Origin: Alphaproteobacteria bacterium MedPE-SWcel
GTDB lineage: Bacteria; Pseudomonadota; Alphaproteobacteria; Rhodobacterales; Rhodobacteraceae
Assembly: GCA_001874255.1 (NCBI GenBank)
Contig: MPDC01000025.1
Location: forward strand, 1-62,267
Length of the DNA stretch: 62,267 nt
Direction: 5' to 3'
The translations under genes and the position numbers were made by a program. Every line of letters starts with the position of its first letter. The first letter of the stretch is position 1. The notes beneath the pieces were generated by a model that had not been told where the DNA came from, ran no database searches, and saw nothing but the letters and a program-made list of their open reading frames with translations. Below are positions 1 through 62,267 of this stretch, piece after piece.

Positions 1-408
1 TCAAGCGTTAAAACACACCTGCCAAGCCTGCCCATCAAAGATGAAGTGCTGCCCGAACGCCGATGCGCGCAAGATCACCCGCGAAGAACATGAAGACGCC
101 CGCCAAGTCGCCCGCGATATCGCAAAGACAAAGCAATACGCCGTCTCAATGCGGCTGCGGAAGAAGGTCGAAATGCTCTTCGCTCATCTCAAACGCATCC
201 TCGGGCTCGGACGCCTCAGATTACGAGGGCCATGCGGTGCAAATGACGAATTCCTACTCGCCGCAACCGCCCAGAACCTCCGCAAACTGGCCAAGATCTT
301 TCCTGCACCGCAGCAAATGCACAAAGCCTGATCGGAAAGGCGCTCGCGCGCTGTTTGAGGCGTCATTTTCTGCGCTCGCAAACGTTAGTTTTTCCACAGA
401 ATCGGCCA
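1..408 (+). mobile_element. Right end of an IS1182-family insertion sequence, cut by the window edge
   Basis: The element enters from the left edge and carries the last third of a transposase gene. About 60 bases after the transposase stop lies a sequence (about 385-408) which, read inward from the other strand, begins GATTCTGTGGAAAAACTA. This resembles the terminal inverted repeats I recall for IS1182-type elements. The left end and the target duplication are outside the window, so the exact boundary is approximate. The element abuts and apparently replaces the 3' end of the neighbouring minus-strand DUF6525 gene. Confidence 0.65.
2..331 (+). CDS. IS1182-family transposase, C-terminal part (5' end outside window)
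   Basis: The frame is open from base 2, so the internal ATG at 41 is not a real start. The visible 109 residues begin with a Cys-rich segment (HTCQACPSKMKCCPNADARK). This is the C-x2-C-x6-CC region placed before the C-terminal part of the DDE catalytic domain in IS1182 transposases. The motifs KKVEMLFAHLKRILGL and RLRGPCGANDEFLLAATAQN follow; these carry the conserved glutamate of the DDE triad (the E of KVEMLFAHLK). The C-terminus looks intact. Whether the whole element is active cannot be judged from this end alone. Confidence 0.85.
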   Translation, partial: QALKHTCQACPSKMKCCPNADARKITREEHEDARQVARDIAKTKQYAVSMRLRKKVEMLFAHLKRILGLGRLRLRGPCGANDEFLLAATAQNLRKLAKIFPAPQQMHKA

Positions 409-719
409 TTTGAGGACCCAAGTCCGGGAGCCTGCCGCAGGGTTTTCTGCTCGGCCGCATCCAGCCGCGCCAGCCGGGCGTCAAGGGAGAGCCCCGCACG
501 GCGCGCGGCTGACCAGATGCGGTGACAGGACTGTGCGGACCACGGCAGGGCCGCCGATCGCATCCAGGCCCGCAGGGGCGCGGGCAACCGGTCATAGGCC
601 GCCATCGGATCCTCCTGACGCCGACGTGTCTTCAGCGGGACGGCGCCGCGATTGTCATCCCGCTTGTCTGTTCGCTTGCCATCCCGATTGCCTGTCCGCT
701 TGCGCATCTCCGGGCTCAT
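363..719 (-). CDS. DUF6525 family small protein, 3' end replaced by IS sequence
   Basis: A protein of 118 residues with unknown function. The core, residues about 25-95 ([18 protein letters not shown], then an ALPWS motif), matches the small DUF6525 family I know from Rhodobacteraceae. The start at 719 is chosen because its ATG overlaps the TGA of the upstream CobW gene (ATGA), implying translational coupling. The N-terminal 25 residues are a repetitive basic stretch ([20 protein letters not shown]) built from short imperfect DNA repeats. The last 15-20 residues are encoded by the terminal sequence of the adjacent IS element, so the native C-terminus is probably lost. It may be a degraded gene. 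Confidence 0.6.
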
Positions 720-1942
720 ACCGTCTGCGGATCCGTCGGGGAAGTCCGCCGCCACAGCGGGAAGGGATCCGGCAGGGTTTCATATTGCGGCAATGTCGCG
801 ACCGAGGCGTCCGGCAGCAGGCACCTGTCCAGCGCCGCTTTCAATGTTGGCCAATCGATGCCGGCGCCGATGAAAACCAGCTCCTGCCGTCGGTCACCAA
901 ACGGCTCGACCCAGTGGGTCATCAGATAATCGGTCATCTGTTGCTGCACCGGCCATCGATCTTGCGGCACGGCGGCCCACCAGGTCCCCAACGGAGCCAC
1001 GCTCGACAGGGACCCGGCCAGGGAAAACTCCGCGACCCAATCGGGGCGGGTCGCGAGCCAGAAATGCCCCTTGGCCCGGATCACCCCCGGCAAGGCACCA
1101 TTCAGAACCCCATGGATCTTTTGCGGATCAAAAGGGGCACGCGCGCGGTAGACATAGGAGGAGATGCCGTATTCTTCGGTTTCCGGCACATGGTCGGCAA
1201 AGCCATATAGCTCCTTGGCCCACATCGGATGGGCATGGGCCTTCTCCACATCAAAGAGCCCGGTGTCGAGGATGCTGTCCACGCTGACTTTGCCATAGTC
1301 CGTTTCAATGATCCGGGCGTCCGCATTGAGGCTGCGAATGATGGCCCGGGCGGCGTCAGCCTGATCGCGCGAGGCCAGGCTGACCTTGTTCAGCACCACC
1401 ACGTCGGCAAATTCGATCTGGTCGGTCAGCAGATGCACCAGCCTGCGTTCGTCCTCCTCGCCCATCGTCTCGCCCCGGTCGGCCAGCAGGTCATGGCTGG
1501 CAAAATCATGGAGCAGATTGACTGCATCGACCACGGTCACCAGCGTGTCGAGGCGCGCAACGTCTGACAGGCTGTCGCCGGACTCGTCACGGAATTCGAA
1601 TGTGGTCGCGACGGGCAGCGGTTCGGATATTCCGGTCGACTCGATCAACAGGTAGTCGAACCGCTTCTGCTCTGCGAGCTGGCGCACCTCGGCCAGCAAG
1701 TCGTCGCGCAGGGTGCAACAGATGCAGCCATTGGACATTTCAACCAGCGTTTCGTCAGTCTGGCTCAGGTCGGCGCCGCCGTCGCGGATCAGATCCGCAT
1801 CAATGTTGACCTCGGACATGTCATTCACAATGACGGCCACCCGGCGGCCCTCCCGATTGTTCAGGATCTGGTTCAGCAACGTCGTCTTGCCCGCACCGAG
1901 AAACCCGGAAAGCACGGTGACGGGGAGGCGGGGATCAGGCAT
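716..1942 (-). CDS. CobW/COG0523 GTPase, ZigA-like zinc metallochaperone
   Basis: A protein of 408 residues of the G3E P-loop GTPase family (COG0523). Walker A is [10 protein letters not shown] at residues about 11-20. The metal-binding CxCC motif is in [11 protein letters not shown] near residue 75. The ESTG and NKV motifs of the GTPase core follow, and a CobW C-terminal domain fills residues about 250-380. ZigA/ZagA members deliver zinc to client enzymes during zinc starvation. The start at 1942 is preceded by an AAAGGAG ribosome site; a longer frame reaches 1981 but overlaps the operator. A Zur-like box lies just upstream, which strongly favours the zinc-starvation role over cobalamin synthesis. 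DUF6525 follows with ATGA overlap. Confidence 0.88.
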
Positions 1943-1955
1943 CTGTGACTCCTTT

Positions 1956-1973
1956 GATGTGTTATAACATAAC
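1956..1973 (-). promoter_or_regulatory. Zur box upstream of the ZigA-like gene
   Basis: The 18-base sequence GTTATGTTATAACACATC (minus strand) contains the perfect 10-base palindrome TGTTATAACA. It differs at two positions from the alphaproteobacterial Zur consensus as I remember it (GATATGTTATAACATATC). It sits 13 bases before the start codon, abutting the ribosome-binding site, so a bound repressor would block early transcription. Zur control of COG0523 genes is well established in bacteria. Confidence 0.8.
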
Positions 1974-2070
1974 AAACACAAAGCCGGAGAAGACGCAAGA
2001 CCTCTGCGTTCAGGACCGTTTTGCCTGTGGTCCGACCTGAGGCGAAACCCTGCGCGGCAGAGAGGAAACG

Positions 2071-2101
2071 GAAAACGCCCGCTCCTCAGAGGAACGGGCG
2101 C
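2071..2101 (-). terminator. Intrinsic terminator after rpsO
   Basis: On the minus strand a GC-rich hairpin (CGCCCG and TCCTC paired with GAGGA and CGGGCG, small loop) is followed by TTTTCC. It lies about 28 bases after the rpsO stop and separates it from the CobW gene's operator. Confidence 0.8.
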
Positions 2102-2128
2102 AGAATCAGCAAGAAATACGGGTGTCGC

Positions 2129-2398
2129 TTAACGACGGATGCCCAGCTTCTTGATCAGGTCCTTGTAGCGGGCCTCTTCTTTGCCCTTCAGGTAGTCGAG
2201 CAGCTTGCGGCGCTGTGCAACCATCTTCAGAAGACCACGACGTCCGTGGTTGTCTTTCTTGTGGGTTTTGAAGTGCTCGGTCAGCGTGTTGATACGCGAG
2301 GTCAGGATTGCAACCTGGACTTCCGGAGAACCGGTGTCGCCTTCTTTGGTTGCGAATTCTTTCATCAAGCGGTTTTTTTCTTCAACTGTGATCGACAT
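2129..2398 (-). CDS. rpsO: 30S ribosomal protein S15
   Basis: 89 residues, the usual length for S15, beginning [15 protein letters not shown]. It carries the family signature [16 protein letters not shown] and [18 protein letters not shown], with a basic C-terminus ending KKLGIRR. S15 is a primary 16S rRNA-binding protein of the small-subunit platform. The start at 2398 has an AAGGAG ribosome site; an upstream in-frame ATG at 2488 would add 30 non-conserved residues and is rejected. rpsO normally follows truB in the rbfA-truB-rpsO cluster; here two extra genes separate them. A strong terminator follows. Confidence 0.97.
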
Positions 2399-2629
2399 CG
2401 GGGTCTCCTTTGCAGGGTTGATGTGAATGGCGCAGGCCGGGATGTCGTCCAGCACAGGCCCATGGAGATATCCGCCGGTGGCATTCAACGTGTGATTCCA
2501 CCTGCGGATGGGGGTCGTTACGGGATTTGCTGCAGTTTTGCAAAGAAAATCCGGACGCGACCTCAGCTCTGGCCCCGGAAACCGTCAAGGCAGGCCCAAA
2601 CGGCGCGCTGAAACAGGCCGTGCAGGATG

Positions 2630-3691
2630 TCACAAAGGCGCAGTCAGGGGCAGGTCGGCAAGCTCGTCGGCATCCGATCCGACCAGGCGGATGTCCTCGG
2701 CGGAGAGGTTGTCCGCGCCGGTCAGACGCAGGTATTCAGCGCCGTTGAGCCGCAGGATTGTTTCACCGGGGGCATCGGGATCGGCTTCGAGATCGAGCTG
2801 CGGCGCCCCCTGCGATGGGTCGTAGATCAGCATCAGCTGGTCCTCGTTCACGTCAAAGTCGACCAGATCGATGGTGCCCTCGGCGGCCCAGTCGCCGATC
2901 AGGATCCGGTCTGCGCCCGCGCCTCCGGTGACGACATCCGAGGCCCCGGCAATCAGCGTGTCATTGCCGTCTCCCCCGTTGACATAGTCGCGTACATCCC
3001 CGTCGTCGGCCCCGTTGACAACATCGTCGCCGGTGCCGCCGAACAACGCATCCTGCCCGCCGCCGCCAGAGAGGGTATCATTCCCGGCATTGCCGTGCAC
3101 GGCATCCGCGCCTGCGCCGCCCGCCGCAACATCATCATCCGCGCCCCCGTGGAGCGTGTCTGACCCCGCGCCGCCCGCAAGCGTGTCCGCGCCAAAATGA
3201 CCCAAAAGCGCATCCTCCCCCGCATCGCCAACAAGAGAGTCGGCCCCGTCTTCGCCATGCAGGCTGTCCGACCCATCGCCTCCGGTCAGCGTATCGGCCC
3301 CATCGGCGCCAAAAAGCGCATCATCGCCGGAGCCGCCGTCCAGACTGTCCTCACCGGCGTAGCCGTTGATTTGGTCATCCCCGTCCAGACCGGAAATCGT
3401 ATCGTTGAACGCCCCGCCAGAGATTTGATCAAGAGCATCCGTGCCGACGATCATTTCGCCCTCCGGCCCGTCGCCGGTGCTGTCACCCGTGTCGTCGCCT
3501 GTATCCTCGCCTGTATCCTCTCCAGTCCCGGTGCCGTCCCCCAGCAGATCATCGAGCGAAGCCACGGGCCCGGTGCTGCCGGTGTCCGCTGAGGTGTCGC
3601 TGTCGCCGTCCTCATCCGATTCGGGGTCGAGATCGATGAACATTGCGCCGCCAACCGCAGCAATTCCCAGAAAACTCACCAACCACAACAC
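2630..3691 (-). CDS. Membrane-anchored RTX (hemolysin-type) calcium-binding repeat protein
   Basis: 353 residues. A short hydrophobic N-terminus (LWLVSFLGIAAVGGAMFI) looks like a membrane anchor. Next comes a linker of DTGEDTGDDTGDSTGDG-type repeats, then about 11-13 glycine/aspartate nonapeptides of the GGxGxDxLx class (GGDGSDSLHGEDGADSLVG and similar) at residues about 80-245. These fold into calcium-binding beta-rolls. The last 90 residues (DRILIGDW, DFDVNEDQLML) resemble the C-terminal region common in Rhodobacteraceae RTX proteins and may be the type I secretion signal. The start (GTG, 3691) has no clear ribosome site and is uncertain. No type I exporter is in the window. The function is unknown. 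Confidence 0.8.
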   Translation of the reverse strand: MLWLVSFLGIAAVGGAMFIDLDPESDEDGDSDTSADTGSTGPVASLDDLLGDGTGTGEDTGEDTGDDTGDSTGDGPEGEMIVGTDALDQISGGAFNDTISGLDGDDQINGYAGEDSLDGGSGDDALFGADGADTLTGGDGSDSLHGEDGADSLVGDAGEDALLGHFGADTLAGGAGSDTLHGGADDDVAAGGAGADAVHGNAGNDTLSGGGGQDALFGGTGDDVVNGADDGDVRDYVNGGDGNDTLIAGASDVVTGGAGADRILIGDWAAEGTIDLVDFDVNEDQLMLIYDPSQGAPQLDLEADPDAPGETILRLNGAEYLRLTGADNLSAEDIRLVGSDADELADLPLTAPL

Positions 3692-3781
3692 TGTAACAGT
3701 CCACTTCGATACACAGACACTTTACCACGTGTACCTTGGCACAGATCGCGGCCTGCGGGCAAAACAAAAGGAGAACGTAGG

Positions 3782-4360
3782 TTAATTGCCGCCCGTGCTG
3801 TCCATGCTGCCCGTGCCGTCGCTGTCTCCTGTGCCACCTGTGTCTGCCGGTGCCGCGCGCCATAGCAGAGGCTGTTGCGCATAGGAAATATAGAGCGGGT
3901 GTTTCGGGTGGCCCGCCTTGCTGAGGCCGAGGTGATACAATTCCTGACCAGTCTGGCGCAGGCGGGCGGCGACCCGCGGCCCTTGATTTCGATGTGCGCC
4001 ATGGGTGCCCCAGGCACAGATCACCCGATCGGCCCAGGCCTGACCTTGCAGCAGAAGGGATGCGTTGTCCGGCCCTTCGGGGTCCTCGGCGGCGCGCATA
4101 TCCCGCGGGTCCGTGGCGCGGTAGGCAAAGATATTGGTGGCCTGAAATGCCCCGAACCCAAGCGCCCGTGCCCGCCGTTCGCAGCGCTCGATGGTGGGGT
4201 CGTTCTGGACTTCTGTGGCCTTCGACGGGTTCAGCATCACAAACATCACCCCTGGGCCCTGTGGGTTCCAGACGCGGGTGAGGCTGTAGCGATAGGTTTC
4301 GCAATCCGAATAGACTGCGGTGGACGGCGCGTCGCCCTTGGTGTGGTGGCGAATGATCAT
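3782..4360 (-). CDS. DUF1643 domain protein
   Basis: 192 residues of unknown biochemical function. The DUF1643 domain fills residues about 15-165: YRYSLTRVWNP, FVMLNPSKATEVQNDPTIERC and TNIFAYRATDPRDM are the conserved family stretches, followed by CAWGTHG. DUF1643 proteins are scattered among bacteria and phages with no agreed role. The C-terminal 20 residues are a low-complexity tail rich in Thr, Gly, Asp and Ser, encoded by short GACAC/GGCAC repeats and absent from the domain proper. It is transcribed with or downstream of truB, from which it is separated by a perfect palindrome. Confidence 0.85.
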   Translation of the reverse strand: MIIRHHTKGDAPSTAVYSDCETYRYSLTRVWNPQGPGVMFVMLNPSKATEVQNDPTIERCERRARALGFGAFQATNIFAYRATDPRDMRAAEDPEGPDNASLLLQGQAWADRVICAWGTHGAHRNQGPRVAARLRQTGQELYHLGLSKAGHPKHPLYISYAQQPLLWRAAPADTGGTGDSDGTGSMDSTGGN

Positions 4361-4427
4361 GCCGCCGTTCTGACCGATCCGGAACCAATGTGCAATTGTC
4401 GGCTGCCCCGCGCAAAGGTCAGCATGA

Positions 4428-4463
4428 CTGACCCATTGTTTCGCGCGCGAAACAATGGGTCAG
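4428..4463. repeat. Perfect 36-base palindrome
   Basis: Each 18-base arm (CTGACCCATTGTTTCGCG) is the exact reverse complement of the other, with no spacer. It lies between truB and the DUF1643 gene, both on the minus strand. No T-run follows on either strand, so it is not a textbook terminator. It could be a strong cruciform, a protein-binding site or a mobile-element remnant. Confidence 0.9.
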
Positions 4464-4519
4464 GAAGGTTTCCCTTTCATTTACAGTATCTTAACACATT
4501 TTGCACCAGAGGCGCGGCG

Positions 4520-5428
4520 TCACTCGGTATTGAACACGCGGCTGGGGTGCAGCTCGCCCGCCTTGTAGATCCCGACCGCGACGGCCTGACCGTTGAGCGA
4601 CGCCCAGGCCTCGTCGCCGTATTCCACGTCAGAGGCGATCACCATGCCGGGATTGCCATTGCGCAGCCGAACCGCGCCCTGATCGGTGCATTTCAGCTCT
4701 GGCAGATCGCCAAGCCCCTCTTCGAGCGGCCGCAGGAACTGATCCAGCTCGGGAGATTTGGCGAGATTGTCGATCTGCTCCAGTGTGATACCATCCTCGG
4801 CATCGAAGGGCCCGGACCAGGTCCGGCGCAGTTTCAGCACATGGCCAAGACAGCCGAGCCTCTCGCCCAGATCCCGCGCGATCGAGCGCACATAGCCCCC
4901 CTTGCCGCAGGTCATTTCCAGAATCACGTGGTCGGCGTCAGGGCGGTCCAGCATCACCAGCTCTTCGACCCAGAGCGGCCGCGCCGCCAGTTCGACATCC
5001 TCGCCATCCCGGGCCAGCTTGTAGGCGCGCTGGCCGTCGACCTTCACCGCAGAGAACTTTGGCGGCACCTGCTGGATCTCACCGATGAACCCAAGGAGCG
5101 CTTCCTTTATCTCATCGTCGCTGGGGCGGGTTTCGGAGGTGGCAATGACCTCGCCCTCGGCATCGTCGGTGTTGGTCGCCGCTCCCAGGGTGACGGTGAA
5201 AGTATAGGCCTTCATCGCATCAGTGATATAGGGAACGGTCTTGGTCGCCTCGCCAAGCGCCACGGCAAGCACTCCGGTGGCGTCGGGGTCGAGGGTGCCC
5301 GCATGACCGGCCTTCTTGGCGTCAAAGGCCCAGCGGACCTTGTTGACCACGGCGGTCGAGGTCAGCCCGGCGGGTTTGTCCACCACCAGCCAGCCGGAAA
5401 TGTCGCGTCCCTTGCGTTTGCGTCCCAT
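4520..5428 (-). CDS. truB: tRNA pseudouridine(55) synthase TruB
   Basis: 302 residues. It converts U55 in the T loop of tRNAs to pseudouridine. The N-terminal [13 protein letters not shown] and the catalytic-loop motif [14 protein letters not shown] (nucleophilic Asp in LDPD) are intact, as is the YxFTVxLGxxTxTDDxEG stretch. A C-terminal PUA-like region completes the protein. The ATG at 5428, preceded by GGGG at a suitable distance, is preferred over one four codons upstream. It lies downstream of rbfA and the glycosidase gene on the same strand, and is expected to be part of the translation-related cluster ending in rpsO. Confidence 0.96.
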
Positions 5429-5485
5429 GAAGATCCCCAATGATGTCGGATGAGGCGCGGGAGGTAGCGCAGGATGCGGAGCCTG

Positions 5486-6301
5486 TCAATTCCGCAGCGC
5501 GTCTGTGGTTGCCTGCTCTGTGTCCTCGACCACACCGATCACGGGCCCCATCATGAAACCGGCGTCGGATCGCCCGAGCTGCGGCGCGTGCAGGCGGGAG
5601 ATATTGCCGTCGAAATACAGCGCGTTGGGCAGCTTCAGGTGGTCGCGGAACAGGCTGCCAAAGGCATGGAAATTGACGGTATTGCGCGAAATTGCAAATA
5701 CCACACGGCGGCCGTCGGCGCTGGTGCCGACCCCGTTGCGGATATAGCGCGAGCTGCTGTCCTGCAGGAACCGGGGATGCAGGGCGCCATCGATCACCAG
5801 CATCGGACCGGACTGGGTGGCGCCGGTGCAGGCGGGGGCGCTGGCCTCGAAACGCAGCGTTTCGATCACATCGGCGCGCCCCTGTCGCAGGCAGAAGACC
5901 CCATTGGGCAGCAGTCCGAAATTGCCGGGGCCCGGGGTCGTCACCAGACGCATTTCCTGAACGCCGTCCTCGAGATAGAGCCCGACCGGCGCGCGGTCGG
6001 TATGGTACATGCCCGCGTTTGTTGCGAAAGCGAGCACCTTGCCTTCTGTCTCCAGCGCGCGGTCAATGGTCGAGAAATGCCCCAGCACCGCGCCGGTCGC
6101 ATCCCGCAGGAACAGACGCAGATCTTCGCTGGTGGCATCGACCTCACAGAGGGTATAGCGATTGCCAGCGTAGCTCTCGTTCCGGCAGTCCACCGCCTGC
6201 GCGGAAGAGGCGAAGAGGGCCAGAGCCAAAGACAGAGCCGAAGACAGGGCCAGAGACAGAGAAAAGGCCAGAGACAGGCCGGGCATCAGCGCGACCCGCA
6301 T
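5486..6301 (-). CDS. Phosphodiester glycosidase (NAGPA/DUF2233) family exported protein
   Basis: 271 residues. An unusually long hydrophobic signal peptide (cleavage near SSAQA, residue about 36) precedes a domain of the NAGPA/DUF2233 family. Recognisable stretches are [59 protein letters not shown] and [11 protein letters not shown]. The family includes enzymes that remove GlcNAc from phosphodiester-linked sugars; the substrate here is unknown. The signal-peptide DNA is made of short AGACAGAGCC-like imperfect repeats, giving the [15 protein letters not shown] pattern. The start lies 3 bases after the rbfA stop, so the two are co-transcribed. It is probably periplasmic. Confidence 0.85.
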
Positions 6302-6304
6302 CTT

Positions 6305-6700
6305 TCAGTCCTCGATGTCGCGGCGTACCGCGTCCTGATCGAACAGGCGCCGGGTATCATCCATGCGGTCGAAGGTGCCATCAATCTGGAACCGCAGGTC
6401 CGGCGTGAATTTCAGGCCGGTCTTCTTGCCCATCATGCGGCGCAATTCGTGTTTGTTGCGCGCCAGCAGTTGCAGCACGTCCTCCTGGCCCTTGCCGCCG
6501 AGCGGCAGCACATAGGCAGTGGCGATTTTAAGGTCGGGAGAGATTCGCACCTCTCCCACGGTGATCGAGAGACGGTTGAGTTCCGGGTCGTGCACATCGC
6601 CACGCGCCAGCACTTCCGACAGGGTGCGCCGAATGACTTCGCCGACGCGAAGCTGACGTTGGGACGGACCGGGGCCGTCGTGGAATTTGTTCTTAGCCAT
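6305..6700 (-). CDS. rbfA: 30S ribosome-binding factor RbfA
   Basis: 131 residues. RbfA binds pre-30S particles and assists maturation of the 16S rRNA 5' end. The KH-type domain begins [18 protein letters not shown] and includes [21 protein letters not shown] and the C-terminal [13 protein letters not shown] long open frame continues upstream to 7276 but is antisense to dapB; the family start [10 protein letters not shown] at 6700 is clear. It is the first gene of the minus-strand translation cluster and diverges from dapB with about 93 bases between. Confidence 0.95.
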
Positions 6701-6793
6701 GAGACCCGATCTAAGCCGAAACCCGCCCTTTGCCAAGCGGTCCCCCACAGGGTAGGAGAAATCCAGCGGATAGTCCAACCGGAGAGTGGGAAC

Positions 6794-7603
6794 ATGACGG
6801 AAAAACCAGGGATCGTGATCACCGGCGCCTCGGGGCGCATGGGGCAGATGTTGATCAGGACAGTGCTGGAGAGCGACAAGGCGCGGCTGGTCGCCGCGGT
6901 GGAGCGCGAAGGCCATGACTGGGTCGGGCAGGATGTCGGCGTGGCCATGGGGGGCGCGGCGCAGGGGGTTGTTGTGACCGATGATGCGCTCGAGGCCTTT
7001 TCCAAGGCGCAGGCGGTGATCGATTTTACTGCGCCCGAGGCGACGCTGGCGTTTTCCGAACTCGCCGCCCAGGCGCGCGCGGTGCATGTGATCGGAACCA
7101 CGGGAATGACCGAGGAGCAGATCGCGCAGCTGGAACCGGCAGCGCGCCATGCGGTGATCGTGCGGGCCGGGAATATGTCCCTTGGGGTCAATCTGCTGGT
7201 GCAGCTGACCAAAAAGGTGGCCGCGGCGCTGGATGAGGATTTCGATATCGAGGTGATTGAAGCACACCACCATCACAAGGTCGATGCGCCCTCCGGCACG
7301 GCGCTGATGCTGGGCGAGGCGGCTGCGGAAGGGCGCGGAGTCGGTCTCTCCGAGGTGGCGGACCGGGGGCGCGACGGTATCACCGGGGCGCGTCGCAGGG
7401 GCGATATCGGGTTTTCAGCGATCCGTGGCGGTGACATCGTTGGCGAGCATGACGTTTTGTTTGCCGCCGCCGGGGAACGTATCGTGCTGCGGCACATGGC
7501 GACCGACCGGGCCATTTTCGCGCGCGGGGCTCTGAAGGCCGCCCTCTGGGGGCAGGACAAGGCGCCCGGGGCCTATGACATGGTCGACGTGCTGGGGCTT
7601 TGA
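6794..7603 (+). CDS. dapB: 4-hydroxy-tetrahydrodipicolinate reductase
   Basis: 269 residues. It reduces HTPA to tetrahydrodipicolinate in the diaminopimelate/lysine pathway. The N-terminal Rossmann motif [12 protein letters not shown]-type ([10 protein letters not shown]), the FTAPEATL stretch, GTTGMTEEQ and the signature [16 protein letters not shown] (substrate-binding His pair and catalytic Lys) are intact. The C-terminal [21 protein letters not shown] closes the protein. The start at 6794 has a GGAGAG ribosome site and removes about 440 antisense-derived residues from the longer frame. It is monocistronic by position, with a hairpin/REP-like element after the stop. Confidence 0.97.
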
Positions 7604-7612
7604 CGACACATG

Positions 7613-7669
7613 GCCGCCCCTCTGGGGCGGCTGCCTCCGGCGGAGGTATTTTCGAAAAGATGAAAGGGC
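7613..7669 (+). repeat. REP-like intergenic element with two hairpins (also likely terminator)
   Basis: Just after dapB a hairpin GCCGCCCC-TCT-GGGGCGGC is followed by a second, CCTCC-GGC-GGAGG, and then TATTTTCGAAAAGATGAAAG. I recall the second hairpin plus this A/T-rich tail as a highly repeated intergenic sequence of Rhodobacteraceae genomes. The hairpin plus TATTTT would also end dapB transcription. Only one copy occurs in this window, so the repetition itself cannot be shown here. Confidence 0.6.
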
Positions 7670-7709
7670 TTCTGACACAGGGGGCTGGGACGGACCGGGT
7701 GTCGCGGCT

Positions 7710-7904
7710 TCAGAAGTCTATCGCGATGCCCTTTTTTTCCCAATCGCCATAGCGGGCCGGGTCGGGGCCGTCGCGACCTCCGAGTTCCTGTGGGGCCGGC
7801 GCGTCGCTGCTGCGGGCTTTGCGGCGGGCCTCGGCCTCGGCCAATGCGCGGCGGGCTGCGGCGGGCAGGGCGTCCTTGCGGGGCTCGTCTTGGGTATCGC
7901 TCAT
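7710..7904 (-). CDS. DUF1674 / SDHAF4-like succinate dehydrogenase assembly factor
   Basis: 64 residues. The C-terminal signature GPDPARYGDWEKKGIAIDF is diagnostic for DUF1674, the family of eukaryotic SDHAF4, which helps assemble the flavinylated SdhA subunit of complex II. The N-terminal half is a charged Ala/Arg-rich helix without conserved motifs, usual for alphaproteobacterial members. The start (7904) gives the typical length; a much longer upstream frame is antisense to rsmB. It converges with dapB and diverges from rsmB, so it is transcribed alone. Confidence 0.88.
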   Translation of the reverse strand: MSDTQDEPRKDALPAAARRALAEAEARRKARSSDAPAPQELGGRDGPDPARYGDWEKKGIAIDF

Positions 7905-8018
7905 GGTTTTTCTCCGCAGGGTCCGTCGGGGGAACTGGTGGGTTTCTTTATGGTGCGTCCATGATATACGCTCGCGTCCGCCTTGGACAAGCCACAGTGC
8001 CGATTGGAGTGCCTTTGT

Positions 8019-9293
8019 ATGAGTGATCGCCAGACATCCGGAACCGACGCCCGCAGAGCGGCGGTGGCTCTTCTTGACAAGGTCCTGGGAGAGGGGCTGT
8101 TGCTGGCCGAGTGTCAGATGCAGGTGCTGGAGCCGCTGGCCGCAGCGGATCGTGCCCGGGCGCAGCGGCTGGCGTTGGAAACCCTGCGTGCCCTGGAGCG
8201 TGCAGACCGCATCCTGCAGAAACATCTGCGCAAGCCGCCGGCGCTGTTCGTGCGCAACGCCTTGCGGCTGGGGACGGTCGAGCTGTGTTCCGGCGGTGCG
8301 CCACACGGGGTGGTGAATGACATTGTCAATCTGGTGGCGCGCCATCGTCGCCATGGGCAGCTCAAGGGGTTGGTGAACGCGATTTTGCGCAAAGTTGCGG
8401 AAGACGGCCCCGCAGAATGGGCCAAGCTGAGGGTGCCGCGCTTGCCGAAATGGTTGCGGTCCCCCCTGGCGCAGGCCTGGGGCAACGAGGCAATGCTGGC
8501 GATCGAGGCGGCCCATTTTCGCGGCGCGCCGCTGGATCTGACCGCCAGGCCGGCTGCGGATCTGTCGGCTCTGGCCGGGGCCTGGACGCCGACCGGCAGC
8601 TACCGGCTTCTGGAGGCGGGGCAGGTCTCGGCCCTGCCGGGCTATGCCACGGGCGACTGGTGGGTTCAGGATGCGGCGGCGGCCTTGCCTGCCAGGCTGT
8701 TGAATGCGCAACCGGGGGAGCGGGTGCTCGACCTCTGTGCCGCGCCCGGGGGCAAGACGCTGCAGTTGGCGGCTGCGGGGGCGGAGGTGACGGCGGTTGA
8801 TATCTCGGAGGGGCGTTTGGGACGGCTGCGCGAAAACCTGGCGCGAACCGGGCTGAGTGCGGCTGTTGTCGTCGGCGATGTGCTTGCGCAGACGGGACAG
8901 TATGACGCTGTTTTGCTGGATGCGCCCTGTTCCGCGACGGGCACCATTCGCCGTCACCCCGATCTGCCGCAGGCCAAGGATGGCAGCGGTTTTGGCGAGT
9001 TGATCGAACTGCAGGCGCAGATGATTGCCCATGCCTGGTCATTGGTGAGGCCGGGCGGGCGGCTGGTGTATTGCACCTGTTCGTTGCTGCCCGATGAGGG
9101 GGAGTGTCAGATCGAGGATGCGCTTGAGATGTTCCCGGATGCGCGTCCCGGTCAGGGCCTCGGGAGGCTGCCGGGTATCGAGCCGGGCTGGCTGACCGAG
9201 GAGGGCGGGCTGCGGCTGCGGCCGGATTACTGGCCTGACCTTGGCGGTATGGATGGGTTCTACATGGCAGAGCTCGTCAAAGCCGCCGATTGA
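8019..9293 (+). CDS. rsmB: 16S rRNA (cytosine-C5) methyltransferase, RsmB/Sun family
   Basis: 424 residues. An N-terminal NusB-like RNA-binding domain (about 1-140) precedes a class I SAM methyltransferase domain. SAM-binding motif I is CAAPGGKTLQLAA. The two catalytic cysteines are in LLDAPCSATGTIRRHPDL and YCTCSLLPDEGE, as required for m5C formation. The start at 8019 has a GGAG site; 12 extra upstream residues are not conserved. It begins a plus-strand run of seven genes whose order (rsmB, heparinase, purH, lspA, DUF3035, M16, M16) I know from many Rhodobacteraceae. The exact rRNA position is inferred from family membership. Confidence 0.92.
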   Translation: MSDRQTSGTDARRAAVALLDKVLGEGLLLAECQMQVLEPLAAADRARAQRLALETLRALERADRILQKHLRKPPALFVRNALRLGTVELCSGGAPHGVVNDIVNLVARHRRHGQLKGLVNAILRKVAEDGPAEWAKLRVPRLPKWLRSPLAQAWGNEAMLAIEAAHFRGAPLDLTARPAADLSALAGAWTPTGSYRLLEAGQVSALPGYATGDWWVQDAAAALPARLLNAQPGERVLDLCAAPGGKTLQLAAAGAEVTAVDISEGRLGRLRENLARTGLSAAVVVGDVLAQTGQYDAVLLDAPCSATGTIRRHPDLPQAKDGSGFGELIELQAQMIAHAWSLVRPGGRLVYCTCSLLPDEGECQIEDALEMFPDARPGQGLGRLPGIEPGWLTEEGGLRLRPDYWPDLGGMDGFYMAELVKAAD

Positions 9294-9475
9294 TCCGATA
9301 GATACGGCAGGCATGATGGGCGCGGGGGCCGATAGATATGACATGCGCGCAGGCGCCTGTGCGGGGTCGGGCAGAGCCCACAAAGCGATCCCCTGAGGGC
9401 ACAGATCGCATGACACACCGTAAAGCGCGCGTTATCCTCTGGCCAAAACGCTCAAGGCGTGTGAGGCAATAGGGC

Positions 9476-11221
9476 ATGTCCAGATACGATCGAATGGCCA
9501 GTCGTGGAACGCGACTGTTGAACCGCTACACCGCATGGAAGGCGCGCAATCAGCCTGCTGCGACCGGATTCGTGTCGCAACCCGAGCCGCGGACCATCGG
9601 CAGTTTTGCCCGCGGCCGTCAGCTGGTTGCCGGGAACCTGCTGTTTGCGGGCTATCTGGTTGAAAGCACCACCACCGGCCTATGGGATGTCGAGGCACCG
9701 GACTTTGCCTTTGAGGCCGAGCGGCAGGGCTGCACATGGCTTGATGATCTGGCGGCCGTCGGAGATTCGGCGGCACGTCAGAAGGCACAATATTGGGTCT
9801 GGGGCTGGATCGAGGCCTTTGGACGCGGGCGCGGGCCCGGCTGGTCGGCGGATCTGACCGGCCGCCGCGTGATCCGCTGGACCAACCATGCGCTGTTTCT
9901 GCTCAGCGGGCAGAACAAGGAGCGGACGGAGGCCTTCTACCGATCCTTGTCCCAGCAGACCTGGTTCCTGTCGCAGCGATGGAAAGGGGCCTCGCCCGGA
10001 TTGCCGCGCTTTGAGGCGTTGACGGGGCTGATCTACGCGGGGCTTGCGCTCAAGGGCTGCGAGGAGTTGGCGGATCCGGCGGTTCGGGCGCTGGCGCAGG
10101 AATGCAACACGCAGATCAACGCCGAGGGGGGGCTGCCGACCCGGAACCCGGAGGAGCTGCTGGATGTGTTCACATTGCTGGCCTGGGCGGCGGCGGCGCT
10201 GCATGAGGCGGGGCGCAGCGTGCCGCGCGATCACCATGCGGCGCTTGACCGGATCGCACCCACCCTGCGGGCGCTGCGACACTCCGACGGCAGTCTGGCC
10301 CGGTTTCATGGGGGTGGCCGGGGGCAGGAAGGCTGGCTCGACCATGCGCTGGCGGCGTCACAGGTGCCTGCCCGCGCCTACGAAGGGCTGGCGATGGGGT
10401 TTTGTCGCCTCTCCGCGCGCCGCACCTCGGTGATCGTGGATGCCAGCGTGCCGCCGGTAGGCAAGGCGTCCTACAATGCCCATGCCTCCACCTTGGCCTT
10501 CGAGCTGACATCGGGGCGTCGGCCGTTGATTGTCAGCTGCGGCGCGGGAGAGAATTTTGGCGTCGAATGGCGCCGCGCGGGGCGGGCAACGCCGTCGCAT
10601 TCGGTGGTCTGCCTGGAGGGGCATTCAAGCGCGCGCCTGGCCCCGCCGCAAAAGGGCACCGGACAGGAATTTCTGATCGAGCCCCCCACGGATGTGCAGG
10701 TCGAGCGGGAAGACCTCGATGACGGCTACCGGTTTCAGGGAGCCCACAACGGATATGCCAAACATTTCGGGGTGACAGTTGTGCGCGCGCTGGAGCTGTC
10801 GGTGGACGGGCGAACGCTGGCGGGCGAGGACATGATCCTGACGTTGGATGATCCCGCCAAACGGCGGTTCGACCGGGCGCTGGATGCCGGGGCGCTGAAG
10901 GGGATCGGCTATGAGGTGCGGTTCCATTTGCACCCGGATGTGGACGCAGCCCTTGACTTGGGCGGCTCGGCGGTATCCATGGCGCTCAAGAGCGGGGAGA
11001 TCTGGGTCTTTCGCCACGATGGCCAGTGCGATCTGAAGCTGGAAACCAGCGTCTACCTGGAGAAAACCCGCTTGAAACCGCGCCAGGCGCTGCAGATCGT
11101 CCTGACGGGACGGGCCATTCAATATGCGACCCAGATCCGATGGACCCTCAGCAAGGCGCAGGAAACGGCACTGGCGGTGCGCGACCTGAACCGCGACGAG
11201 CCGCTGTCTTATGAAGAATGA
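9476..11221 (+). CDS. Heparinase II/III family protein
   Basis: 581 residues. An N-terminal alpha-helical toroid-like region (about 60-330; WTNHALFLLSGQNKERTEAFY, LPRFEALTGLIYAGLALKGCE) is followed by a heparinase II/III beta-sandwich (about 340-560; SYNAHASTLAFELTSGRRPLIVSCGAGENFG, RATPSHSVVCLEG). Family members are polysaccharide lyases, but the version sitting before purH in Rhodobacteraceae has no proven substrate. No signal peptide is evident. The start (9476) lacks a strong ribosome site. It ends 24 bases before purH, suggesting co-transcription. Confidence 0.88.
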   Translation: MSRYDRMASRGTRLLNRYTAWKARNQPAATGFVSQPEPRTIGSFARGRQLVAGNLLFAGYLVESTTTGLWDVEAPDFAFEAERQGCTWLDDLAAVGDSAARQKAQYWVWGWIEAFGRGRGPGWSADLTGRRVIRWTNHALFLLSGQNKERTEAFYRSLSQQTWFLSQRWKGASPGLPRFEALTGLIYAGLALKGCEELADPAVRALAQECNTQINAEGGLPTRNPEELLDVFTLLAWAAAALHEAGRSVPRDHHAALDRIAPTLRALRHSDGSLARFHGGGRGQEGWLDHALAASQVPARAYEGLAMGFCRLSARRTSVIVDASVPPVGKASYNAHASTLAFELTSGRRPLIVSCGAGENFGVEWRRAGRATPSHSVVCLEGHSSARLAPPQKGTGQEFLIEPPTDVQVEREDLDDGYRFQGAHNGYAKHFGVTVVRALELSVDGRTLAGEDMILTLDDPAKRRFDRALDAGALKGIGYEVRFHLHPDVDAALDLGGSAVSMALKSGEIWVFRHDGQCDLKLETSVYLEKTRLKPRQALQIVLTGRAIQYATQIRWTLSKAQETALAVRDLNRDEPLSYEE

Positions 11222-11245
11222 ACCTGAACAAGGATTCTGACACCG

Positions 11246-12835
11246 ATGACCGACCTCCACCCCGTCCGCCGCGCCCTTCTGTCCGTCTCTGACAAGACAG
11301 GCCTGATCGAGCTGGGCACCGCCCTTGTTGACCGTGGGGTCGAGCTGCTGTCGACCGGCGGTACCGCCAAGGCGCTGCGCGAGGCGGGGCTGGCCGTGAA
11401 GGACGTTGCCGAGATCACCGGTTTCCCGGAGATGATGGACGGGCGCGTCAAGACGCTGCATCCGATGGTGCACGGGGGTCTTCTGGCGCTGCGTGACAAT
11501 GACGCCCATGTGGCGGCAATGACCGAGCACGGCATCGGTGAAATCGACCTGCTGGTGGTCAATCTCTACCCGTTCGAGGCCGCGCTGAGGCGGGGGGCCG
11601 ACTATGGCGAAATGATCGAGAACATCGATATCGGCGGCCCTGCGATGATTCGCGCCGCAGCAAAGAACCACGCCTTTGTGAATGTGGTGGTCGATGTCGA
11701 GGACTACGGCGTGCTGCTCGAAGAGCTGGACCAGAACGACGGCGAAACCTCTTTCGTGTTCCGTCAGTGGCTGGCGCAGAACGCCTATGCGCGCACGGCG
11801 GCCTATGATGCCGCGGTGTCGAACTGGATGGCCGGTGCGATCGGTCTGGAGGCCCCGCGCCGCCGGGCCTTTGCCGGTCAGCTCGCCCAGACCCTGCGCT
11901 ATGGTGAGAACCCGCATCAGGACGCGGCCTTCTACACCGATGGCAGCGGTCGCGTTGGGGTGGCCACGGCCCGTCAGCTGCAGGGCAAGGCGTTGTCCTA
12001 CAACAATATCAACGACACGGATGCCGCCTTTGAGCTGGTCAGCGAATTTGGTGACGATGGCGGTCCTGCCGTGGCGATCATCAAACACGCCAACCCCTGC
12101 GGTGTGGCCCAAGGCGCCACCCTGCTGGAGGCCTATCAGAAGGCGTTTGACTGCGACCGCACCTCGGCCTTCGGGGGGATCGTGGCCCTGAACCAGCCTC
12201 TGGACGCCGAAACCGCGCAGGAGATCACCCAGATCTTCACCGAGGTGGTGATCGCGCCGGGGGCGTCGGAGGCGGCACAGGAGATCTTTGCGGCCAAGAA
12301 AAACCTGCGCCTTTTGATCACCGACGGCCTGCCGAACCCGCAGGACAGCGGTCTGACCTCGCGGCAGGTTTCCGGCGGTATGCTGGTCCAGGACAAGGAC
12401 ATCGGTCACCGTGCGATGGAGGACCTCAGGGTGGTGACCGAAAAAGCACCGACGCCGGAGCAGATGGCGGATCTCCTGTTTGCGTGGAAGGTCGCAAAAC
12501 ATGTGAAATCCAATGCTATCGTCTACGTCAAGGATGGCCAGACCGTCGGCGTCGGAGCCGGGCAGATGAGCCGTGTGGACTCGGCCACGATCGCGGGCGT
12601 CAAGGCGCAGCGGATGGCTGATGCGATGGAGCTGCCCGAGAGCCTCGCCAAGGGGTCGGCGGTGGCGTCGGATGCATTCTTTCCGTTTGCCGACGGGCTT
12701 TTGGAGGCGGCGGCCAATGGCGCCACCTGCGTGATCCAGCCCGGTGGCTCCATGCGCGATGACGAGGTCATCAAGGCCGCCAATGAGGCCGGGCTGGCGA
12801 TGGTGTTCACCGGCATGCGCCACTTCCGCCACTGA
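11246..12835 (+). CDS. purH: Bifunctional AICAR transformylase / IMP cyclohydrolase
   Basis: 529 residues, normal for PurH. It catalyses the last two steps of de novo IMP synthesis. The N-terminal MGS-like cyclohydrolase domain (about 1-200) shows [30 protein letters not shown] and [16 protein letters not shown]. The C-terminal transformylase domain has [14 protein letters not shown], the KHANPCG catalytic Lys-His motif, [10 protein letters not shown] and [11 protein letters not shown]. It sits between the heparinase gene and lspA, 6 bases before the latter. A long open frame on the opposite strand is a composition artefact. Confidence 0.98.
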
Positions 12836-12841
12836 CGGGAT

Positions 12842-13336
12842 GTGACCGGGGTGATACGGAAACACGCGATGTTCCTCGCCGCTGTGCTGGCGCTTGCCGT
12901 GGATCAGACCACAAAGATCGGGGTCGTGTTCGGCCTCGATCTGGTCAACCGGCTGCGGCTGGATGTGGTGCCGCCGCTGCTGAATTTCCGCTATGGCGAA
13001 AACCGCGGCATCAACTTTGGCCTCTTTGACGGCGACAGCGACGCCAGCCGCTGGAGTCTGGTCGCGATCTCTGTGGTGATCTGCGGGGCGGTGTTCCTGT
13101 GGGCGCGCAGATCTCATGGGCACAGCACGGTGATGCAGGTGTCGGCCGGGCTGGTAATCGGCGGCGCGCTGGGCAATGTGGTGGACCGGGTGGTCTACGG
13201 ATATGTGCTCGATTTCCTCAATATGTCCTGCTGCGGCATCCGCAATCCCTTTGTCTTCAACGTCGCGGATATCTTCATCTTTGCGGGGGCGGCGGGGTTG
13301 ATCCTGTTTGAGGGCCGCACCAAAAAGCCCGCGTGA
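12842..13336 (+). CDS. lspA: Lipoprotein signal peptidase (signal peptidase II)
   Basis: 164 residues with four predicted membrane helices. It cleaves prolipoproteins before the lipidated cysteine. The catalytic aspartates lie in GNVVDRV and [10 protein letters not shown]; the conserved [14 protein letters not shown] and [10 protein letters not shown] blocks are present. The start is GTG, six bases after the purH stop, with a poor ribosome site, so expression probably depends on coupling to purH. The stop overlaps nothing, but the DUF3035 lipoprotein gene starts about 57 bases later, placing the peptidase next to one of its likely substrates. Confidence 0.95.
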
Positions 13337-13392
13337 CCTCCTGCGTGAATTGCGCTAGAGGTGAGCGAAACCGTCTAAGAGGATTGCGCCCC

Positions 13393-13899
13393 ATGCGCTT
13401 TGCGACCGCTCCGATCATCCTGGGTTCCATTTTGCTGCTGACCGCTTGTGGCGACAAGCCGCTGCATGATCTCGATGCCCGCCGCAAGGGGCCGGACGAA
13501 TTCCTGGTGCTGCCCGGTTTGCCGCTGGAAGAACCGGCAAGCTATGCGGCGCTGCCCACCCCCACGCCGGGGGGCAGCAATCGCACCGACAGGGACCCTC
13601 AGGCCGAGGCGATCCTGGCGCTGGGCGGGCGACCGGACCGCGTCGGAGTCCCGGCAGGCGATGGCGCGCTGGTGACAGCCGCCAGCCGATATGGCGTCGA
13701 GGGGGATATCCGCGAGACGCTGACCGCCGAGGATGAAAAGCGCCGCAAGCGGGCGGGAATTCTGGCCAATGTCAAACTGTTCCCGGTGGACCGCTACGCC
13801 GAGACCTACGAGCGCGACTCGATCGACCCCTTTGCTGTAAGTGCCGCCTATCGCCGGGCCGGTGTTCCGACACCCTCTTCGCCGCCAGAGAGCGAATAG
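13393..13899 (+). CDS. DUF3035 lipoprotein
   Basis: 168 residues. The N-terminal signal ends in a lipobox (LLTACGD), so the mature protein should be lipidated at Cys. The rest is hydrophilic and proline-rich near residues 35-70 (RKGPDEFLVLPGLPLEEP, typical of DUF3035). A conserved-looking charged C-terminus (ETLTAEDEKRRKRAG, VDRYAETYERDSIDPF) follows. The start at 13393 has an AAGAGGA site. The function is unknown; in related genomes it consistently precedes the M16 peptidase pair, suggesting a periplasmic or outer-membrane role with them. Confidence 0.85.
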   Translation: MRFATAPIILGSILLLTACGDKPLHDLDARRKGPDEFLVLPGLPLEEPASYAALPTPTPGGSNRTDRDPQAEAILALGGRPDRVGVPAGDGALVTAASRYGVEGDIRETLTAEDEKRRKRAGILANVKLFPVDRYAETYERDSIDPFAVSAAYRRAGVPTPSSPPESE

Positions 13900-14051
13900 G
13901 ACTTCACTTTCTCGGGAAACCGGCTTGTAGCTGACGCGCGGCACCGTAACTTGATCTTCAGCAGATTGACCGACTCTGCCCAACGACATCGCTCCGGGCC
14001 GCACTTCTGTGTGTCCGGACGGCTGGGCGACTGATCCGGAGGATACATTTG

Positions 14052-15545
14052 ATGACATCTGTGGCAGCGAATGCAGCCAGGCCAATGGCCACATGGCGCG
14101 CGATGCTTTGCGCTCTTGCGATGACGGGGCTCGTGTCGGGCTTTTGGGCCTCGGCGCTGTCGGCACAGGCGACCGAGCCGACGACCGAACAGGCAACGGA
14201 GCCGGCAACCGAACAGGCAACCGAACAGGCACCGGCCGCCGCCGCTGAGGGCGTCTCCCAAGACGGCAGGGAGATGGTCACAACCTTCACGCTGGAGAAT
14301 GGCATGATGGTTGTGGTGGTCGAGGATCACCGCGCGCCGGTGGTGCAGCATATGGTCTGGTACCGCGCAGGCTCTGCCGATGAACCGGTGGGGCAGAGCG
14401 GGGTCGCGCATTTTCTGGAACATTTGTTGTTCAAGGGGACCGATACGCTGGATCCCGGCGAGTTGTCTGCGACCGTGGCGCGCAATGGCGGGCGGGACAA
14501 TGCCTTCACCAGCTATGACTATACCGCCTACTTCCAACGCGTCGCCGCCGACCGGCTGGAGCTGATGATGCGCATGGAAAGCGACCGGATGCGCAATCTG
14601 CGTCTGACCGAAGGTGATATCGTCACCGAACGCGAGGTCATTCTGGAGGAGCGCAACCAGCGCACGGACAATGACCCTTCGGCGCTGTTCCGCGAGCAGA
14701 TGCGGGCGGCGCAATATCTGAACCACAGGTATGGGCAGCCGGTGATCGGCTGGCGCCACGAGATGGAGACGCTGTCGATCGAGGATGCCCTGTCCTACTA
14801 CGGGACCTACTACGCGCCCAATAATGCGATCCTCGTGGTGTCCGGCGATGTCGACCCGGAGGCGGTGCATGCATTGGCGCAAACCTATTACGGCGTTATC
14901 CCGGCAAACCCCGAGCTGCCCGAACGGCTGCGCAGTCAGGAGCCGCCGCAAACCGCCGCGCGCCGTCTGACCTTTGCCGATGCGCGGGTCGCGCAGCCCT
15001 ATGTCCAGCGCTCCTATCTGGCGCCGGAACGCGACAGCGGCAGCCAGGAAAAGGCGGCGGCGCTCTATCTCCTGTCCGAGCTTCTGGGCGGCGGCACCAC
15101 ATCCTATCTGGCCAATGCGCTGCAGTTCGAACAGCAGGTGGCCGTCTATACGGCGGCGTTTTATTCCGGGGTCTCGCTGGATCAAACCACCTTTGATTTT
15201 ATCATTGTGCCCGCCGATGGCGTCTCGCTGGGCGAGGCCGAGGCGGCGCTTGACCGTACCGTGCAGGCGTTTTTGGCCGAGGGGGTCGACAGCCAGCAGC
15301 TGGAACGGATCAAACTGCAGCTGCGGGCCGCTGAAATCTATGCCCGCGACGATGTGGACCGGATCGCCAATCGCTATGGTCGGGCGCTGACGTCCGGTCT
15401 GACCGTCGAGGATGTGCAGGATTGGCCGCGCGTGTTGCAGTCGATCACCGAGGACGAGATCATCGCCGTCGCCCGCGAGGTGATCCAGCCGGAGGCCTCG
15501 GTGACCGGATATCTGACCCGGAAGCCGCAGGAGGTCGCCCAATGA
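14052..15545 (+). CDS. M16 family zinc metallopeptidase, catalytic member
   Basis: 497 residues. A long N-terminus with a signal peptide (cleavage near ALSAQA) leads into a TEPTTEQATEPATEQATEQ low-complexity linker. The peptidase N-domain follows: the inverted zinc motif HxxEH is present in GVAHFLEHLLFKGT, with the third zinc ligand Glu in EVILEERNQR. The C-domain has the LLSELLGGGTTSYLANAL block. M16 enzymes of this type degrade peptides and work as pairs with an inactive partner, encoded next. The start at 14052 follows GGAGGA; a TTG one codon earlier is less likely. It is probably periplasmic and membrane-associated. Confidence 0.92.
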   Translation: MTSVAANAARPMATWRAMLCALAMTGLVSGFWASALSAQATEPTTEQATEPATEQATEQAPAAAAEGVSQDGREMVTTFTLENGMMVVVVEDHRAPVVQHMVWYRAGSADEPVGQSGVAHFLEHLLFKGTDTLDPGELSATVARNGGRDNAFTSYDYTAYFQRVAADRLELMMRMESDRMRNLRLTEGDIVTEREVILEERNQRTDNDPSALFREQMRAAQYLNHRYGQPVIGWRHEMETLSIEDALSYYGTYYAPNNAILVVSGDVDPEAVHALAQTYYGVIPANPELPERLRSQEPPQTAARRLTFADARVAQPYVQRSYLAPERDSGSQEKAAALYLLSELLGGGTTSYLANALQFEQQVAVYTAAFYSGVSLDQTTFDFIIVPADGVSLGEAEAALDRTVQAFLAEGVDSQQLERIKLQLRAAEIYARDDVDRIANRYGRALTSGLTVEDVQDWPRVLQSITEDEIIAVAREVIQPEASVTGYLTRKPQEVAQ

Positions 15546-15724
15546 GCCCGCTGAGCCCGCTACGTCGACAGAGGACACAGATCTCACAGAGCCCACTTCG
15601 CCCTCAGGGCCCGATGAAACGGATCGCATCCGCAGGTCGGCCCGTGACCGGAGCTGTGACCGGAACCGGGACAGAGGCCCGGGTTCTGACCCGCGATGAA
15701 CCCGGGGCCCGCGAGTCCGGGCTG

Positions 15725-17047
15725 ATGATCCGGCTGTGCATGGCGGTGTTGACCTGTTTGGCGCTGTTGCTGGCGGGTCAGGCGGTGCGCGCCGAGATCG
15801 ACATTCAGGAAGTGACATCCCCCGGCGGCATCAAGGCCTGGCTGGTGGAGGATCACAGTATTCCCTTCACCGCGCTCGAGATGCGGTTCCGCGGCGGGAC
15901 ATCGCTCGATGCGCCGGACAAACGGGGCAGCGTCTATCTGATGGCGGGCCTGCTGGAAGAAGGCTCCGGCGAACTGCGGGCGCAGGACTATACCCGCGCG
16001 CTGGAGGCGCTGGCGGCGAGCTTCTCCTATGATGCGGACAAGGATACCGTCTCGATTTCGGCACGGTTTCTGAGCGAGAATCGCGATGAGGTGGCGGAGC
16101 TTTTGCGTCAGACCATTCAGGAGCCGCGCTTCGATCAGGATGCACTGGACCGGGTGCGGGCGCAGGTGCTGGTTGGCCTGCGGTCGGACATGTCGGACCC
16201 GAACGAGCTGGCCGGGCGGGCATTTGCCGAGCTGGCGTTTGGCGATCACCCCTATGGCACCAACGGCAAGGGCACTGTCGAGAGCGTTTCGGCCCTGACC
16301 CGGCAGGATATGTTCGCGGCGCATGAGGCGGTCTTTGCCCGCGACCGGCTGTTTGTCAGCGCGGTGGGCGACATCACGCCAGAGGCGCTGGGGCTGATGC
16401 TGGACGACCTGCTTGGCGATCTTCCGGCCGAGGGTGGCCCGCTGCCGGGCCCGGCCGAGGTGCTGATCCCCGGCGGCACCACCGTGGTGCCCTTTACCAC
16501 GCCGCAATCCGTGGCGCTGTTTGGTCAAAAGGGCATCGACCGGCATGATCCGGATTTCTTTGCCGCCTATGTGTTGAACCAGATCCTCGGCGGGGGCTCG
16601 TTCGAGACCCGTCTGATGGAGGAGGTGCGCACCAAACGCGGGTTGACCTATGGCGTCTACAGCTATCTGGTGCCACGGGACCTGGCCTCAACCTACATGG
16701 GGTCGCTGGCCTCGGCGAATGAGAAGATGGCCGAGGCGGTCGGCGTGGTCAGGGACCAATGGAGCGAAATGGCGACGAATGGGGTCACCGCGGAGGAGCT
16801 GAAGGATGCGCAGACCTACCTGACCGGCGCCTATCCGCTGCGGTTCAATGGCAATGGTCAGATCGCCTCGATTCTGGTGGCGATGCAGATGGATGACCTG
16901 CCGATCGAATATGTGGTGACCCGCAATGCGAAGGTCGAGGCGGTGACGCTGGAGGATGTGAACCGGGTGGCGCGGACGCTTCTGGATCCCGAGGGGCTGC
17001 ATTTCGTGGTGGTCGGAGACCCGGTCGGGCTGAAGTCCACAAACTGA
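15725..17047 (+). CDS. M16 family peptidase-like protein, non-catalytic partner
   Basis: 440 residues from this start, with a clean signal peptide (LAVLTCLALLLAGQAVRAE-like). The HxxEH zinc motif is replaced (SVYLMAGLLEEGSG), so it should not cleave by itself. The Arg/Tyr substrate motif of inactive subunits is intact (GGGSFETRLMEEVRTKRGLTYGVYSYL). The start is debatable. A strong AGGAGG site precedes an ATG at 15542 that overlaps the stop of the previous gene, but it would put 61 low-complexity residues before the signal peptide. That stretch reads, in the +1 frame relative to the first peptidase, as an acidic TEP-rich tail. A terminator follows the gene. Confidence 0.88.
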   Translation: MIRLCMAVLTCLALLLAGQAVRAEIDIQEVTSPGGIKAWLVEDHSIPFTALEMRFRGGTSLDAPDKRGSVYLMAGLLEEGSGELRAQDYTRALEALAASFSYDADKDTVSISARFLSENRDEVAELLRQTIQEPRFDQDALDRVRAQVLVGLRSDMSDPNELAGRAFAELAFGDHPYGTNGKGTVESVSALTRQDMFAAHEAVFARDRLFVSAVGDITPEALGLMLDDLLGDLPAEGGPLPGPAEVLIPGGTTVVPFTTPQSVALFGQKGIDRHDPDFFAAYVLNQILGGGSFETRLMEEVRTKRGLTYGVYSYLVPRDLASTYMGSLASANEKMAEAVGVVRDQWSEMATNGVTAEELKDAQTYLTGAYPLRFNGNGQIASILVAMQMDDLPIEYVVTRNAKVEAVTLEDVNRVARTLLDPEGLHFVVVGDPVGLKSTN

Positions 17048-17080
17048 ACAATACCGCCCCGTCGGGGCAGGGCGAAATTG

Positions 17081-17116
17081 AAACGGCGCGACCTCCGATG
17101 AGGCCGCGCCGTTTCT
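17081..17116 (+). terminator. Intrinsic terminator after the M16 pair
   Basis: The arms AAACGGCGCG and CGCGCCGTTT pair perfectly around an inner CCT/AGG extension and a short loop, followed by CTTCT. The flanking A and T runs make it usable from both strands, so it may also end the minus-strand ALDH operon whose stop is at 17151. Confidence 0.85.
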
Positions 17117-17150
17117 TCTGGCTGTGATGGTGTCTTGCGGGGACCGAGTA

Positions 17151-19493
17151 TCACGCGCCGTAGGGGATCCAGATTGTCTTGACGTCGGTGGCCGCCTGCA
17201 GGAAGCGTTTGCTTTGGTCGCGGCTCCAGTCAAAGGCGGTGCCGTAGTTGACCCATGTCCGTTTGAGGTTGCCTGCCGAGGCCGCTTCGATGTCTTTGGA
17301 CAGGTCGCTCGAGGAAAAGCTCCAGACGGCGTCGAGGTTCAGGTGCTTTGCCATCGTGTCGCCAAGCTCCTTGTGGCTGCCGGTCAGGATGTTGACCACG
17401 CCCGCCGGCACGTCAGAGGTGTCCAGCACTTGGTAGAGATCGGTGGCCGCCAGCGGGAAGGCCTCGGAGGCCGCCAGAATCACCCGGTTGCCCATCGCCA
17501 AGGCCGGTGCCATGGCCGAGATCAGACCCAGCAGAGGCGCGTCATCCGCACAGAGGATACCGATGGTGCCCACCGCTTCCTTCATGCCAAGGGCAACCCC
17601 CCGGATTGGCACACCATGGGCGAGGCCGTCGTATTTGTCGGCCCAGGCGGCGGCGGAGAACAGACGCTGGAGCGAGGCCTCGACCTCGGCGGCGCCGGTC
17701 TTCTTGCCGGTCAAGTCATCGAGGCGATTGGCAAATTCGGTGGCGCGGGCGGCCAGGTTTTCCGCCATGTAATAGAGGATCTGCGCCCGCAGGTGCCCGG
17801 TGGTGGCGGACCAGCCCTTGGCTCCGGCGGCGGCCTCGACCGCGTTGCGCACGTCCTTGCGGCTGCCGATGCCGACGTGCCCCAGCAGATCGCCTTTGGC
17901 CCCGTAGACCGGCTTGACGTAGCCGCTGTCGGGCCGGGCCTGTTTGCCGCCGATATACAGTTTGGCGGTGCGGTCGATGCCGGTTGGCGCTGCGGGGCTG
18001 TCGGCGGCGTCAAAGGCCACAACGGGGGCCAGCGGCTTTGATGCGGTTTTGGGTTTTGTGTAGGCCAGCAACCCTTCGACGCCGCCTTCGCGGCCAAAGC
18101 CGCTCTCGCGCTTGCCGCCAAAGGGGGCGGCCGCATCGAACATATTGGTGCCATTGACCCAGACCACACCGGCAACCAGTTTCGGCGCGATATCCAGCGC
18201 GAGGTTGATGTTCTCGGTCCAGAGGGTCGCGGCCAGCCCGTAGCGGCTGTTGTTGGCCAGCTCCAGCGCCTCGGCCGGGGTGCGGAAGGTGGTGGAGACC
18301 AGAACCGGTCCAAAGATTTCCTCCTGCATCAGCGGATCGGCGGGCGAGAGGCCCTCGATCAGCGTCGGCGGGAAGAAGCAGCCGGTGTCGGGCATGTCGA
18401 CGGCGGCCTGATGCACAGCGCCATCTGGCGCGCTGGCGACCAGCCTGGAAATCTGCGCGTGCTGGACCGGATCCACGACGGCGCCGATATCGATGCATTT
18501 GTCGAGCGGATCGCCAAGGCGCAGGGTTTTCATGCGGTTGCGCAGTTTCAGGTGAAAGGCTTGCGAGATGTTTTCCTGCACCAGCAGACGCGAGCCCGCA
18601 CAGCAGACCTGGCCCTGGTTGAACCAGATCGCATCCACCAGCCCCTCGATCGCGGAATCCAGATCGGCGTCGTCGAATACGATGTAGGGGCTCTTGCCGC
18701 CCAGTTCGAGCGTCAGCGCCTTGCCGGTGCCTGCCGTGGCGGTCCGGATGCGCTTGCCCACGTCGGTGGAGCCGGTGAAGGCAATCTTGTCCACCTCGGC
18801 ATTGACGATCATCTCGCCGACGGCGCCATCGCCGGTCACGATGTTCACCACCCCCTTGGGCAGGCCCGCCTGACGGCAGATATCCGCAAACAGCAAGGCG
18901 GTCAGCGAGGTGTATTCGGCTGGTTTCAGCACCACGGTATTGCCCATCGCCAGAGCGGGCGCGACCTTCCACGCCAGCATCAGCAGAGGAAAGTTCCACG
19001 GGATGATCTGGCCACATACGCCCAGAGCCTCGCGGTCCGGCATCTCATCCGCCATCAGTTGCGCGTGGCCTGCATGATGGTAGAAATGGCGCTGCGCGAG
19101 GGGGATGTCGATATCGCGGCTTTCGCGGATCGGTTTGCCATTGTCGAGCGTTTCCAACACGGCGAAGAGGCGGCTGTGCTTCTGGAGCAACCGCGCGATC
19201 GCATAGAGATACATGGCGCGGCCGGAGCCGCCCAGGGCGGCCCAGTCGGGCTGCGCGGTTCGGGCAGCGTTCACGGCGGCATCGACATCTTCCTGTGTCG
19301 CCTGGGTGAGGTCCGCCAGAACGTTGCCGGTGGCCGGGTTCCTGCTCTCGAAGCTGGCACCGGGGGCGGTGAATGCCCCATTGATGAAATGGCCGAACCG
19401 GCTGCCTTGATCAACCAGCCAGGCCAGGGCATCGGCTGCGCTTTCGGGGGCGGGGCCATAATCCATGGTGTCGAAGATCTCTTTGATTGTCAT
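17151..19493 (-). CDS. ALDH16-type aldehyde dehydrogenase with a second, degenerate ALDH domain
   Basis: 780 residues, far longer than a normal ALDH (about 480). Residues about 30-490 are a complete NAD(P)-dependent ALDH: IIPWNFPLLMLAWKVAPALAMGN, general base Glu in TLELGGKSPY (about 263), catalytic Cys in FNQGQVCCAGSR (about 297), and EEIFGPVL. Residues about 515-780 are a partial second ALDH fold (GTIGILCADDAPLLGLISAMAPALAMGN, GVVNILTG) with no catalytic cysteine. This architecture is that of ALDH16, for which I recall a structure from the related genus Loktanella. It starts 10 bases after the deoC stop, so it likely oxidises the acetaldehyde released by DeoC. Confidence 0.9.
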   Translation of the reverse strand: MTIKEIFDTMDYGPAPESAADALAWLVDQGSRFGHFINGAFTAPGASFESRNPATGNVLADLTQATQEDVDAAVNAARTAQPDWAALGGSGRAMYLYAIARLLQKHSRLFAVLETLDNGKPIRESRDIDIPLAQRHFYHHAGHAQLMADEMPDREALGVCGQIIPWNFPLLMLAWKVAPALAMGNTVVLKPAEYTSLTALLFADICRQAGLPKGVVNIVTGDGAVGEMIVNAEVDKIAFTGSTDVGKRIRTATAGTGKALTLELGGKSPYIVFDDADLDSAIEGLVDAIWFNQGQVCCAGSRLLVQENISQAFHLKLRNRMKTLRLGDPLDKCIDIGAVVDPVQHAQISRLVASAPDGAVHQAAVDMPDTGCFFPPTLIEGLSPADPLMQEEIFGPVLVSTTFRTPAEALELANNSRYGLAATLWTENINLALDIAPKLVAGVVWVNGTNMFDAAAPFGGKRESGFGREGGVEGLLAYTKPKTASKPLAPVVAFDAADSPAAPTGIDRTAKLYIGGKQARPDSGYVKPVYGAKGDLLGHVGIGSRKDVRNAVEAAAGAKGWSATTGHLRAQILYYMAENLAARATEFANRLDDLTGKKTGAAEVEASLQRLFSAAAWADKYDGLAHGVPIRGVALGMKEAVGTIGILCADDAPLLGLISAMAPALAMGNRVILAASEAFPLAATDLYQVLDTSDVPAGVVNILTGSHKELGDTMAKHLNLDAVWSFSSSDLSKDIEAASAGNLKRTWVNYGTAFDWSRDQSKRFLQAATDVKTIWIPYGA

Positions 19494-19503
19494 CTGGATG
19501 TCC

Positions 19504-20532
19504 TTACGCCATCGGGTGGCGGTAGCCGGCGGAATAGGCGCCGGTCACATGGTGTTCGAGCTGGCGTTCGATATCGCCCAGCAGCGACGAGGCGCCAAAG
19601 CGGAACAGGTCGGGCTGCAGCCAGCGATGACCGAGTTCCTCTTTCATCAGGCTGAGGTAGACGAGCGCATCCTTTGCCTTGGAAATACCGCCTGCGGGTT
19701 TGTAGCCGACGTGAAAACCGGTGCGGTCGAAATAGTCGCGGATGGCGCGGATCATCACCAACGAGACGGGCAGGGTCGCATTGACGCTTTCCTTGCCGGT
19801 CGAGGTCTTGATGAAATCGGCCCCGGCCATCATGCAGATCATCGAGGCCCGGGCGACATTGCGCAGGGTGCCCAGCTCGCCCGTGGCGAGGATCGCCTTG
19901 ACATGGGCCTCGCCGCAGGCCGCGCGGAAGGTTTTCATCTCGTCATAGAGCGCCTGCCAGTTGCCGCTGAGCACATGCCGGCGCGAGATCACGATATCGA
20001 TCTCGCGGGCCCCGGCCCGGACGCTTTCGCGGATTTCCTCGACCCGCAGATGAAAGGGCGACAGGCCCGCCGGAAAACCGGTCGAGACGGCCGCGACGGG
20101 GATATCTGTTCCCTGCAGCGCCTGCACGGCAGCCGGGATCATGTCGTGATAGACGCAGACCGCGCCCGTCGTGATCTCTTCCATGCCAAGTGCTGCCAGA
20201 AGATCGGCCCGCACCGGCTGACGCGCCTTGGCACAGAGACGCGCCACGCGGGCCTCGGTGTCATCGCCGGCCAGCGTCGTGAGGTCGATGCAGGAAATGG
20301 CCTTCAGCAGCCAGGCGGCCTGATGGTCTTTTTTGACGGAACGGCGACCGGGCAGGCTGGCACAGCGCCGTTCGATGGCCGAGGTGTTGGCCTCGATGCC
20401 CAGAGCCCAGTCCAGATCCAGGTCCATGCCGGGATTGCGGGGCAGGCCGCCATGGGCGTGGCCCGCGGTCGCCGGGGCGGCCGGGGATTTGGCGGGCGCT
20501 TGCGCGGCCTTGTCTGCGATTTGGCTGTCCAT
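19504..20532 (-). CDS. deoC: Deoxyribose-phosphate aldolase
   Basis: 342 residues. It cleaves 2-deoxyribose-5-phosphate to glyceraldehyde-3-phosphate and acetaldehyde in deoxynucleoside catabolism. The Schiff-base lysine lies in GADFIKTSTGKE. Other family blocks are SCIDLTTLAGDDT, VAAVSTGFPAG, EIDIVISRRHVLSG, AILATGELG and GFHVGYKPAGGI. About 70 N-terminal residues (Ala/Pro-rich, then the WALGIEANTSAIERR segment) extend beyond the short E. coli-like enzymes, as in longer DeoC types. The start at 20532 is preceded by GAGGA. It heads the deoC-ALDH16 operon; two inverted repeats upstream may be operators. Confidence 0.94.
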   Translation of the reverse strand: MDSQIADKAAQAPAKSPAAPATAGHAHGGLPRNPGMDLDLDWALGIEANTSAIERRCASLPGRRSVKKDHQAAWLLKAISCIDLTTLAGDDTEARVARLCAKARQPVRADLLAALGMEEITTGAVCVYHDMIPAAVQALQGTDIPVAAVSTGFPAGLSPFHLRVEEIRESVRAGAREIDIVISRRHVLSGNWQALYDEMKTFRAACGEAHVKAILATGELGTLRNVARASMICMMAGADFIKTSTGKESVNATLPVSLVMIRAIRDYFDRTGFHVGYKPAGGISKAKDALVYLSLMKEELGHRWLQPDLFRFGASSLLGDIERQLEHHVTGAYSAGYRHPMA

Positions 20533-20548
20533 GTGCGGGAGTCCTCGA

Positions 20549-20569
20549 GCGATTTGACGACAAAATCGC
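20549..20569 (-). promoter_or_regulatory. Inverted repeat just upstream of deoC
   Basis: Arms GCGATTT and AAATCGC flank a 7-base centre, 16 bases before the deoC start codon. Position and symmetry suggest a repressor operator (deoxynucleoside-responsive regulators are common for deoC), but no regulator gene is nearby and the motif family is not identified. Confidence 0.4.
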
Positions 20570-20586
20570 ATGCCGACCCCCTTCTA

Positions 20587-20600
20587 TGCAAGCGTTCGCA
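20587..20600 (-). promoter_or_regulatory. Possible LacI-type operator upstream of deoC
   Basis: TGCGAACGCTTGCA (minus strand) has the central CG and flanking TG/CA of LacI-family operators; the two arms match at 4 of 6 positions. It lies 55 bases before the deoC start, in the promoter zone. No LacI regulator is in the window. Confidence 0.35.
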
Positions 20601-20650
20601 CAGGATTTGGGCCAGTATTTTGACCAAAAGGACAAAATTTCTACATTTAT

Positions 20651-20696
20651 TGCGAATAATTCTCATTTTCATTGACGAAGTTGCGAATGGTTCTCA
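20651..20696 (+). promoter_or_regulatory. Two tandem Fur/Mur-like boxes before sitA
   Basis: TGCGAATAATTCTCA (20651-20665) and TGCGAATGGTTCTCA (20682-20696) are two copies of a 7-1-7 imperfect palindrome, 31 bases apart, about three helical turns. Both share TGCGAAT and TTCTCA. This is the shape of Fur-family operators; in alphaproteobacteria the manganese sensor Mur typically controls sitABCD. They lie 47-92 bases before the sitA start. Confidence 0.7.
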
Positions 20697-20742
20697 TATC
20701 TATGGGCATGGAATGATGGTGCTGCGATCAAGGAGCGCGCTG

Positions 20743-21708
20743 ATGCTGAACCGACGACATACTCTTTTGGGCCTGGGTGCTGTCGCGACGCTGGCGGCCG
20801 CGTCGCCGCTGGCGGCTGCGGGCGGGCCGCTGCGGATTGTGGCCACCACCGGCATGATCGCGGATGCCGCGCGTCAGATCGGGGGCGCGGAGGTGGAGGT
20901 GACCGCATTGATGGGGCCGGGGGTGGATCCACATGCCTACCGCCAGACCCGTACGGATATTGCGGCGATGACACGCGCGGATCTGACCCTGTGGCATGGA
21001 CTCTACCTTGAGGCACAGATGGAGGGCTTCTTCCACGCGCTGGCCCGCAAGCGCAGTGTGGTTGCAGTGGCGGAAGCGACCCCCAGGGCGCTGTTGCGCA
21101 GCCACGACGATTACGCGGACAAGTATGACCCCCACGTCTGGATGAGCCCGGAGCTTTGGCGCTATGTCGTGCAAGAGGTCGCCCGCGCCCTGACCGAGGC
21201 CCGCCCGCAGGCGGAGGCGGTCTTTGTGGCAAATCTGGCGCGCCATCTGGAGGAGCTGGATCGGTTGTCCGCCTACGGGCGCCGCATTGTCGCGGGGGTG
21301 CCTGCGGCGAACCGTGTGCTGGTGACGGCGCATGATGCCTTTGGGTATTTCGGGCGGGACTACGGTTTCGAAGTGATGGGCATTCAGGGGATCTCGACAC
21401 AATCCGAGGCCGGTCTGAACCGGATCAGCGCGCTGGTGGATACGCTGGTGGAGCGTGGGATCACGGCGGTCTTTGTCGAGACATCGGTGGCGGACCGGTC
21501 GATGCGGGCCCTGATCGAGGGCGCCGCCGCGCGGGGGCATGAGGTGGAGATCGGCGGCGAGCTGTTTTCCGACGCAATGGGCGCGGACGGCACCTATGAG
21601 GCGACTTATGTTGGCATGCTGGACCACAACTTCACCACCATTGCCGGAGCGTTGGGCGCGGATGTGCCGGCGGGCGGCATGGATGGCAAGCTCGGGGCGG
21701 GACACTGA
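20743..21708 (+). CDS. sitA: Metal ABC transporter substrate-binding protein, SitA/MntA type (Mn/Fe)
   Basis: 321 residues, with a signal peptide ending near PLAAAGG. It is a cluster A-I (ZnuA/SitA/TroA) binding protein. The likely metal ligands sit in VDPHAY, DPHVWMSP, and the C-terminal Glu/Asp region (ISTQSEAG, LFSDAMGADGTYEATYVGML). The His-rich loop typical of zinc-specific ZnuA is absent, favouring manganese or iron. The start at 20743 has an AAGGAG site; the longer upstream frame is antisense to deoC. It is the first gene of sitABCD, with two Fur/Mur-like boxes upstream. Confidence 0.9.
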   Translation: MLNRRHTLLGLGAVATLAAASPLAAAGGPLRIVATTGMIADAARQIGGAEVEVTALMGPGVDPHAYRQTRTDIAAMTRADLTLWHGLYLEAQMEGFFHALARKRSVVAVAEATPRALLRSHDDYADKYDPHVWMSPELWRYVVQEVARALTEARPQAEAVFVANLARHLEELDRLSAYGRRIVAGVPAANRVLVTAHDAFGYFGRDYGFEVMGIQGISTQSEAGLNRISALVDTLVERGITAVFVETSVADRSMRALIEGAAARGHEVEIGGELFSDAMGADGTYEATYVGMLDHNFTTIAGALGADVPAGGMDGKLGAGH

Positions 21709-21710
21709 AC

Positions 21711-22514
21711 ATGCAATTGTCGCTGGCGCAGCAGAGCAAGCAGACGGCAGAAGAGGCGGCACAGGAGACCAGCCCCTTGGCCATTCGTGGCCTGACCGTC
21801 AGCTACGGGGAAAAGCCTGCGGTCTTTTCGGTCGACATGACCGTGGTGCCGGGGCAGATGACCGCCATCATCGGGCCGAATGGTGCCGGAAAATCCACCA
21901 TGCTCAAGGCGGCCTTGGGAATCGTGACGCCGGTCTCGGGCCGGGTGCAGGTCTTTGGGCGTCCATTGGATCACCAGCGGGGCCGGGTGGCCTATGTCCC
22001 GCAACGCGCCTCTGTGGACTGGGATTTCCCGACGCGCGTGATCGATGTGGTCCTGATGGGCCTGTACCGGGATCTTGGCCTGCTCGGGCGGATCCGCGCC
22101 AGCCACCGCCGGATCGCACATGACTGTCTGGACCGTGTCGGCATGGGCGAATTCGCGGGTCGGCAGATCGGTCAATTGTCCGGCGGTCAGCAGCAACGGG
22201 TGTTTCTGGCCCGCGCCCTGGCGCAGGGTGCGGATCTCTATCTTCTGGACGAACCTTTTGCAGGCGTCGATGCCGCCACCGAGAAAGCGATCATCGGCGT
22301 GCTGAAGACGCTGCGGGCCGAGGGAAAGACGGTGGTGGTCGTGCATCACGATCTGGCGACGGTGCGGGACTATTTTGACAATGTCTTTCTGATTAATACC
22401 CGCAAGGTGGCCGAGGGGCCGGTGGCTACGGCCTTCACCGCCGAGACCCTGCAGGCCGCGTATGGCGGCCGTCTCGCCACGGCCCAGATCGATCAGATCG
22501 CGAGCTCTGCATGA
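21711..22514 (+). CDS. sitB: Metal ABC transporter ATP-binding protein, SitB/MntB type
   Basis: 267 residues. Walker A GPNGAGKST, Q-loop VPQRASVDWDFP (the DWDFP after the Q-loop is usual for Mn/Zn/Fe chelate-type ATPases), signature LSGGQQQRVFLARAL, Walker B LYLLDEPFAGVDAATE and switch His in VVVHHDL are all present. It starts 2 bases after the sitA stop and its stop overlaps the sitC start. It powers import through SitC and SitD. Confidence 0.94.
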   Translation: MQLSLAQQSKQTAEEAAQETSPLAIRGLTVSYGEKPAVFSVDMTVVPGQMTAIIGPNGAGKSTMLKAALGIVTPVSGRVQVFGRPLDHQRGRVAYVPQRASVDWDFPTRVIDVVLMGLYRDLGLLGRIRASHRRIAHDCLDRVGMGEFAGRQIGQLSGGQQQRVFLARALAQGADLYLLDEPFAGVDAATEKAIIGVLKTLRAEGKTVVVVHHDLATVRDYFDNVFLINTRKVAEGPVATAFTAETLQAAYGGRLATAQIDQIASSA

Positions 22515-23719
22515 TGTCCGTGCTGGTCGACGCGCTCTTGCTGCAGATGGGCTATAACGCCACGCTCGTGGCGATCGGTGCGGCGTTGCTGGGCGCGGCC
22601 TCGGGCATTACCGGCACGTTTCTGTTCCTGCGCAAACGGGCGCTGGTTTCGGACGCGGTCAGCCACGCCACCCTGCCCGGTGTCTGCATTGCCTTCCTGA
22701 TCCTGGTCGGCCTCGGCGGCGACGGCCGCAATCTGGCGGTGCTGCTGGTCGGATCGGCGATTTCTGCGGGGCTCGGGCTGTGGTGCATGAACTGGCTGAC
22801 AGGCAAAACGCGTCTGGCCGAGGATGCGGCCATCGGCGCGGTTCTATCGGTGTTCTTCGGCTTTGGCATCGTATTGCTGACGGTGATCCAGACGTTGGGC
22901 GTCGGGCGGCAAGCGGGGCTCGAAGGGTTTTTGCTCGGCTCGACTGCGGGCATGCTCTATTCGGACGCGCTGGTGATCGCCGCGGGCGGAGCGGCGGTGC
23001 TGATCGCGATCCTGTTGGCGCGGCGCCCGATGACCATGGTGGCCTTTGACCCGGACTATGCCGCCGCGCGTGGGCTGCCGGTCGGCCGGATCGACATGCT
23101 GATGATGGGGCTGGTCATGGCGGTGACCGTGGTCGGTCTGAAGATCGTCGGGTTGATCCTGATCGTGGCGCTGCTGATCATCCCGCCCGTGACGGCCCGC
23201 TTCTGGACCGAGCGGGCCGATCAGGTGGTCATCCTGTCCGGTGTGCTGGGCGCGGTCGCGGCCTATCTGGGGGCGGCGCTGTCGGCCTCGGCCCCGAATT
23301 TGCCAACCGGGCCGATTATCGTCTTGATGAGCTTTGCCCTGTTTGCGCTGTCCCTTCTGATTGCCCCCAACCGGGGCGTGCTGGCGGCGGTGCTGCGCCA
23401 CCGCCGGTTCCAGAAACGGGTGCATTTGCGGCAGGGTCTGCTGGCGCTGGCTCAGGATCAGACCATCTACGAACCCCTGACCCTGCGCCTGCTGGCGCAG
23501 TCCGGTTTTGCCCGCGCAGACGGGGTTGCCACCCACGCCGGCCGTCGGCGCGCGGCCAAGGCCCTGCGGGACGAGATGCGCTGGGACATTCTGCGCCGGG
23601 ATCAGGCGCAGGAAGCCGCAGCGGCCCTCTATGACGGGCTGCGTGAAATCGAAACCGTACTGACGCCGGATCAAATCGCAGCGATTGATCGCAAGATCGG
23701 CACCCCACAGGAGGTCTGA
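22511..23719 (+). CDS. sitC: Metal ABC transporter permease, SitC type, with cytoplasmic C-terminal extension
   Basis: 402 residues. Residues about 10-285 are an ABC-3 family permease with 8-9 membrane helices (ITGTFLFLRKRALVSDAVSHATLPGV, IVGLILIVALLIIPPVTARFW). Residues about 295-402 are hydrophilic and helical (TLRLLAQSGFARADGVATHAG, AAKALRDEMRWDILRR) and resemble a winged-helix or DtxR-like module seen in some Mn/Fe permeases. The ATG overlaps the sitB stop (ATGA). The extension might sense metal or gate transport, but this is inference. Confidence 0.88.
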   Translation: MMSVLVDALLLQMGYNATLVAIGAALLGAASGITGTFLFLRKRALVSDAVSHATLPGVCIAFLILVGLGGDGRNLAVLLVGSAISAGLGLWCMNWLTGKTRLAEDAAIGAVLSVFFGFGIVLLTVIQTLGVGRQAGLEGFLLGSTAGMLYSDALVIAAGGAAVLIAILLARRPMTMVAFDPDYAAARGLPVGRIDMLMMGLVMAVTVVGLKIVGLILIVALLIIPPVTARFWTERADQVVILSGVLGAVAAYLGAALSASAPNLPTGPIIVLMSFALFALSLLIAPNRGVLAAVLRHRRFQKRVHLRQGLLALAQDQTIYEPLTLRLLAQSGFARADGVATHAGRRRAAKALRDEMRWDILRRDQAQEAAAALYDGLREIETVLTPDQIAAIDRKIGTPQEV

Positions 23720-23722
23720 AGA

Positions 23723-24649
23723 ATGGGAAGCGAATTTGTCACCCTGTCCCTGACGCCCCTGCTGATCGGGATCTTTGCGGCGGTGGCCTGCGCCCTGCCG
23801 GGGAATTTCCTGCTGCTGCGCAAGCAGGCTCTGATCGGGGACGCCATCAGCCATGTGGCGCTGCCGGGGATCGTTGTGGCCTTTCTGGTGACGGGGGCGA
23901 TTTCCACCTGGCCGATGATGCTGGGGGCGGCGGGGGCCGCCTGTGTTGCGGTTGTCATGATCGAAGGCATCCGCCGCCTGGGCCGCATAGAGCCGGGCGC
24001 GGCGATGGGCGTGGTTTTCACCACATTGTTTGCCGCCGGGGTCCTGCTTCTGGAGCAAAGCGACACATCCTCGGTGCATCTGGACGTGGAGCATGCGCTC
24101 TATGGCAATCTCGAAAGCCTGATCTGGCTCGATGGCACCGGCTGGGGCTCGCTGGTCGACCCGCAGGCGCTGGCCTACCTGCCGGTCGAGCTGCCGCGCA
24201 TGGCGGCGACGCTGGTTGTGGTCGCGGGGTTCATCGCGCTGTTCTGGCGGCCCTTGACCATCGCGACCTTTGACGAGGGCTTTGCGCGCACCCTGGGCAT
24301 GCGGACAGAGCTTCTGGGCCTGGCGCTGGTCCTCATGGCCGCGATCGCGGCAGTCGCGGCTTTTGATGCGGTGGGGTCGATCATTGTCATCGCCATGTTT
24401 ATCTGCCCGCCGGCGGCCGCGCGGATGATGACCAACCGCCTGGATGTGCAGGTCGGCTGGAGCGTCGTATTTGCAACGCTGGCTGCGGTCGTCGGCTATG
24501 TGCTGGCCGGCTACGCCCCCCTTTGGCTCGGGATGGCCGACGCGGTGAGCGCCGCAGGAATGATCGCGACCATCTCTGGTGTGATCCTTGCGATTGCATC
24601 CGTTTTCGGCCCCTGCCGGTCACGGGCAGGCGCCCCGTCAGGCGTATAG
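23723..24649 (+). CDS. sitD: Metal ABC transporter permease, SitD type
   Basis: 308 residues, an ABC-3 permease with about 8-9 helices and no cytoplasmic extension. Family blocks: CALPGNFLLLRKQALIGDAISHVALPGIV, TTLFAAGVLLLEQSDTSSVHLDVEHALYG and DAVGSIIVIAMFICPPAAARM. Two different permeases, SitC and SitD, mark a Sit/Mnt-type importer rather than ZnuABC, which has one. It starts 3 bases after the sitC stop and is the last gene of the operon. Confidence 0.92.
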   Translation: MGSEFVTLSLTPLLIGIFAAVACALPGNFLLLRKQALIGDAISHVALPGIVVAFLVTGAISTWPMMLGAAGAACVAVVMIEGIRRLGRIEPGAAMGVVFTTLFAAGVLLLEQSDTSSVHLDVEHALYGNLESLIWLDGTGWGSLVDPQALAYLPVELPRMAATLVVVAGFIALFWRPLTIATFDEGFARTLGMRTELLGLALVLMAAIAAVAAFDAVGSIIVIAMFICPPAAARMMTNRLDVQVGWSVVFATLAAVVGYVLAGYAPLWLGMADAVSAAGMIATISGVILAIASVFGPCRSRAGAPSGV

Positions 24650-24793
24650 GACGACGCGTTTACCGGCCGTTCGCTGGCGGTTTGCGGGTCGGTCGTCGGC
24701 CGTACCCCAGCCGTTGCCCAGCCGTTGTACAGGCGCGGCAGGGCGCGTATTCCGGGTGGCAGAATCGCAATGGTGCATGCTAAATATAGCGGT

Positions 24794-26782
24794 ATGACAT
24801 TCCCCGACCCCCAAATCAGCGAGATCCCGCCGAGGCCTGCGCGTCCGGTGATCCGGCAGCTTGACGACAGTGCCATCAACCGTATCGCCGCAGGCGAAGT
24901 GGTGGAGCGCCCGGCCTCGGCCGTGAAGGAACTGGTTGAAAATGCCATCGACGCCGGCGCCAGCCGCATCACTGTCGAAATCGCGGATGGTGGCAAGACG
25001 CTGATCCGGGTCACCGACAACGGATGCGGCATGTCGCCTTCGGACTTGCCGCTGGCCCTGTCCCGGCATGCAACCTCCAAGATCGACGGCTCCGACCTTC
25101 TGAACATTCACACCTTCGGGTTCCGGGGCGAGGCGCTGCCGTCGCTCGGCGCTGTCGGGCGTCTGACCATCACCAGTCGCGCCGAGGGCCATGATGCGGC
25201 GCAGATCCGGGTGGCCGGTGGCGTCATGGAGCCGGTGAAACCCGCGGCCCTGCGCCAGGGGAGCATCGTCGAGCTGCGCGATCTGTTCTTTGCCACCCCG
25301 GCGCGGCTGAAGTTCATGCGCTCTGACCGGGCCGAGACGCAGGCGATTTCCGATACGGTCAAGCGGCTGGCCATGGCGGAGCCCTCGGTGGGTTTCACGC
25401 TGCGCGATGTGTCCGGCGGGGGCGAGGGGCGGGTGAGCTTCCGCGCCGACCCTCTGAGCGGCGATCTGTTCGATGCGCTGCATGGGCGGCTGGCTCATGT
25501 GATCGGGCGTGAGTTCGCCGAAAATGCGCTGAAGATCGACGCCACCCGCGACGATATCCGTCTGTATGGCTACGCGGCGCTGCCGACCTATTCGCGCGGT
25601 GCGGCCGTCACCCAGTTTCTTTTCGTCAACACCCGGCCGGTGAAGGACAAGATGCTCACCGGCGCGCTGCGGGCAGCCTATATGGACTTTCTCAGCCGCG
25701 ACCGGCATCCGGCGGCGGCCCTGTTTCTGGACTGCGACCCCACGCTGGTGGATGTCAACGTGCATCCGGCGAAATCCGAAGTGCGCTTTCGCGACCCGGG
25801 GGTGGCGCGTGGTCTGATCGTCTCTGCGCTGCGCCACGGTCTGGCCGAAGCCGGACATCGGGCGTCCTCGACGGTGGCGGGTGCGACCCTTGGCGCGATG
25901 CGGCCCGAACAGCCCACGGCGACGGGGGCGCCGCGGGTCTACCAGATGGACCGTCCGTCGTTGGGCGCACGCACCGCCTCTTACGCGGCGCAATCCCCCG
26001 ATCAGCCGTGGCCACAGGCCGTTGATGCGCCGCCATCGCCGGGCTTTGCGGAATTGCGGGGCGCCTATAGTGGGCAACTCGTCGAGGAACACAGCCCGGC
26101 CGCAGGGCCCGGTCTCTCCGCCCCGGATCAGGCGTCGGCCTATCCCTCCGGGCATCCGGTTGAGCCCCCGACTGCGTACACGACTGCGCACCCGACCGAG
26201 GACCTGCCGCTGGGGGCGGCCCGGGGCCAGGTGCATGAAAACTACATCATTGCCCAGACGCGGGATGGCATGGTCATCGTGGACCAGCATGCAGCCCACG
26301 AGCGCCTCGTCTACGAGAAACTCAAAGGTCAGATGGCCCAAAATGGCGTTGCGGCGCAGGCGCTGCTGATCCCGGAAATTGTGGAACTGTCCGAAAGCGA
26401 CTGCGCGCGGCTGCTGGAGGTCGCCGGGGATCTGGCGAAATTCGGCCTGGGACTTGAAGCTTTCGGCGGAAATGCCGTCGCCGTGCGTGAAACCCCTGCG
26501 ATCCTGGGCGAGGTCAATGCCGAGGCCATGATCCGAGACATTCTGGATGAGTTGGCCGATCAGGGAGAAAGCCAGTTGGTGCAGGCGCGGCTGGAGGCAA
26601 TTCTCAGCAGGGTGGCCTGCCATGGCTCGATCCGGTCCGGGCGGCGGATGCGGGGCGAAGAGATGAACGCGTTGTTGCGCGAAATGGAGGCGACGCCTCA
26701 TTCCGGTCAATGCAACCATGGTCGTCCGACCTACGTGGAATTGAAACTGTCCGATATCGAACGCCTGTTCGGTCGGAGCTGA
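24794..26782 (+). CDS. mutL: DNA mismatch repair protein MutL (endonuclease type)
   Basis: 662 residues. The GHKL ATPase N-domain (about 20-350) has INRIAAGEVVERPASAVKEL, ELVENAIDAGA, DNGCGM and GFRGEALPSLG. A proline-rich variable linker spans about 360-480. The C-terminal dimerisation domain carries the metal-dependent nicking motif DQHAAHERLVYE (DQHAx2Ex4E) and the ACHGSIRSGRRM and HSGQCNHGRPT blocks. So this MutL should nick DNA itself, as expected for bacteria without MutH. The start at 24794 begins MTFPDPQ; an upstream in-frame ATG at 24725 adds unconserved residues. It ends 12 bases before rmuC. Confidence 0.96.
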   Translation: MTFPDPQISEIPPRPARPVIRQLDDSAINRIAAGEVVERPASAVKELVENAIDAGASRITVEIADGGKTLIRVTDNGCGMSPSDLPLALSRHATSKIDGSDLLNIHTFGFRGEALPSLGAVGRLTITSRAEGHDAAQIRVAGGVMEPVKPAALRQGSIVELRDLFFATPARLKFMRSDRAETQAISDTVKRLAMAEPSVGFTLRDVSGGGEGRVSFRADPLSGDLFDALHGRLAHVIGREFAENALKIDATRDDIRLYGYAALPTYSRGAAVTQFLFVNTRPVKDKMLTGALRAAYMDFLSRDRHPAAALFLDCDPTLVDVNVHPAKSEVRFRDPGVARGLIVSALRHGLAEAGHRASSTVAGATLGAMRPEQPTATGAPRVYQMDRPSLGARTASYAAQSPDQPWPQAVDAPPSPGFAELRGAYSGQLVEEHSPAAGPGLSAPDQASAYPSGHPVEPPTAYTTAHPTEDLPLGAARGQVHENYIIAQTRDGMVIVDQHAAHERLVYEKLKGQMAQNGVAAQALLIPEIVELSESDCARLLEVAGDLAKFGLGLEAFGGNAVAVRETPAILGEVNAEAMIRDILDELADQGESQLVQARLEAILSRVACHGSIRSGRRMRGEEMNALLREMEATPHSGQCNHGRPTYVELKLSDIERLFGRS

Positions 26783-26794
26783 GGGGTTTTGCTG

Positions 26795-28030
26795 ATGGAA
26801 GGCATGGAAGACGCCATTGCCAATATGGATGCGCTTGGATTGATGATCCTCGGGGCGGGGGCTGCGGTGGTGCTGCTGTTTGTGCTGCTGTTCCTGTCGA
26901 TGCGGAACTCCGGGCAGGCCGTCCGCGCGATCGCGCCGCTGACGCAGCAGATGACGGCCATTGGCCAGGTCGCCCAGCAGCTGTCATCCGGACAGGAGGC
27001 GCTGCGCGGCAATCTGCAGACCGTCTCGGACACGCAGGCCAATGCGCAATTGCAGATCCTGCAGACGATGGAGACCCGGCTGGGCGATGTGCAGCAGCGG
27101 ATGAATGACCGCCTGGCGGACAATGCGATGAAACAGGCACGCGCCATCTCCGAGATGCAGGAACGCATGAGCGAGAGCCTGCACGGCAATGCGAAACGCA
27201 CCGCGACCTCGCTGACACAATTGCAGGAACGGCTGGCGGTGATCGACAAGGCGCAGGACAATATCACCAAACTCTCGGGCGATGTGCTGTCGCTGCAGGA
27301 TATCCTGTCGAACAAGCAGACCCGGGGCGCCTTTGGGGAAATCCAGTTGAACGACATCGTATCCAAGGCGCTGCCGACGGATGCCTATGCGTTTCAGTAT
27401 ACGCTCTCCAACGGCAAGCGCGCGGATTGTCTGATCAGACTGCCGAACCCGCCGGGGCCGATTGTGATCGATTCGAAATTCCCGTTGGAGCCCTACGAGG
27501 CCCTGCGCAATGCGGAAACCCAGGACGAGAAGGCGCTGGCTTCGCGGCTGTTGAAAGGGGCCCTGCGCAAACATATCCGCGATGTTGCGGAGAAATACAT
27601 TCTTGACGGCGAAACCGCAGATGGTGCCTTGCTGTTTCTGCCCTCCGAGGCGGTGTATGCCGAGTTGCATGCCAATTTCTCTGATGTGGTGCGCGAGGGG
27701 TTCGCGCTGAAGGTCTGGATCGTGTCACCGACGACCTGCATGGCGACGCTCAACACCATGCGCGCGATTCTGAAGGACGCGCGGATGCGGGAACAGGCCG
27801 GCGCAATCCGCAAGGAGCTGGGGCTGTTGCACAAGGATGTGGAGCGGTTGGGCGACCGGGTGGTCAATCTGGATCGCCACTTCGGACAGGCGCAGAAGGA
27901 TCTGTCCGACATCAAGATCAGCGCCGACAAGGCGGGGCGCCGGGCGCAACGGTTGGATAATTTCGATTTCGAAGAGCTGAGCGCGGATAGCGTCGGGCAG
28001 GTCGTCGCCCTGGAGCCCTCCGGAGAATGA
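26795..28030 (+). CDS. rmuC: DNA recombination protein RmuC homologue
   Basis: 411 residues. An N-terminal membrane helix (LMILGAGAAVVLLFVLLFLSM) is followed by a coiled-coil region (about 40-165), then the RmuC domain. Domain blocks: NKQTRGAFGEIQLNDIV, DCLIRLPNPPGPIVIDSKFPLEPYEAL, LFLPSEAVYAEL and VWIVSPTTCMATLNTMRAI. The DSKFP and LPSEAVY stretches are conserved in this nuclease-fold family, which limits DNA inversions and rearrangements. GAGGGG lies 8 bases before the ATG. It follows mutL and overlaps the cyclase gene by ATGA. Confidence 0.92.
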   Translation: MEGMEDAIANMDALGLMILGAGAAVVLLFVLLFLSMRNSGQAVRAIAPLTQQMTAIGQVAQQLSSGQEALRGNLQTVSDTQANAQLQILQTMETRLGDVQQRMNDRLADNAMKQARAISEMQERMSESLHGNAKRTATSLTQLQERLAVIDKAQDNITKLSGDVLSLQDILSNKQTRGAFGEIQLNDIVSKALPTDAYAFQYTLSNGKRADCLIRLPNPPGPIVIDSKFPLEPYEALRNAETQDEKALASRLLKGALRKHIRDVAEKYILDGETADGALLFLPSEAVYAELHANFSDVVREGFALKVWIVSPTTCMATLNTMRAILKDARMREQAGAIRKELGLLHKDVERLGDRVVNLDRHFGQAQKDLSDIKISADKAGRRAQRLDNFDFEELSADSVGQVVALEPSGE

Positions 28031-29382
28031 GGGCGCGCATGCGTCAGGCGCGGGTGGCCCCGAACGCCACCCTGTTGCGTGAAGCGGAGCTCAGGGCGGA
28101 AAAAGTCGTCTCCATCCTGCGAATTTTCGTGTCGCTGGGGCTGCTGCTGGTCTTTGTGCTCGCGGTGGGCACACCGCCCGAGGAAATTGCGGCGGTTCTA
28201 CGCAAACAATGGCTTTTTGCGGTGCTGGCCCTGCTGTCCTATCTGGGGCTTGGCGTGTTCACCCTGTGGCTGACGCGCAGTGGCCGTTTCCGCCGATGGA
28301 TGGTGTGGCCGGTGGTCACCCTGGACTGCATGTTCATGTTGCTCAACACATGGGTGGGTCTGGAAAACGTCGCGATGCCCGGTCCGCTGACCTTTCTGCT
28401 GCCGCCGACCTGGCTGGTGCCGGTGGTGCTGGCCTTTGCTGTATTGCGCTTCAATCCCTATCTGCAGACCTACTGCGTGGTGTTGATCGTCGGTGGGCTG
28501 AGCTATCTCAGTTTCTCTTCCGGCCACAAGGTGACCGAGGATATAATACTGCGGGCGCAGTATCTGCTGGCCGGCCCGCCCAATGTGGTGCGTCTGGTGA
28601 TGATCCTGCTGGCGGGCGTGGTGCTTGTGGTTGCGTCGGCGGCCTTGCGCAGCCTGTTGCACCGGTCCCTGATCGAGACGGAGCAACGGTTGTCCCTGAC
28701 ACGCTATCTGCCGACCCGCCTCATCGAGCGGATGCAGGCCGAAGATCTGGCAGATTTGCGTCACGGACGGCGGCAGGACATGGGGGTCCTGTTTGTCGAC
28801 ATCCGCGGCTTCACCTCCTGGGCCGAGGGGAAAGACCCGTCCGAGGTCGGCGATTTCGTCACCGAATACCGCATTCGGATCCAGCGGATCGCGCGTCAGA
28901 CGCAGGGCATGGTGGACAAGTTCATCGGCGACGGAGCCATGCTGGTTTTTGACGGCGAGGCGGCCGCTGACCGAGCCCTGCACTGTGCGCTGTGCCTGTC
29001 GGACGACATTCGGGACTGGTCCGGGCTCCGTGAGGCGGAGGGGCGGCAGGCCGTTCAAGTGGGCATTGGGGTGCATTGGGGCGAGGTGTTTTCCGGCGTC
29101 GTCGGGGATCAGGACCGACTGGAATTCACAGCCCTTGGCGATACGGTGAACACGGCTGCGCGCCTTGAACAGATGACCAAGGACTGTGGCATGGAGATCA
29201 TCGTCTCTGCCGCCCTGCTGGAGGCCTGTCATGCGCGAGGGGGGGAGCCCGCGCGCGAGGGGTGGACAGAGTTGCAGCCCGTCACATTGCGCGGGCGCAG
29301 CCAGCCGATTGCCCTCTTCGGACGTGGCAGGGCCGCTCCGGCCGGCGATACCGACGGACCGCGGGCGTCTGGGCAGATCTGA
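28027..29382 (+). CDS. Membrane-bound class III adenylate/guanylate cyclase
   Basis: 451 residues. Residues about 30-215 hold about six membrane helices, followed by a short linker (TRYLPTRLIERM) and a class III cyclase homology domain (about 245-430). Metal-binding aspartates are in FVDIRGFTSW and KFIGDGAMLVF. The substrate-defining Lys (VDKFIGD) and Thr (EFTALGDTVNTAARLE) match the class IIIb adenylate pattern, and the transition-state Arg/Asn are in NTAAR. I therefore favour cAMP over cGMP. The start overlaps the rmuC stop, a conserved-looking coupling of uncertain meaning. The membrane part may sense a signal. Confidence 0.9.
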   Translation: MRARMRQARVAPNATLLREAELRAEKVVSILRIFVSLGLLLVFVLAVGTPPEEIAAVLRKQWLFAVLALLSYLGLGVFTLWLTRSGRFRRWMVWPVVTLDCMFMLLNTWVGLENVAMPGPLTFLLPPTWLVPVVLAFAVLRFNPYLQTYCVVLIVGGLSYLSFSSGHKVTEDIILRAQYLLAGPPNVVRLVMILLAGVVLVVASAALRSLLHRSLIETEQRLSLTRYLPTRLIERMQAEDLADLRHGRRQDMGVLFVDIRGFTSWAEGKDPSEVGDFVTEYRIRIQRIARQTQGMVDKFIGDGAMLVFDGEAAADRALHCALCLSDDIRDWSGLREAEGRQAVQVGIGVHWGEVFSGVVGDQDRLEFTALGDTVNTAARLEQMTKDCGMEIIVSAALLEACHARGGEPAREGWTELQPVTLRGRSQPIALFGRGRAAPAGDTDGPRASGQI

Positions 29383-29460
29383 AGTCTGACTCTGAAGCGG
29401 CAAGCCTGTTGACCGACGCCCGTGGGGCCGCCCGGTGCGCGTGGGGCCGACAGATGCGCG

Positions 29461-30555
29461 TCAGTCGACCGGTCCGGGCTCTCTGGAGGATGCGGTCTCT
29501 TCCGACGGGACCTCACCGGGCAGGGTAAAGCGGATGACAGCGCCGGTACCGTTTGCCGCATTGGTCGCCTCGATGTGGCCGCCGCGGGCCTGGAGCAGCC
29601 GGTGGACACCCTGCAGGCCGAAACCGCCATCAGTGCGCAAGGTGCCTGTGTTCAACAACAGGGAGGAGGCTTCTTTCAGGCCCGGGCCGTTGTCGCGCAC
29701 CTCGATGCGGTAAAAGCCGGGGCGCGCCTGGGTGAGGCGGACGTCAATGTGCAGTGCGCCGGGGGTTTTGTTGTCTGTGTGTTTTATCGCATTGTCGACG
29801 AGGTTGCGCAGGATGATCAAGGTGGCCGCCCGATCGCCGACCACCCAATCCCCGGAAACCGTATATTTGCACAGGCCCATAGGATCCAGCAGGGCGACGA
29901 CCTCTTGTACCAGGTCCGCAAGGCTGAAGGTCCGGATGTCCGATTTGGTGGAGGTCGCCTGCGCGTGCGAGAGGATGTCGGCAATCAGGCTCGTGGCTCT
30001 GGTGGCGATTTGTTCGAGCATGTCGAGCAGCTCCAGCTTGCCATCGCCGAGATCGACGAAGTCGTCGCGCAGCATTCCGGCGATGGTGCTGACGTGGCGG
30101 ATCGGAGTTCTGAGATCATGGGCCGCGAGGCTGACGAAATCCTCGATCTCGGTCTGAACCATCTCGGCGCCAAGTTGCAGATTGTGCAGCGAGGCGCGGC
30201 TGGAAATATCCTTGGTCGTGCCGACGATGCGGCGTACCTCTCCACGATCATCGAGGATGGGGCGCAGGGTCACCTCGATCTGGTGAACGCCGCTGTCCAG
30301 GGGCAGATGCGATTGATAGACGTAGGGTTCGGCGGTGCGCAGGATATGCAGGTGATGCTGGTAGATGGTTTCGCCGTATTGGCCGGGAAACAGATCTTTG
30401 GCGGTCAGCCCCAGAACGTCTTCTTCCCGGTGCCGGACAAGAGACAGGCCATAGGCATTGAACGCCACATAGCGAGGGACCCCGTCACCATCCGGTTCCA
30501 GAACAAAAATAGCTTGCTCGATCTGATCCAGAAGTGCCTTTTCATCGGGGGCCAT
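29461..30555 (-). CDS. PAS-domain sensor histidine kinase
   Basis: 364 residues, with no membrane helices, so cytoplasmic. A PAS domain (about 5-125: IFVLEPDGDGVPRYVAFNAYG, then TTKDISSRA) precedes a HisKA dimerisation domain with phospho-acceptor His in SLAAHDLRTPIRH (about 150). A HATPase_c domain follows: N-box LRNLVDNAIKHTDNK, G1 EVRDNGPGLKEA, G2 GGFGLQGVHRLL. No response regulator is adjacent; the cyclase gene converges on it. An alternative start lies two codons upstream (30561). The signal is unknown. Confidence 0.88.
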   Translation of the reverse strand: MAPDEKALLDQIEQAIFVLEPDGDGVPRYVAFNAYGLSLVRHREEDVLGLTAKDLFPGQYGETIYQHHLHILRTAEPYVYQSHLPLDSGVHQIEVTLRPILDDRGEVRRIVGTTKDISSRASLHNLQLGAEMVQTEIEDFVSLAAHDLRTPIRHVSTIAGMLRDDFVDLGDGKLELLDMLEQIATRATSLIADILSHAQATSTKSDIRTFSLADLVQEVVALLDPMGLCKYTVSGDWVVGDRAATLIILRNLVDNAIKHTDNKTPGALHIDVRLTQARPGFYRIEVRDNGPGLKEASSLLLNTGTLRTDGGFGLQGVHRLLQARGGHIEATNAANGTGAVIRFTLPGEVPSEETASSREPGPVD

Positions 30556-30704
30556 ATACACGCCTCTACACTACCTACACGCGAGGGGCACGGCCCGGAC
30601 TGCAGCTGGATACCAAACAACAGGATACCAACAGAGACTCACACCGGTATCCTGTCACGGGCTGGCTAACAAACAATGAATCTTGAATGCGTTCGCAAGT
30701 GAAG

Positions 30705-30739
30705 CGCCAGGGCCCCGAGAAATGATCAGGGCCCTGGCG
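30705..30739 (-). terminator. Hairpin after the saccharopine operon
   Basis: Arms CGCCAGGGCCC and GGGCCCTGGCG (11 perfect pairs) enclose a 13-base loop, 8 bases after the stop of the minus-strand saccharopine dehydrogenase gene. The following tract (CTTCACTT) is only weakly T-rich, so termination may be partial. Confidence 0.65.
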
Positions 30740-30746
30740 GATCGGG

Positions 30747-31889
30747 TCAGGAGGTATGCGAGACCACCTGCAAGTGCTGCGCCAGCGCGCCGATACGGCC
30801 CATCCAGCTGTCAACCAAGGCCGGGTCGCTGGGGGCGGCGCTGACACCGGGCGCGATCTTGCCATTCATCGTGGCCTCGACTGCGTAGGACACCGGATAG
30901 GAAACGAGGCGCGCCATGGCGCTGCCGCGATCATCGCCCCAGGCATCCATGACGTAGGTCTTGTGCCATTTGGTCTCGCCGTCGCGGTCGGCCTTCAGAT
31001 CCACGCAGAGCACAACCCGGTCCGGTTCACCCTCGTCATAGGCGTTTTCCTCCCAGAAGGTGTCGGACATTTCCTTGAGCCGTGCATCGCCTTCGGGGCC
31101 TTCGAGGGTTTCGACCTCGCGGAAAACATCCGCCCAGGCCTCGCTCCAGCCGTTGAGGCGCAATGTTCCGCGGACGAAGGTCTTCACTTTCCAGTCCTTG
31201 CCGAAGTGATACTGCTCCATGAAGGGCAGGGAATCGCGGTTCGGGTAAACTTCGAAGTTTTCCGGCAGCGCCAGCGGCGCATCATAGGTCGAGATCGCAT
31301 CCCAGGGGCGGGCGACATCGTAGGGCTCGAAGTTCCGGATGGAGCGGGAGGGCGAGCGCAGGGCCTTCAGAACGCCGAGAGGCGACCAGCTGAATTTGTA
31401 GCGGAAGGGGTTCGGCGTTTTGGGGATGCCGCCGCAATAGGACAGAAAGCTGATTTCGTTGTCCGGATCAAACGCCGGAGAGCCCGCGTATTCTGCCACC
31501 AATGCATGGGCCATCAGGTGGTCGATGCCCGGGTCGAGGCCGACTTCGTTCACCAGCGCGACACCGGCGGCCTTGGCCTGGGCGTCGAGACTGCGCATCT
31601 CTGGCGAGATATAGGAGGAGGAGACGAAATGCGCCCCCTTGGCAATGGCCAGCTCTGCCAGTTCCACATGCCAGTCGCCGGGCAGCATGGAGACCACAAC
31701 GTCGGCGGGGCTGAGCAGCTCCGACAGGCGCGGGATCGAGAATTTGTGGATGTTGGTGGTCAGGTCGCCGACCGCCTCGGCGGCCTTTTCCGGCGTCCGG
31801 TTCCAGACGGCGACATCGTGCCCGGCTTCGAGCAGGCGACGCAGGCCGGGAATGGCCGAGAGCCCGGTTCCGCACCAGTGAATAGTCAT
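30747..31889 (-). CDS. Saccharopine dehydrogenase (L-glutamate-forming, LYS9-like)
   Basis: 380 residues. An N-terminal Rossmann fold (GTGLSAIPGLRRLLEAGHDVAVWNRT) is followed by the saccharopine dehydrogenase C-domain (VALVNEVGLDPGIDHLMAHALV, FLSYCGGIPKTPNPFRYKFSWSP split around the active site). The SYCGGIP and GLDPGIDH motifs are typical of LYS9/AASS C-domain enzymes, which interconvert saccharopine with glutamate plus aminoadipate semialdehyde. It is 30 bases after the lysine-forming partner gene. In bacteria this pair usually degrades lysine or links it to aminoadipate. Confidence 0.88.
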   Translation of the reverse strand: MTIHWCGTGLSAIPGLRRLLEAGHDVAVWNRTPEKAAEAVGDLTTNIHKFSIPRLSELLSPADVVVSMLPGDWHVELAELAIAKGAHFVSSSYISPEMRSLDAQAKAAGVALVNEVGLDPGIDHLMAHALVAEYAGSPAFDPDNEISFLSYCGGIPKTPNPFRYKFSWSPLGVLKALRSPSRSIRNFEPYDVARPWDAISTYDAPLALPENFEVYPNRDSLPFMEQYHFGKDWKVKTFVRGTLRLNGWSEAWADVFREVETLEGPEGDARLKEMSDTFWEENAYDEGEPDRVVLCVDLKADRDGETKWHKTYVMDAWGDDRGSAMARLVSYPVSYAVEATMNGKIAPGVSAAPSDPALVDSWMGRIGALAQHLQVVSHTS

Positions 31890-31919
31890 GTCAGTTCTCC
31901 TTCGTCGGGGTGGGGCAGG

Positions 31920-32972
31920 TCAGCCCGCAACATGTTCGTCAAAGACCGCCTTGGCCCGCGCCCAGACACCGGCGTTGAGGTCGGTGAGGGTCAACAGGCT
32001 GGCCAGCAGCTGGTCTGCGTAATCCTCGGAGCTTTCAGCGGGCAGCATCGAGGGCAGGTTGTCGATCGCCATCACGTCGAGGACAGGATCCTCGGCCACC
32101 CTGATCACCGGGTCTGCCCATGTGGTGGCGTGGCTATAGACCGGGACCGGATTGTAGTCGCTATCGGGATCGCAGGCCACATCGCCCACGGCGGTCAGCC
32201 TGCGCGGCGCGGTGAGTGCATCCCGAGGCACGAACACCGGCGTGCCGGGGCGGGCAAAGATACAGTTCAGGAACAGATCGTGGTCCAGGATCTGCGGGAA
32301 GGGGCCGCCGCTTGCGGTTTCCGCCATGTCCCATTTGGTCACGGTGACGCCCAGTGCCTCGCAGAGGTCTGCCGCCCCGGTGCCAACCCGTCCCAAGGCG
32401 CCGATCACGATGGCGGTGGGGCGGTCAGTTTCGGTGGCGTCCAGTTCCTGGCCGAGGTCCGCCAGCAGCGCATGTTTGTCCGCGTAGACCCCGACCGGGC
32501 CGCAGATCTCGTGGCGCTGCTGCGCCGCCCAGGCCTTGAGCGTTACCGCGGCGCCGGCATAGCCCGCCCAATAGCCAAAGGCCGCCACGCGGCGTCCGTT
32601 TTCATCCACCAGATATTCAAGGTCATAGAGAGTGCCGCCGCCCTCCCGGAAGCGGCGCAGCAGCTCCCGCCCGGAATGCTGCCCCTTGAAGGCATGGCCG
32701 AACATGATGTGGCGGTGCGGCAAGGGTGTTCCGTCGTCGGGCAATTCCTTGAGGCCGAAGATGATCGCATCCTGCGGCGCATCGGGCCAGCTGTTCTCGG
32801 GCGCGATCTCGCAGCCCGCATCGATATAGCCCTGCAGCGCCAGCGCACGGGTCCGGCTGTCTTCCACGGTGACACGGATGCCGGCTGCGATCAACGCGCG
32901 GGCCCCCGATGGGGTCAGTCCTACACGGTCTTCATTCAGGCGCTGTTCGGCGCGCACCCAGAGATGGGTCAT
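31920..32972 (-). CDS. Saccharopine dehydrogenase (NAD+, L-lysine-forming, LYS1-like)
   Basis: 350 residues. AlaDH/PNT-type fold: N-terminal LWVRAEQRLNEDRVGLTPSGARALIAAG, HIMFGHAFKGQHSGRELLRRF and LYDLEYLVDENGRRVAAFG, then the NAD-binding domain (IVIGALGRVGTGAADLCEALG). These are the marks of LYS1-type enzymes, which join lysine and 2-oxoglutarate to saccharopine or do the reverse. The start at 32972 has an AAGGAAG site; the longer frame to 33257 is antisense-derived. It lies 11 bases after the GST gene and before the LYS9-like gene, so the two steps are encoded together. Confidence 0.9.
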   Translation of the reverse strand: MTHLWVRAEQRLNEDRVGLTPSGARALIAAGIRVTVEDSRTRALALQGYIDAGCEIAPENSWPDAPQDAIIFGLKELPDDGTPLPHRHIMFGHAFKGQHSGRELLRRFREGGGTLYDLEYLVDENGRRVAAFGYWAGYAGAAVTLKAWAAQQRHEICGPVGVYADKHALLADLGQELDATETDRPTAIVIGALGRVGTGAADLCEALGVTVTKWDMAETASGGPFPQILDHDLFLNCIFARPGTPVFVPRDALTAPRRLTAVGDVACDPDSDYNPVPVYSHATTWADPVIRVAEDPVLDVMAIDNLPSMLPAESSEDYADQLLASLLTLTDLNAGVWARAKAVFDEHVAG

Positions 32973-32983
32973 GTCGTCTTCCT

Positions 32984-33598
32984 TCAAAGCATTTTTCTGG
33001 CGCGGACGGCTTTGACGCTGTCGCGGGCTTCCATTGCCGCCATGAACGCGGCGATCTTCGGAAAGCGCGCGACCTGCACACCGTCGCCTTCGAGCCAGGT
33101 ACAGATCACAAAGAGATAGCAATCCGCAAGGCACAGCGTCTCGCCAAGGACAAACGGGCCGCGCAGGCCCCAGTCGCTGATATAGTCGCAGGAGGCCGCC
33201 ATGGTTTCGGGCACTTTTTGCGCCATGTCCGCGAACGACTCCGGGGTCGAAGCCCATCGGGCGCCGCGCATCTTGTGGGCGTGGTTCACATGCATTGTCG
33301 AGGCGAGATAGAACATCACTTCGCGCATGCGGGCCGCCAATATCGGGTCGCTCGGGCGCAGTTTCGCCTGCTCTGCGCGATCGGCGATGTACTCCAGCAA
33401 CGCGCCGGTTTCCGTCAGGATGCCGCCATCGACTACCAGCGCAGGTACCCGTCCCTTTGGATTGATCTGGTGGTATGCCTGTGTGGTCTGTTCTTTCTGC
33501 GCAAAGTCGACCTTGACCGGATCATACTCCAGCCCGGCTTCCTCCAGCGCAATGGCGACGGCGATCGATATGGTGTGGGGCGCATAATAGAGCTGCAT
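32984..33598 (-). CDS. Glutathione S-transferase family protein
   Basis: 204 residues. A thioredoxin-like N-domain (about 1-80; LYYAPHTISIAVAIALEEAGLEY, QINPKGRVPALVVDGG, LTETGALLEYIAD with the glutathione-binding ET/S pair) and an all-helical C-domain. The N-terminal catalytic position holds Thr/Ser (HTIS), as in beta/theta-like bacterial GSTs. The first gene of a likely GST-LYS1-LYS9 operon; why a GST accompanies lysine breakdown is not clear, and its substrate is unknown. Confidence 0.88.
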   Translation of the reverse strand: MQLYYAPHTISIAVAIALEEAGLEYDPVKVDFAQKEQTTQAYHQINPKGRVPALVVDGGILTETGALLEYIADRAEQAKLRPSDPILAARMREVMFYLASTMHVNHAHKMRGARWASTPESFADMAQKVPETMAASCDYISDWGLRGPFVLGETLCLADCYLFVICTWLEGDGVQVARFPKIAAFMAAMEARDSVKAVRARKML

Positions 33599-33643
33599 TG
33601 GGGCTCTCCTGAAAAAAGGGTCTGTCAGTAAAATATGTCAGTG

Positions 33644-34300
33644 TCACAGATGGGTCCGTGCATATTGGCGGTCCGGTGTTTCCAGATGCGGCACGGCGTT
33701 GAACAGGACCGGGGAATACTGGCCACCGATATTATGCAGACGGTGCAGCGAACTGTTCATGATCGCAAGTGTCATCCGGGCGGTAGCGGCCGTGTCCAGA
33801 CCGAGGCACTGGCGCATCACCATGGCAATCAGACCGCCGGATGTCACCAACAAGGCCGGCCCCTCACCCGCCGCGATGTCCGCCAGAGCGGCCCTGGTTC
33901 TGGACTCGAAATCACGCCAGCTCTCTGGTGGATTGGCGATCTGATTGCCTTCCCACGCGGCAAAGACCTGCGGCAAATGGGCGACAAAACCTTCGCGCTC
34001 TTTGGGGATCGGCAGGTTGTGCTGGGCCTCCATCGCCTGAGCGAGATTGAAATATTCCATTTCATTGAGGCGGGGATCCGAAATCAGCGCATCGGCATCA
34101 AACCCCATGGCCAACGCCGTTTCCATGTGCCGTGAGAGGGTGCCGCAATAGATGCGGGAATAGTGATCCTGGCAGGTCCGGAGATGATCGCCGAGCCAGA
34201 CGGCCTGCTGATGGCCGAGCGCGCTCAGTTTGTCATAGCTGGTTTCGTCGCGCGCTGCGGTATTGGCCTGACCGTGCCGGACCAGCGTGATTTCTGACAT
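33644..34300 (-). CDS. Histidine phosphatase family protein
   Basis: 218 residues. The catalytic RHG motif is at the N-terminus (ITLVRHGQANTAARD), followed by LSALGHQQAVWLGDHL. The second catalytic His region is LLVTSGGLIAMVMRQCLG, where the usual histidine (VSHGG) reads TSGG. The expected distal His is therefore not obvious, and activity may be altered. Family members include phosphoglycerate mutase-like and broad phosphatases. It is 45 bases upstream of the GST gene on the same strand. Confidence 0.82.
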   Translation of the reverse strand: MSEITLVRHGQANTAARDETSYDKLSALGHQQAVWLGDHLRTCQDHYSRIYCGTLSRHMETALAMGFDADALISDPRLNEMEYFNLAQAMEAQHNLPIPKEREGFVAHLPQVFAAWEGNQIANPPESWRDFESRTRAALADIAAGEGPALLVTSGGLIAMVMRQCLGLDTAATARMTLAIMNSSLHRLHNIGGQYSPVLFNAVPHLETPDRQYARTHL

Positions 34301-34419
34301 AGGCGTGCCTCTTTCAACCCGTTGCTGAACTACTAGGGGAGGGGCGTGCCGGATAAAAGGGCGAAGTTGCGGAGCTATGTCCGGGGCGATTTCACTTCCC
34401 CAATGCAGTCCCGATCAGG

Positions 34420-34647
34420 TCAGGCGCGATTGTAGCCCCGTTTCAACATCCGGCTGCGATGGCGGTCTGCGGCAACGGATGCGTCGCGCAGATTGCCGAA
34501 GATATTGATAGTCGTGCGCCCTTTTCCGCCTTTGACACCCCATTCCCGCAGGACGGAGACCTCGTTGAAAAGGTTCATGGCAAGTTCGATCCGGTAGAAC
34601 CGGGCCGGGCGCGTTTGAGCAAGACGATAGAGCAGACAGGTGGCCAT
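34420..34647 (-). CDS. WGR domain protein
   Basis: 75 residues, essentially a lone WGR domain: FYRIELAMNLFNEVSVLREWGVKGG contains the WG(V)xG core, followed by TTINIFGNLRDASVAADRHRSRMLKRGY. WGR domains occur in PARPs and bind nucleic acid ends. Stand-alone bacterial copies, common in Rhodobacteraceae, have no assigned function. No neighbouring gene suggests a role. Confidence 0.82.
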   Translation of the reverse strand: MATCLLYRLAQTRPARFYRIELAMNLFNEVSVLREWGVKGGKGRTTINIFGNLRDASVAADRHRSRMLKRGYNRA

Positions 34648-34790
34648 ATTGTCTTTTTACGCCAGCCGAATCATCGCTGCAAGAGGGCTCTCGATGCGCC
34701 TCGGGCCTGGCTTTGGTTCGGGGCCGGTCGCGTGGATGCTATGGCGGCTGACACATCCGCCCAGGGATGAGATCTGCGAGCGCCGGGGGG

Positions 34791-35510
34791 TCAACTCCAG
34801 CTGACATCGCCCAGAAAGATATAGCCGGCGCCGTAGATTGTTTTGATCAGGCGCGGGTTCTTGGGGTCTTCTCGCAGCTTTGTCCGCAGACGGGAAATCC
34901 GCACATCCATCGCCCGGTCAAAGCTGTCTCCGGCACCGCCGCCCAGCCGCTCCATCATCTGGGACCGGGAGATCAACCGTTTCGGACTGTCGAGAAACAG
35001 CCGCAGAACCTCGCCCTCGGCATGGGAGAATGTGGTCTCCTGGCCGTCGTCGTCTTCCAGCACATAGCGGTCGAAATGGGCGGTCCAGCCGGAAAAGCGC
35101 GCGCGGTCGCCGGTGGGCGCCTTGCCGCCCCGGGGCGCGACACGCAGGCGCACGCGAATACGGGCAACGACCTCTGCCGGGTCAAAGGGTTTGGTGATGT
35201 AGTCATCGGCCCCCAGTTCCAGACCGGTGACGCGGTCATGGACCTGTGCACGGCCGGATATGATGATCACGCTTGCGCCCTGTTCCAAGGCGAGCCGATG
35301 AACCAGGGCCAGGCCGTCGGAATCGGGCAGGGACAGATCCACCAGACAGACGTCCGGTGTCACCCGCTGCAGGGCGGCCTCAAAATCGCGCGCGCGGGAA
35401 AAGCTCTGGGTGCGGTAGCCTGCATCTTCCAGTGTTTCGGTCAGCAGGCGACGGATTTCCGGTTCGTCATCGAGAATGGTCACCAGCGGGGCGAGGGATG
35501 CGTCACGCAT
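34791..35510 (-). CDS. OmpR-family response regulator
   Basis: 239 residues. The receiver domain (about 8-120) has the acidic pair in TILDDEPEIRR, phospho-acceptor Asp 58 in VCLVDLSLPDSDG, Ser in IIISGRAQ and Lys 107 in DYITKPFDP. The OmpR/PhoB winged helix follows (EVLRLFLDSPKRLISRSQMMERL, DVRISRLRTKLREDPKNPRLIKTIYGAGYIF). The start at 35510 overlaps the 3' end of the hybrid kinase gene by 8 bases, so the two form one operon. It is the probable output of that kinase; the divergent transport/ligase cluster is the likely target. Confidence 0.93.
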   Translation of the reverse strand: MRDASLAPLVTILDDEPEIRRLLTETLEDAGYRTQSFSRARDFEAALQRVTPDVCLVDLSLPDSDGLALVHRLALEQGASVIIISGRAQVHDRVTGLELGADDYITKPFDPAEVVARIRVRLRVAPRGGKAPTGDRARFSGWTAHFDRYVLEDDDGQETTFSHAEGEVLRLFLDSPKRLISRSQMMERLGGGAGDSFDRAMDVRISRLRTKLREDPKNPRLIKTIYGAGYIFLGDVSWS

Positions 35511-37407
35511 GCGGTGCCTCCTGTTGCATGAGCGCCAGCAGCTGCGCGCGGTCAAAGGGCTTTTGCAGCAGCGGCGCCTGCGCCAGTGCCTTGAGAAAGA
35601 GCGGATCTGACTGGGGCAGTGATGTCATCAGCACCACCGGCGGCGCGCCGTCGCCCAGACGGTGACACAGATCGACCCCCGTGGCGCTGCCTTCGAGCCG
35701 GATGTCGGAGAGGATCAACGCGATGCCCTCTACATCTGCGACGAGGGCCACGGCTTCGTCGACGCTGGTGGCCTCGATGACGGAATAGCCGAGATCCATC
35801 AGAAGCTGGCGATAGGTTGCGCGCAGTTCGTCACTGTCTTCGACCAGCAGGGCGATGCCGGCCGCCGCCGTGGGGGCAACCCGATAGGGCAGCCGGAGCG
35901 TGACCAGTGCGCCGGATACGGTATTGCCGATCCGGATGTCGCCCCCGGCGGATTTCACCATGTCATAGACCATCGACAGCCCAAGCCCCGAGCCTTCCTG
36001 TCCCTTGGTGGTGAAGAACGGGTTGAGCGCATTGACCAGCGCCTCGGGCGAAAATCCGGGCCCGGTGTCGCCGACGGAGACTTCGATCCATGTATGCCCG
36101 ACCAGATGGGCGGACACCGTGATCTGGCCGCTGACCCCGCAGGCATCGCGGGCATTCAGGATCAGGTTCAAAAGCGCATCCTGCAGGCGGCCCGGGTCCA
36201 GCAGAAACCGGTCCATTCCGGTGTTGTCCAGAACGCTGAGGCCGATCCCCTGCGGCAGGGCGGGCGTTGCGAGGATCTTCAGTTCGGTCAGCAGCGCGTG
36301 CAGATCGGTCGCCTGCGCACGCAGGCCGGGGCGGCCGGTCATTTCGGCCATGCGGTCCAGCAGCCGCCCGCCCCGCCGCGCCGCAGAAAGGGTGCCGTCG
36401 ATCAGCTCTGTGGCGCCTGCGGGAAGATCCATCCGCGACAGTTTTGTCTGCATGCCCAGAATGATCGTCAGCAAATTCGAGAAATCATGCGCCAGCCCGC
36501 TGGTCATCTGGGCCGCGATTTCCCGTTTTCGCGCTTGCTGCAGGGCAACCCGGGCCTGGGTTTCTTCGGTCACATCCATCGACAGGATAAAGACTCCGCC
36601 TTCATGATCGGGGGTAAAGGCCACCCGCAGCCGCTGGCTGTTCACATCTTCGGTGAATTCGAACACCGGGCTGGCGCCCTGATAGGCTTCGGCCAGGTGC
36701 GGTTTGATCCGGGCATAGGCCGAGGGCCCCAGCGCGGTCGAGATATGCTGGCCGAGGATGCCGGACGAGCGACCGGGAAAGACCGAGCTCAACCGTCCGT
36801 TGGTGAAGGTATAATAGCCCTCATCGTCCACATGGGCGATGTGGGCGGGCATCATCTCGGTGGTCAGTCGCGTGCGCGCTTCGATCTGGGTCAGCTGCCG
36901 CTTGGTTTCTTCCAGCGTTTTGATCGTCGCCGCCAGATTGCGGTTGGTGGCGGAGAGTTCCTCGGTGTAGTTCATCACCTGATCCGAGAGTTCTTCGGAT
37001 CGCGCGCGCAGCAATTGCTCCACCCGTTTGGTGCGGGTGATATCGGTATAGACCGTAACCCAGCCGCCCTTGGGCAGGGGCGCCCCTTCGATCGAGATCA
37101 CTTGCCCGTTGGCGCGCTGGCGCTCGACGTAATGCGGAACGAAGGCGCGGGCCTGATCAACGCGCTGCTGCACGAAGTCCTCGATGTCGTCGATGGCTCC
37201 GTAATCCCCCTGCTCGGCGATGAAGCGGATGGTGTCGGCAAAGCTCGCCCCTTCCTGCACCAGATGCGCCGGCAGGTTGAACATCTCCTGAAAGCGATGG
37301 TTGCAGGCCGCCAGCCGCAACCTGTCGTCATAGACGGATAACGCCTGTGCAATCAGGTTCAACCCGGCATCAATCATGGCCGTGCGCTGTGCGTTGGTCT
37401 GTTTCAT
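35503..37407 (-). CDS. Hybrid histidine kinase: two PAS domains, HisKA, HATPase, receiver
   Basis: 634 residues, with no membrane helix. PAS 1 spans about 12-125 (ALSVYDDRLRLAACNHRFQEM, ending VTVYTDITRTKR). A coiled coil runs about 128-178 and PAS 2 about 180-285. HisKA has His 307 in SGLAHDFSNLLTIILG. HATPase N-box LNLILNARDAC (about 413-423), DTGPGF and GSGLGLSMVYDMV follow. The C-terminal receiver (about 516-634) has Asp 568 in LILSDIRLEG and Lys in LLQKPFD. The start is at 37407; a further in-frame ATG at 37491 is rejected. It diverges from the acyl-CoA ligase/ABC cluster. The ligand is unknown. Confidence 0.9.
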   Translation of the reverse strand: MKQTNAQRTAMIDAGLNLIAQALSVYDDRLRLAACNHRFQEMFNLPAHLVQEGASFADTIRFIAEQGDYGAIDDIEDFVQQRVDQARAFVPHYVERQRANGQVISIEGAPLPKGGWVTVYTDITRTKRVEQLLRARSEELSDQVMNYTEELSATNRNLAATIKTLEETKRQLTQIEARTRLTTEMMPAHIAHVDDEGYYTFTNGRLSSVFPGRSSGILGQHISTALGPSAYARIKPHLAEAYQGASPVFEFTEDVNSQRLRVAFTPDHEGGVFILSMDVTEETQARVALQQARKREIAAQMTSGLAHDFSNLLTIILGMQTKLSRMDLPAGATELIDGTLSAARRGGRLLDRMAEMTGRPGLRAQATDLHALLTELKILATPALPQGIGLSVLDNTGMDRFLLDPGRLQDALLNLILNARDACGVSGQITVSAHLVGHTWIEVSVGDTGPGFSPEALVNALNPFFTTKGQEGSGLGLSMVYDMVKSAGGDIRIGNTVSGALVTLRLPYRVAPTAAAGIALLVEDSDELRATYRQLLMDLGYSVIEATSVDEAVALVADVEGIALILSDIRLEGSATGVDLCHRLGDGAPPVVLMTSLPQSDPLFLKALAQAPLLQKPFDRAQLLALMQQEAPHA

Positions 37408-37555
37408 CTCCGCTCCCTGCCCATTGGCTAGCAGGTTGCGACAGGGAGGCAAAGCAGCTTGTGAGAGCGCAGGGTTTGGGCCGCGATCCACAAATAATCC
37501 GCACTTGTTACAATTCGAAAGGTTTCAGAAATCATCGCGAAAAACTTGCTTTGTT

Positions 37556-37576
37556 ACGTTAGGGCTGTCCTAATGT
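37556..37576. promoter_or_regulatory. Inverted repeat in the divergent kinase/ligase promoter region
   Basis: Arms ACGTTAGG and CCTAATGT (7 of 8 pairs, with TTAGG/CCTAA perfect) flank GCTGT. It is centred about 92 bases before the acyl-CoA ligase start and about 160 before the kinase start. A plausible binding site for the adjacent response regulator or another dimeric factor; no matching known motif recalled. Confidence 0.5.
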
Positions 37577-37657
37577 GGACATAAGGATCGCCCCGCACAC
37601 CCGTGCGAGAGGCGGCCAATCCGGTCGAGGAGGACCGGATACGGGAGGAGTAAATAC

Positions 37658-39643
37658 GTGTCTCACACCGCTGCGCAGACCCTGTCTGGCGCCGGGCAGT
37701 TCTTGTCTGTACCGGCCTTGCTGGAGAGAAATGCCACTGTCTATGCCGACCGCCCGGCCTATCGGGAGAAGGAATTTGGCATTTGGCAGAGCTGGACCTG
37801 GAGAGAAACCGCCGAGGAGATCGACGCGCTTGCGTTGGGTCTTCTGACGCTTGGGGTCTCGGAAGGGGATTTCATTGCCATCATCGGTCGCAACCGGCCG
37901 TCGCTATACTGGTCCATGGTGGCCGCGCAGAGCGTCGGTGCCGTGCCTGTGCCGATCTATCAGGATTCCGGTCCCGAAGAGATGGCCTATGTTCTGGATC
38001 ACTGCGGCGCGGCCTATGTGATCGCCGGCGATCAGGAGCAAGTCGACAAGGTTGTCGAAATCAAGGATCAGCTGGAGAACCTCAAACATGTGATCTACGT
38101 CGACCCGCGCGGGTTGCGGAAATACGATCACGAGCATTTGCACCCCTATCGTGAAGTGCAGGAGCGAGGGCGCGCTGCGCGGGCAGAGGTCGGCGGTGAG
38201 CTGACGACCCGGCGTGCCAGGCTGTCCTACGACAGTACCTGCGTCATGCTCTACACGTCCGGCACCACCGGCCGGCCAAAGGGCGTGGTTCTGTCGAACC
38301 GGAATGTCATTGAGAGCGCAAAAAATGCCAGTGAATTTGACAAGCTGACGGAGCGCGAAGAGGTTCTGTCCTATCTGCCCATGGCCTGGGTTGGTGATTT
38401 CATTTTCTCTCTGGGTCAAAGCTACTGGTGCGGCTTCTGCGTCAATTGTCCGGAGAGCCCGGATACGATGATGACCGACCTGCGCGAAATCGGCCCGACC
38501 TATTTCTTTGCGCCGCCCCGGGTGTTCGAGGGTCAGCTGACCAATGTGATGATCCGGATGGAGGACGCCAGTCGTCTGAAACAGCGGATGTTTCACTACT
38601 TCCTTGCGCATGCCAAGAAGGTTGGAGGGCGGATCCTTGACGGAAAGCCGGTGAGTGGTTCGGACCGTTTGAAATACTGGCTCGGCAATCTGCTGATCTA
38701 CGGCCCGTTGAAGGATACGCTGGGATATGGCCGTATTCGCGTCGGCTATACGGCGGGCGAGGCGATCGGGCCGGAGATCTTTGATTTCTACCGGAGTCTC
38801 GGGATCAACCTGAAGCAGCTCTATGGTCAGACCGAAGCGACGGTTTTCATCACGGTGCAGCCGGATGGTGAAGTGCGGGCGGATACGGTTGGTGTTCCGG
38901 CGCCTGATGTCGAGATCAAGATCGATGAAACCGGAGAGATACATTACCGGTCGCCCGGAACCTTTGTCGAATATTACAAGAATGCCGAGTCGACGGCGTC
39001 GACCAAGGACGCCGAGGGCTGGGTCGCGACGGGGGATGCGGGCTTTATCGAGGAGACCTCGGGACACTTGCGGATCATCGACCGGGCCAAGGATGTCGGG
39101 AAAATGGCCGATGGCGCGATGTTTGCGCCGAAATACGTCGAGAACAAGCTGAAGTTCTATCCCGATATTCTGGAAGCCGTGGTCTTCGGCAATGGCCGCG
39201 ATCGCTGTGTGGCGTTTATCAATATCGACCTGACGGCGGTCGGGAACTGGGCCGAGCGCAACAATATTGCCTATGGATCCTATCAGGAGCTGGCCGGGCA
39301 CCCGCGGGTTCTGGAGACGATCCGGTCACATGTGGAGGCGGTCAACGTCTCGGTGGCGCAGGACGAAATGCTGTCGGGCTGTCAGATCCATCGCTTTGTG
39401 GTGCTGCACAAGGAACTGGATGCCGATGATGGCGAAATCACCCGCACGGGCAAGGTGCGTCGCCGCATCGTCGAGGAGAAATTCGCCGATATCATCGCCG
39501 CCCTGTATGACGGTTCGGAGCAGGTCTCGACCCGGACCGAAGTCACCTATGAGGACGGGCGCAAGGGCGCGATCAGCGCCACGCTCAGCCTTGTGGACGC
39601 CAAGGTGCAATCCGCGATCACGCGCGCGGTGGCGGCAGAATGA
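37658..39643 (+). CDS. AMP-dependent acyl-CoA ligase, long-chain (FadD15-like) type
   Basis: 661 residues. It activates a carboxylic acid with ATP and CoA through an acyl-AMP. The P-loop MLYTSGTTGRPKGVVLS, the PMAWVGD stretch, YGQTEATVFIT and GWVATGDAGFIEE with the hinge DRAKDVGKMADG are intact. The total length and insertions match the long-chain ACSL-like class rather than acetyl-CoA synthetase. The start is GTG with a strong GGGAGGAG site. It is the first gene of the cluster with a LIV-type ABC transporter and a second CoA ligase, suggesting it traps an imported acid. The natural substrate is unknown. Confidence 0.88.
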   Translation: MSHTAAQTLSGAGQFLSVPALLERNATVYADRPAYREKEFGIWQSWTWRETAEEIDALALGLLTLGVSEGDFIAIIGRNRPSLYWSMVAAQSVGAVPVPIYQDSGPEEMAYVLDHCGAAYVIAGDQEQVDKVVEIKDQLENLKHVIYVDPRGLRKYDHEHLHPYREVQERGRAARAEVGGELTTRRARLSYDSTCVMLYTSGTTGRPKGVVLSNRNVIESAKNASEFDKLTEREEVLSYLPMAWVGDFIFSLGQSYWCGFCVNCPESPDTMMTDLREIGPTYFFAPPRVFEGQLTNVMIRMEDASRLKQRMFHYFLAHAKKVGGRILDGKPVSGSDRLKYWLGNLLIYGPLKDTLGYGRIRVGYTAGEAIGPEIFDFYRSLGINLKQLYGQTEATVFITVQPDGEVRADTVGVPAPDVEIKIDETGEIHYRSPGTFVEYYKNAESTASTKDAEGWVATGDAGFIEETSGHLRIIDRAKDVGKMADGAMFAPKYVENKLKFYPDILEAVVFGNGRDRCVAFINIDLTAVGNWAERNNIAYGSYQELAGHPRVLETIRSHVEAVNVSVAQDEMLSGCQIHRFVVLHKELDADDGEITRTGKVRRRIVEEKFADIIAALYDGSEQVSTRTEVTYEDGRKGAISATLSLVDAKVQSAITRAVAAE

Positions 39644-39730
39644 GGCCGGTCGGATCGACGCTCGTGCAGGCAAGCTGCACATCGCCCCGCCCGCCGTCCC
39701 CAAAAACGACAGAAATCGAAGGAGGGGCCC

Positions 39731-40549
39731 ATGCTTGACCAATCCGACAGCTATTTGACCGAGGACGGCCGCAGGATTGGCGCTGTGGTCATGGAGATGA
39801 AGAACATCACCCTGCGCTTTGGCGGAGTGGTGGCCATCAAGGACATCTCCTTTGATATTCGCGAGGGAGAGATCCGCGCGATCATCGGTCCCAACGGCGC
39901 GGGCAAGTCCTCGATGCTGAATGTGATCTCGGGATTTTACGTGCCGCAGGACGGCGAGGTTCTGTTCCACGGCAAGAAACGCCCGCCGATGCGCCCCTAT
40001 GAGGTCGCACGTCAGGGCATTGCGCGCACCTTTCAGAACATTGCCCTGTTTGATGGCATGAGCGTGCTCGACAATGTGATGACCGGGCGTCTGAACTATA
40101 TGAAAACGAACCTTTTTCAGCAGGCCTTGTGGAAGGGCTGGGCGGAGAAGGAAGAGACCGAAAACCGGGAAGTGGTGGAAAAGATCATCGACTTTCTCGA
40201 AATTCAGGCCATCCGCAAGACCCCGGTGGCGCGGCTGCCCTACGGGTTGAAAAAGCGTGTCGAACTGGCCCGTGCATTGGCTGCGGAACCAAAGCTGTTG
40301 CTGCTGGACGAGCCGATGGCGGGCATGAACGTCGAGGAGAAAGAGGACATGTCCCGCTTCATCCTCGATGTGAATGACGAGTTCGGCACCACGATCGCCC
40401 TGATCGAGCACGACATGGGCGTGGTCATGGATCTGAGCGACCGGGTCGTGGTGATGGATTATGGCAAGAAAATTGGCGACGGCACACCAGACGAGGTGCG
40501 CAACAACCAGGATGTGATCGATGCCTATCTGGGGGTGTCCCATGACTGA
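39731..40549 (+). CDS. LIV-type (HAAT) ABC transporter ATP-binding protein, LivG-like
   Basis: 272 residues. Walker A GPNGAGKSSMLNVISG, Q-loop in GIARTFQNIALFDGMSVLDNV, Walker B LLLLDEPMAGMNVEEKE, switch His in ALIEHDMGVV. The ABC signature reads LPYGLKKRVELARAL rather than LSGGQ, a known LivG-type variation. AGGAGG precedes the ATG. With the LivF-like partner it forms the nucleotide-binding pair of the importer. Confidence 0.92.
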   Translation: MLDQSDSYLTEDGRRIGAVVMEMKNITLRFGGVVAIKDISFDIREGEIRAIIGPNGAGKSSMLNVISGFYVPQDGEVLFHGKKRPPMRPYEVARQGIARTFQNIALFDGMSVLDNVMTGRLNYMKTNLFQQALWKGWAEKEETENREVVEKIIDFLEIQAIRKTPVARLPYGLKKRVELARALAAEPKLLLLDEPMAGMNVEEKEDMSRFILDVNDEFGTTIALIEHDMGVVMDLSDRVVVMDYGKKIGDGTPDEVRNNQDVIDAYLGVSHD

Positions 40550-40578
40550 GGCTGCAGAAAAAAACAAGGAGGCGTGCC

Positions 40579-41565
40579 ATGTCTGATCAACTGATCTTTG
40601 CCATGGAGGTGACGCTGAACGGGCTGATGGCGGGCGTGCTCTATGCGCTGGTCGCGCTGGGCTTCGTGCTGATTTACAAGGCGTCGGGCATTTTCAACTA
40701 CGCTCAGGGCGTCATGGCGCTTTTCGCCGCCATGACCCTTGTCGGCATCATGAACGGGCAGGTGCCGTTTTCGCACCTGATCAACGCCCTGTTTGGCGGG
40801 CACACGACCCATTTCGGCTGGACCGTGCCGTCGCTGGTGGCGATCTTGATGACGATTGCGGTCATGGTGGTCCTCGCTTGGCTCGTGCAGGTTCTGGTGA
40901 TGAAGCATCTCGTGGGGCAGGAGCCGATCATCCTGTTCATGGCCACCATTGGTCTGGCCTACTTCCTCGAAGGCGTGGCAGACCTGATGTGGGGGTCGGA
41001 GATAAAGACCCTCGATGTCGGGCTGCCGCAGGGGATCAACCTGTGGATCGACGAGACGACCTTGGGGATTTTCGGCTACGGCTTCTTTATCGACAACCTC
41101 GACATCGTGGCGACTGTGATCGCGGCCCTGTTGGTCACGGGGCTGGTGCTGTTCAGCCAGTATACCAAGCAGGGACGGGCCATGCGCGCGGTCGCGGATG
41201 ATCATCAGGCGGCGCTGTCGGTCGGGATCTCGCTGAATTTCATCTGGGTGCTGGTCTGGTCCGTCGCGGGTTTTGTTGCGCTGGTCGCGGGCATCATGTG
41301 GGGCACCAAATCGGGGGTGCAGTTCTCGCTGTCTCTGATTGCGCTCAAGGCCCTGCCGGTGCTGATGCTCGGCGGCTTCACCTCGATACCGGGAGCCATC
41401 GTCGGCGGCCTCATCATCGGGGTCGGGGAAAAACTCTTTGAGTTTCTCATCGGCCCGATGGTGGGCGGCGCGACCGAAAACTGGTTCGCCTATGTGCTTG
41501 CGCTGATCTTTCTGGTGTTCCGCCCTCAGGGCCTCTTTGGAGAAAAGATCATTGAGCGTGTCTGA
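40579..41565 (+). CDS. LIV-type ABC transporter permease, LivH-like
   Basis: 328 residues, with about 8 membrane helices. Family blocks: LNGLMAGVLYALVALGFVLIYKASGIFNYAQG near the N-terminus, then RAMRAVADDHQAALSVGIS (the EAA-like cytoplasmic loop) and LGGFTSIPGAIVGGLIIGVGE. AAGGAGG precedes the ATG. The next gene on the same strand, the LivM-like permease, is 800 bases away because an antisense gene lies between them. Confidence 0.92.
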   Translation: MSDQLIFAMEVTLNGLMAGVLYALVALGFVLIYKASGIFNYAQGVMALFAAMTLVGIMNGQVPFSHLINALFGGHTTHFGWTVPSLVAILMTIAVMVVLAWLVQVLVMKHLVGQEPIILFMATIGLAYFLEGVADLMWGSEIKTLDVGLPQGINLWIDETTLGIFGYGFFIDNLDIVATVIAALLVTGLVLFSQYTKQGRAMRAVADDHQAALSVGISLNFIWVLVWSVAGFVALVAGIMWGTKSGVQFSLSLIALKALPVLMLGGFTSIPGAIVGGLIIGVGEKLFEFLIGPMVGGATENWFAYVLALIFLVFRPQGLFGEKIIERV

Positions 41566-41601
41566 TCCCAATCTCGTCCCTGCCTTGCCAGCGCTGCAGA
41601 C

Positions 41602-42087
41602 TCAGGTCTGCATACGCTGGAAGGCTGCGATGACGATGGCGGCAAACACCGTAATGGCCAGCGTCAGCGCGATGGTGATGTCGCCAATCAGCCGTCCGAT
41701 CAGAAAGGTCATGAGCCCGGCCGCGCAGAGACCGATAAAAATGAGCCCCCAGAACGATGAAATATCGTCCGGATTGCCCGCAGATGTCTCCGTGCGGACT
41801 TCGGGGCGGACTTCGGGGCGGGCCTCGGCACGGGCCTGTGGCCGGTCCGGGGACGGGGCACGCGACGGCGCGGGGCCGGGCGCAGGTTCAGGCGCGCGTC
41901 TCGGTCTGACCGGTGCGGCACGTGCCGTCGGCTGCGACCGCGGTTGCGCGGAAAAAGAGGGCGTGACATCGGCATCCTCGACCGACGCCAGAATCCTCTC
42001 TCTCTCGGTTGCATATTCTTTGGCGGAAATATCGCCACGTTTCCGGGCAGCATCCAGCTGCCGGATTTCTTCCAAAATCGCAGTCAT
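41602..42087 (-). CDS. Small membrane protein with SHOCT-like N-terminus, antisense within the transporter cluster
   Basis: 161 residues from the ATG at 42087 (another in-frame start is 3 codons upstream). The N-terminal 35 residues (ILEEIRQLDAARKRGDISAKEYATERERIL) resemble a SHOCT-type short helical motif. A Pro/Ala/Arg-rich disordered linker follows, with RPEVRPEVRTE repeats, then two adjacent membrane helices (FWGLIFIGLCAAGLMTFLIG, ITIALTLAITVFAAIVIAAF). It is transcribed against the surrounding operon, between the two permease genes. The function is unknown. Two AATGTGGCGAA repeats lie just upstream. Confidence 0.72.
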   Translation of the reverse strand: MTAILEEIRQLDAARKRGDISAKEYATERERILASVEDADVTPSFSAQPRSQPTARAAPVRPRRAPEPAPGPAPSRAPSPDRPQARAEARPEVRPEVRTETSAGNPDDISSFWGLIFIGLCAAGLMTFLIGRLIGDITIALTLAITVFAAIVIAAFQRMQT

Positions 42088-42113
42088 CTTACCCACTCAC
42101 ATTTCCCACGCAG

Positions 42114-42148
42114 AATGTGGCGAACAGATTTGGGCAAAATGTGGCGAA
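42114..42148. promoter_or_regulatory. Direct repeat upstream of the antisense membrane-protein gene
   Basis: Two exact copies of AATGTGGCGAA (42114-42124 and 42138-42148) start 24 bases apart, 27-61 bases before the minus-strand start at 42087. The spacing and position suggest an activator or repressor site. The remainder of 42149-42364 has no further clear signal except GGGAG before the LivM-like start. Confidence 0.5.
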
Positions 42149-42364
42149 ACACGGATATCTGACGAAATGGTTAACGGCGCCAACTCTGCGAGGGACCTGC
42201 CGATCGACCGGATCTCCGTGCTGCACAGAGCTGCGCCCGCGCCGCGCCCAGCCATGAGGCCCGCCTTCGCACCGGGCGGCGGGGTGTCGATGCAGCGGCA
42301 CCCAATCCCGTCGGGGCGCGGCGTGGTGAATAATTATAACGTAAACACAGGGAGCCTCTGAGCC

Positions 42365-43441
42365 ATGTTCTATCGTGAAGCCGGAGATTTCAAACTCTCC
42401 TATGTCGAGGACAGCCAGACCTTTCCGATCCGGTTTGACCGCTATCGCTACTTTGCCGTTCTGGCCGTGGCCTATGGGGTGATCCCGTTCTTCGTTAATG
42501 ACTACTGGGTCAATGCCATCCTGCTGCCCTTCCTGATCTATGCCATTGCCGCAATCGGGCTGAATATCCTGGTGGGATATTGCGGGCAGGTGAGTCTCGG
42601 GACGGGGGGGTTCATGGCGGTAGGTGCCTATGCCTGCTACAAGCTGATGACCGCTTTTCCGGATGTGTCGATGTTCATCCACGTTCTGTTGGCGGGGGGC
42701 GTGACGGCACTGGTCTGCGTGTTGTTCGGCCTGCCCTCGCTGCGGATCAAAGGGTTCTATCTCGCGGTTGCGACGCTGGCGGCGCAGTTCTTTCTTGTGT
42801 GGCTCTTCAACCGGGTGCCGTGGTTTTACAACTACTCGGCCTCGGGCCAGATCAATGCGCCCGAGCGCGACGTCTTCGGCATTCTTGTCACCGGTCCTAA
42901 TGCGCCGGCCTGGGCAACCTATATGTTCTGCCTGATCTTCCTGACCTTCTGCGCCGTCATCGCCCGCAATCTGACGCGTGGCACGCAGGGGCGGACGTGG
43001 ATGGCGATCCGCGACATGGATATCGCCGCCGAGATCATCGGCGTCAGCCCGTTGAAAGCCAAGATGACCGCCTTTGCGGTCTCGGGCTTCTTTGTGGGCA
43101 TATCGGGGGCGCTGTTCTTTTCGGTCTACCTCGGCGCCGTCGAGGTGGGTGAGGTCTTTGGCATCAACAAATCGTTCCTGGTCCTGTTCATGGTGATCAT
43201 CGGCGGATTGGGGTCGATCTTTGGCTCCTTTGCCGGGGCGGCATTTCTGGTGCTGCTGCCGGTGGTGCTGAAGGTGGTCGGCGTCGACATGCTGGGATGG
43301 CCGACGGACATCGTGGCACATTTTCAGCTGGTGATTGTCGGTGCGTTGATCGTGACGTTTCTGATCCTTGAACCGCACGGCTTGGCTCAGCTCTGGCGGG
43401 TCGCAAAGGAAAAATTGCGGCTCTGGCCCTTCCCGCACTAG
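42365..43441 (+). CDS. LIV-type ABC transporter permease, LivM-like
   Basis: 358 residues, with about 9-10 membrane helices. Blocks: LPFLIYAIAAIGLNILVGYCGQVSLGTGGFMAVGAY (the GQxSLG motif typical of LivM), GLPSLRIKGFYLAVATLAAQFF and RTWMAIRDMDIAAEIIGV (EAA-like loop), ending with GGLGSIFGSFAGAAFLVLLP. It pairs with the LivH-like permease upstream of the antisense gene. Confidence 0.92.
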   Translation: MFYREAGDFKLSYVEDSQTFPIRFDRYRYFAVLAVAYGVIPFFVNDYWVNAILLPFLIYAIAAIGLNILVGYCGQVSLGTGGFMAVGAYACYKLMTAFPDVSMFIHVLLAGGVTALVCVLFGLPSLRIKGFYLAVATLAAQFFLVWLFNRVPWFYNYSASGQINAPERDVFGILVTGPNAPAWATYMFCLIFLTFCAVIARNLTRGTQGRTWMAIRDMDIAAEIIGVSPLKAKMTAFAVSGFFVGISGALFFSVYLGAVEVGEVFGINKSFLVLFMVIIGGLGSIFGSFAGAAFLVLLPVVLKVVGVDMLGWPTDIVAHFQLVIVGALIVTFLILEPHGLAQLWRVAKEKLRLWPFPH

Positions 43442-43529
43442 CCGGGACATGACACTCGCCGGGGCCTGTCGGAGGAGGTCGGCCCCGATTTTGTAGACAT
43501 CGGAAAAATTCAAGGGAGGATGAAACCCG

Positions 43530-44813
43530 ATGAAACTGAAATTGACGACTCTGGCGCTTGGTGCGCTGATGATGGCCGGTCCCGCTATGGCCGACCTCGT
43601 GTTCCCGGATCTGAGCTACCGCACAGGTCCCTATGCAGCGGGCGGCATTCCGTTCTCTGACGGCTACAATGACTATTTCACCCTCATCAACGAGCGTGAC
43701 GGCGGCATCGGTGGCATCAAGGCGCGCGTTGTTGAATGCGAAACCGGCTACAACACCGAAAAAGGTGTGGAATGCTACGAGTCCACCAAGGGTGAAGGCG
43801 CGTTGATCTATCAGCCCCTGTCAACAGGGATCACCTATCAGCTCATCCCCAAAGTGACGGCAGATGGCATTCCGCTTCACACCATGGGCTATGGCCGGAC
43901 ATCTGCGGCGAATGGCAAGGTGTTCAGCAATGTGTTCAACTACCCGGCCAACTATTGGGACGGGGCGTCCGGCGTCATCAACTACCTGCTGGAAGAGAAC
44001 ACGGGCGACATCAAGGGCAAGAAGGTCGCGTTGGTCTATCACAACTCCGCCTATGGCAAGGAGCCGATCCGTACGCTGGAAGAGCTGTCCAAGAAGCACG
44101 GGTTCGAGCTGAGCCTGCTGCCAGTGGATCACCCCGGTCAGGAACAGAAATCCCAGTGGCTGCAAATCCGCCGTGATCGTCCCGACTATGTCGTGATGTG
44201 GGGCTGGGGCGTGATGAACCAGGTCGGCGTGCAAGAAGCCGCCAACATCCGCTTTCCGATGGAGAATTTCATCGGCGTGTGGTGGTCCGGTGCCGAGCAT
44301 GACGTGATTCCCGCCGGCGCCAAGGCCGATGGCTACAAGGCGATCACTTTCCACAATGTTGGTCGCGACTTCCCGGTCTTTGACGATGTGCAGACCTATG
44401 TCGTCGACAAGGGTCTGGCAGCGGGCGCCGGTGATCAGATCGGCAATGTGCTCTACAATCGCGGATTCTACGCGGCAATGCTCGCGGTAGAAGCGGCCAA
44501 GAAGGCGCAGGAAATTCATGGTGTGGCCGACATCAACCCGGCGATGATGCGGGACGGTATGGAGGCGCTGGAAATTACCCAGGAGATCATGACCGAACTT
44601 GGCATGCCCAGCTTCGGCCCCTCCTTTTCCGTGTCCTGTGAAAACCACGGTGGTCCTGGCCTCGTTGGTATGACCCAATGGGATGCGGAGACGCAGACCT
44701 GGTCGATGATCTCGGGCTTCAACCCGACGGATTCCGAAGTGATCGGCGCATTGGTCGCCGAGGATTCTGCGGCCTATGCGGCAGAAGCCAACATCGAAGA
44801 GCGCTGCAACTAA
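43530..44813 (+). CDS. LIV-type ABC transporter substrate-binding protein
   Basis: 427 residues, with a signal peptide (LTTLALGALMMAGPAMAD). It is a type I periplasmic binding fold of the Peripla_BP_6/LivK class: YRTGPYAAGGIPFSDGYNDYFTLINERDGGIGG, the TGYNTEKGVECYE stretch and KKVALVYHNSAYGKEPI. It is longer than classical LivK (about 370), and the first-lobe binding region differs, as in members that bind aromatic or other acids. GGGAGG precedes the ATG. A strong hairpin follows the stop. It determines what the importer takes up; the ligand cannot be told from sequence alone. Confidence 0.9.
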   Translation: MKLKLTTLALGALMMAGPAMADLVFPDLSYRTGPYAAGGIPFSDGYNDYFTLINERDGGIGGIKARVVECETGYNTEKGVECYESTKGEGALIYQPLSTGITYQLIPKVTADGIPLHTMGYGRTSAANGKVFSNVFNYPANYWDGASGVINYLLEENTGDIKGKKVALVYHNSAYGKEPIRTLEELSKKHGFELSLLPVDHPGQEQKSQWLQIRRDRPDYVVMWGWGVMNQVGVQEAANIRFPMENFIGVWWSGAEHDVIPAGAKADGYKAITFHNVGRDFPVFDDVQTYVVDKGLAAGAGDQIGNVLYNRGFYAAMLAVEAAKKAQEIHGVADINPAMMRDGMEALEITQEIMTELGMPSFGPSFSVSCENHGGPGLVGMTQWDAETQTWSMISGFNPTDSEVIGALVAEDSAAYAAEANIEERCN

Positions 44814-44822
44814 AGCGCTCGT

Positions 44823-44850
44823 CGCGCCGGGGGCATCGTCTCCCGGCGCG
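44823..44850 (+). terminator. Intra-operon hairpin after the binding-protein gene
   Basis: Arms CGCGCCGGG and CCCGGCGCG (9 perfect pairs) with a 10-base loop, 10 bases after the binding-protein stop. There is no T-run. Such hairpins often stabilise the upstream message or cut read-through so that the binding protein is made in excess over the ATPase. Confidence 0.6.
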
Positions 44851-44933
44851 GACACTTGCACATCTGATACGGCGACTGTTTGCCGGATCCGAACCGTCCC
44901 GGCGGGACACTTGTGAAGGAATAGGCGATCGAT

Positions 44934-45770
44934 ATGCTGGACGCGGCCAACACGACAGACGCACAGGTGGAAACACTGCTCGAGGTCAACAATATCGAGG
45001 TGATCTACAATCATGTGATCCTTGTTTTGAAAGGCGTCAGCCTCAAGGTGCCCAAGGGCGGCATCACCGCGCTATTGGGCGGCAATGGCGCAGGCAAGAC
45101 CACCACACTGAAGGCGATTTCCAGCCTTTTGCACTCCGAGCGGGGCGAGGTCACCAAGGGCTCCGTCCTCTATCGCGGCGCCGATGTACAGGCGCAGGAT
45201 CCTGCTGATCTGGTGCGCAAAGGCGTGATCCAGGTCATGGAGGGGCGCCATTGCTTTGAGCATCTGACCGTCGAGGAAAACCTGCTGACCGGGGCCTACA
45301 CGCGCAACGATGGCAGCGCCAAAATCCAGGATGATCTGGAGATGGTCTATACCTATTTCCCGCGCCTGAAGGAACGCCGCAAGAGCCAGGCTGGCTATAC
45401 CTCGGGCGGGGAGCAGCAGATGGTCGCGATGGGGCGCGCATTGATGAGCCGCCCCGAGACGATCCTGCTGGACGAGCCGTCCATGGGTCTGGCCCCGCAA
45501 TTGGTGGAGCAGATTTTCCAGATCGTGAAATCGATCAACGAGAATGAAGGCGTGACCTTTCTTCTGGCGGAGCAGAACACCAACGTGGCGCTGCGCTATG
45601 CCCATTATGGCTACATTCTGGAGTCCGGGCGCGTGGTAATGGACGGCCCGGCCGCCGATCTGCGCGAGAACCCCGACGTCAAGGAGTTCTATCTCGGCAT
45701 GTCGGACGAGGGCCGCAGGAGTTTCCGTGATGTGCGGTCCTACCGCCGTCGCAAGAGGTGGCTGAGCTGA
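44934..45770 (+). CDS. LIV-type ABC transporter ATP-binding protein, LivF-like
   Basis: 278 residues. Walker A GGNGAGKTTTLKAIS, the LivF-type block VMEGRHCFEHLTVEENLLTGAY, signature YTSGGEQQMVAMGRALMSRP, Walker B ILLDEPSMGLAPQLVEQIF and FLLAEQN in place of the switch-His region's usual context. The N-terminal 15 residues and the basic C-terminal tail (RSYRRRKRWLS) extend beyond the compact LivF. It ends 17 bases before the second ligase gene. Confidence 0.92.
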   Translation: MLDAANTTDAQVETLLEVNNIEVIYNHVILVLKGVSLKVPKGGITALLGGNGAGKTTTLKAISSLLHSERGEVTKGSVLYRGADVQAQDPADLVRKGVIQVMEGRHCFEHLTVEENLLTGAYTRNDGSAKIQDDLEMVYTYFPRLKERRKSQAGYTSGGEQQMVAMGRALMSRPETILLDEPSMGLAPQLVEQIFQIVKSINENEGVTFLLAEQNTNVALRYAHYGYILESGRVVMDGPAADLRENPDVKEFYLGMSDEGRRSFRDVRSYRRRKRWLS

Positions 45771-45787
45771 CGCGGAAAGGACACGTC

Positions 45788-47008
45788 ATGACGACTTACT
45801 TTGATGCACTGGAAACGCGTAGCAGCGATGCGCGTGCGGCGGATCTGGCCCGCGCTTTGCCCGAGCAGATTGCCCGCGCCAAATCTGCGCCCGGCTTTGC
45901 AATTCTGCTGGCGGATGTGGATCCCGCCCGGATTACCTCAGTGGCCGAGCTGGCAAAACTGCCGGTGTTGCGCAAGGCGGATCTGAGCGCCTCGCAGGCC
46001 CGGCACCCGCCCTTTGGCGGCTTTACGGTGAAACCTGCGCATGGCTTTGCCCATATCTTTCAATCTCCGGGACCAATCTACGAGCCCGGCGGAGTGGAGC
46101 ATGACTGGTGGCGCATGGGCCGTTTTCTCCATGCGGCGGGTGTCGGCCCCGGAGATGTGGTGCAGAACTGCTTTGGCTATCATCTGACGCCTGCGGGAAT
46201 GATATTTGAAAGCGGCGCCCGGGCGGTCGGAGCGGCTGTGTTGCCGGCGGGGACGGGCCAGACCGAGCTTCAGGTCACGGCAGCCAGGGATGTGGGCGCG
46301 ACCACATATGCAGGCACCCCAGACTATCTGAAGGTCATTCTGGACAAGGCCGAGGCCATGGGGGTGCAACTTGGCTTTCGCAAGGCTGCCGTCGGTGGCG
46401 GCGCGCTGTTCCCGAGCCTGCGCAAGGACTATGCGGATCGGGGGATTTCCTGTCTGCAATGCTACGCGACGGCGGATCTTGGAAACATCGCCTATGAAAG
46501 CGCCGCGATGGAGGGGATGATCGTCGACGAGCGGGTCATCGTGGAAATCGTGACGCCCGGGACCGGAACGCCAGTCGCCCCTGGCGAGGTGGGCGAAGTT
46601 GTGGTGACCACGCTCAACCCGGATTATCCGTTGATCCGCTTTGCCACTGGCGATCTGTCTGCCGCAATGCCAGGCCAGAGCCCCTGTGGCCGCACGAACA
46701 TGCGGATCAAGGGCTGGATGGGCCGTGCGGATCAGACCACAAAGATCAAGGGCATGTTCGTACGGCCAGAGCAGGTTGCGGCGCTGGTCGACAAGCATGA
46801 CGAGATCGTCAAGGCGCGCGTCGTTGCCTCCCGGGACGGTGAGATGGACATGATGACGGTCCGCATTGAGGCCAATGGCGGTGATGCGACCCGTTTTGCC
46901 CGCTCTGTGGTCGACGTGCTGAAGCTGAAAGGAACGGTGGATATCGTCGCCCCCGGCAGCCTGCCCAAGGATGGTCTGGTGATCGAGGATCAGCGCAAAT
47001 ACGACTGA
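45788..47008 (+). CDS. Phenylacetate-CoA ligase (PaaK)-like enzyme
   Basis: 406 residues. An AMP-forming CoA ligase of the PaaK branch: LPVLRKADLSASQARHPPFGG near the N-terminus, the GYHLTPAGMIFESGARAVGAAVLP stretch, TYAGTPDYLKVILDKAE, CYATADLGNIAYES, and the C-terminal GRADQTTKIKGMFVRPEQV. The TSGTTG-like loop of typical PaaK reads QSPGPIY, a divergence that may change its chemistry or substrate. GGAAAGGA precedes the ATG. It ends the transporter cluster, so one importer is bracketed by two unrelated CoA ligases. Confidence 0.85.
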   Translation: MTTYFDALETRSSDARAADLARALPEQIARAKSAPGFAILLADVDPARITSVAELAKLPVLRKADLSASQARHPPFGGFTVKPAHGFAHIFQSPGPIYEPGGVEHDWWRMGRFLHAAGVGPGDVVQNCFGYHLTPAGMIFESGARAVGAAVLPAGTGQTELQVTAARDVGATTYAGTPDYLKVILDKAEAMGVQLGFRKAAVGGGALFPSLRKDYADRGISCLQCYATADLGNIAYESAAMEGMIVDERVIVEIVTPGTGTPVAPGEVGEVVVTTLNPDYPLIRFATGDLSAAMPGQSPCGRTNMRIKGWMGRADQTTKIKGMFVRPEQVAALVDKHDEIVKARVVASRDGEMDMMTVRIEANGGDATRFARSVVDVLKLKGTVDIVAPGSLPKDGLVIEDQRKYD

Positions 47009-47047
47009 GAGCCTGCGGCTCCCAGTTCTCAAACCCTCGGTGAGGTC

Positions 47048-47084
47048 ACCGCCGCTGCCGACACGCCGTCGCAGCGGCGGTTTC
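47048..47084 (+). terminator. Intrinsic terminator after the PaaK-like gene
   Basis: Arms ACCGCCGCTG and CAGCGGCGGT pair perfectly (10 pairs) around a 14-base loop and are followed by TTTC. It lies about 40 bases after the ligase stop and ends the ligase-transporter cluster before the iron permease gene. Confidence 0.8.
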
Positions 47085-47144
47085 ACGCTGGAACTTCTGG
47101 CGGAAATGCGTGAAACAGGAGGGGCACTGTTGCAGGCAGGATGA

Positions 47145-48830
47145 ATGACAGACGCAAGCCCGACGCAAAAAAGGCCAGCTCACCGCCCGATCCGGGACCT
47201 CAACGCGCGGGGCACACGGGGCTTTGGGATCGTGGCCTGGGGTGTTGCGATGACATGTCTGCTGCCGATGGTCGCGGTGGCGATTGCGGCCTTTTCGGGC
47301 GGCATTGAGACGATCTCGCATCTCGCAGAGACGGTCCTGCCACGCTATGCGCTGACCACGGTGTATCTGGTGGCGCTGGTGTCCATCGGGACCTTCTCTG
47401 TCGGCGTTGGTGCTGCCTGGATTGTGACCATGACCCGCTTTCCCGGGGTGCGGATCTTTGAGGTTGCGCTGGTGTTGCCGCTGGCCTTTCCGGCCTATGT
47501 GCTCGCCTATGCCTATACATTCCTGCTGGATCATCCGGGCGTCGTCCAATCGGCGCTGCGGGATGTGACCGGATGGGGCCCGCGCGACTACTGGTTCCCG
47601 GAGATCCGCTCGCTCGGCGGTGCTGCATTGATGCTGGTCTTGGTGCTGTACCCCTATGTCTATCTGTTGGCGCGGGCCGCGTTCCTGCAACAAAGCGCCA
47701 GTGCCTTTCTGGCGGCGCGGGCGCTGGGGAACAGTTCGTGGCGCGCGTTCTGGCGCGTCAGCCTGCCCATGGCCCGCCCCGCCGTTGCCTCCGGCGTGCT
47801 GCTGGCGGTGATGGAGACTATCGCAGACTACGGTACGGTCGCCTATTTCGGCGTGCAGACCTTTGCGACCGGGATCTACACCAGTTGGTTTTCCATCGGC
47901 GATCGGTCCGGCGCCGCACAGCTCGCCCTGTGTCTCTTGGGGTTTGCGTTGCTTCTGGCGGTGGCGGAACGGGGCAGCCGGGGCAAAGCGCGCTATCATC
48001 ACGCGGGCAAGCAACAGGTGGCCTTGCCGCCGGCCGAGCTGAAAGGTGGCAAGGCGGTTGCGGTCATGATCCTTTGTGCCCTGCCGGTGGCGCTGGGGTT
48101 CCTGCTGCCCCTGATCAGCCTGTCGCTCATGGGGCTGCAGTCGGAGCAAAACCTGCTGAGCCGACGCTATATCGCCTTCATCAGCAACTCGCTGACGCTG
48201 GCCAGTATCGCAGCGGCGCTGACCCTTCTGGCCGCAATCAGCCTCGGGTTCTATCAACGGCTGCGGCCGGGCAGACTGTCAGCGACGGCGGCATACTTCT
48301 CCCGCTTGGGCTATGCGGTGCCCGGGGGCGTGATTGCAGTCGGGCTGATGGTTCCGTTTGCGGCGTTTGACAACGCATTGGATGCCTGGATGCGCGTGAA
48401 TTTCGGGGTTCGCACCGGCTTGTTGGTGACCGGGTCGATCTGGCTCTTGATTCTGGCCTATCTGGTGCGGTTCATGGCTGCGGCCCTTGGTGCCTATGAG
48501 GGCGGACAGGCCACGGTACATGCGAATATGGATGCCGCTGCGCGCTCGTTGGGGCAGAGCCCGCTCGGGATGCTGCGACGGGTGCACCTTCCGATTCTGA
48601 CGCCGAGCCTGCTGACGGCGCTTTTGATCGTCTTTGTCGATGTCATGAAGGAGCTTCCGGCGACCCTGATCATGCGCCCGTTCAACTTCGACACATTGGC
48701 GGTACAGGCCCACAGGCTCGCCGCTGACGAACGGCTGGAGGGGGCTGCGGTGCCCTCCTTGGTCATAATGGCGGTCGGTTTGTTGCCGGTGGTTCTGATC
48801 TGCCGTCAGGTTGGCAGGCGGCGCTCCTAA
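47145..48830 (+). CDS. fbpB: Iron(III) ABC transporter permease, FbpB type
   Basis: 561 residues, with about 12 membrane helices in two homologous halves, each with an EAA loop (AARALGNSSWRAFWRVSLPMARPA in the first, AARSLGQSPLGMLRRVHLPILTPS in the second). This duplicated binding-protein-dependent permease architecture is typical of FbpB/SfuB/CfuB. The periplasmic partner FbpA is at 49996-51006 on the opposite strand. No ATPase (FbpC) gene is visible between or beside them. AGGCAGG precedes overlapping ATGs at 47141 and 47145; the latter is in frame. Confidence 0.9.
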   Translation: MTDASPTQKRPAHRPIRDLNARGTRGFGIVAWGVAMTCLLPMVAVAIAAFSGGIETISHLAETVLPRYALTTVYLVALVSIGTFSVGVGAAWIVTMTRFPGVRIFEVALVLPLAFPAYVLAYAYTFLLDHPGVVQSALRDVTGWGPRDYWFPEIRSLGGAALMLVLVLYPYVYLLARAAFLQQSASAFLAARALGNSSWRAFWRVSLPMARPAVASGVLLAVMETIADYGTVAYFGVQTFATGIYTSWFSIGDRSGAAQLALCLLGFALLLAVAERGSRGKARYHHAGKQQVALPPAELKGGKAVAVMILCALPVALGFLLPLISLSLMGLQSEQNLLSRRYIAFISNSLTLASIAAALTLLAAISLGFYQRLRPGRLSATAAYFSRLGYAVPGGVIAVGLMVPFAAFDNALDAWMRVNFGVRTGLLVTGSIWLLILAYLVRFMAAALGAYEGGQATVHANMDAAARSLGQSPLGMLRRVHLPILTPSLLTALLIVFVDVMKELPATLIMRPFNFDTLAVQAHRLAADERLEGAAVPSLVIMAVGLLPVVLICRQVGRRRS

Positions 48831-48867
48831 CTCCGGGGCAGTCTTTGACCATTTGGCTCGGGCGATG

Positions 48868-49731
48868 TCACTCGCCGGACCACCAGGCTTCTATCTGTGT
48901 GCGGCTGACCCGTTTTTCCGGCCCCAAACCCACAAGAATTGTCTCATCGGCATCGCAGCGCCTGGCCTCGACGTGACGTCCCACAATATGCAGCTCGTAG
49001 GCGCCGCCGGTCGTGAGGACAAAGCCTTTCATCCGGTACAGACCTTCGGGGCGCTCCGACAGCTTGTCGCCAAGCGCGCGGCGGTCGAGCACACGGCTGC
49101 TTCGGTGCTGCCAGCTGACATAGCCGGGATGCGGCGTCGGCGTCGCCCCCCGCGGCAGCGGGACGATGTCAAACAGCATCTGAGAGAGCGCAATATCATC
49201 GAGACGAAGCGGCGAACGGGCGCCGTTGGCCGCCAGTTGTTCCAAAAGAGAGTCGCTGGGCGCATCATCGAGTTTGCTGATCAGGACCAGATCCGCAGCC
49301 CGGATCTGCTGTGACACCTGCGGCGCGAGCAGAGGATCGGTGAGCAGGCTTTCGATGTTCCGGCCGTCGGCAAGCGTGACGATTCCCGCATAGCTCAGTC
49401 GGCTGTCCGCGAGCAGGGCATTGGCGATGGCGACCGGCTCCGCGACGCCGCTGGCCTCGATCAGGATATGATCGGGTTTGGCATCTCCGGCCAACAGCTG
49501 ATGTACGCTCTGCACCAGATCATCGCTGAGGGAGCAGCATACACAGCCGTTGCTCAGCGCGATGCTGTCTACTGCTTCGGTCTCGATCAATGCGGCGTCG
49601 ATATTGATGCTGCCGAAATCATTCACCAGCACAGCCAGACGCAGGCCGTGTTCCTCGCGCAGGAGCGTGTTGATCAAGGTGGTCTTGCCTGCGCCGAGGT
49701 AGCCGCTGACGATCGTAACCGGAATACGCAT
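48868..49731 (-). CDS. CobW/COG0523 family GTP-binding protein (second copy)
   Basis: 287 residues, shorter than the ZigA-like protein near the left end. Walker [17 protein letters not shown] (about 8-23), NDFGSINIDAALIE, metal site GCVCCSLSDDLVQ (CxCC), EASGVAEP and the NKxD position reading SKLDD. A short CobW_C domain ends the protein (YRMKGFVLTTGGAYELHIVGRHVEARR). It lies between fbpB and fbpA, so its metal client may involve iron-related enzymes, though zinc cannot be excluded. No Zur-like box is seen before it. Confidence 0.87.
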   Translation of the reverse strand: MRIPVTIVSGYLGAGKTTLINTLLREEHGLRLAVLVNDFGSINIDAALIETEAVDSIALSNGCVCCSLSDDLVQSVHQLLAGDAKPDHILIEASGVAEPVAIANALLADSRLSYAGIVTLADGRNIESLLTDPLLAPQVSQQIRAADLVLISKLDDAPSDSLLEQLAANGARSPLRLDDIALSQMLFDIVPLPRGATPTPHPGYVSWQHRSSRVLDRRALGDKLSERPEGLYRMKGFVLTTGGAYELHIVGRHVEARRCDADETILVGLGPEKRVSRTQIEAWWSGE

Positions 49732-49940
49732 CAGGACCGCCCCCTGTGCACGAGCTGTTTTGCATTCGGCATACCGGCCGTGCTCCCTACTGTCTGAATG
49801 TGCAATCTCTGCGTCTTGCTTGGCGCGAGCTATAGAAGGTCAGAACGATCCGGTCCAGAAACCTTTTTCTGTGGACGCGCGTGGGCGGGCCCCGTTTTTG
49901 GGCGGGCGCGCGGACTGTGACACGCGGTGCCAGAGGTGAA

Positions 49941-49968
49941 CATAGGCGCAGCCGAAGCCACGCCTATG
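49941..49968 (-). terminator. Hairpin after fbpA
   Basis: Arms CATAGGCG and CGCCTATG (8 perfect pairs) with a 12-base loop, 28-55 bases after the fbpA stop on the minus strand. No strong T-run follows, so it is a modest terminator or mRNA-protecting stem. The rest of 49732-49940 shows no gene. Confidence 0.5.
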
Positions 49969-49995
49969 CTGTTCTTTCCGGTCAGGTGGGACGGA

Positions 49996-51006
49996 TTATT
50001 CCCAGCCCGCCTCGTTAAAGATCTTCTGTGCCGTCGGAATGTTCTCCGCCACGTCCGAGAGAATCACATCGTCGGCTTTGAACGCGCCCAATTTGGCAAC
50101 ATTCTCGGCCAGGTCGACATTCGCGACCGCAGGGAATTCATCGTTGCCGTTGGAGAAATATTTCTGCGCCTGGTCGGATGCGAGATATTCCAGGAATTTG
50201 ATGGCATTCTCGCGGTTCGGAGCATGCGCGGCAACACCGGCACCGGACAGGTTCATATGCGCGCCTTCGGCGTCCTGCGCCGGGAATACCCAGCCGATCT
50301 TGTCGATGTCAGCCGAAACGCCTTTGACATCCTTGCGCATGGCGCGGGCGAAGTAATAGCTGTTGGACACAGAGATTTCACATTCGCCGGAGACCAGACC
50401 GCGCAGCTGATCGGTGTCCCCGCCCTGTGGCGCGCGGGCCATGTTGGACACGACGCCATCGGCCCAGGATTTGGCGGCTTCTTCGCCGTGGTTGGTGATG
50501 ATGGATGCCAGCAGAGTCTGGTTATAGGTATTGGTCGAGGACCGGATGCATACTTTGCCTTTGTATGCCGGGTCGGCGAGGTCCAGATAGGTCGCAGGCG
50601 GGGTGTCGACGCTGTCCTTGGCGAAGAAGATGATCCGGGCTCGTTGCGAGAAGCCGAACCACTGGTTGTCCTTGTCCTGCAAATTCGCGGGGATCTTTTC
50701 TTCCAGAACCGCGCTGTCGATCGCCTGCAGGATGCCTGCATTCTTGGCCCGCGCGAGTCGGGACGTGTCCACCGTGATCAGCACGTCCGCAGGCGAGTTG
50801 GCGCCCTCGGCTTCCATCCGCGCAATCAGCTCGTCCGCGTTCCCTTCGATCCGGTTTATGGTGATGCCGGTGGCTGTTTCAAAGTCGCTGTAGAGCCGTT
50901 CATCGGTGTCATAGTGACGCGAGGAATACAGATTGACCACACCGTCGGCAGCAGCCGATGTTGCTAGGCTGGCGGCAATGATGGTGGCAAAAACGTTGGA
51001 TTTCAT
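49996..51006 (-). CDS. fbpA: Iron(III) ABC transporter periplasmic binding protein, FbpA type
   Basis: 336 residues, with a signal peptide (FATIIAASLATSAAADG). Mature N-terminus VVNLYSSRHYDTDERLYSDFE is the FbpA/FutA pattern, in which this His/Tyr region contributes ligands. The Tyr-Tyr iron pair is present (VSNSYYFARAM). Other blocks are ADVLITVDTSRLARAKNAG and GAHMNLSGAGVAAHAPN. AAGGAAA precedes the ATG. It is transcribed towards the CobW gene, convergent in arrangement with fbpB. A palindrome lies 66 bases upstream. Confidence 0.93.
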   Translation of the reverse strand: MKSNVFATIIAASLATSAAADGVVNLYSSRHYDTDERLYSDFETATGITINRIEGNADELIARMEAEGANSPADVLITVDTSRLARAKNAGILQAIDSAVLEEKIPANLQDKDNQWFGFSQRARIIFFAKDSVDTPPATYLDLADPAYKGKVCIRSSTNTYNQTLLASIITNHGEEAAKSWADGVVSNMARAPQGGDTDQLRGLVSGECEISVSNSYYFARAMRKDVKGVSADIDKIGWVFPAQDAEGAHMNLSGAGVAAHAPNRENAIKFLEYLASDQAQKYFSNGNDEFPAVANVDLAENVAKLGAFKADDVILSDVAENIPTAQKIFNEAGWE

Positions 51007-51071
51007 AAGTTTTCCTTCCCTGTTTTGTCGCTTTTACCCGGGCTTTGACCTCCTCTTGTCAAATCCGAGTC

Positions 51072-51087
51072 CTTTAGTCGATTAAAG
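51072..51087 (-). promoter_or_regulatory. Palindrome in the fbpA promoter, possible iron-responsive box
   Basis: CTTTAATCGACTAAAG (minus strand): arms CTTTA and TAAAG around six bases, 66 bases before the fbpA start. Rhodobacterales control iron genes through palindromic boxes (Fur, Irr, IscR-bound iron-Rhodo-box). I cannot recall the consensus well enough to assign it. Confidence 0.45.
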
Positions 51088-51204
51088 CATTGGGTGAGGA
51101 AGGGAAGGGGTAACTAACTATATCTGTCGGAAATTTGATCGCGGACCGGGGAGGCTCAGAATATCGGGGCGCGCCCGTTCGAGTTTTTCAGGGCGCTGAA
51201 CAAC

Positions 51205-51232
51205 AAAAAACCGCATCCATGGATGCGGTTTT
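51205..51232. terminator. Bidirectional terminator after rpmJ
   Basis: The 26-base sequence is a perfect palindrome with arms AAAACCGCATCCA and TGGATGCGGTTTT, so it has an A-run on one side and a T-run on the other and works on both strands. It ends rpmJ transcription 36 bases after its stop. Confidence 0.9.
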
Positions 51233-51267
51233 CCGGAGCCTCTTGCGAGGCGTCATATGCTTGCTGC

Positions 51268-51393
51268 TCAGCCTTGACGGGCTTTGAAGCGACGCTGGGT
51301 CTTGTTGATCACGTAAACGCGGCCCTTGCGGCGCACAACCCGGCAATCGCGGTGCCGGTTCTTCAGCGAGCGGAGTGAGTTTTTGACCTTCAT
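51268..51393 (-). CDS. rpmJ: 50S ribosomal protein L36
   Basis: 41 residues, beginning [20 protein letters not shown], then [21 protein letters not shown]. This is the C-minus type of L36, with one of the zinc cysteines (C17) left and others missing, as usual in alphaproteobacteria. AGGAGAGAGGCC lies before the ATG at 51393. A longer frame to 51723 spans the tRNA gene and is rejected. It is monocistronic with a strong terminator. Confidence 0.95.
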
Positions 51394-51476
51394 GGCCTCT
51401 CTCCTTGTCTGCGGCGCGAACCAGCGCCTGGGTTTGCGGGGCATTCTGGACGTTGCCGGCCAGAACAGCGAAATCA

Positions 51477-51551
51477 TGGTGGGCGGTACAAGGATCGAAC
51501 TTGTGACCCCTTCGATGTCAACGAAGTGCTCTACCGCTGAGCTAACCGCCC
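51477..51551 (-). tRNA. tRNA-Val (GAC)
   Basis: 75 bases including an encoded CCA. The acceptor stem GGGCGGT pairs with ACCGCCC. The D arm is AGCTCAGCGGTAGAGC. The anticodon stem CTTCG/CGAAG holds loop TTGACAT with anticodon GAC. The T arm has TTCGATC. The discriminator base is A. Confidence 0.97.
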
Positions 51552-51707
51552 ATGATACCAACATCAAAACGTCTTGGCTGCGCCGATTGGCACATCGCTT
51601 CGGGTCGGTGAAGGGGTCTATAAAAGGAGTCGATTGTGGGCGCAAGAGCTTTTGCCACAGAAATATAAACTCTATGCTGTGTTCATCAGGCAGGAGGCGG
51701 AGCGCAT

Positions 51708-52568
51708 ATGTCAGGGTCGGCATATTCTATCGAGATGCCACAGGTGTGGCGATCACCGGTTGTGATCGCATCGCCGCACAGTGGTGCAAATTACCCGCAA
51801 ACCTTTGTGGAACAGTCCATTCTCGACGCAAAACGCCTGCGAAGCAGCGAAGATGCCTTTGTCGACGGCCTGTTTTCGGCGGCCCCGCAGTTGGGCATGC
51901 CGATGATGACGGCCTGCGTGCCTCGGGCCTTTGTCGATTTCAACCGCTCGTCAGACGAGCTTGATCCGGCGCTGATCGAGGGGGTGACGCGGCGCGGACA
52001 GAATCCACGCGTTGCCTCGGGTTTGGGTGTGATTCCCCGTGTCGTGTCCAACGGCCGCACAATCTATCGCGGGAAAATCCCGCTGACGGAGGCCCACGCG
52101 CGAATCAACGACTACTGGCTTCCGTATCACGCGGCATTGCAGCGACTGCTGGATGCCGCCCGCGCCCGGTTCGGAGAGACGGTTCTGATCGATTGTCATT
52201 CCATGCCGCATGAAGCGATCGAGGGCGTCTCGGTGCAGCGCGCACATCGGCCGGAAATCGTGCTGGGGGATCGGTTCGGGGCAGCCGCACATGGGGCCAT
52301 TGTGGACCGCGTCGAGGCGGCCTTTGCCGCGGCCGGATTTCGGGTCGCCCGCAACTCTCCCTTTGCCGGTGCCTATATCACCCAGACCTACGGGCGGCCA
52401 TCCCGTGGCCAGCATGCGGTGCAGGTCGAGATTGATCGCTCGTTATACATGGATGAGGTCAACATCCGGCCCAATGCCCAGTTTGAGGACGTGCGCGCGC
52501 GGCTGACCCAGGCGCTGCGCGAGATTGCAGATCAGAGCTGCGACAGTCAGCCCGTGGCCGCAGAGTAA
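51708..52568 (+). CDS. N-formylglutamate amidohydrolase family protein
   Basis: 286 residues. Conserved zinc-carboxypeptidase-like motifs are [14 protein letters not shown] (residues about 17-30), [35 protein letters not shown] and [25 protein letters not shown]. The family (HutG) hydrolyses N-formylglutamate to glutamate and formate in histidine breakdown. No other hut genes are in the window, so a related substrate is possible. AGGAGG precedes the ATG. It converges on dinB. Confidence 0.92.
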
Positions 52569-52593
52569 GCCGCCCCGGGGGACAGTACCCGCG

Positions 52594-53868
52594 TCAGCGC
52601 AAGGCCCGCCCCTTCACAATGGCGGCTTTGCCATAGCGCTTGCGGATTTCATCCGCCGCCCGTTCCGCGCTGGCGCGTTTTTCGGCGCCGGGGTCAAGCA
52701 GATCCGCTGACAGATCCGCCTGCGCCTCGGGCCCCAATTCGCTGATGCCGCATCCCAGCAGGCGAAAGGGCCCCTGCGATATTGCCTGATCCAGCAAAGC
52801 CCGCGCCGTCCGATAGATCTGGTCGGCGGTCTGCGTCGGGCTGTGCAGGGATTGGCGTCTGGTCAGCGAGGAATGATTGGCGCGCTTCAGCTTCAGGGTC
52901 ACAACGCGGCCCGCAAGGCCCTTGGCCTTGGCCCGGTCAGAGACCTGCTCTGCCAGACGCCAGAGATGGCCATCGAGCACCTCCAGATGCGCCGTGTCTT
53001 CGAAAAACGTGGTCTCCTTGGAGATCGATTTGACAGATACCCGCCCGGACACCCTGCGGCGGTCCTCGCCGCGCGCCAGATGCCACAGCCGATCCCCCAT
53101 GGAGCCAAACCGGTGCTGCAGATCCTGCCGGTCCCACCGGAGCAGATCGCCAAAGGACCGAATGCCTGCAGCATCCAGCGCGGTCTGCGCGGCGGGGCCG
53201 ATTCCCCAGATCAGGCGCACGGGTTTGTCCTGCAGAAAATCGGCGGTTTCAGAGACACCGATCACCGAGAACCCGCGTGGCTTGTCGAGATCCGAAGCCA
53301 CCTTGGCGAGGAATTTGTTGTGGCTGAGCCCGATTGACCCGGTGATGCCCAGTTCGTCCTTCATCCGTTTGACCAGCCGGGCCAGCATCACCGCAGGCGG
53401 CGCCCCGTGCAGCCGTTCGGTGCCGGAGAGGTCCATGAAGGCCTCGTCCAGTGACAGGGGTTCGACCTCCGGTGTCAGCTCGTCCATCATCTGCCGGATG
53501 GCGCGGCTGGTCTCGACGTAGGCCTCCATTCTGGGTTTGATGACCACCGCGTCCGGGCACAGTTTCAACGCCTGAAACATCGGCATGGCCGAGCGGACGC
53601 CGCGGATGCGTGCCACATAGCAGGCCGTCGACACGACGCCGCGGTGGCCGCCGCCGATAATGACAGGCTTGTCCGCCAGGTCGGGGTTGTCGCGTTTTTC
53701 CACACTGGCGTAGAATGCATCGCAGTCCATATGGGCAATGTGGAGCGAGAACAGTTCCGGGTGAGACTTGATGCGGGGGCTGCGGCACAGCGGGCAATGC
53801 CGCTGCGCGCTGCGCGCCGCGGGGAGGTCAAAGCTGTGCAGGCAATCGCGACAAAGGGCGGGCGGCAT
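52594..53868 (-). CDS. dinB: DNA polymerase IV with N-terminal zinc-finger extension
   Basis: 424 residues. Residues 1-45 carry a Cys4 finger (ALCRDCLHSFDL, HCPLCRSPRI) not present in E. coli DinB but usual in Rhodobacteraceae. The Y-family polymerase follows: AHMDCDAFYASVEKRDNPDLADKPV (metal Asp), SLDEAFMDL (catalytic Asp-Glu), GLSHNKFLAKVASDLDKP, and the little-finger domain VSGRVSVKSISKETTFFED. Translesion, error-prone synthesis is expected. The start at 53868 is preferred; the longer frame to 54114 runs antisense into the NUDIX gene. It diverges from that gene with 117 bases between. Confidence 0.93.
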   Translation of the reverse strand: MPPALCRDCLHSFDLPAARSAQRHCPLCRSPRIKSHPELFSLHIAHMDCDAFYASVEKRDNPDLADKPVIIGGGHRGVVSTACYVARIRGVRSAMPMFQALKLCPDAVVIKPRMEAYVETSRAIRQMMDELTPEVEPLSLDEAFMDLSGTERLHGAPPAVMLARLVKRMKDELGITGSIGLSHNKFLAKVASDLDKPRGFSVIGVSETADFLQDKPVRLIWGIGPAAQTALDAAGIRSFGDLLRWDRQDLQHRFGSMGDRLWHLARGEDRRRVSGRVSVKSISKETTFFEDTAHLEVLDGHLWRLAEQVSDRAKAKGLAGRVVTLKLKRANHSSLTRRQSLHSPTQTADQIYRTARALLDQAISQGPFRLLGCGISELGPEAQADLSADLLDPGAEKRASAERAADEIRKRYGKAAIVKGRALR

Positions 53869-53985
53869 GGTGAACTCTGCAGAAAGCGGACGCGCGGGGC
53901 TGAAACAGGGTGCATACCGGCTGTCCAGGGGATAGCACTGGCGGCGGCACCAGAAACGTACAGCTGTGCGGAGGCTTCTTATATC

Positions 53986-54411
53986 ATGCAGTTCATCGGA
54001 GCGAAACTGGCCCTGTTCCTGGGGCGCCACCTCGTGGTGATCCTTCGTGATGAGCGCACGGATATTCCATACCCTGGCTATTGGGATTTCCCCGGAGGCG
54101 GGCGCGAGGGCCACGAGGATCCCCAGGACTGTGTCCTGCGGGAAACCGAAGAAGAGGTCGGCCTGCGGCTTCTACGGTCGCAACTGGTGCATGCCCGCTG
54201 TTATCCAAAGGCGCAGGGAGACGGCTGGTTTTTCGCGGCTCACCTGCCGTCCTCCTGTGTTGAGGACATCCGGTTTGGCAATGAAGGGCAGGGGTGGGAT
54301 CTGATGACACCGGAGGACTACGTTGCGCATCCGCTCGGGATTCCGAATTTCAAGTTCAGGTTGCAGGACTACCTGTCGAAACCGGGCGCTATACATCGCT
54401 CAGATGGCTGA
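53986..54411 (+). CDS. NUDIX hydrolase
   Basis: 141 residues. The Nudix box GGGREGHEDPQDCVLRETEEEVGL fits Gx5Ex7REUxEExGU (Thr at the first hydrophobic position). It is preceded by YPGYWDFPG and followed by the second half of the fold. No substrate motif is recognised, so housecleaning of a nucleoside diphosphate derivative is only a family expectation. A longer upstream frame is antisense to dinB; ATG 53986 gives the family's usual length. It lies divergent to dinB, which could suggest joint DNA-damage roles, but this is not shown. Confidence 0.9.
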   Translation: MQFIGAKLALFLGRHLVVILRDERTDIPYPGYWDFPGGGREGHEDPQDCVLRETEEEVGLRLLRSQLVHARCYPKAQGDGWFFAAHLPSSCVEDIRFGNEGQGWDLMTPEDYVAHPLGIPNFKFRLQDYLSKPGAIHRSDG

Positions 54412-54775
54412 GACTGGTTCCGGAAATGACCTTGTGCAAAGAAAGACCCCCGCACAATTGGCGGGGGGAAGGTGACGTCGCTCAGGAAGAGGTCAACGTC
54501 TGGGGAGTGTCTCCCCCCTAGAATCGAACACTTTTGTCCGTTTGGCAAAGCTTCAGAGGTGAAAATTGCACATTTAGGCCCGACACCTGTGCTTTCCAAG
54601 TCACGTGGCCCGGAGCCCAATATCAGAATTCGAACACGTACATCCTGAGATTGTTCTTTGATCTTCGCGCCTTGCTGCCGCGTCACACGCTGCTTTTGCG
54701 GTTGAACTCCGGCGGCAGGTCCAAGGCCAGTTTCGCCCGTTTAATAGGCAGCCGGGTTAATAGGCGGGCGGGCGC
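54412..54775. other. 364-base gap without a gene (NUDIX-pyrF, convergent)
   Basis: No convincing coding frame or RNA gene is seen. Two hairpins occur: CCCCCGC/GCGGGGG at 54447-54467, followed on the minus strand by TCTTTCTTT (weak terminator for pyrF), and GGGGAG/CTCCCC at 54502-54516. TTAATAGGC is repeated at about 54740 and 54757. Base composition is less GC-rich than in the flanking genes. Confidence 0.6.
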
Positions 54776-55507
54776 TCAGCTCCGGTTGGGGGACTTGGCT
54801 TGCGGGCTGTTCATTTCCTCAAGGATTGCTTCGGCAGCAGCGCGAGGGGCCTTGGCGGTCCAGATCGGGCGGCCAACGACGATGTGGTCGACACCGGCCG
54901 CAAGCGCTTGTGCCGGGGTGGTGACACGTTTCTGATCACCAAGAGATGCGCCGACCGGGCGCACGCCGGGGGTCACGATCAACTTGCCGTCGGCCTCTGG
55001 CAGAGCCCGGATCAGCGCCGCCTCCTGCGGGCTGGCAATCACCCCGTCCGCGCCAGCGGCGAGCGCGTTCGCGGCGCGCTCCTGCACCAGATCGGGGATT
55101 TGCCCCGGCTTGATGAGGGCCCCGTCCAGATCGTCGCGATCGAGGGATGTCAGGATCGTGACGGCGAGGATCTTCATGTCCTTGCCTGCGGCACCTTCCT
55201 TGGCGGCGCGCACCACATAGGGATCACCGTGGACGGTCAGGAAATCGAGATCGAATTGCGCCAGCCCCCGCACCGCATTTTCCACAGTGGCCCCGATATC
55301 AAAGAGCTTCATATCGAGGAAAATACGTTTGCCGTGCTCCTGCTTCAGCTCATTGGCGAGCGCAAGCCCGCCCCCGGTCAGCATGCCCAGACCAATCTTG
55401 TAAAACGAGACGGCATCCCCGAGCTGTTCGGCCAGATGCAGCCCCTCGATGGCGTTGGGCACATCCATGGCAACAATCAGACGGTCATCTGCAACGGGGC
55501 TTTGCAT
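54776..55507 (-). CDS. pyrF: Orotidine 5'-phosphate decarboxylase
   Basis: 243 residues. It makes UMP from OMP in de novo pyrimidine synthesis. The catalytic Lys-Asp cluster is in RIFLDMKLFDIGATVENAV (DxKxxD). N-terminal LIVAMDVPN, TVHGDPYVVRAA and the phosphate-binding LIVTPGVRPVGASLGDQKRV and VVGRPI complete the TIM barrel. The start at 55507 has a GGAGAACAGCC context. It is transcribed away from clpB. Confidence 0.96.
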   Translation of the reverse strand: MQSPVADDRLIVAMDVPNAIEGLHLAEQLGDAVSFYKIGLGMLTGGGLALANELKQEHGKRIFLDMKLFDIGATVENAVRGLAQFDLDFLTVHGDPYVVRAAKEGAAGKDMKILAVTILTSLDRDDLDGALIKPGQIPDLVQERAANALAAGADGVIASPQEAALIRALPEADGKLIVTPGVRPVGASLGDQKRVTTPAQALAAGVDHIVVGRPIWTAKAPRAAAEAILEEMNSPQAKSPNRS

Positions 55508-55653
55508 TGGCTGTTCTCCGGTTTGGCGCTTGGTTGCTGTCTCCTACTGGCATTGCGCCATTGGGAAAAGGGAAATGATGCGGTCTGCATGGTCTGGGTC
55601 GACCGATTTGATCCCGGTCAATGTTCGTCAATCACTGATATGGTAGCTACGGG

Positions 55654-55682
55654 CTTGAACATGCGGGCAGGATGCCCACATC
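55654..55682 (+). promoter_or_regulatory. Candidate heat-shock (RpoH) promoter of clpB
   Basis: A CTTGAA -35-like element (55654-55659) is followed 15 bases later by CCCACATC (55675-55682), partly matching the RpoH -10 CCCCATNT. It lies about 80 bases before the clpB start. RpoH control of clpB is well known; the -10 match is imperfect. Confidence 0.5.
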
Positions 55683-55761
55683 AATACGCGAGGCCCACAC
55701 CGACTCTGTGCTGCCAAGCGGGCAGGGTCACAGGCGGGGCGCTTACGAAGAGGAGAAGACA

Positions 55762-58380
55762 ATGGACTTGAACAAGTTCACTGAACGGGCACGCGGTTTT
55801 GTACAGGCGGCTCAGACGATTGCCCTGCGTGAAGGTCATCAGCGGCTCAGCCCGGAGCATATACTCAAGGCGTTGCTGGACGATGATCAGGGCATGGCCA
55901 CCAACCTGATTTCCCGGGCCGGGGGCGATGCTGCGGCCGTGGCGGAGGCCGTCGAGGTCGCGCTGGGGAAGTTGCCGAAGGTTTCCGGCGATTCCGGCCA
56001 GGTCTATCTGGATGGCCAAACCGCAAAAGTTCTGGATGAGGCTGCAAAGATCGCTGAAAAGGCGGGCGACAGCTTTGTGCCGGTTGAACGCGTTCTGACG
56101 GCGCTGGCGTTGGTGAAGTCGAAAGCCAAGGACGCGCTGGATGCGGGCCTTGTGACCGCGCAGAAGCTGAATGAAGCCATCAATGACATCCGTCAGGGCC
56201 GTACCGCTGACTCGGCGAATGCCGAGGACAGCTATGAGGCGCTGAAGAAGTATACGCTCGACCTGACGGAGCGGGCCCGCCAGGGCAAGATTGACCCGAT
56301 TATCGGTCGCGACGATGAAATCCGCCGGGCGATGCAGGTGCTGTCGCGCCGCACCAAGAACAATCCTGTCCTGATCGGTGAACCCGGCGTCGGCAAGACG
56401 GCGATTGCCGAGGGGATGGCATTGCGCATCATCAACGGGGATGTCCCGGAGAGCTTGCGGGACAAACGTCTGCTGGCGCTTGATATGGGCGCATTGATTG
56501 CCGGTGCCAAATATCGCGGCGAGTTTGAAGAGCGGTTGAAAAACATCCTCAACGAGGTCACGGACGCGGCTGGCGAGGTTATCCTGTTCATCGACGAGAT
56601 GCACACGCTGGTGGGCGCTGGAAAGTCCGATGGTGCAATGGATGCTGCGAACCTGATCAAACCGGCGCTGGCGCGCGGTGAGTTGCACTGTATCGGCGCC
56701 ACCACACTGGATGAATACCGCAAGTATGTGGAAAAGGACGCGGCCCTTGCGCGCAGGTTCCAGCCGGTGATGGTCTCGGAGCCCACCGTGGAGGACACCA
56801 TCTCGATCCTGCGGGGCATCAAGGAAAAATACGAACTTCACCACGGTGTGCGTATCGCGGATACGTCGCTGGTCGCGGCGGCCACCCTGTCGAACCGCTA
56901 TATCACCGACCGGTTCCTGCCCGACAAGGCCATCGACCTGGTGGACGAGGCTGCGGCGCGGTTGCGCATGGAGGTGGATTCCAAACCCGAAGAGCTCGAT
57001 GCACTTGATCGGCAGATCCTGCAGATGCAGATCGAGGATGAGGCGCTGAAACTCGAAGATGATGCGGCCTCGAAGGACCGTCTGGAGCAGCTCCAGAAAG
57101 AGCTTGCCGATCTGCAGGAGCGGTCTGCCGAGATGACTGCCCAATGGCAGGCCGAACGGGACAAGCTCGCCTCGGCCCGGGATCTGAAAGAGCAACTCGA
57201 CAAGGCGCGTGCGGAGCTTGATATCTCCAAGCGCGAAGGCAACCTCGCCCGCGCCGGCGAGCTGTCCTATGGCGTCATTCCGGAGCTTGAAAAGCAACTG
57301 GCGGAGGCCGAGCAAAAGGAAGAGCAGGGGGTCATGGTCGAAGAGGCCGTGCGGCCTGAACAGATCGCGGCCGTGGTGGAGCGTTGGACCGGCATCCCGA
57401 TGTCGAAGATGCTCGAGGGCGAGCGCGAAAAACTGCTGCGCATGGAGGATGGGCTGCACGCCCGTGTGATCGGCCAGAACACCGCCGTGACCGCGGTGGC
57501 AAATGCGGTGCGCCGTGCCCGTGCGGGGCTCAATGACGAGAACCGCCCGCTTGGGTCCTTCCTGTTCCTCGGCCCGACCGGGGTGGGGAAAACGGAACTG
57601 ACCAAGGCGGTCGCCGAATTCCTGTTCGACGATGACAATGCCATGGTCCGGATCGACATGTCGGAGTTCATGGAAAAACACAGTGTCGCGCGTCTGATCG
57701 GTGCCCCTCCGGGCTATGTCGGTTATGACGAGGGCGGGGCCCTGACCGAAGCCGTGCGTCGCCGTCCCTATCAGGTGGTGTTGTTCGATGAGGTGGAAAA
57801 GGCCCATCCGGATGTGTTCAACGTGCTGTTGCAGGTGCTGGATGATGGTGTCCTGACGGATGGTCAGGGACGCACCGTCGATTTCAAGCAGACGTTGATT
57901 ATCCTGACATCCAACCTCGGCGCACAGGCCCTGAGCCAATTGCCCGAAGGCAGCGATGCGGCGGATGCGAAACGGGATGTGATGGACGCCGTGCGGGCGC
58001 ATTTCCGTCCGGAATTTCTGAACCGTCTGGACGAGACGGTGATCTTCGACCGGCTGGGGCGTCAGGATATGGGCGGAATCGTCGATATTCAGCTGCGGCG
58101 TCTGGCAAAACGTCTGGCTGCCCGCAAGATCACGCTGGAGCTGGACGAGGGGGCCAAGACCTGGCTCGCGGACGAAGGCTACGACCCGGTATTCGGCGCC
58201 CGCCCGCTGAAGCGGGTGATCCAGCGGGCCCTGCAGAACCCATTGGCCGAAGCGCTTCTGTCTGGCGACATTCGCGATGGGGACATTGTTCCGGTATCTG
58301 CCGGGGCAGAGGGTCTGGTGATCGGCGATCGTCTGGGAGCCACCGACAGGCCGCGGCCGGATGATGCCGTGGTGCACTAA
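55762..58380 (+). CDS. clpB: ATP-dependent disaggregase ClpB
   Basis: 872 residues, full length. The N-domain with two Clp repeats (about 1-150) begins [21 protein letters not shown]1 has Walker [16 protein letters not shown] and Walker [15 protein letters not shown]. The regulatory coiled-coil middle domain (about 400-530) distinguishes ClpB from ClpA/ClpC. AAA2 has Walker [18 protein letters not shown], then [12 protein letters not shown]. ClpB rescues aggregated proteins with DnaK. GAAGAGGAG precedes the ATG; a further 30 upstream residues are not native. A terminator follows. The long open frame on the opposite strand is an artefact. Confidence 0.98.
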
Positions 58381-58403
58381 TAAACTCAGTTGAATGTGCT
58401 ACA

Positions 58404-58429
58404 CAGGGCCGTCCGGGAGGGTGGCCCTG
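58404..58429 (+). terminator. Terminator after clpB
   Basis: Arms CAGGGCC and GGCCCTG (7 pairs) with a 12-base loop, 24 bases after the clpB stop, followed by ATTTGC. Confidence 0.7.
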
Positions 58430-58552
58430 ATTTGCATTCAGATCGAAGAATTGCGGCACCCAAGATAGGAATGCCATGCGCATGTCATGGTTTTTGCGTG
58501 ATATAGTGTGGTTCCGGACATGAAACTGCGGCGTGATGGGTAAGGGAATGAC

Positions 58553-60043
58553 ATGGGATTTGCGATGAATGTGGTTTCGGTTCTGGCGGTGGTCTTCATC
58601 TGCTTGCTGGGAGCCGTGGCTCTGGTCGGATTGGCGATGTTTGTCATTGACCGCCTGCAGTCTCAGGATGCGATCCGGCGCAACTATCCTGTGCTTGGCC
58701 GGTTCCGGCACCTCTTCAGCACGCTCGGGGAGTTCTTCCGCCAGTATTTCTTTGCCATGGACCGGGAAGAGCTGCCATTCAATCGGGCGCAGCGCGACTG
58801 GATTGCGCGGGCCTGTGCCGGGGTGACCAATACCGTGGCCTTTGGCTCGACTCGCAACATGGCGGTTCCGGGGACGCCGATTTTTGTCAATGCGGCCTTC
58901 CCGCCGCTGGATGACCAATATGCCAGCGCGGAACCGATGCTGATCGGACCGACCGCCCGGGTTCCCTATAATGCGCCCTCCTTTTTCAATATCTCCGGCA
59001 TGAGCTACGGGGCGCTGTCGCGACCGGCCGTCATGGCACTCAGCCGGGGTGCCCGCGAGGCGGGTGTCTGGCTCAATACCGGCGAGGGGGGGCTCAGTCC
59101 CTTTCATCTGGACGGCGGCTGCGATATCGTTTTTCAGATTGGCACCGCCAAATACGGGGTGCGGGATGCATTGGGAAACCTGAACGAGGAACGCTTGACA
59201 GAGCTCGCGCGGAACCCGCAGGTCAGGATGTTCGAGCTGAAGCTTGCGCAGGGGGCGAAGCCCGGAAAGGGCGGCATTCTGCCCGCCGCAAAAGTCAATG
59301 CCGAAATCGCGGCGATCAGGGGCATACCGGAAGGAGAGGCCAGCATCTCGCCGAACCGTCACCCGGATATCGCAACCTATGACGAACTGCTCGATATGGT
59401 GGCGCGCGTGCGCGGCATTTCGGGCAAGCCGGTCGGGATAAAAACGGTCGCCGGGTCCGAGGCTGCCTTGCGTGAAATGTTCATGTTCTTCGCGGCTCGT
59501 CCCGACGATGTGCCCGACTTTATCACCCTCGACGGGGGCGAGGGTGGCACCGGGGCGGCACCGATGCCATTGATTGACCTCGTGGGCATGTCCGTGCGCG
59601 AGGCCTTGCCGCTGGTCTGCAACCTGCGCGACGAATATGGCTTCAAGGACCGCATTCGCCTCATTGCCAGCGGCAAGCTGGTGAACCCCGGCGATGTGGC
59701 GTGGGCCTTGGCCGCGGGAGCTGATTTCGTCACATCAGCCCGGGGGTTCATGTTCTCGCTCGGCTGTATCCAGGCGCTGAAGTGCAACCGCAACACATGT
59801 CCCACCGGGATCACCACCCATGATCCGCGTCTGCAGCAGGGGCTTGTGGTCGAAGATAAATATCTCAAGGTGGCGCGCTATGCGCGGGAGGTCATCCACG
59901 AGGTCGAGACCATTGCCCATTCAGTTGGCGTCGACGAACCACGCAAGATGCGCCGTCGCCATATGCGCATCGTGCAGGAGGACGGGGGATCGCGGCCGAT
60001 GAATGAAATCCTGCCAAGTTACAGTGCTGTCGCGGAGATGTGA
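58553..60043 (+). CDS. FMN-binding glutamate synthase-like protein, membrane-anchored
   Basis: 496 residues. An N-terminal membrane helix (VVSVLAVVFICLLGAVALVGLAMFVI) is followed by the FMN-binding TIM barrel of the large glutamate synthase subunit: FFNISGMSYGALSRPAVMALSRGA, NTGEGGLSPFH, IVFQIGTAKYGVRD, GKGGILPAAKVNAEIAAIR, ITLDGGEGGTGAAP and the CIQALKCNRNTCPTGI cysteines that hold a 3Fe-4S cluster in GltB. The glutaminase and C-terminal GltB domains are absent, so it does not make glutamate by itself as GOGAT. This stand-alone class has no fixed function. ATGs at 58553 and 58565 are both possible. Confidence 0.88.
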   Translation: MGFAMNVVSVLAVVFICLLGAVALVGLAMFVIDRLQSQDAIRRNYPVLGRFRHLFSTLGEFFRQYFFAMDREELPFNRAQRDWIARACAGVTNTVAFGSTRNMAVPGTPIFVNAAFPPLDDQYASAEPMLIGPTARVPYNAPSFFNISGMSYGALSRPAVMALSRGAREAGVWLNTGEGGLSPFHLDGGCDIVFQIGTAKYGVRDALGNLNEERLTELARNPQVRMFELKLAQGAKPGKGGILPAAKVNAEIAAIRGIPEGEASISPNRHPDIATYDELLDMVARVRGISGKPVGIKTVAGSEAALREMFMFFAARPDDVPDFITLDGGEGGTGAAPMPLIDLVGMSVREALPLVCNLRDEYGFKDRIRLIASGKLVNPGDVAWALAAGADFVTSARGFMFSLGCIQALKCNRNTCPTGITTHDPRLQQGLVVEDKYLKVARYAREVIHEVETIAHSVGVDEPRKMRRRHMRIVQEDGGSRPMNEILPSYSAVAEM

Positions 60044-60114
60044 GCGGATATGTTTTTGTTCTGAGGCCGGGACGGGTTACCTGAGAGGGACCTTCGAACC
60101 GCAGGAGCAGACGC

Positions 60115-61026
60115 ATGGCCCACCGCTGGCAAAACGATTTGACCGACCGCGATGTCACGCCGGAGGGCGTGTTCTGGAACAGGCGCAGGCTTCTTGCCGG
60201 GTTGGGCGGCGTTGGTCTGGGCGCGATCGGGGCCGGGAATGCGGCTTTGGCAGAGGGGGCGGAGCTGGAGCCCAACACCTGGGACGATGTAACCAGCTAC
60301 TGCAATTTCTATGAATTCGGCACCGGCAAAACCGACCCGGCGACCTACGCGGGCCAGATGACGACGTCGCCCTGGCATGTGGAAATCGATGGCCTGGTGG
60401 ATCGCCCGGGTCTTTATGACTTCGAACAGATCATGTCCGAGATGACGGTCGAAGAACGGATCTACCGTTTCCGCTGTGTCGAGGCCTGGTCGATGGTGGT
60501 CCCATGGCAGGGGTTTGAGCTCGCCGATCTTCTGGCTTTGGCGGGGGTGCAATCCGAGGCCAGATATGTCGGGTTTGAGACGCTGCTGCGCCCGGAAGAA
60601 ATGCCGGGCACCCGATATGGGGTGCTGGACTGGCCCTACCGCGAGGGGCTGCGGCTGGATGAGGCGCTGCACCCGTTGACGATCATGGCGACCGGGATCT
60701 TTGGCAAGCCGTTGCCCAACCAGAACGGAGCCCCGCTTCGCCTTGTCGTGCCGTGGAAATACGGTTTCAAATCGATCAAGTCGGTGGTGAAGATCACCCT
60801 GACGGATCAGGAGCCGGCCACGAGCTGGAACATGGCCAATGCGCGCGAGTATGGTTTCTATAGCAATGTGAACCCAGAGGTGGATCACCCGCGGTGGAGT
60901 CAGGCCAGCGAGCGCCGCATCGGCGGTGGACTGTTTGCGCGCCGCCAGCCCACATTGATGTTCAATGGCTATGAGGCAGAAGTTGCCGCGCTTTACGAAG
61001 GCATGGATCTGTCGAAAGACTTCTGA
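60115..61026 (+). CDS. msrP: Protein-methionine-sulfoxide reductase catalytic subunit MsrP
   Basis: 303 residues. Molybdopterin enzyme that repairs oxidised methionines in periplasmic proteins. A Tat signal (NRRRLLAGLGGVGLG, cleavage near NAALAEG) targets the folded protein to the periplasm. The Mo-ligand cysteine is in YRFRCVEAWSMVVPW. Other blocks are TSPWHVEIDGLVDRPG and PLRLVVPWKYGFKSIKSVV. CAGGAGCAG precedes the ATG. Its TGA overlaps the msrQ ATG by one base. Confidence 0.96.
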   Translation: MAHRWQNDLTDRDVTPEGVFWNRRRLLAGLGGVGLGAIGAGNAALAEGAELEPNTWDDVTSYCNFYEFGTGKTDPATYAGQMTTSPWHVEIDGLVDRPGLYDFEQIMSEMTVEERIYRFRCVEAWSMVVPWQGFELADLLALAGVQSEARYVGFETLLRPEEMPGTRYGVLDWPYREGLRLDEALHPLTIMATGIFGKPLPNQNGAPLRLVVPWKYGFKSIKSVVKITLTDQEPATSWNMANAREYGFYSNVNPEVDHPRWSQASERRIGGGLFARRQPTLMFNGYEAEVAALYEGMDLSKDF

Positions 61027-61646
61027 TGGATCTGCGTCGCCTGAATGACCTTCTGCGCCGAGTGCCCTCTTGGTGCGTATATCTGTGCGGGCTCGCTCCG
61101 GCGGTCTGGTTGTTCTGGTTGGCCTTGAACGGTGAATTGGGACCTGACCCGGTGAAGGCGTTGGAGCATCGCTATGGTGAATTTGCGCTTCAGTTCTGTA
61201 TTGCCAGCCTCGCCGTCACGCCGCTGCGCCGATATCTGGGGCTCAATCTGCTCAAACACCGTCGGGCGCTGGGTCTGCTGTGTTTCGCCTATGCCGGTAT
61301 CCATCTCCTGGTCTGGCTGATCCTCGATGTCCAGAGCCCGGCGCAAATATTGGCGGATCTTGCCAAGCGGCCATACGTCACCGTCGGCATGGCCGCTTTC
61401 GTGCTGTTGATCCCGCTCGCAGCAACCTCCAATCAAGCTTCAATTCGGGCGCTGGGTCCCATTTGGCGCCGCCTGCACCGCCTGAGCTATCCCGCCGCGC
61501 TGCTGGCAGCCTTGCACTACGTGCTGCTCGCAAAGGGATTTCAGCTTGAGCCGCTCCTATACCTTTCGGGGATCGCCGTGCTACTTCTGACAAGGATCCG
61601 GTTGCCGCAGTTCCGCCGTCGGGCGCGCTACATCTCTGGTGAGTAA
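61026..61646 (+). CDS. msrQ: MsrQ, heme-binding membrane partner of MsrP
   Basis: 206 residues, with about 6 membrane helices of the ferric reductase-like (YedZ) family. Conserved histidines for heme include LEHRYGEF, LKHRRALG, AYAGIHLLVW, LHRLSYPAALLAALHYVLLAKG. It passes electrons from the quinone pool or flavins to MsrP. The start overlaps the msrP stop (TGATG), so the two are translationally coupled. Confidence 0.94.
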   Translation: MDLRRLNDLLRRVPSWCVYLCGLAPAVWLFWLALNGELGPDPVKALEHRYGEFALQFCIASLAVTPLRRYLGLNLLKHRRALGLLCFAYAGIHLLVWLILDVQSPAQILADLAKRPYVTVGMAAFVLLIPLAATSNQASIRALGPIWRRLHRLSYPAALLAALHYVLLAKGFQLEPLLYLSGIAVLLLTRIRLPQFRRRARYISGE

Positions 61647-61768
61647 CCTCGGGGCCTCATTCTTGCGTTCCGATCTGCGACTCGCGCGTCGGAGACTCTG
61701 CTTTTGGAGCCTCCAATGCGGGGGATGCAGGTGATTCATCCCTGCCGGACGCGATTTTTCATGAATTC

Positions 61769-61800
61769 ACGGCCGCCGTCTGATCATGGGGCGGCCGTTT
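61769..61800 (+). terminator. Terminator after msrPQ
   Basis: Arms ACGGCCGCC and GGCGGCCGT (9 perfect pairs) with a 12-base loop, followed by TT. It lies about 120 bases after the msrQ stop; 61647-61768 contains no gene. Confidence 0.75.
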
Positions 61801-61886
61801 GGCATCTGGCGGGGCGCTCTAATCCCTTGAAAATAAGCCTGTATGACAGGCAAAGCTGAAAAAATGACAGTTTTGCAAAAAAGGGG

Positions 61887-61915
61887 TTGCGGGTATTTTG
61901 AGTAAGGCTTAGAAG
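61887..61915 (+). promoter_or_regulatory. Possible rrn promoter
   Basis: TTGCGG (61887-61892), 17 bases, then TAGAAG (61910-61915). The two hexamers match the sigma-70 consensus at 3 and 4 of 6 positions. An A-rich tract upstream (61857-61882) could act as an UP element. Confidence 0.4.
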
Positions 61916-62081
61916 ACCCCTCACCGGCGGCGCTGAGGCGCGGTTGGGGTGCTTCTTGGACGGGGCTGACGGTTCGGAAAGACGGATGAGACGCTCAGGA
62001 TAGACTGGGGCATCTTTTAGGATGGGTCGGCGGTTGCGCTACTACGGTTTGCGCTTCGGTCTGCTTTTTGCCTCGGGGTGT

Positions 62082-62093
62082 TGCTCTTTGACA
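62082..62093 (+). promoter_or_regulatory. boxA antitermination site in the rrn leader
   Basis: TGCTCTTTGACA matches the bacterial boxA consensus (TGCTCTTTAACA) at 11 of 12 bases. NusB/NusE bind boxA in rRNA leaders to prevent premature termination. Confidence 0.85.
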
Positions 62094-62267
62094 TTGTTGG
62101 ATAACTGAAGAGATATGTGGGCGGTTTGGTTCATTTCGATGGATCAACGTCTGTATATCAACGTCTTTAGGTGATGATTGTTTGCGCTCAGGTAGTGTAG
62201 GCGGTCGCGCCGATGATAAGATGTCAGCTTCACTGTCTGAACGGACTTTTGTTTACTTTTGTAAACT

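Follow-up and report, generated by a model that had tools for sequence, protein, structure and literature searches.

Importers of the HAAT class, such as LivFGHMJ and UrtABCDE, are assembled from two ATPases, two permeases, and one Peripla_BP_6 protein. In benzoate box and hba type clusters, LIV-type importers are encoded together with aryl-CoA ligases, and acid uptake is thereby combined with CoA activation. Both features are found in the locus described here, which is part of a 62,267-nucleotide stretch of DNA (the window). Its importer set has the composition of LivFGHMJ and UrtABCDE but is partnered by an acyl-CoA ligase and, in nearly all copies, also by a PaaK-like protein.

All nine genes of the locus that were listed in an earlier note on this DNA are located at 34791..47084, and Pfam domains were assigned to all but the PaaK-like protein. 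The OmpR-type response regulator (34791..35510; receiver and Trans_reg_C) and the soluble hybrid histidine kinase (35503..37407; PAS_7, PAS_4, HATPase, and receiver) are encoded on the minus strand. Their reading frames are open to 35555 and 37491, respectively, and the probable true starts, 35510 and 37407, were judged by where homologues begin. A candidate operator (37506..37550) precedes the remaining seven genes, all on the plus strand. The first encodes a long-chain-type acyl-CoA ligase of 661 residues (ACSL, P0003, 37658..39643; AMP-binding and AMP-binding_C_3). It is followed by livG for a LivG-type ABC ATPase (39731..40549), livH and livM for the permeases of the LivH type (40579..41565) and LivM type (42365..43441), the gene for the periplasmic binding protein (P0008, 43530..44813), livF for a LivF-type ABC ATPase (44934..45770), and the gene for the PaaK-like protein (45758..47008). 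The LIV-type set of two ABC_tran, two BPD_transp_2, and one Peripla_BP_6 protein lies above the Pfam cut-offs throughout. The earlier note had placed a terminator at the operon end. A strong hairpin is located past the last gene (about 47048..47081, plus strand; z −3.7 for the folded 81-nt stretch 47030-47110) and is a possible terminator, but it has no long T-run and a terminator scan listed none there. Between livH and livM lies an antisense ORF (41602-42096) that the earlier note had missed; it was set aside as a regulatory part because only five of the 100 loci gave a tblastn match to it. Rfam at the gathering threshold returned a single tRNA for the whole window.

The nine-gene arrangement is not due to chance, as seven core genes (ACSL, livG, livH, livM, binding protein, livF, and PaaK-like) recur together in 86 of 100 loci from relatives. 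Nine of the 14 incomplete loci are cut by locus ends. Both ligase-type genes are therefore conserved beside the transporter, on which the earlier note had made its reading depend. Six of the 100 loci end before the place of ACSL, and all 94 others contain it; the PaaK-like gene is missing from five loci that have room for it. Across the phylum, the PaaK-like family was found in 67 of 398 sampled genomes. Inspection of its surroundings in 36 of these 67 placed the gene beside the module in 31, apart from it in four, and at a contig end in one. All four genomes with a separate PaaK-like gene carry ACSL and livF elsewhere, although in one of them (G391) these belong to a more distant subtype. Among 20 phylum-level loci, the gene order is the same in 14, livG stands ahead of ACSL in four (two of which had no scored binding protein), and the PaaK-like gene stands apart in two. 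The module is widespread among bacteria and uncharacterised, and no paper could be tied to the seven genes in a literature search.

The signaling pair keeps its phosphorylation sites, namely H335 (47/47 aligned sequences) and receiver D596 (46/47) in the kinase and D73 (46/46) in the response regulator. The 45-bp operator upstream of ACSL, which matches the consensus at 36 of 45 positions in the window, scores at least 26/45 in all 51 loci that carry the kinase. Of 42 loci without an adjacent kinase, nine reach this score. With a 16-base core pattern and up to one mismatch, the site is the sole match in the host genome. It was found in 45 of 120 family genomes, exactly once in each, and the reversed control gave 0. 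In 30 genomes chosen from this survey, the operator is present in 16/16 with the kinase and in 0/10 with ACSL but no kinase. The kinase/regulator pair is encoded far from the module in two of the 16, and the operator is still located at ACSL. Seven of 11 opened plasmid loci were scored as well, and the operator occurs in 4/4 with the pair and 0/3 without it. One operator per genome that stays at ACSL when the pair is unlinked therefore supports, at the level of sequence, a dedicated regulatory system for one operon. This joint inheritance strengthens the original proposal that a carboxylic acid is sensed and imported. The kinase is lineage-specific: of 89 loci having at least 3 kb of upstream sequence, 40 show no kinase next to the module. 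With its single-site, co-inherited operator, the pair of sensor and promoter lends itself directly to testing and could lead to the substrate.

That the substrate is not evident, as the earlier note had put it, is true inside the window, where a scan of ten flanking ORFs found no isovaleryl- or isobutyryl-CoA genes. In some relatives, however, genes of branched-chain acyl-CoA catabolism adjoin the module. An isovaleryl-CoA dehydrogenase gene follows on the same strand in 7 of 145 loci (one being the source of the query itself), accompanied by carboxylase genes in six of the seven; the other 138 have none in the sequence stretch examined, which is short in some. Curated cut-offs are passed by a 3-hydroxyisobutyryl-CoA hydrolase and a 3-hydroxyisobutyrate dehydrogenase beside locus L122, by a 3-hydroxyisobutyryl-CoA hydrolase beside L073, and by an HMG-CoA lyase in L290. 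A B12 acyl-CoA mutase with MeaB adjoins the module in two loci, with the module coming after the mutase. Of 27 plasmid hits, 11 loci were opened, with pathway genes in four, a mutase in two, and neither in five. Two of 13 Azospirillum copies were opened and one has the pathway. A flank survey of distant loci (104 ORFs, 25 commonest families shown) gave no common partner; its ORFs are longest-ORF picks, some of which may be antisense. The host itself encodes, on another contig, an isovaleryl-CoA dehydrogenase and a carboxyltransferase, each of 70% identity, whose genes lie no more than 2 kb apart. An aromatic-acid reading was set aside: in the annotated copies that were opened, no ring-cleavage or phenylacetate-oxidation genes were seen next to the module, except for a PaaD/PaaI-type thioesterase in Xanthobacter and a Rieske-type oxygenase and reductase about 7 kb beyond the Methylibium copy. 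In Peteryoungia, a feruloyl-CoA synthase is encoded about 15 kb beyond the module.

Taken from this gene context, the preferred reading, which has about an even chance of being correct, is a self-contained module for the sensed import and CoA-activation of short branched-chain carboxylic acids. Candidate substrates are isovalerate, 2-methylbutyrate, isobutyrate, or close relatives. The PAS-domain kinase would sense an intracellular cue, and its OmpR-type partner would bind the 45-bp operator to control the one operon, as their co-inheritance suggests. The binding protein together with LivHM and LivGF, judged by family, would import the acid, and ACSL would form the acyl-CoA. The PaaK-like protein, in the least secure step, may bind the acyl-adenylate or acyl-CoA as a probable non-adenylating partner and so bring the reaction to its end, or else regulate it or the transporter. 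The acyl-CoA would then enter oxidation of the leucine/isoleucine/valine type, for which the dehydrogenase and a carboxylase subunit would be supplied from the other contig in the host and from beside the module in some relatives.

ACSL carries an intact set of adenylation motifs. The TSGTT loop core (A3), YGxTE (A5), TGD (A7), and the A10 lysine are found in 95/95 aligned sequences, and the last glycine of the loop is kept in 90/95. ACSL resembles long-chain ligases, and its best NCBIfam model is the fatty acid-CoA ligase FadD11 (264 bits). It could thus be an ordinary long-chain ligase on an ABC importer that takes up medium- or long-chain fatty acids. The binding protein, whose closest solved relative is 4RU0, fits such a role in that its second-best fold match, 4N03, is titled a fatty acid ABC transporter binding protein and matches by sequence too. 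Among the matches listed (10 of 29), a literature search on 4RU0 gave no paper on proteins. The fatty-acid substrate is nevertheless unlikely: the FadD11 cut-off of 950 is far from reached, the 4N03 match (TM 0.71) is equalled by those to many proteins that bind amino acids or aromatic acids, and the adjacent pathway genes that were identified fit branched C4-C5 acyl-CoAs.

The PaaK-like protein takes on a PaaK-type ANL fold in its predicted structure (pLDDT 90.5), with PaaK-type ligases as top Foldseek matches (E 5e-35). It shares this fold, and the active-site frame for the greater part, with PaaK (TIGR02155; 2Y27, 2Y4O, 4R1L). The protein nevertheless falls below the cut-offs of Pfam AMP-binding (24.2 against 29.9 bits) and, by far, of TIGR02155 (121.7 against a curated 646.3). 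It differs from PaaK in the P-loop, where all 92 aligned family members have SPG, 87 of them as SPGPI, instead of SSGTTG. In the window protein, S103-P104-G105-P106-I107 (46064..46078, plus strand) take the place of SSGTT. The Ser-Thr-Thr-Gly element is gone in 92/92, whereas the four best solved PaaK-type relatives carry SGTTG and 20/20 lower-scoring control ORFs (19 distinct genes) carry SGTT. The position of the catalytic A10 lysine is taken by Leu407 in the window protein (46976..46978, plus strand); this lysine was not found there or in 59 other members, and only 32 of the 92 have it. It is visible in 19 of the 20 control ORFs, with the twentieth not resolved. A separate canonical PaaK (SSGTTGKP) is encoded at another place in the host genome. 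Judged by sequence, the PaaK-like proteins are a distinct family with an SPG-type loop, and the window protein is probably not a normal ligase. As the adenylate-binding fold is kept but the loop for the ATP phosphates is lost, it is most likely non-adenylating. The activation in two alternative or successive ways that the earlier note had proposed is therefore unsupported. A PaaK-like protein that does ligate with ATP through an atypical phosphate loop, and hence true dual activation, would agree with the retained A7 aspartate, A8 Arg/Asp, and acidic A5 residue, with the fold, and with the A10 lysine of the 32 members, but is quite unlikely given the losses described above. More speculatively, the P-loop-less family may depend on its partner. 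ACSL would make the acyl-adenylate or acyl-CoA and pass it to the SPGPI protein. The latter, which could not use ATP itself, would then complete the thioester or gate the ABC importer by the level of activated acid. A physically coupled machine of this kind for branched-acid import and activation under its own kinase is possible, though doubtful. A ligase fold lacking its P-loop poses a clear puzzle in enzyme mechanism.

Sets of carboxylase, dehydrogenase, crotonase, and HMG-CoA lyase also fit a geranyl-CoA-type carboxylation route, by which acyclic isoprenoid acids of the citronellate/geranate type would be taken up and degraded. For the carboxylase/dehydrogenase sets, the models could not separate branched-chain from acyclic terpenoid acid routes. 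The second-best model of the crotonase is gamma-carboxygeranoyl-CoA hydratase, but it stays below its cut-off. The valine/isobutyrate-type genes at L122 and L073, which terpenoid acids do not need, also count against isoprenoid uptake, which is improbable overall. In its favor, Castellaniella transposon mutants reported as affected on monoterpenes include insertions in LivH and insertions just upstream of a phenylacetate-CoA ligase, genes that may correspond to the module (PMC5876002).

The Peteryoungia copy has a branched-chain 2-oxo-acid dehydrogenase complex nearby, so that amino or oxo acids stay among the conceivable substrates. A branched-chain amino-acid importer with incidental ligases, although in line with this complex, the LIV-type subunits, and the Leu/Ile/Val catabolic genes next to some copies, is very improbable, as amino-acid catabolism requires no CoA ligase while no locus open on that side lacks ACSL, the leucine-bound structure 4N0Q matches the binding protein only weakly in its N-terminal half (E 6e-7), and the LivF/G/H/M equivalog cut-offs are all unmet (207/250/84/118 against 441/362/379/366 bits).

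In the annotated copies that were opened, the genes bear the generic names branched-chain amino-acid transporter, AMP-binding protein, and phenylacetate-CoA ligase, and if the preferred branched-acid reading is true, such annotations mislead on what cells take up. The module differs from LivFGHMJ and UrtABCDE in that none of the UrtB/C/D/E cut-offs is reached either. Compared to benzoate box and hba type clusters, its second ligase-like protein has no P-loop, and the genes adjacent to it, where present, fit branched-chain acyl-CoA catabolism. With Liu (leucine/isovalerate) clusters it has in common that, in some relatives, genes for isovaleryl-CoA dehydrogenase, carboxylase, and HMG-CoA lyase come after it; the Liu-type genes of the host lie outside the window. 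To our knowledge, no description of Liu clusters includes the seven genes. On a plasmid of Xanthobacter autotrophicus Py2, a split B12 acyl-CoA mutase is encoded directly beside the module; its genes are presumably those of the characterised pivalyl-/isovaleryl-CoA mutase of this strain, and the window differs in having no mutase seen there. Against these systems, the SPG-loop PaaK-like family, the kinase-linked operator, and the branched-acid gene context in a minority of relatives are new here.

The gene cluster at 37658..47008 (+) is most likely a dedicated, sensed uptake-and-activation module for short branched-chain acids, in which the second ligase-like protein is related to PaaK but lacks the P-loop. 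All genes listed in the earlier note are found in place in the window. The seven-gene module is real: the order ACSL (P0003, a 661-residue long-chain-type acyl-CoA ligase), livG, livH, livM, binding protein (P0008), livF, and PaaK-like gene (P0010, 45758..47008 (+)) recurs across 100 loci, being complete in 86. The 100 loci comprise the best 80 named loci from species-representative genomes, nearly all close relatives, and 20 class relatives. The host resembles a roseobacter near Tritonibacter, the best named match of the window binding protein being that of T. horizontis (91% identical). A class-wide search (E 1e-30) finds binding-protein matches in 59 of 240 genomes and 50 of 203 genera. Five of the 14 incomplete loci (L075, L077, L091, L104, and L109) lack the PaaK-like gene despite at least 7.9 kb of room; in the other nine, as on the left side of L077, the sequence ends within or next to the module. 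At phylum level, 14 of 20 loci keep the gene order, livG lies ahead of ACSL in four (L182, L184, L188, and L189, the first two without a scored binding-protein match), and the PaaK-like gene is away from the transporter in two (L180 and L187). Four genomes with a separate PaaK-like gene (G550, G391, G517, and G189) each carry ACSL and livF about 8 to 180 kb off on the same contig; in G391 the two belong to the subtype that is further removed, with identities of 41% (ACSL) and 57% (livF).

The ACSL slot of L124, L129, L133, L135, and L136, as well as of the four loci in which livG comes first (L182, L184, L188, and L189), is occupied by another ligase subtype that shares 36-40% identity with P0003. 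Its loop reads TTSGTTSNPK or TTSGTTAHPK in the five class loci.

The candidate operator of the divergent kinase/regulator pair (a soluble hybrid histidine kinase and an OmpR-type regulator) is a conserved block upstream of ACSL, TGTTACAATTCGTAAGATTTGGGAAAACATCACGAAAAAGTTGAC (37506..37550 (+)). Among 93 loci scored, all 51 with the kinase divergent beside ACSL reach at least 26 of 45 (36 in the window), a presence that is partly by construction, as the consensus was derived from kinase-bearing loci. Nine of the 42 loci without an adjacent kinase score at least 30 and the remaining 33 at most 23. More independent tests are provided by unlinked cases, a family scan, and plasmid copies. The pair is located on another contig in one genome, about 252 kb off in another, and 4-7 kb off in two further genomes; in all four the regulator is still beside the kinase and the operator still at ACSL. 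A 26-base pattern (up to two mismatches) occurs at exactly one site each in 45 of 120 family genomes, including the window's own, while its reversed control has no match in the 120; the 16-base core pattern has no second site in the window's genome. At the 30 of these 45 sites inspected, ACSL is always present and the kinase lies within 1.5 kb in 28. Thirty genomes were chosen from the scan, 13 with the pattern and 17 without. The kinase is found in 16 of them, namely the 13 with the pattern and three with a diverged operator scoring 28-35; the ten with ACSL but no kinase have no operator (0/10, best score 23, shuffles up to 24), and four have neither gene. Seven of 11 opened plasmid copies were scored: the four from Rhizobiaceae with the pair reach 33-36, and the three without it at most 20. 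The regulatory link from kinase and regulator via the operator to the module is well supported. The regulator would bind the candidate operator, for which a direct repeat or TTAC-N5-GTAA are the half-site candidates.

Judged by its sequence, the PaaK-like protein is a member of a separate family. Strong matches (542-695 bits) occur in 67 of 398 phylum genomes, including the window's own, one per genome; below a gap, the remaining listed matches, which include true PaaK proteins, reach at most 264 bits. P0010 reaches none of the NCBIfam cut-offs or Pfam gathering scores. All 22 members of set A2 resemble PaaK models, with cut-offs compared for the first member only. A midpoint-rooted tree was built from 29 family proteins, the window's protein, two intermediates, and 20 control ORFs of lower score (one control gene counted twice). 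It splits the family and both intermediates from the controls with supports of 0.995 and 1.0; the family minus the intermediates has a support of only 0.15. Both intermediates likewise have SPGP and are located in or close to livH/livM/ACSL clusters.

At the position of the PaaK P-loop SSGTTG, which is retained as SGTTG in the solved relatives 4R1L, 2Y4O, 2Y27, and 6HDW, the family carries SPGPI (87 of 92), SPGPL (three), SPGPV (one), or SPGYI (one). The altered loop is not a product of decay, because its identity to the consensus is 99%, compared to 74% when the protein is taken as a whole. Invariant residues are the aspartate D299 of A7 and R323 and D325 of A8. The aligned A10 position is lysine in 32 and leucine, isoleucine, valine, or arginine in 60 of the 92 (leucine in the window), whereas in ACSL the loop core, YGxTE, TGD, and the A10 lysine are intact in 95 of 95. 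The non-canonical nature of the protein is fairly well supported, and the family would probably lack normal adenylation. A proteomic table for Roseobacter litoralis (PMC4103551) gives a change of -2.04 for a putative phenylacetate-CoA ligase of 44.7 kDa, a size that would fit the family. Two distant PaaK relatives with SPGP (L190/L210 and L191/L211, 258 and 243 bits) lie among livG/ACSL/livH/livM genes or up to about 4 kb away from them, which suggests that the altered loop predates the family.

The genes neighboring the module point to C4-C5 branched acyl-CoAs. On Azospirillum brasilense plasmid p2, isobutyryl-CoA dehydrogenase and mmsB lie on one side; aldehyde dehydrogenase, isovaleryl-CoA dehydrogenase, thiolase, acyl-CoA dehydrogenase, carboxylase subunits, enoyl-CoA hydratase, and HMG-CoA lyase lie on the other. 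In Peteryoungia desertarenae, kinase and regulator are divergent from a module that leads directly into a similar gene set (HMG-CoA lyase above the curated cut-off), an arrangement matched by two further Rhizobiaceae plasmids. Isovaleryl-CoA dehydrogenase also follows the module in Amylibacter L073 (with kinase and regulator) and L089, and in Nitratireductor L109, where the PaaK-like gene is absent. 3-Hydroxyisobutyryl-CoA hydrolase exceeds its cut-off in L073 and, together with 3-hydroxyisobutyrate dehydrogenase, in the class relative L122. On plasmids of Xanthobacter autotrophicus Py2 (L286) and Roseovarius sp. THAF8 (L295), the module is directly preceded by genes for a TetR regulator, a MeaB-type GTPase, and a B12 acyl-CoA mutase that is split; the Py2 mutase would be a pivalyl-/isovaleryl-CoA mutase.

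Across 145 loci, at least two places being counted twice and many stretches too short for distant genes, isovaleryl-CoA dehydrogenase occurs in seven (six with carboxylase) and the mutase in two. Eleven of 27 plasmid matches were opened: four have the pathway, two the mutase, and five neither. The window's own genome encodes isovaleryl-CoA dehydrogenase (70% identical) on another contig, with carboxyltransferase (70% identical) about 2 kb on. By these counts the neighbor-gene clue is a minority pattern seen in several lineages, and the assignment to short branched-chain acids is moderately supported. Since the ligase is the fixed partner, the imported form would be the free acid; amino and oxo acids are also possible substrates because a 2-oxo-acid dehydrogenase complex lies near the Peteryoungia copy. 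The binding protein (predicted structure, pLDDT 92.1) best matches 4RU0 (TM 0.89), followed by a broad group of LIV-type proteins, the second match being titled a fatty-acid binder; none of the structure matches fixes the ligand.

Between livH and livM, the window holds an antisense 164-residue ORF (41602-42096 (-)), missed in the earlier note, with a hydrophobic C-terminal part and no Pfam match. It is matched in five of 100 loci (tblastn), and a few others have similar-looking antisense ORFs. A conserved sense protein of about 85 residues, MTKLIAIINVIAWSGFWAFGYLAL..., is present in 35 of 55 livH-livM gaps of at least 180 bp (in L045 directly upstream of livM at 8848), but the search did not find it in the window. 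In 18 of 20 class loci the gap measures at most 12 bases. The terminator previously placed at the operon end is a strong hairpin (z -3.7 for the stretch folded) but falls outside the terminator rule. Elsewhere in the window (30747-33257 (-)), saccharopine-dehydrogenase-type and alanine-dehydrogenase/PNT-type genes adjoin, possibly as a lysine degradation pair.

Parts of the window module resemble known clusters that combine a LIV-type transporter with a CoA ligase.
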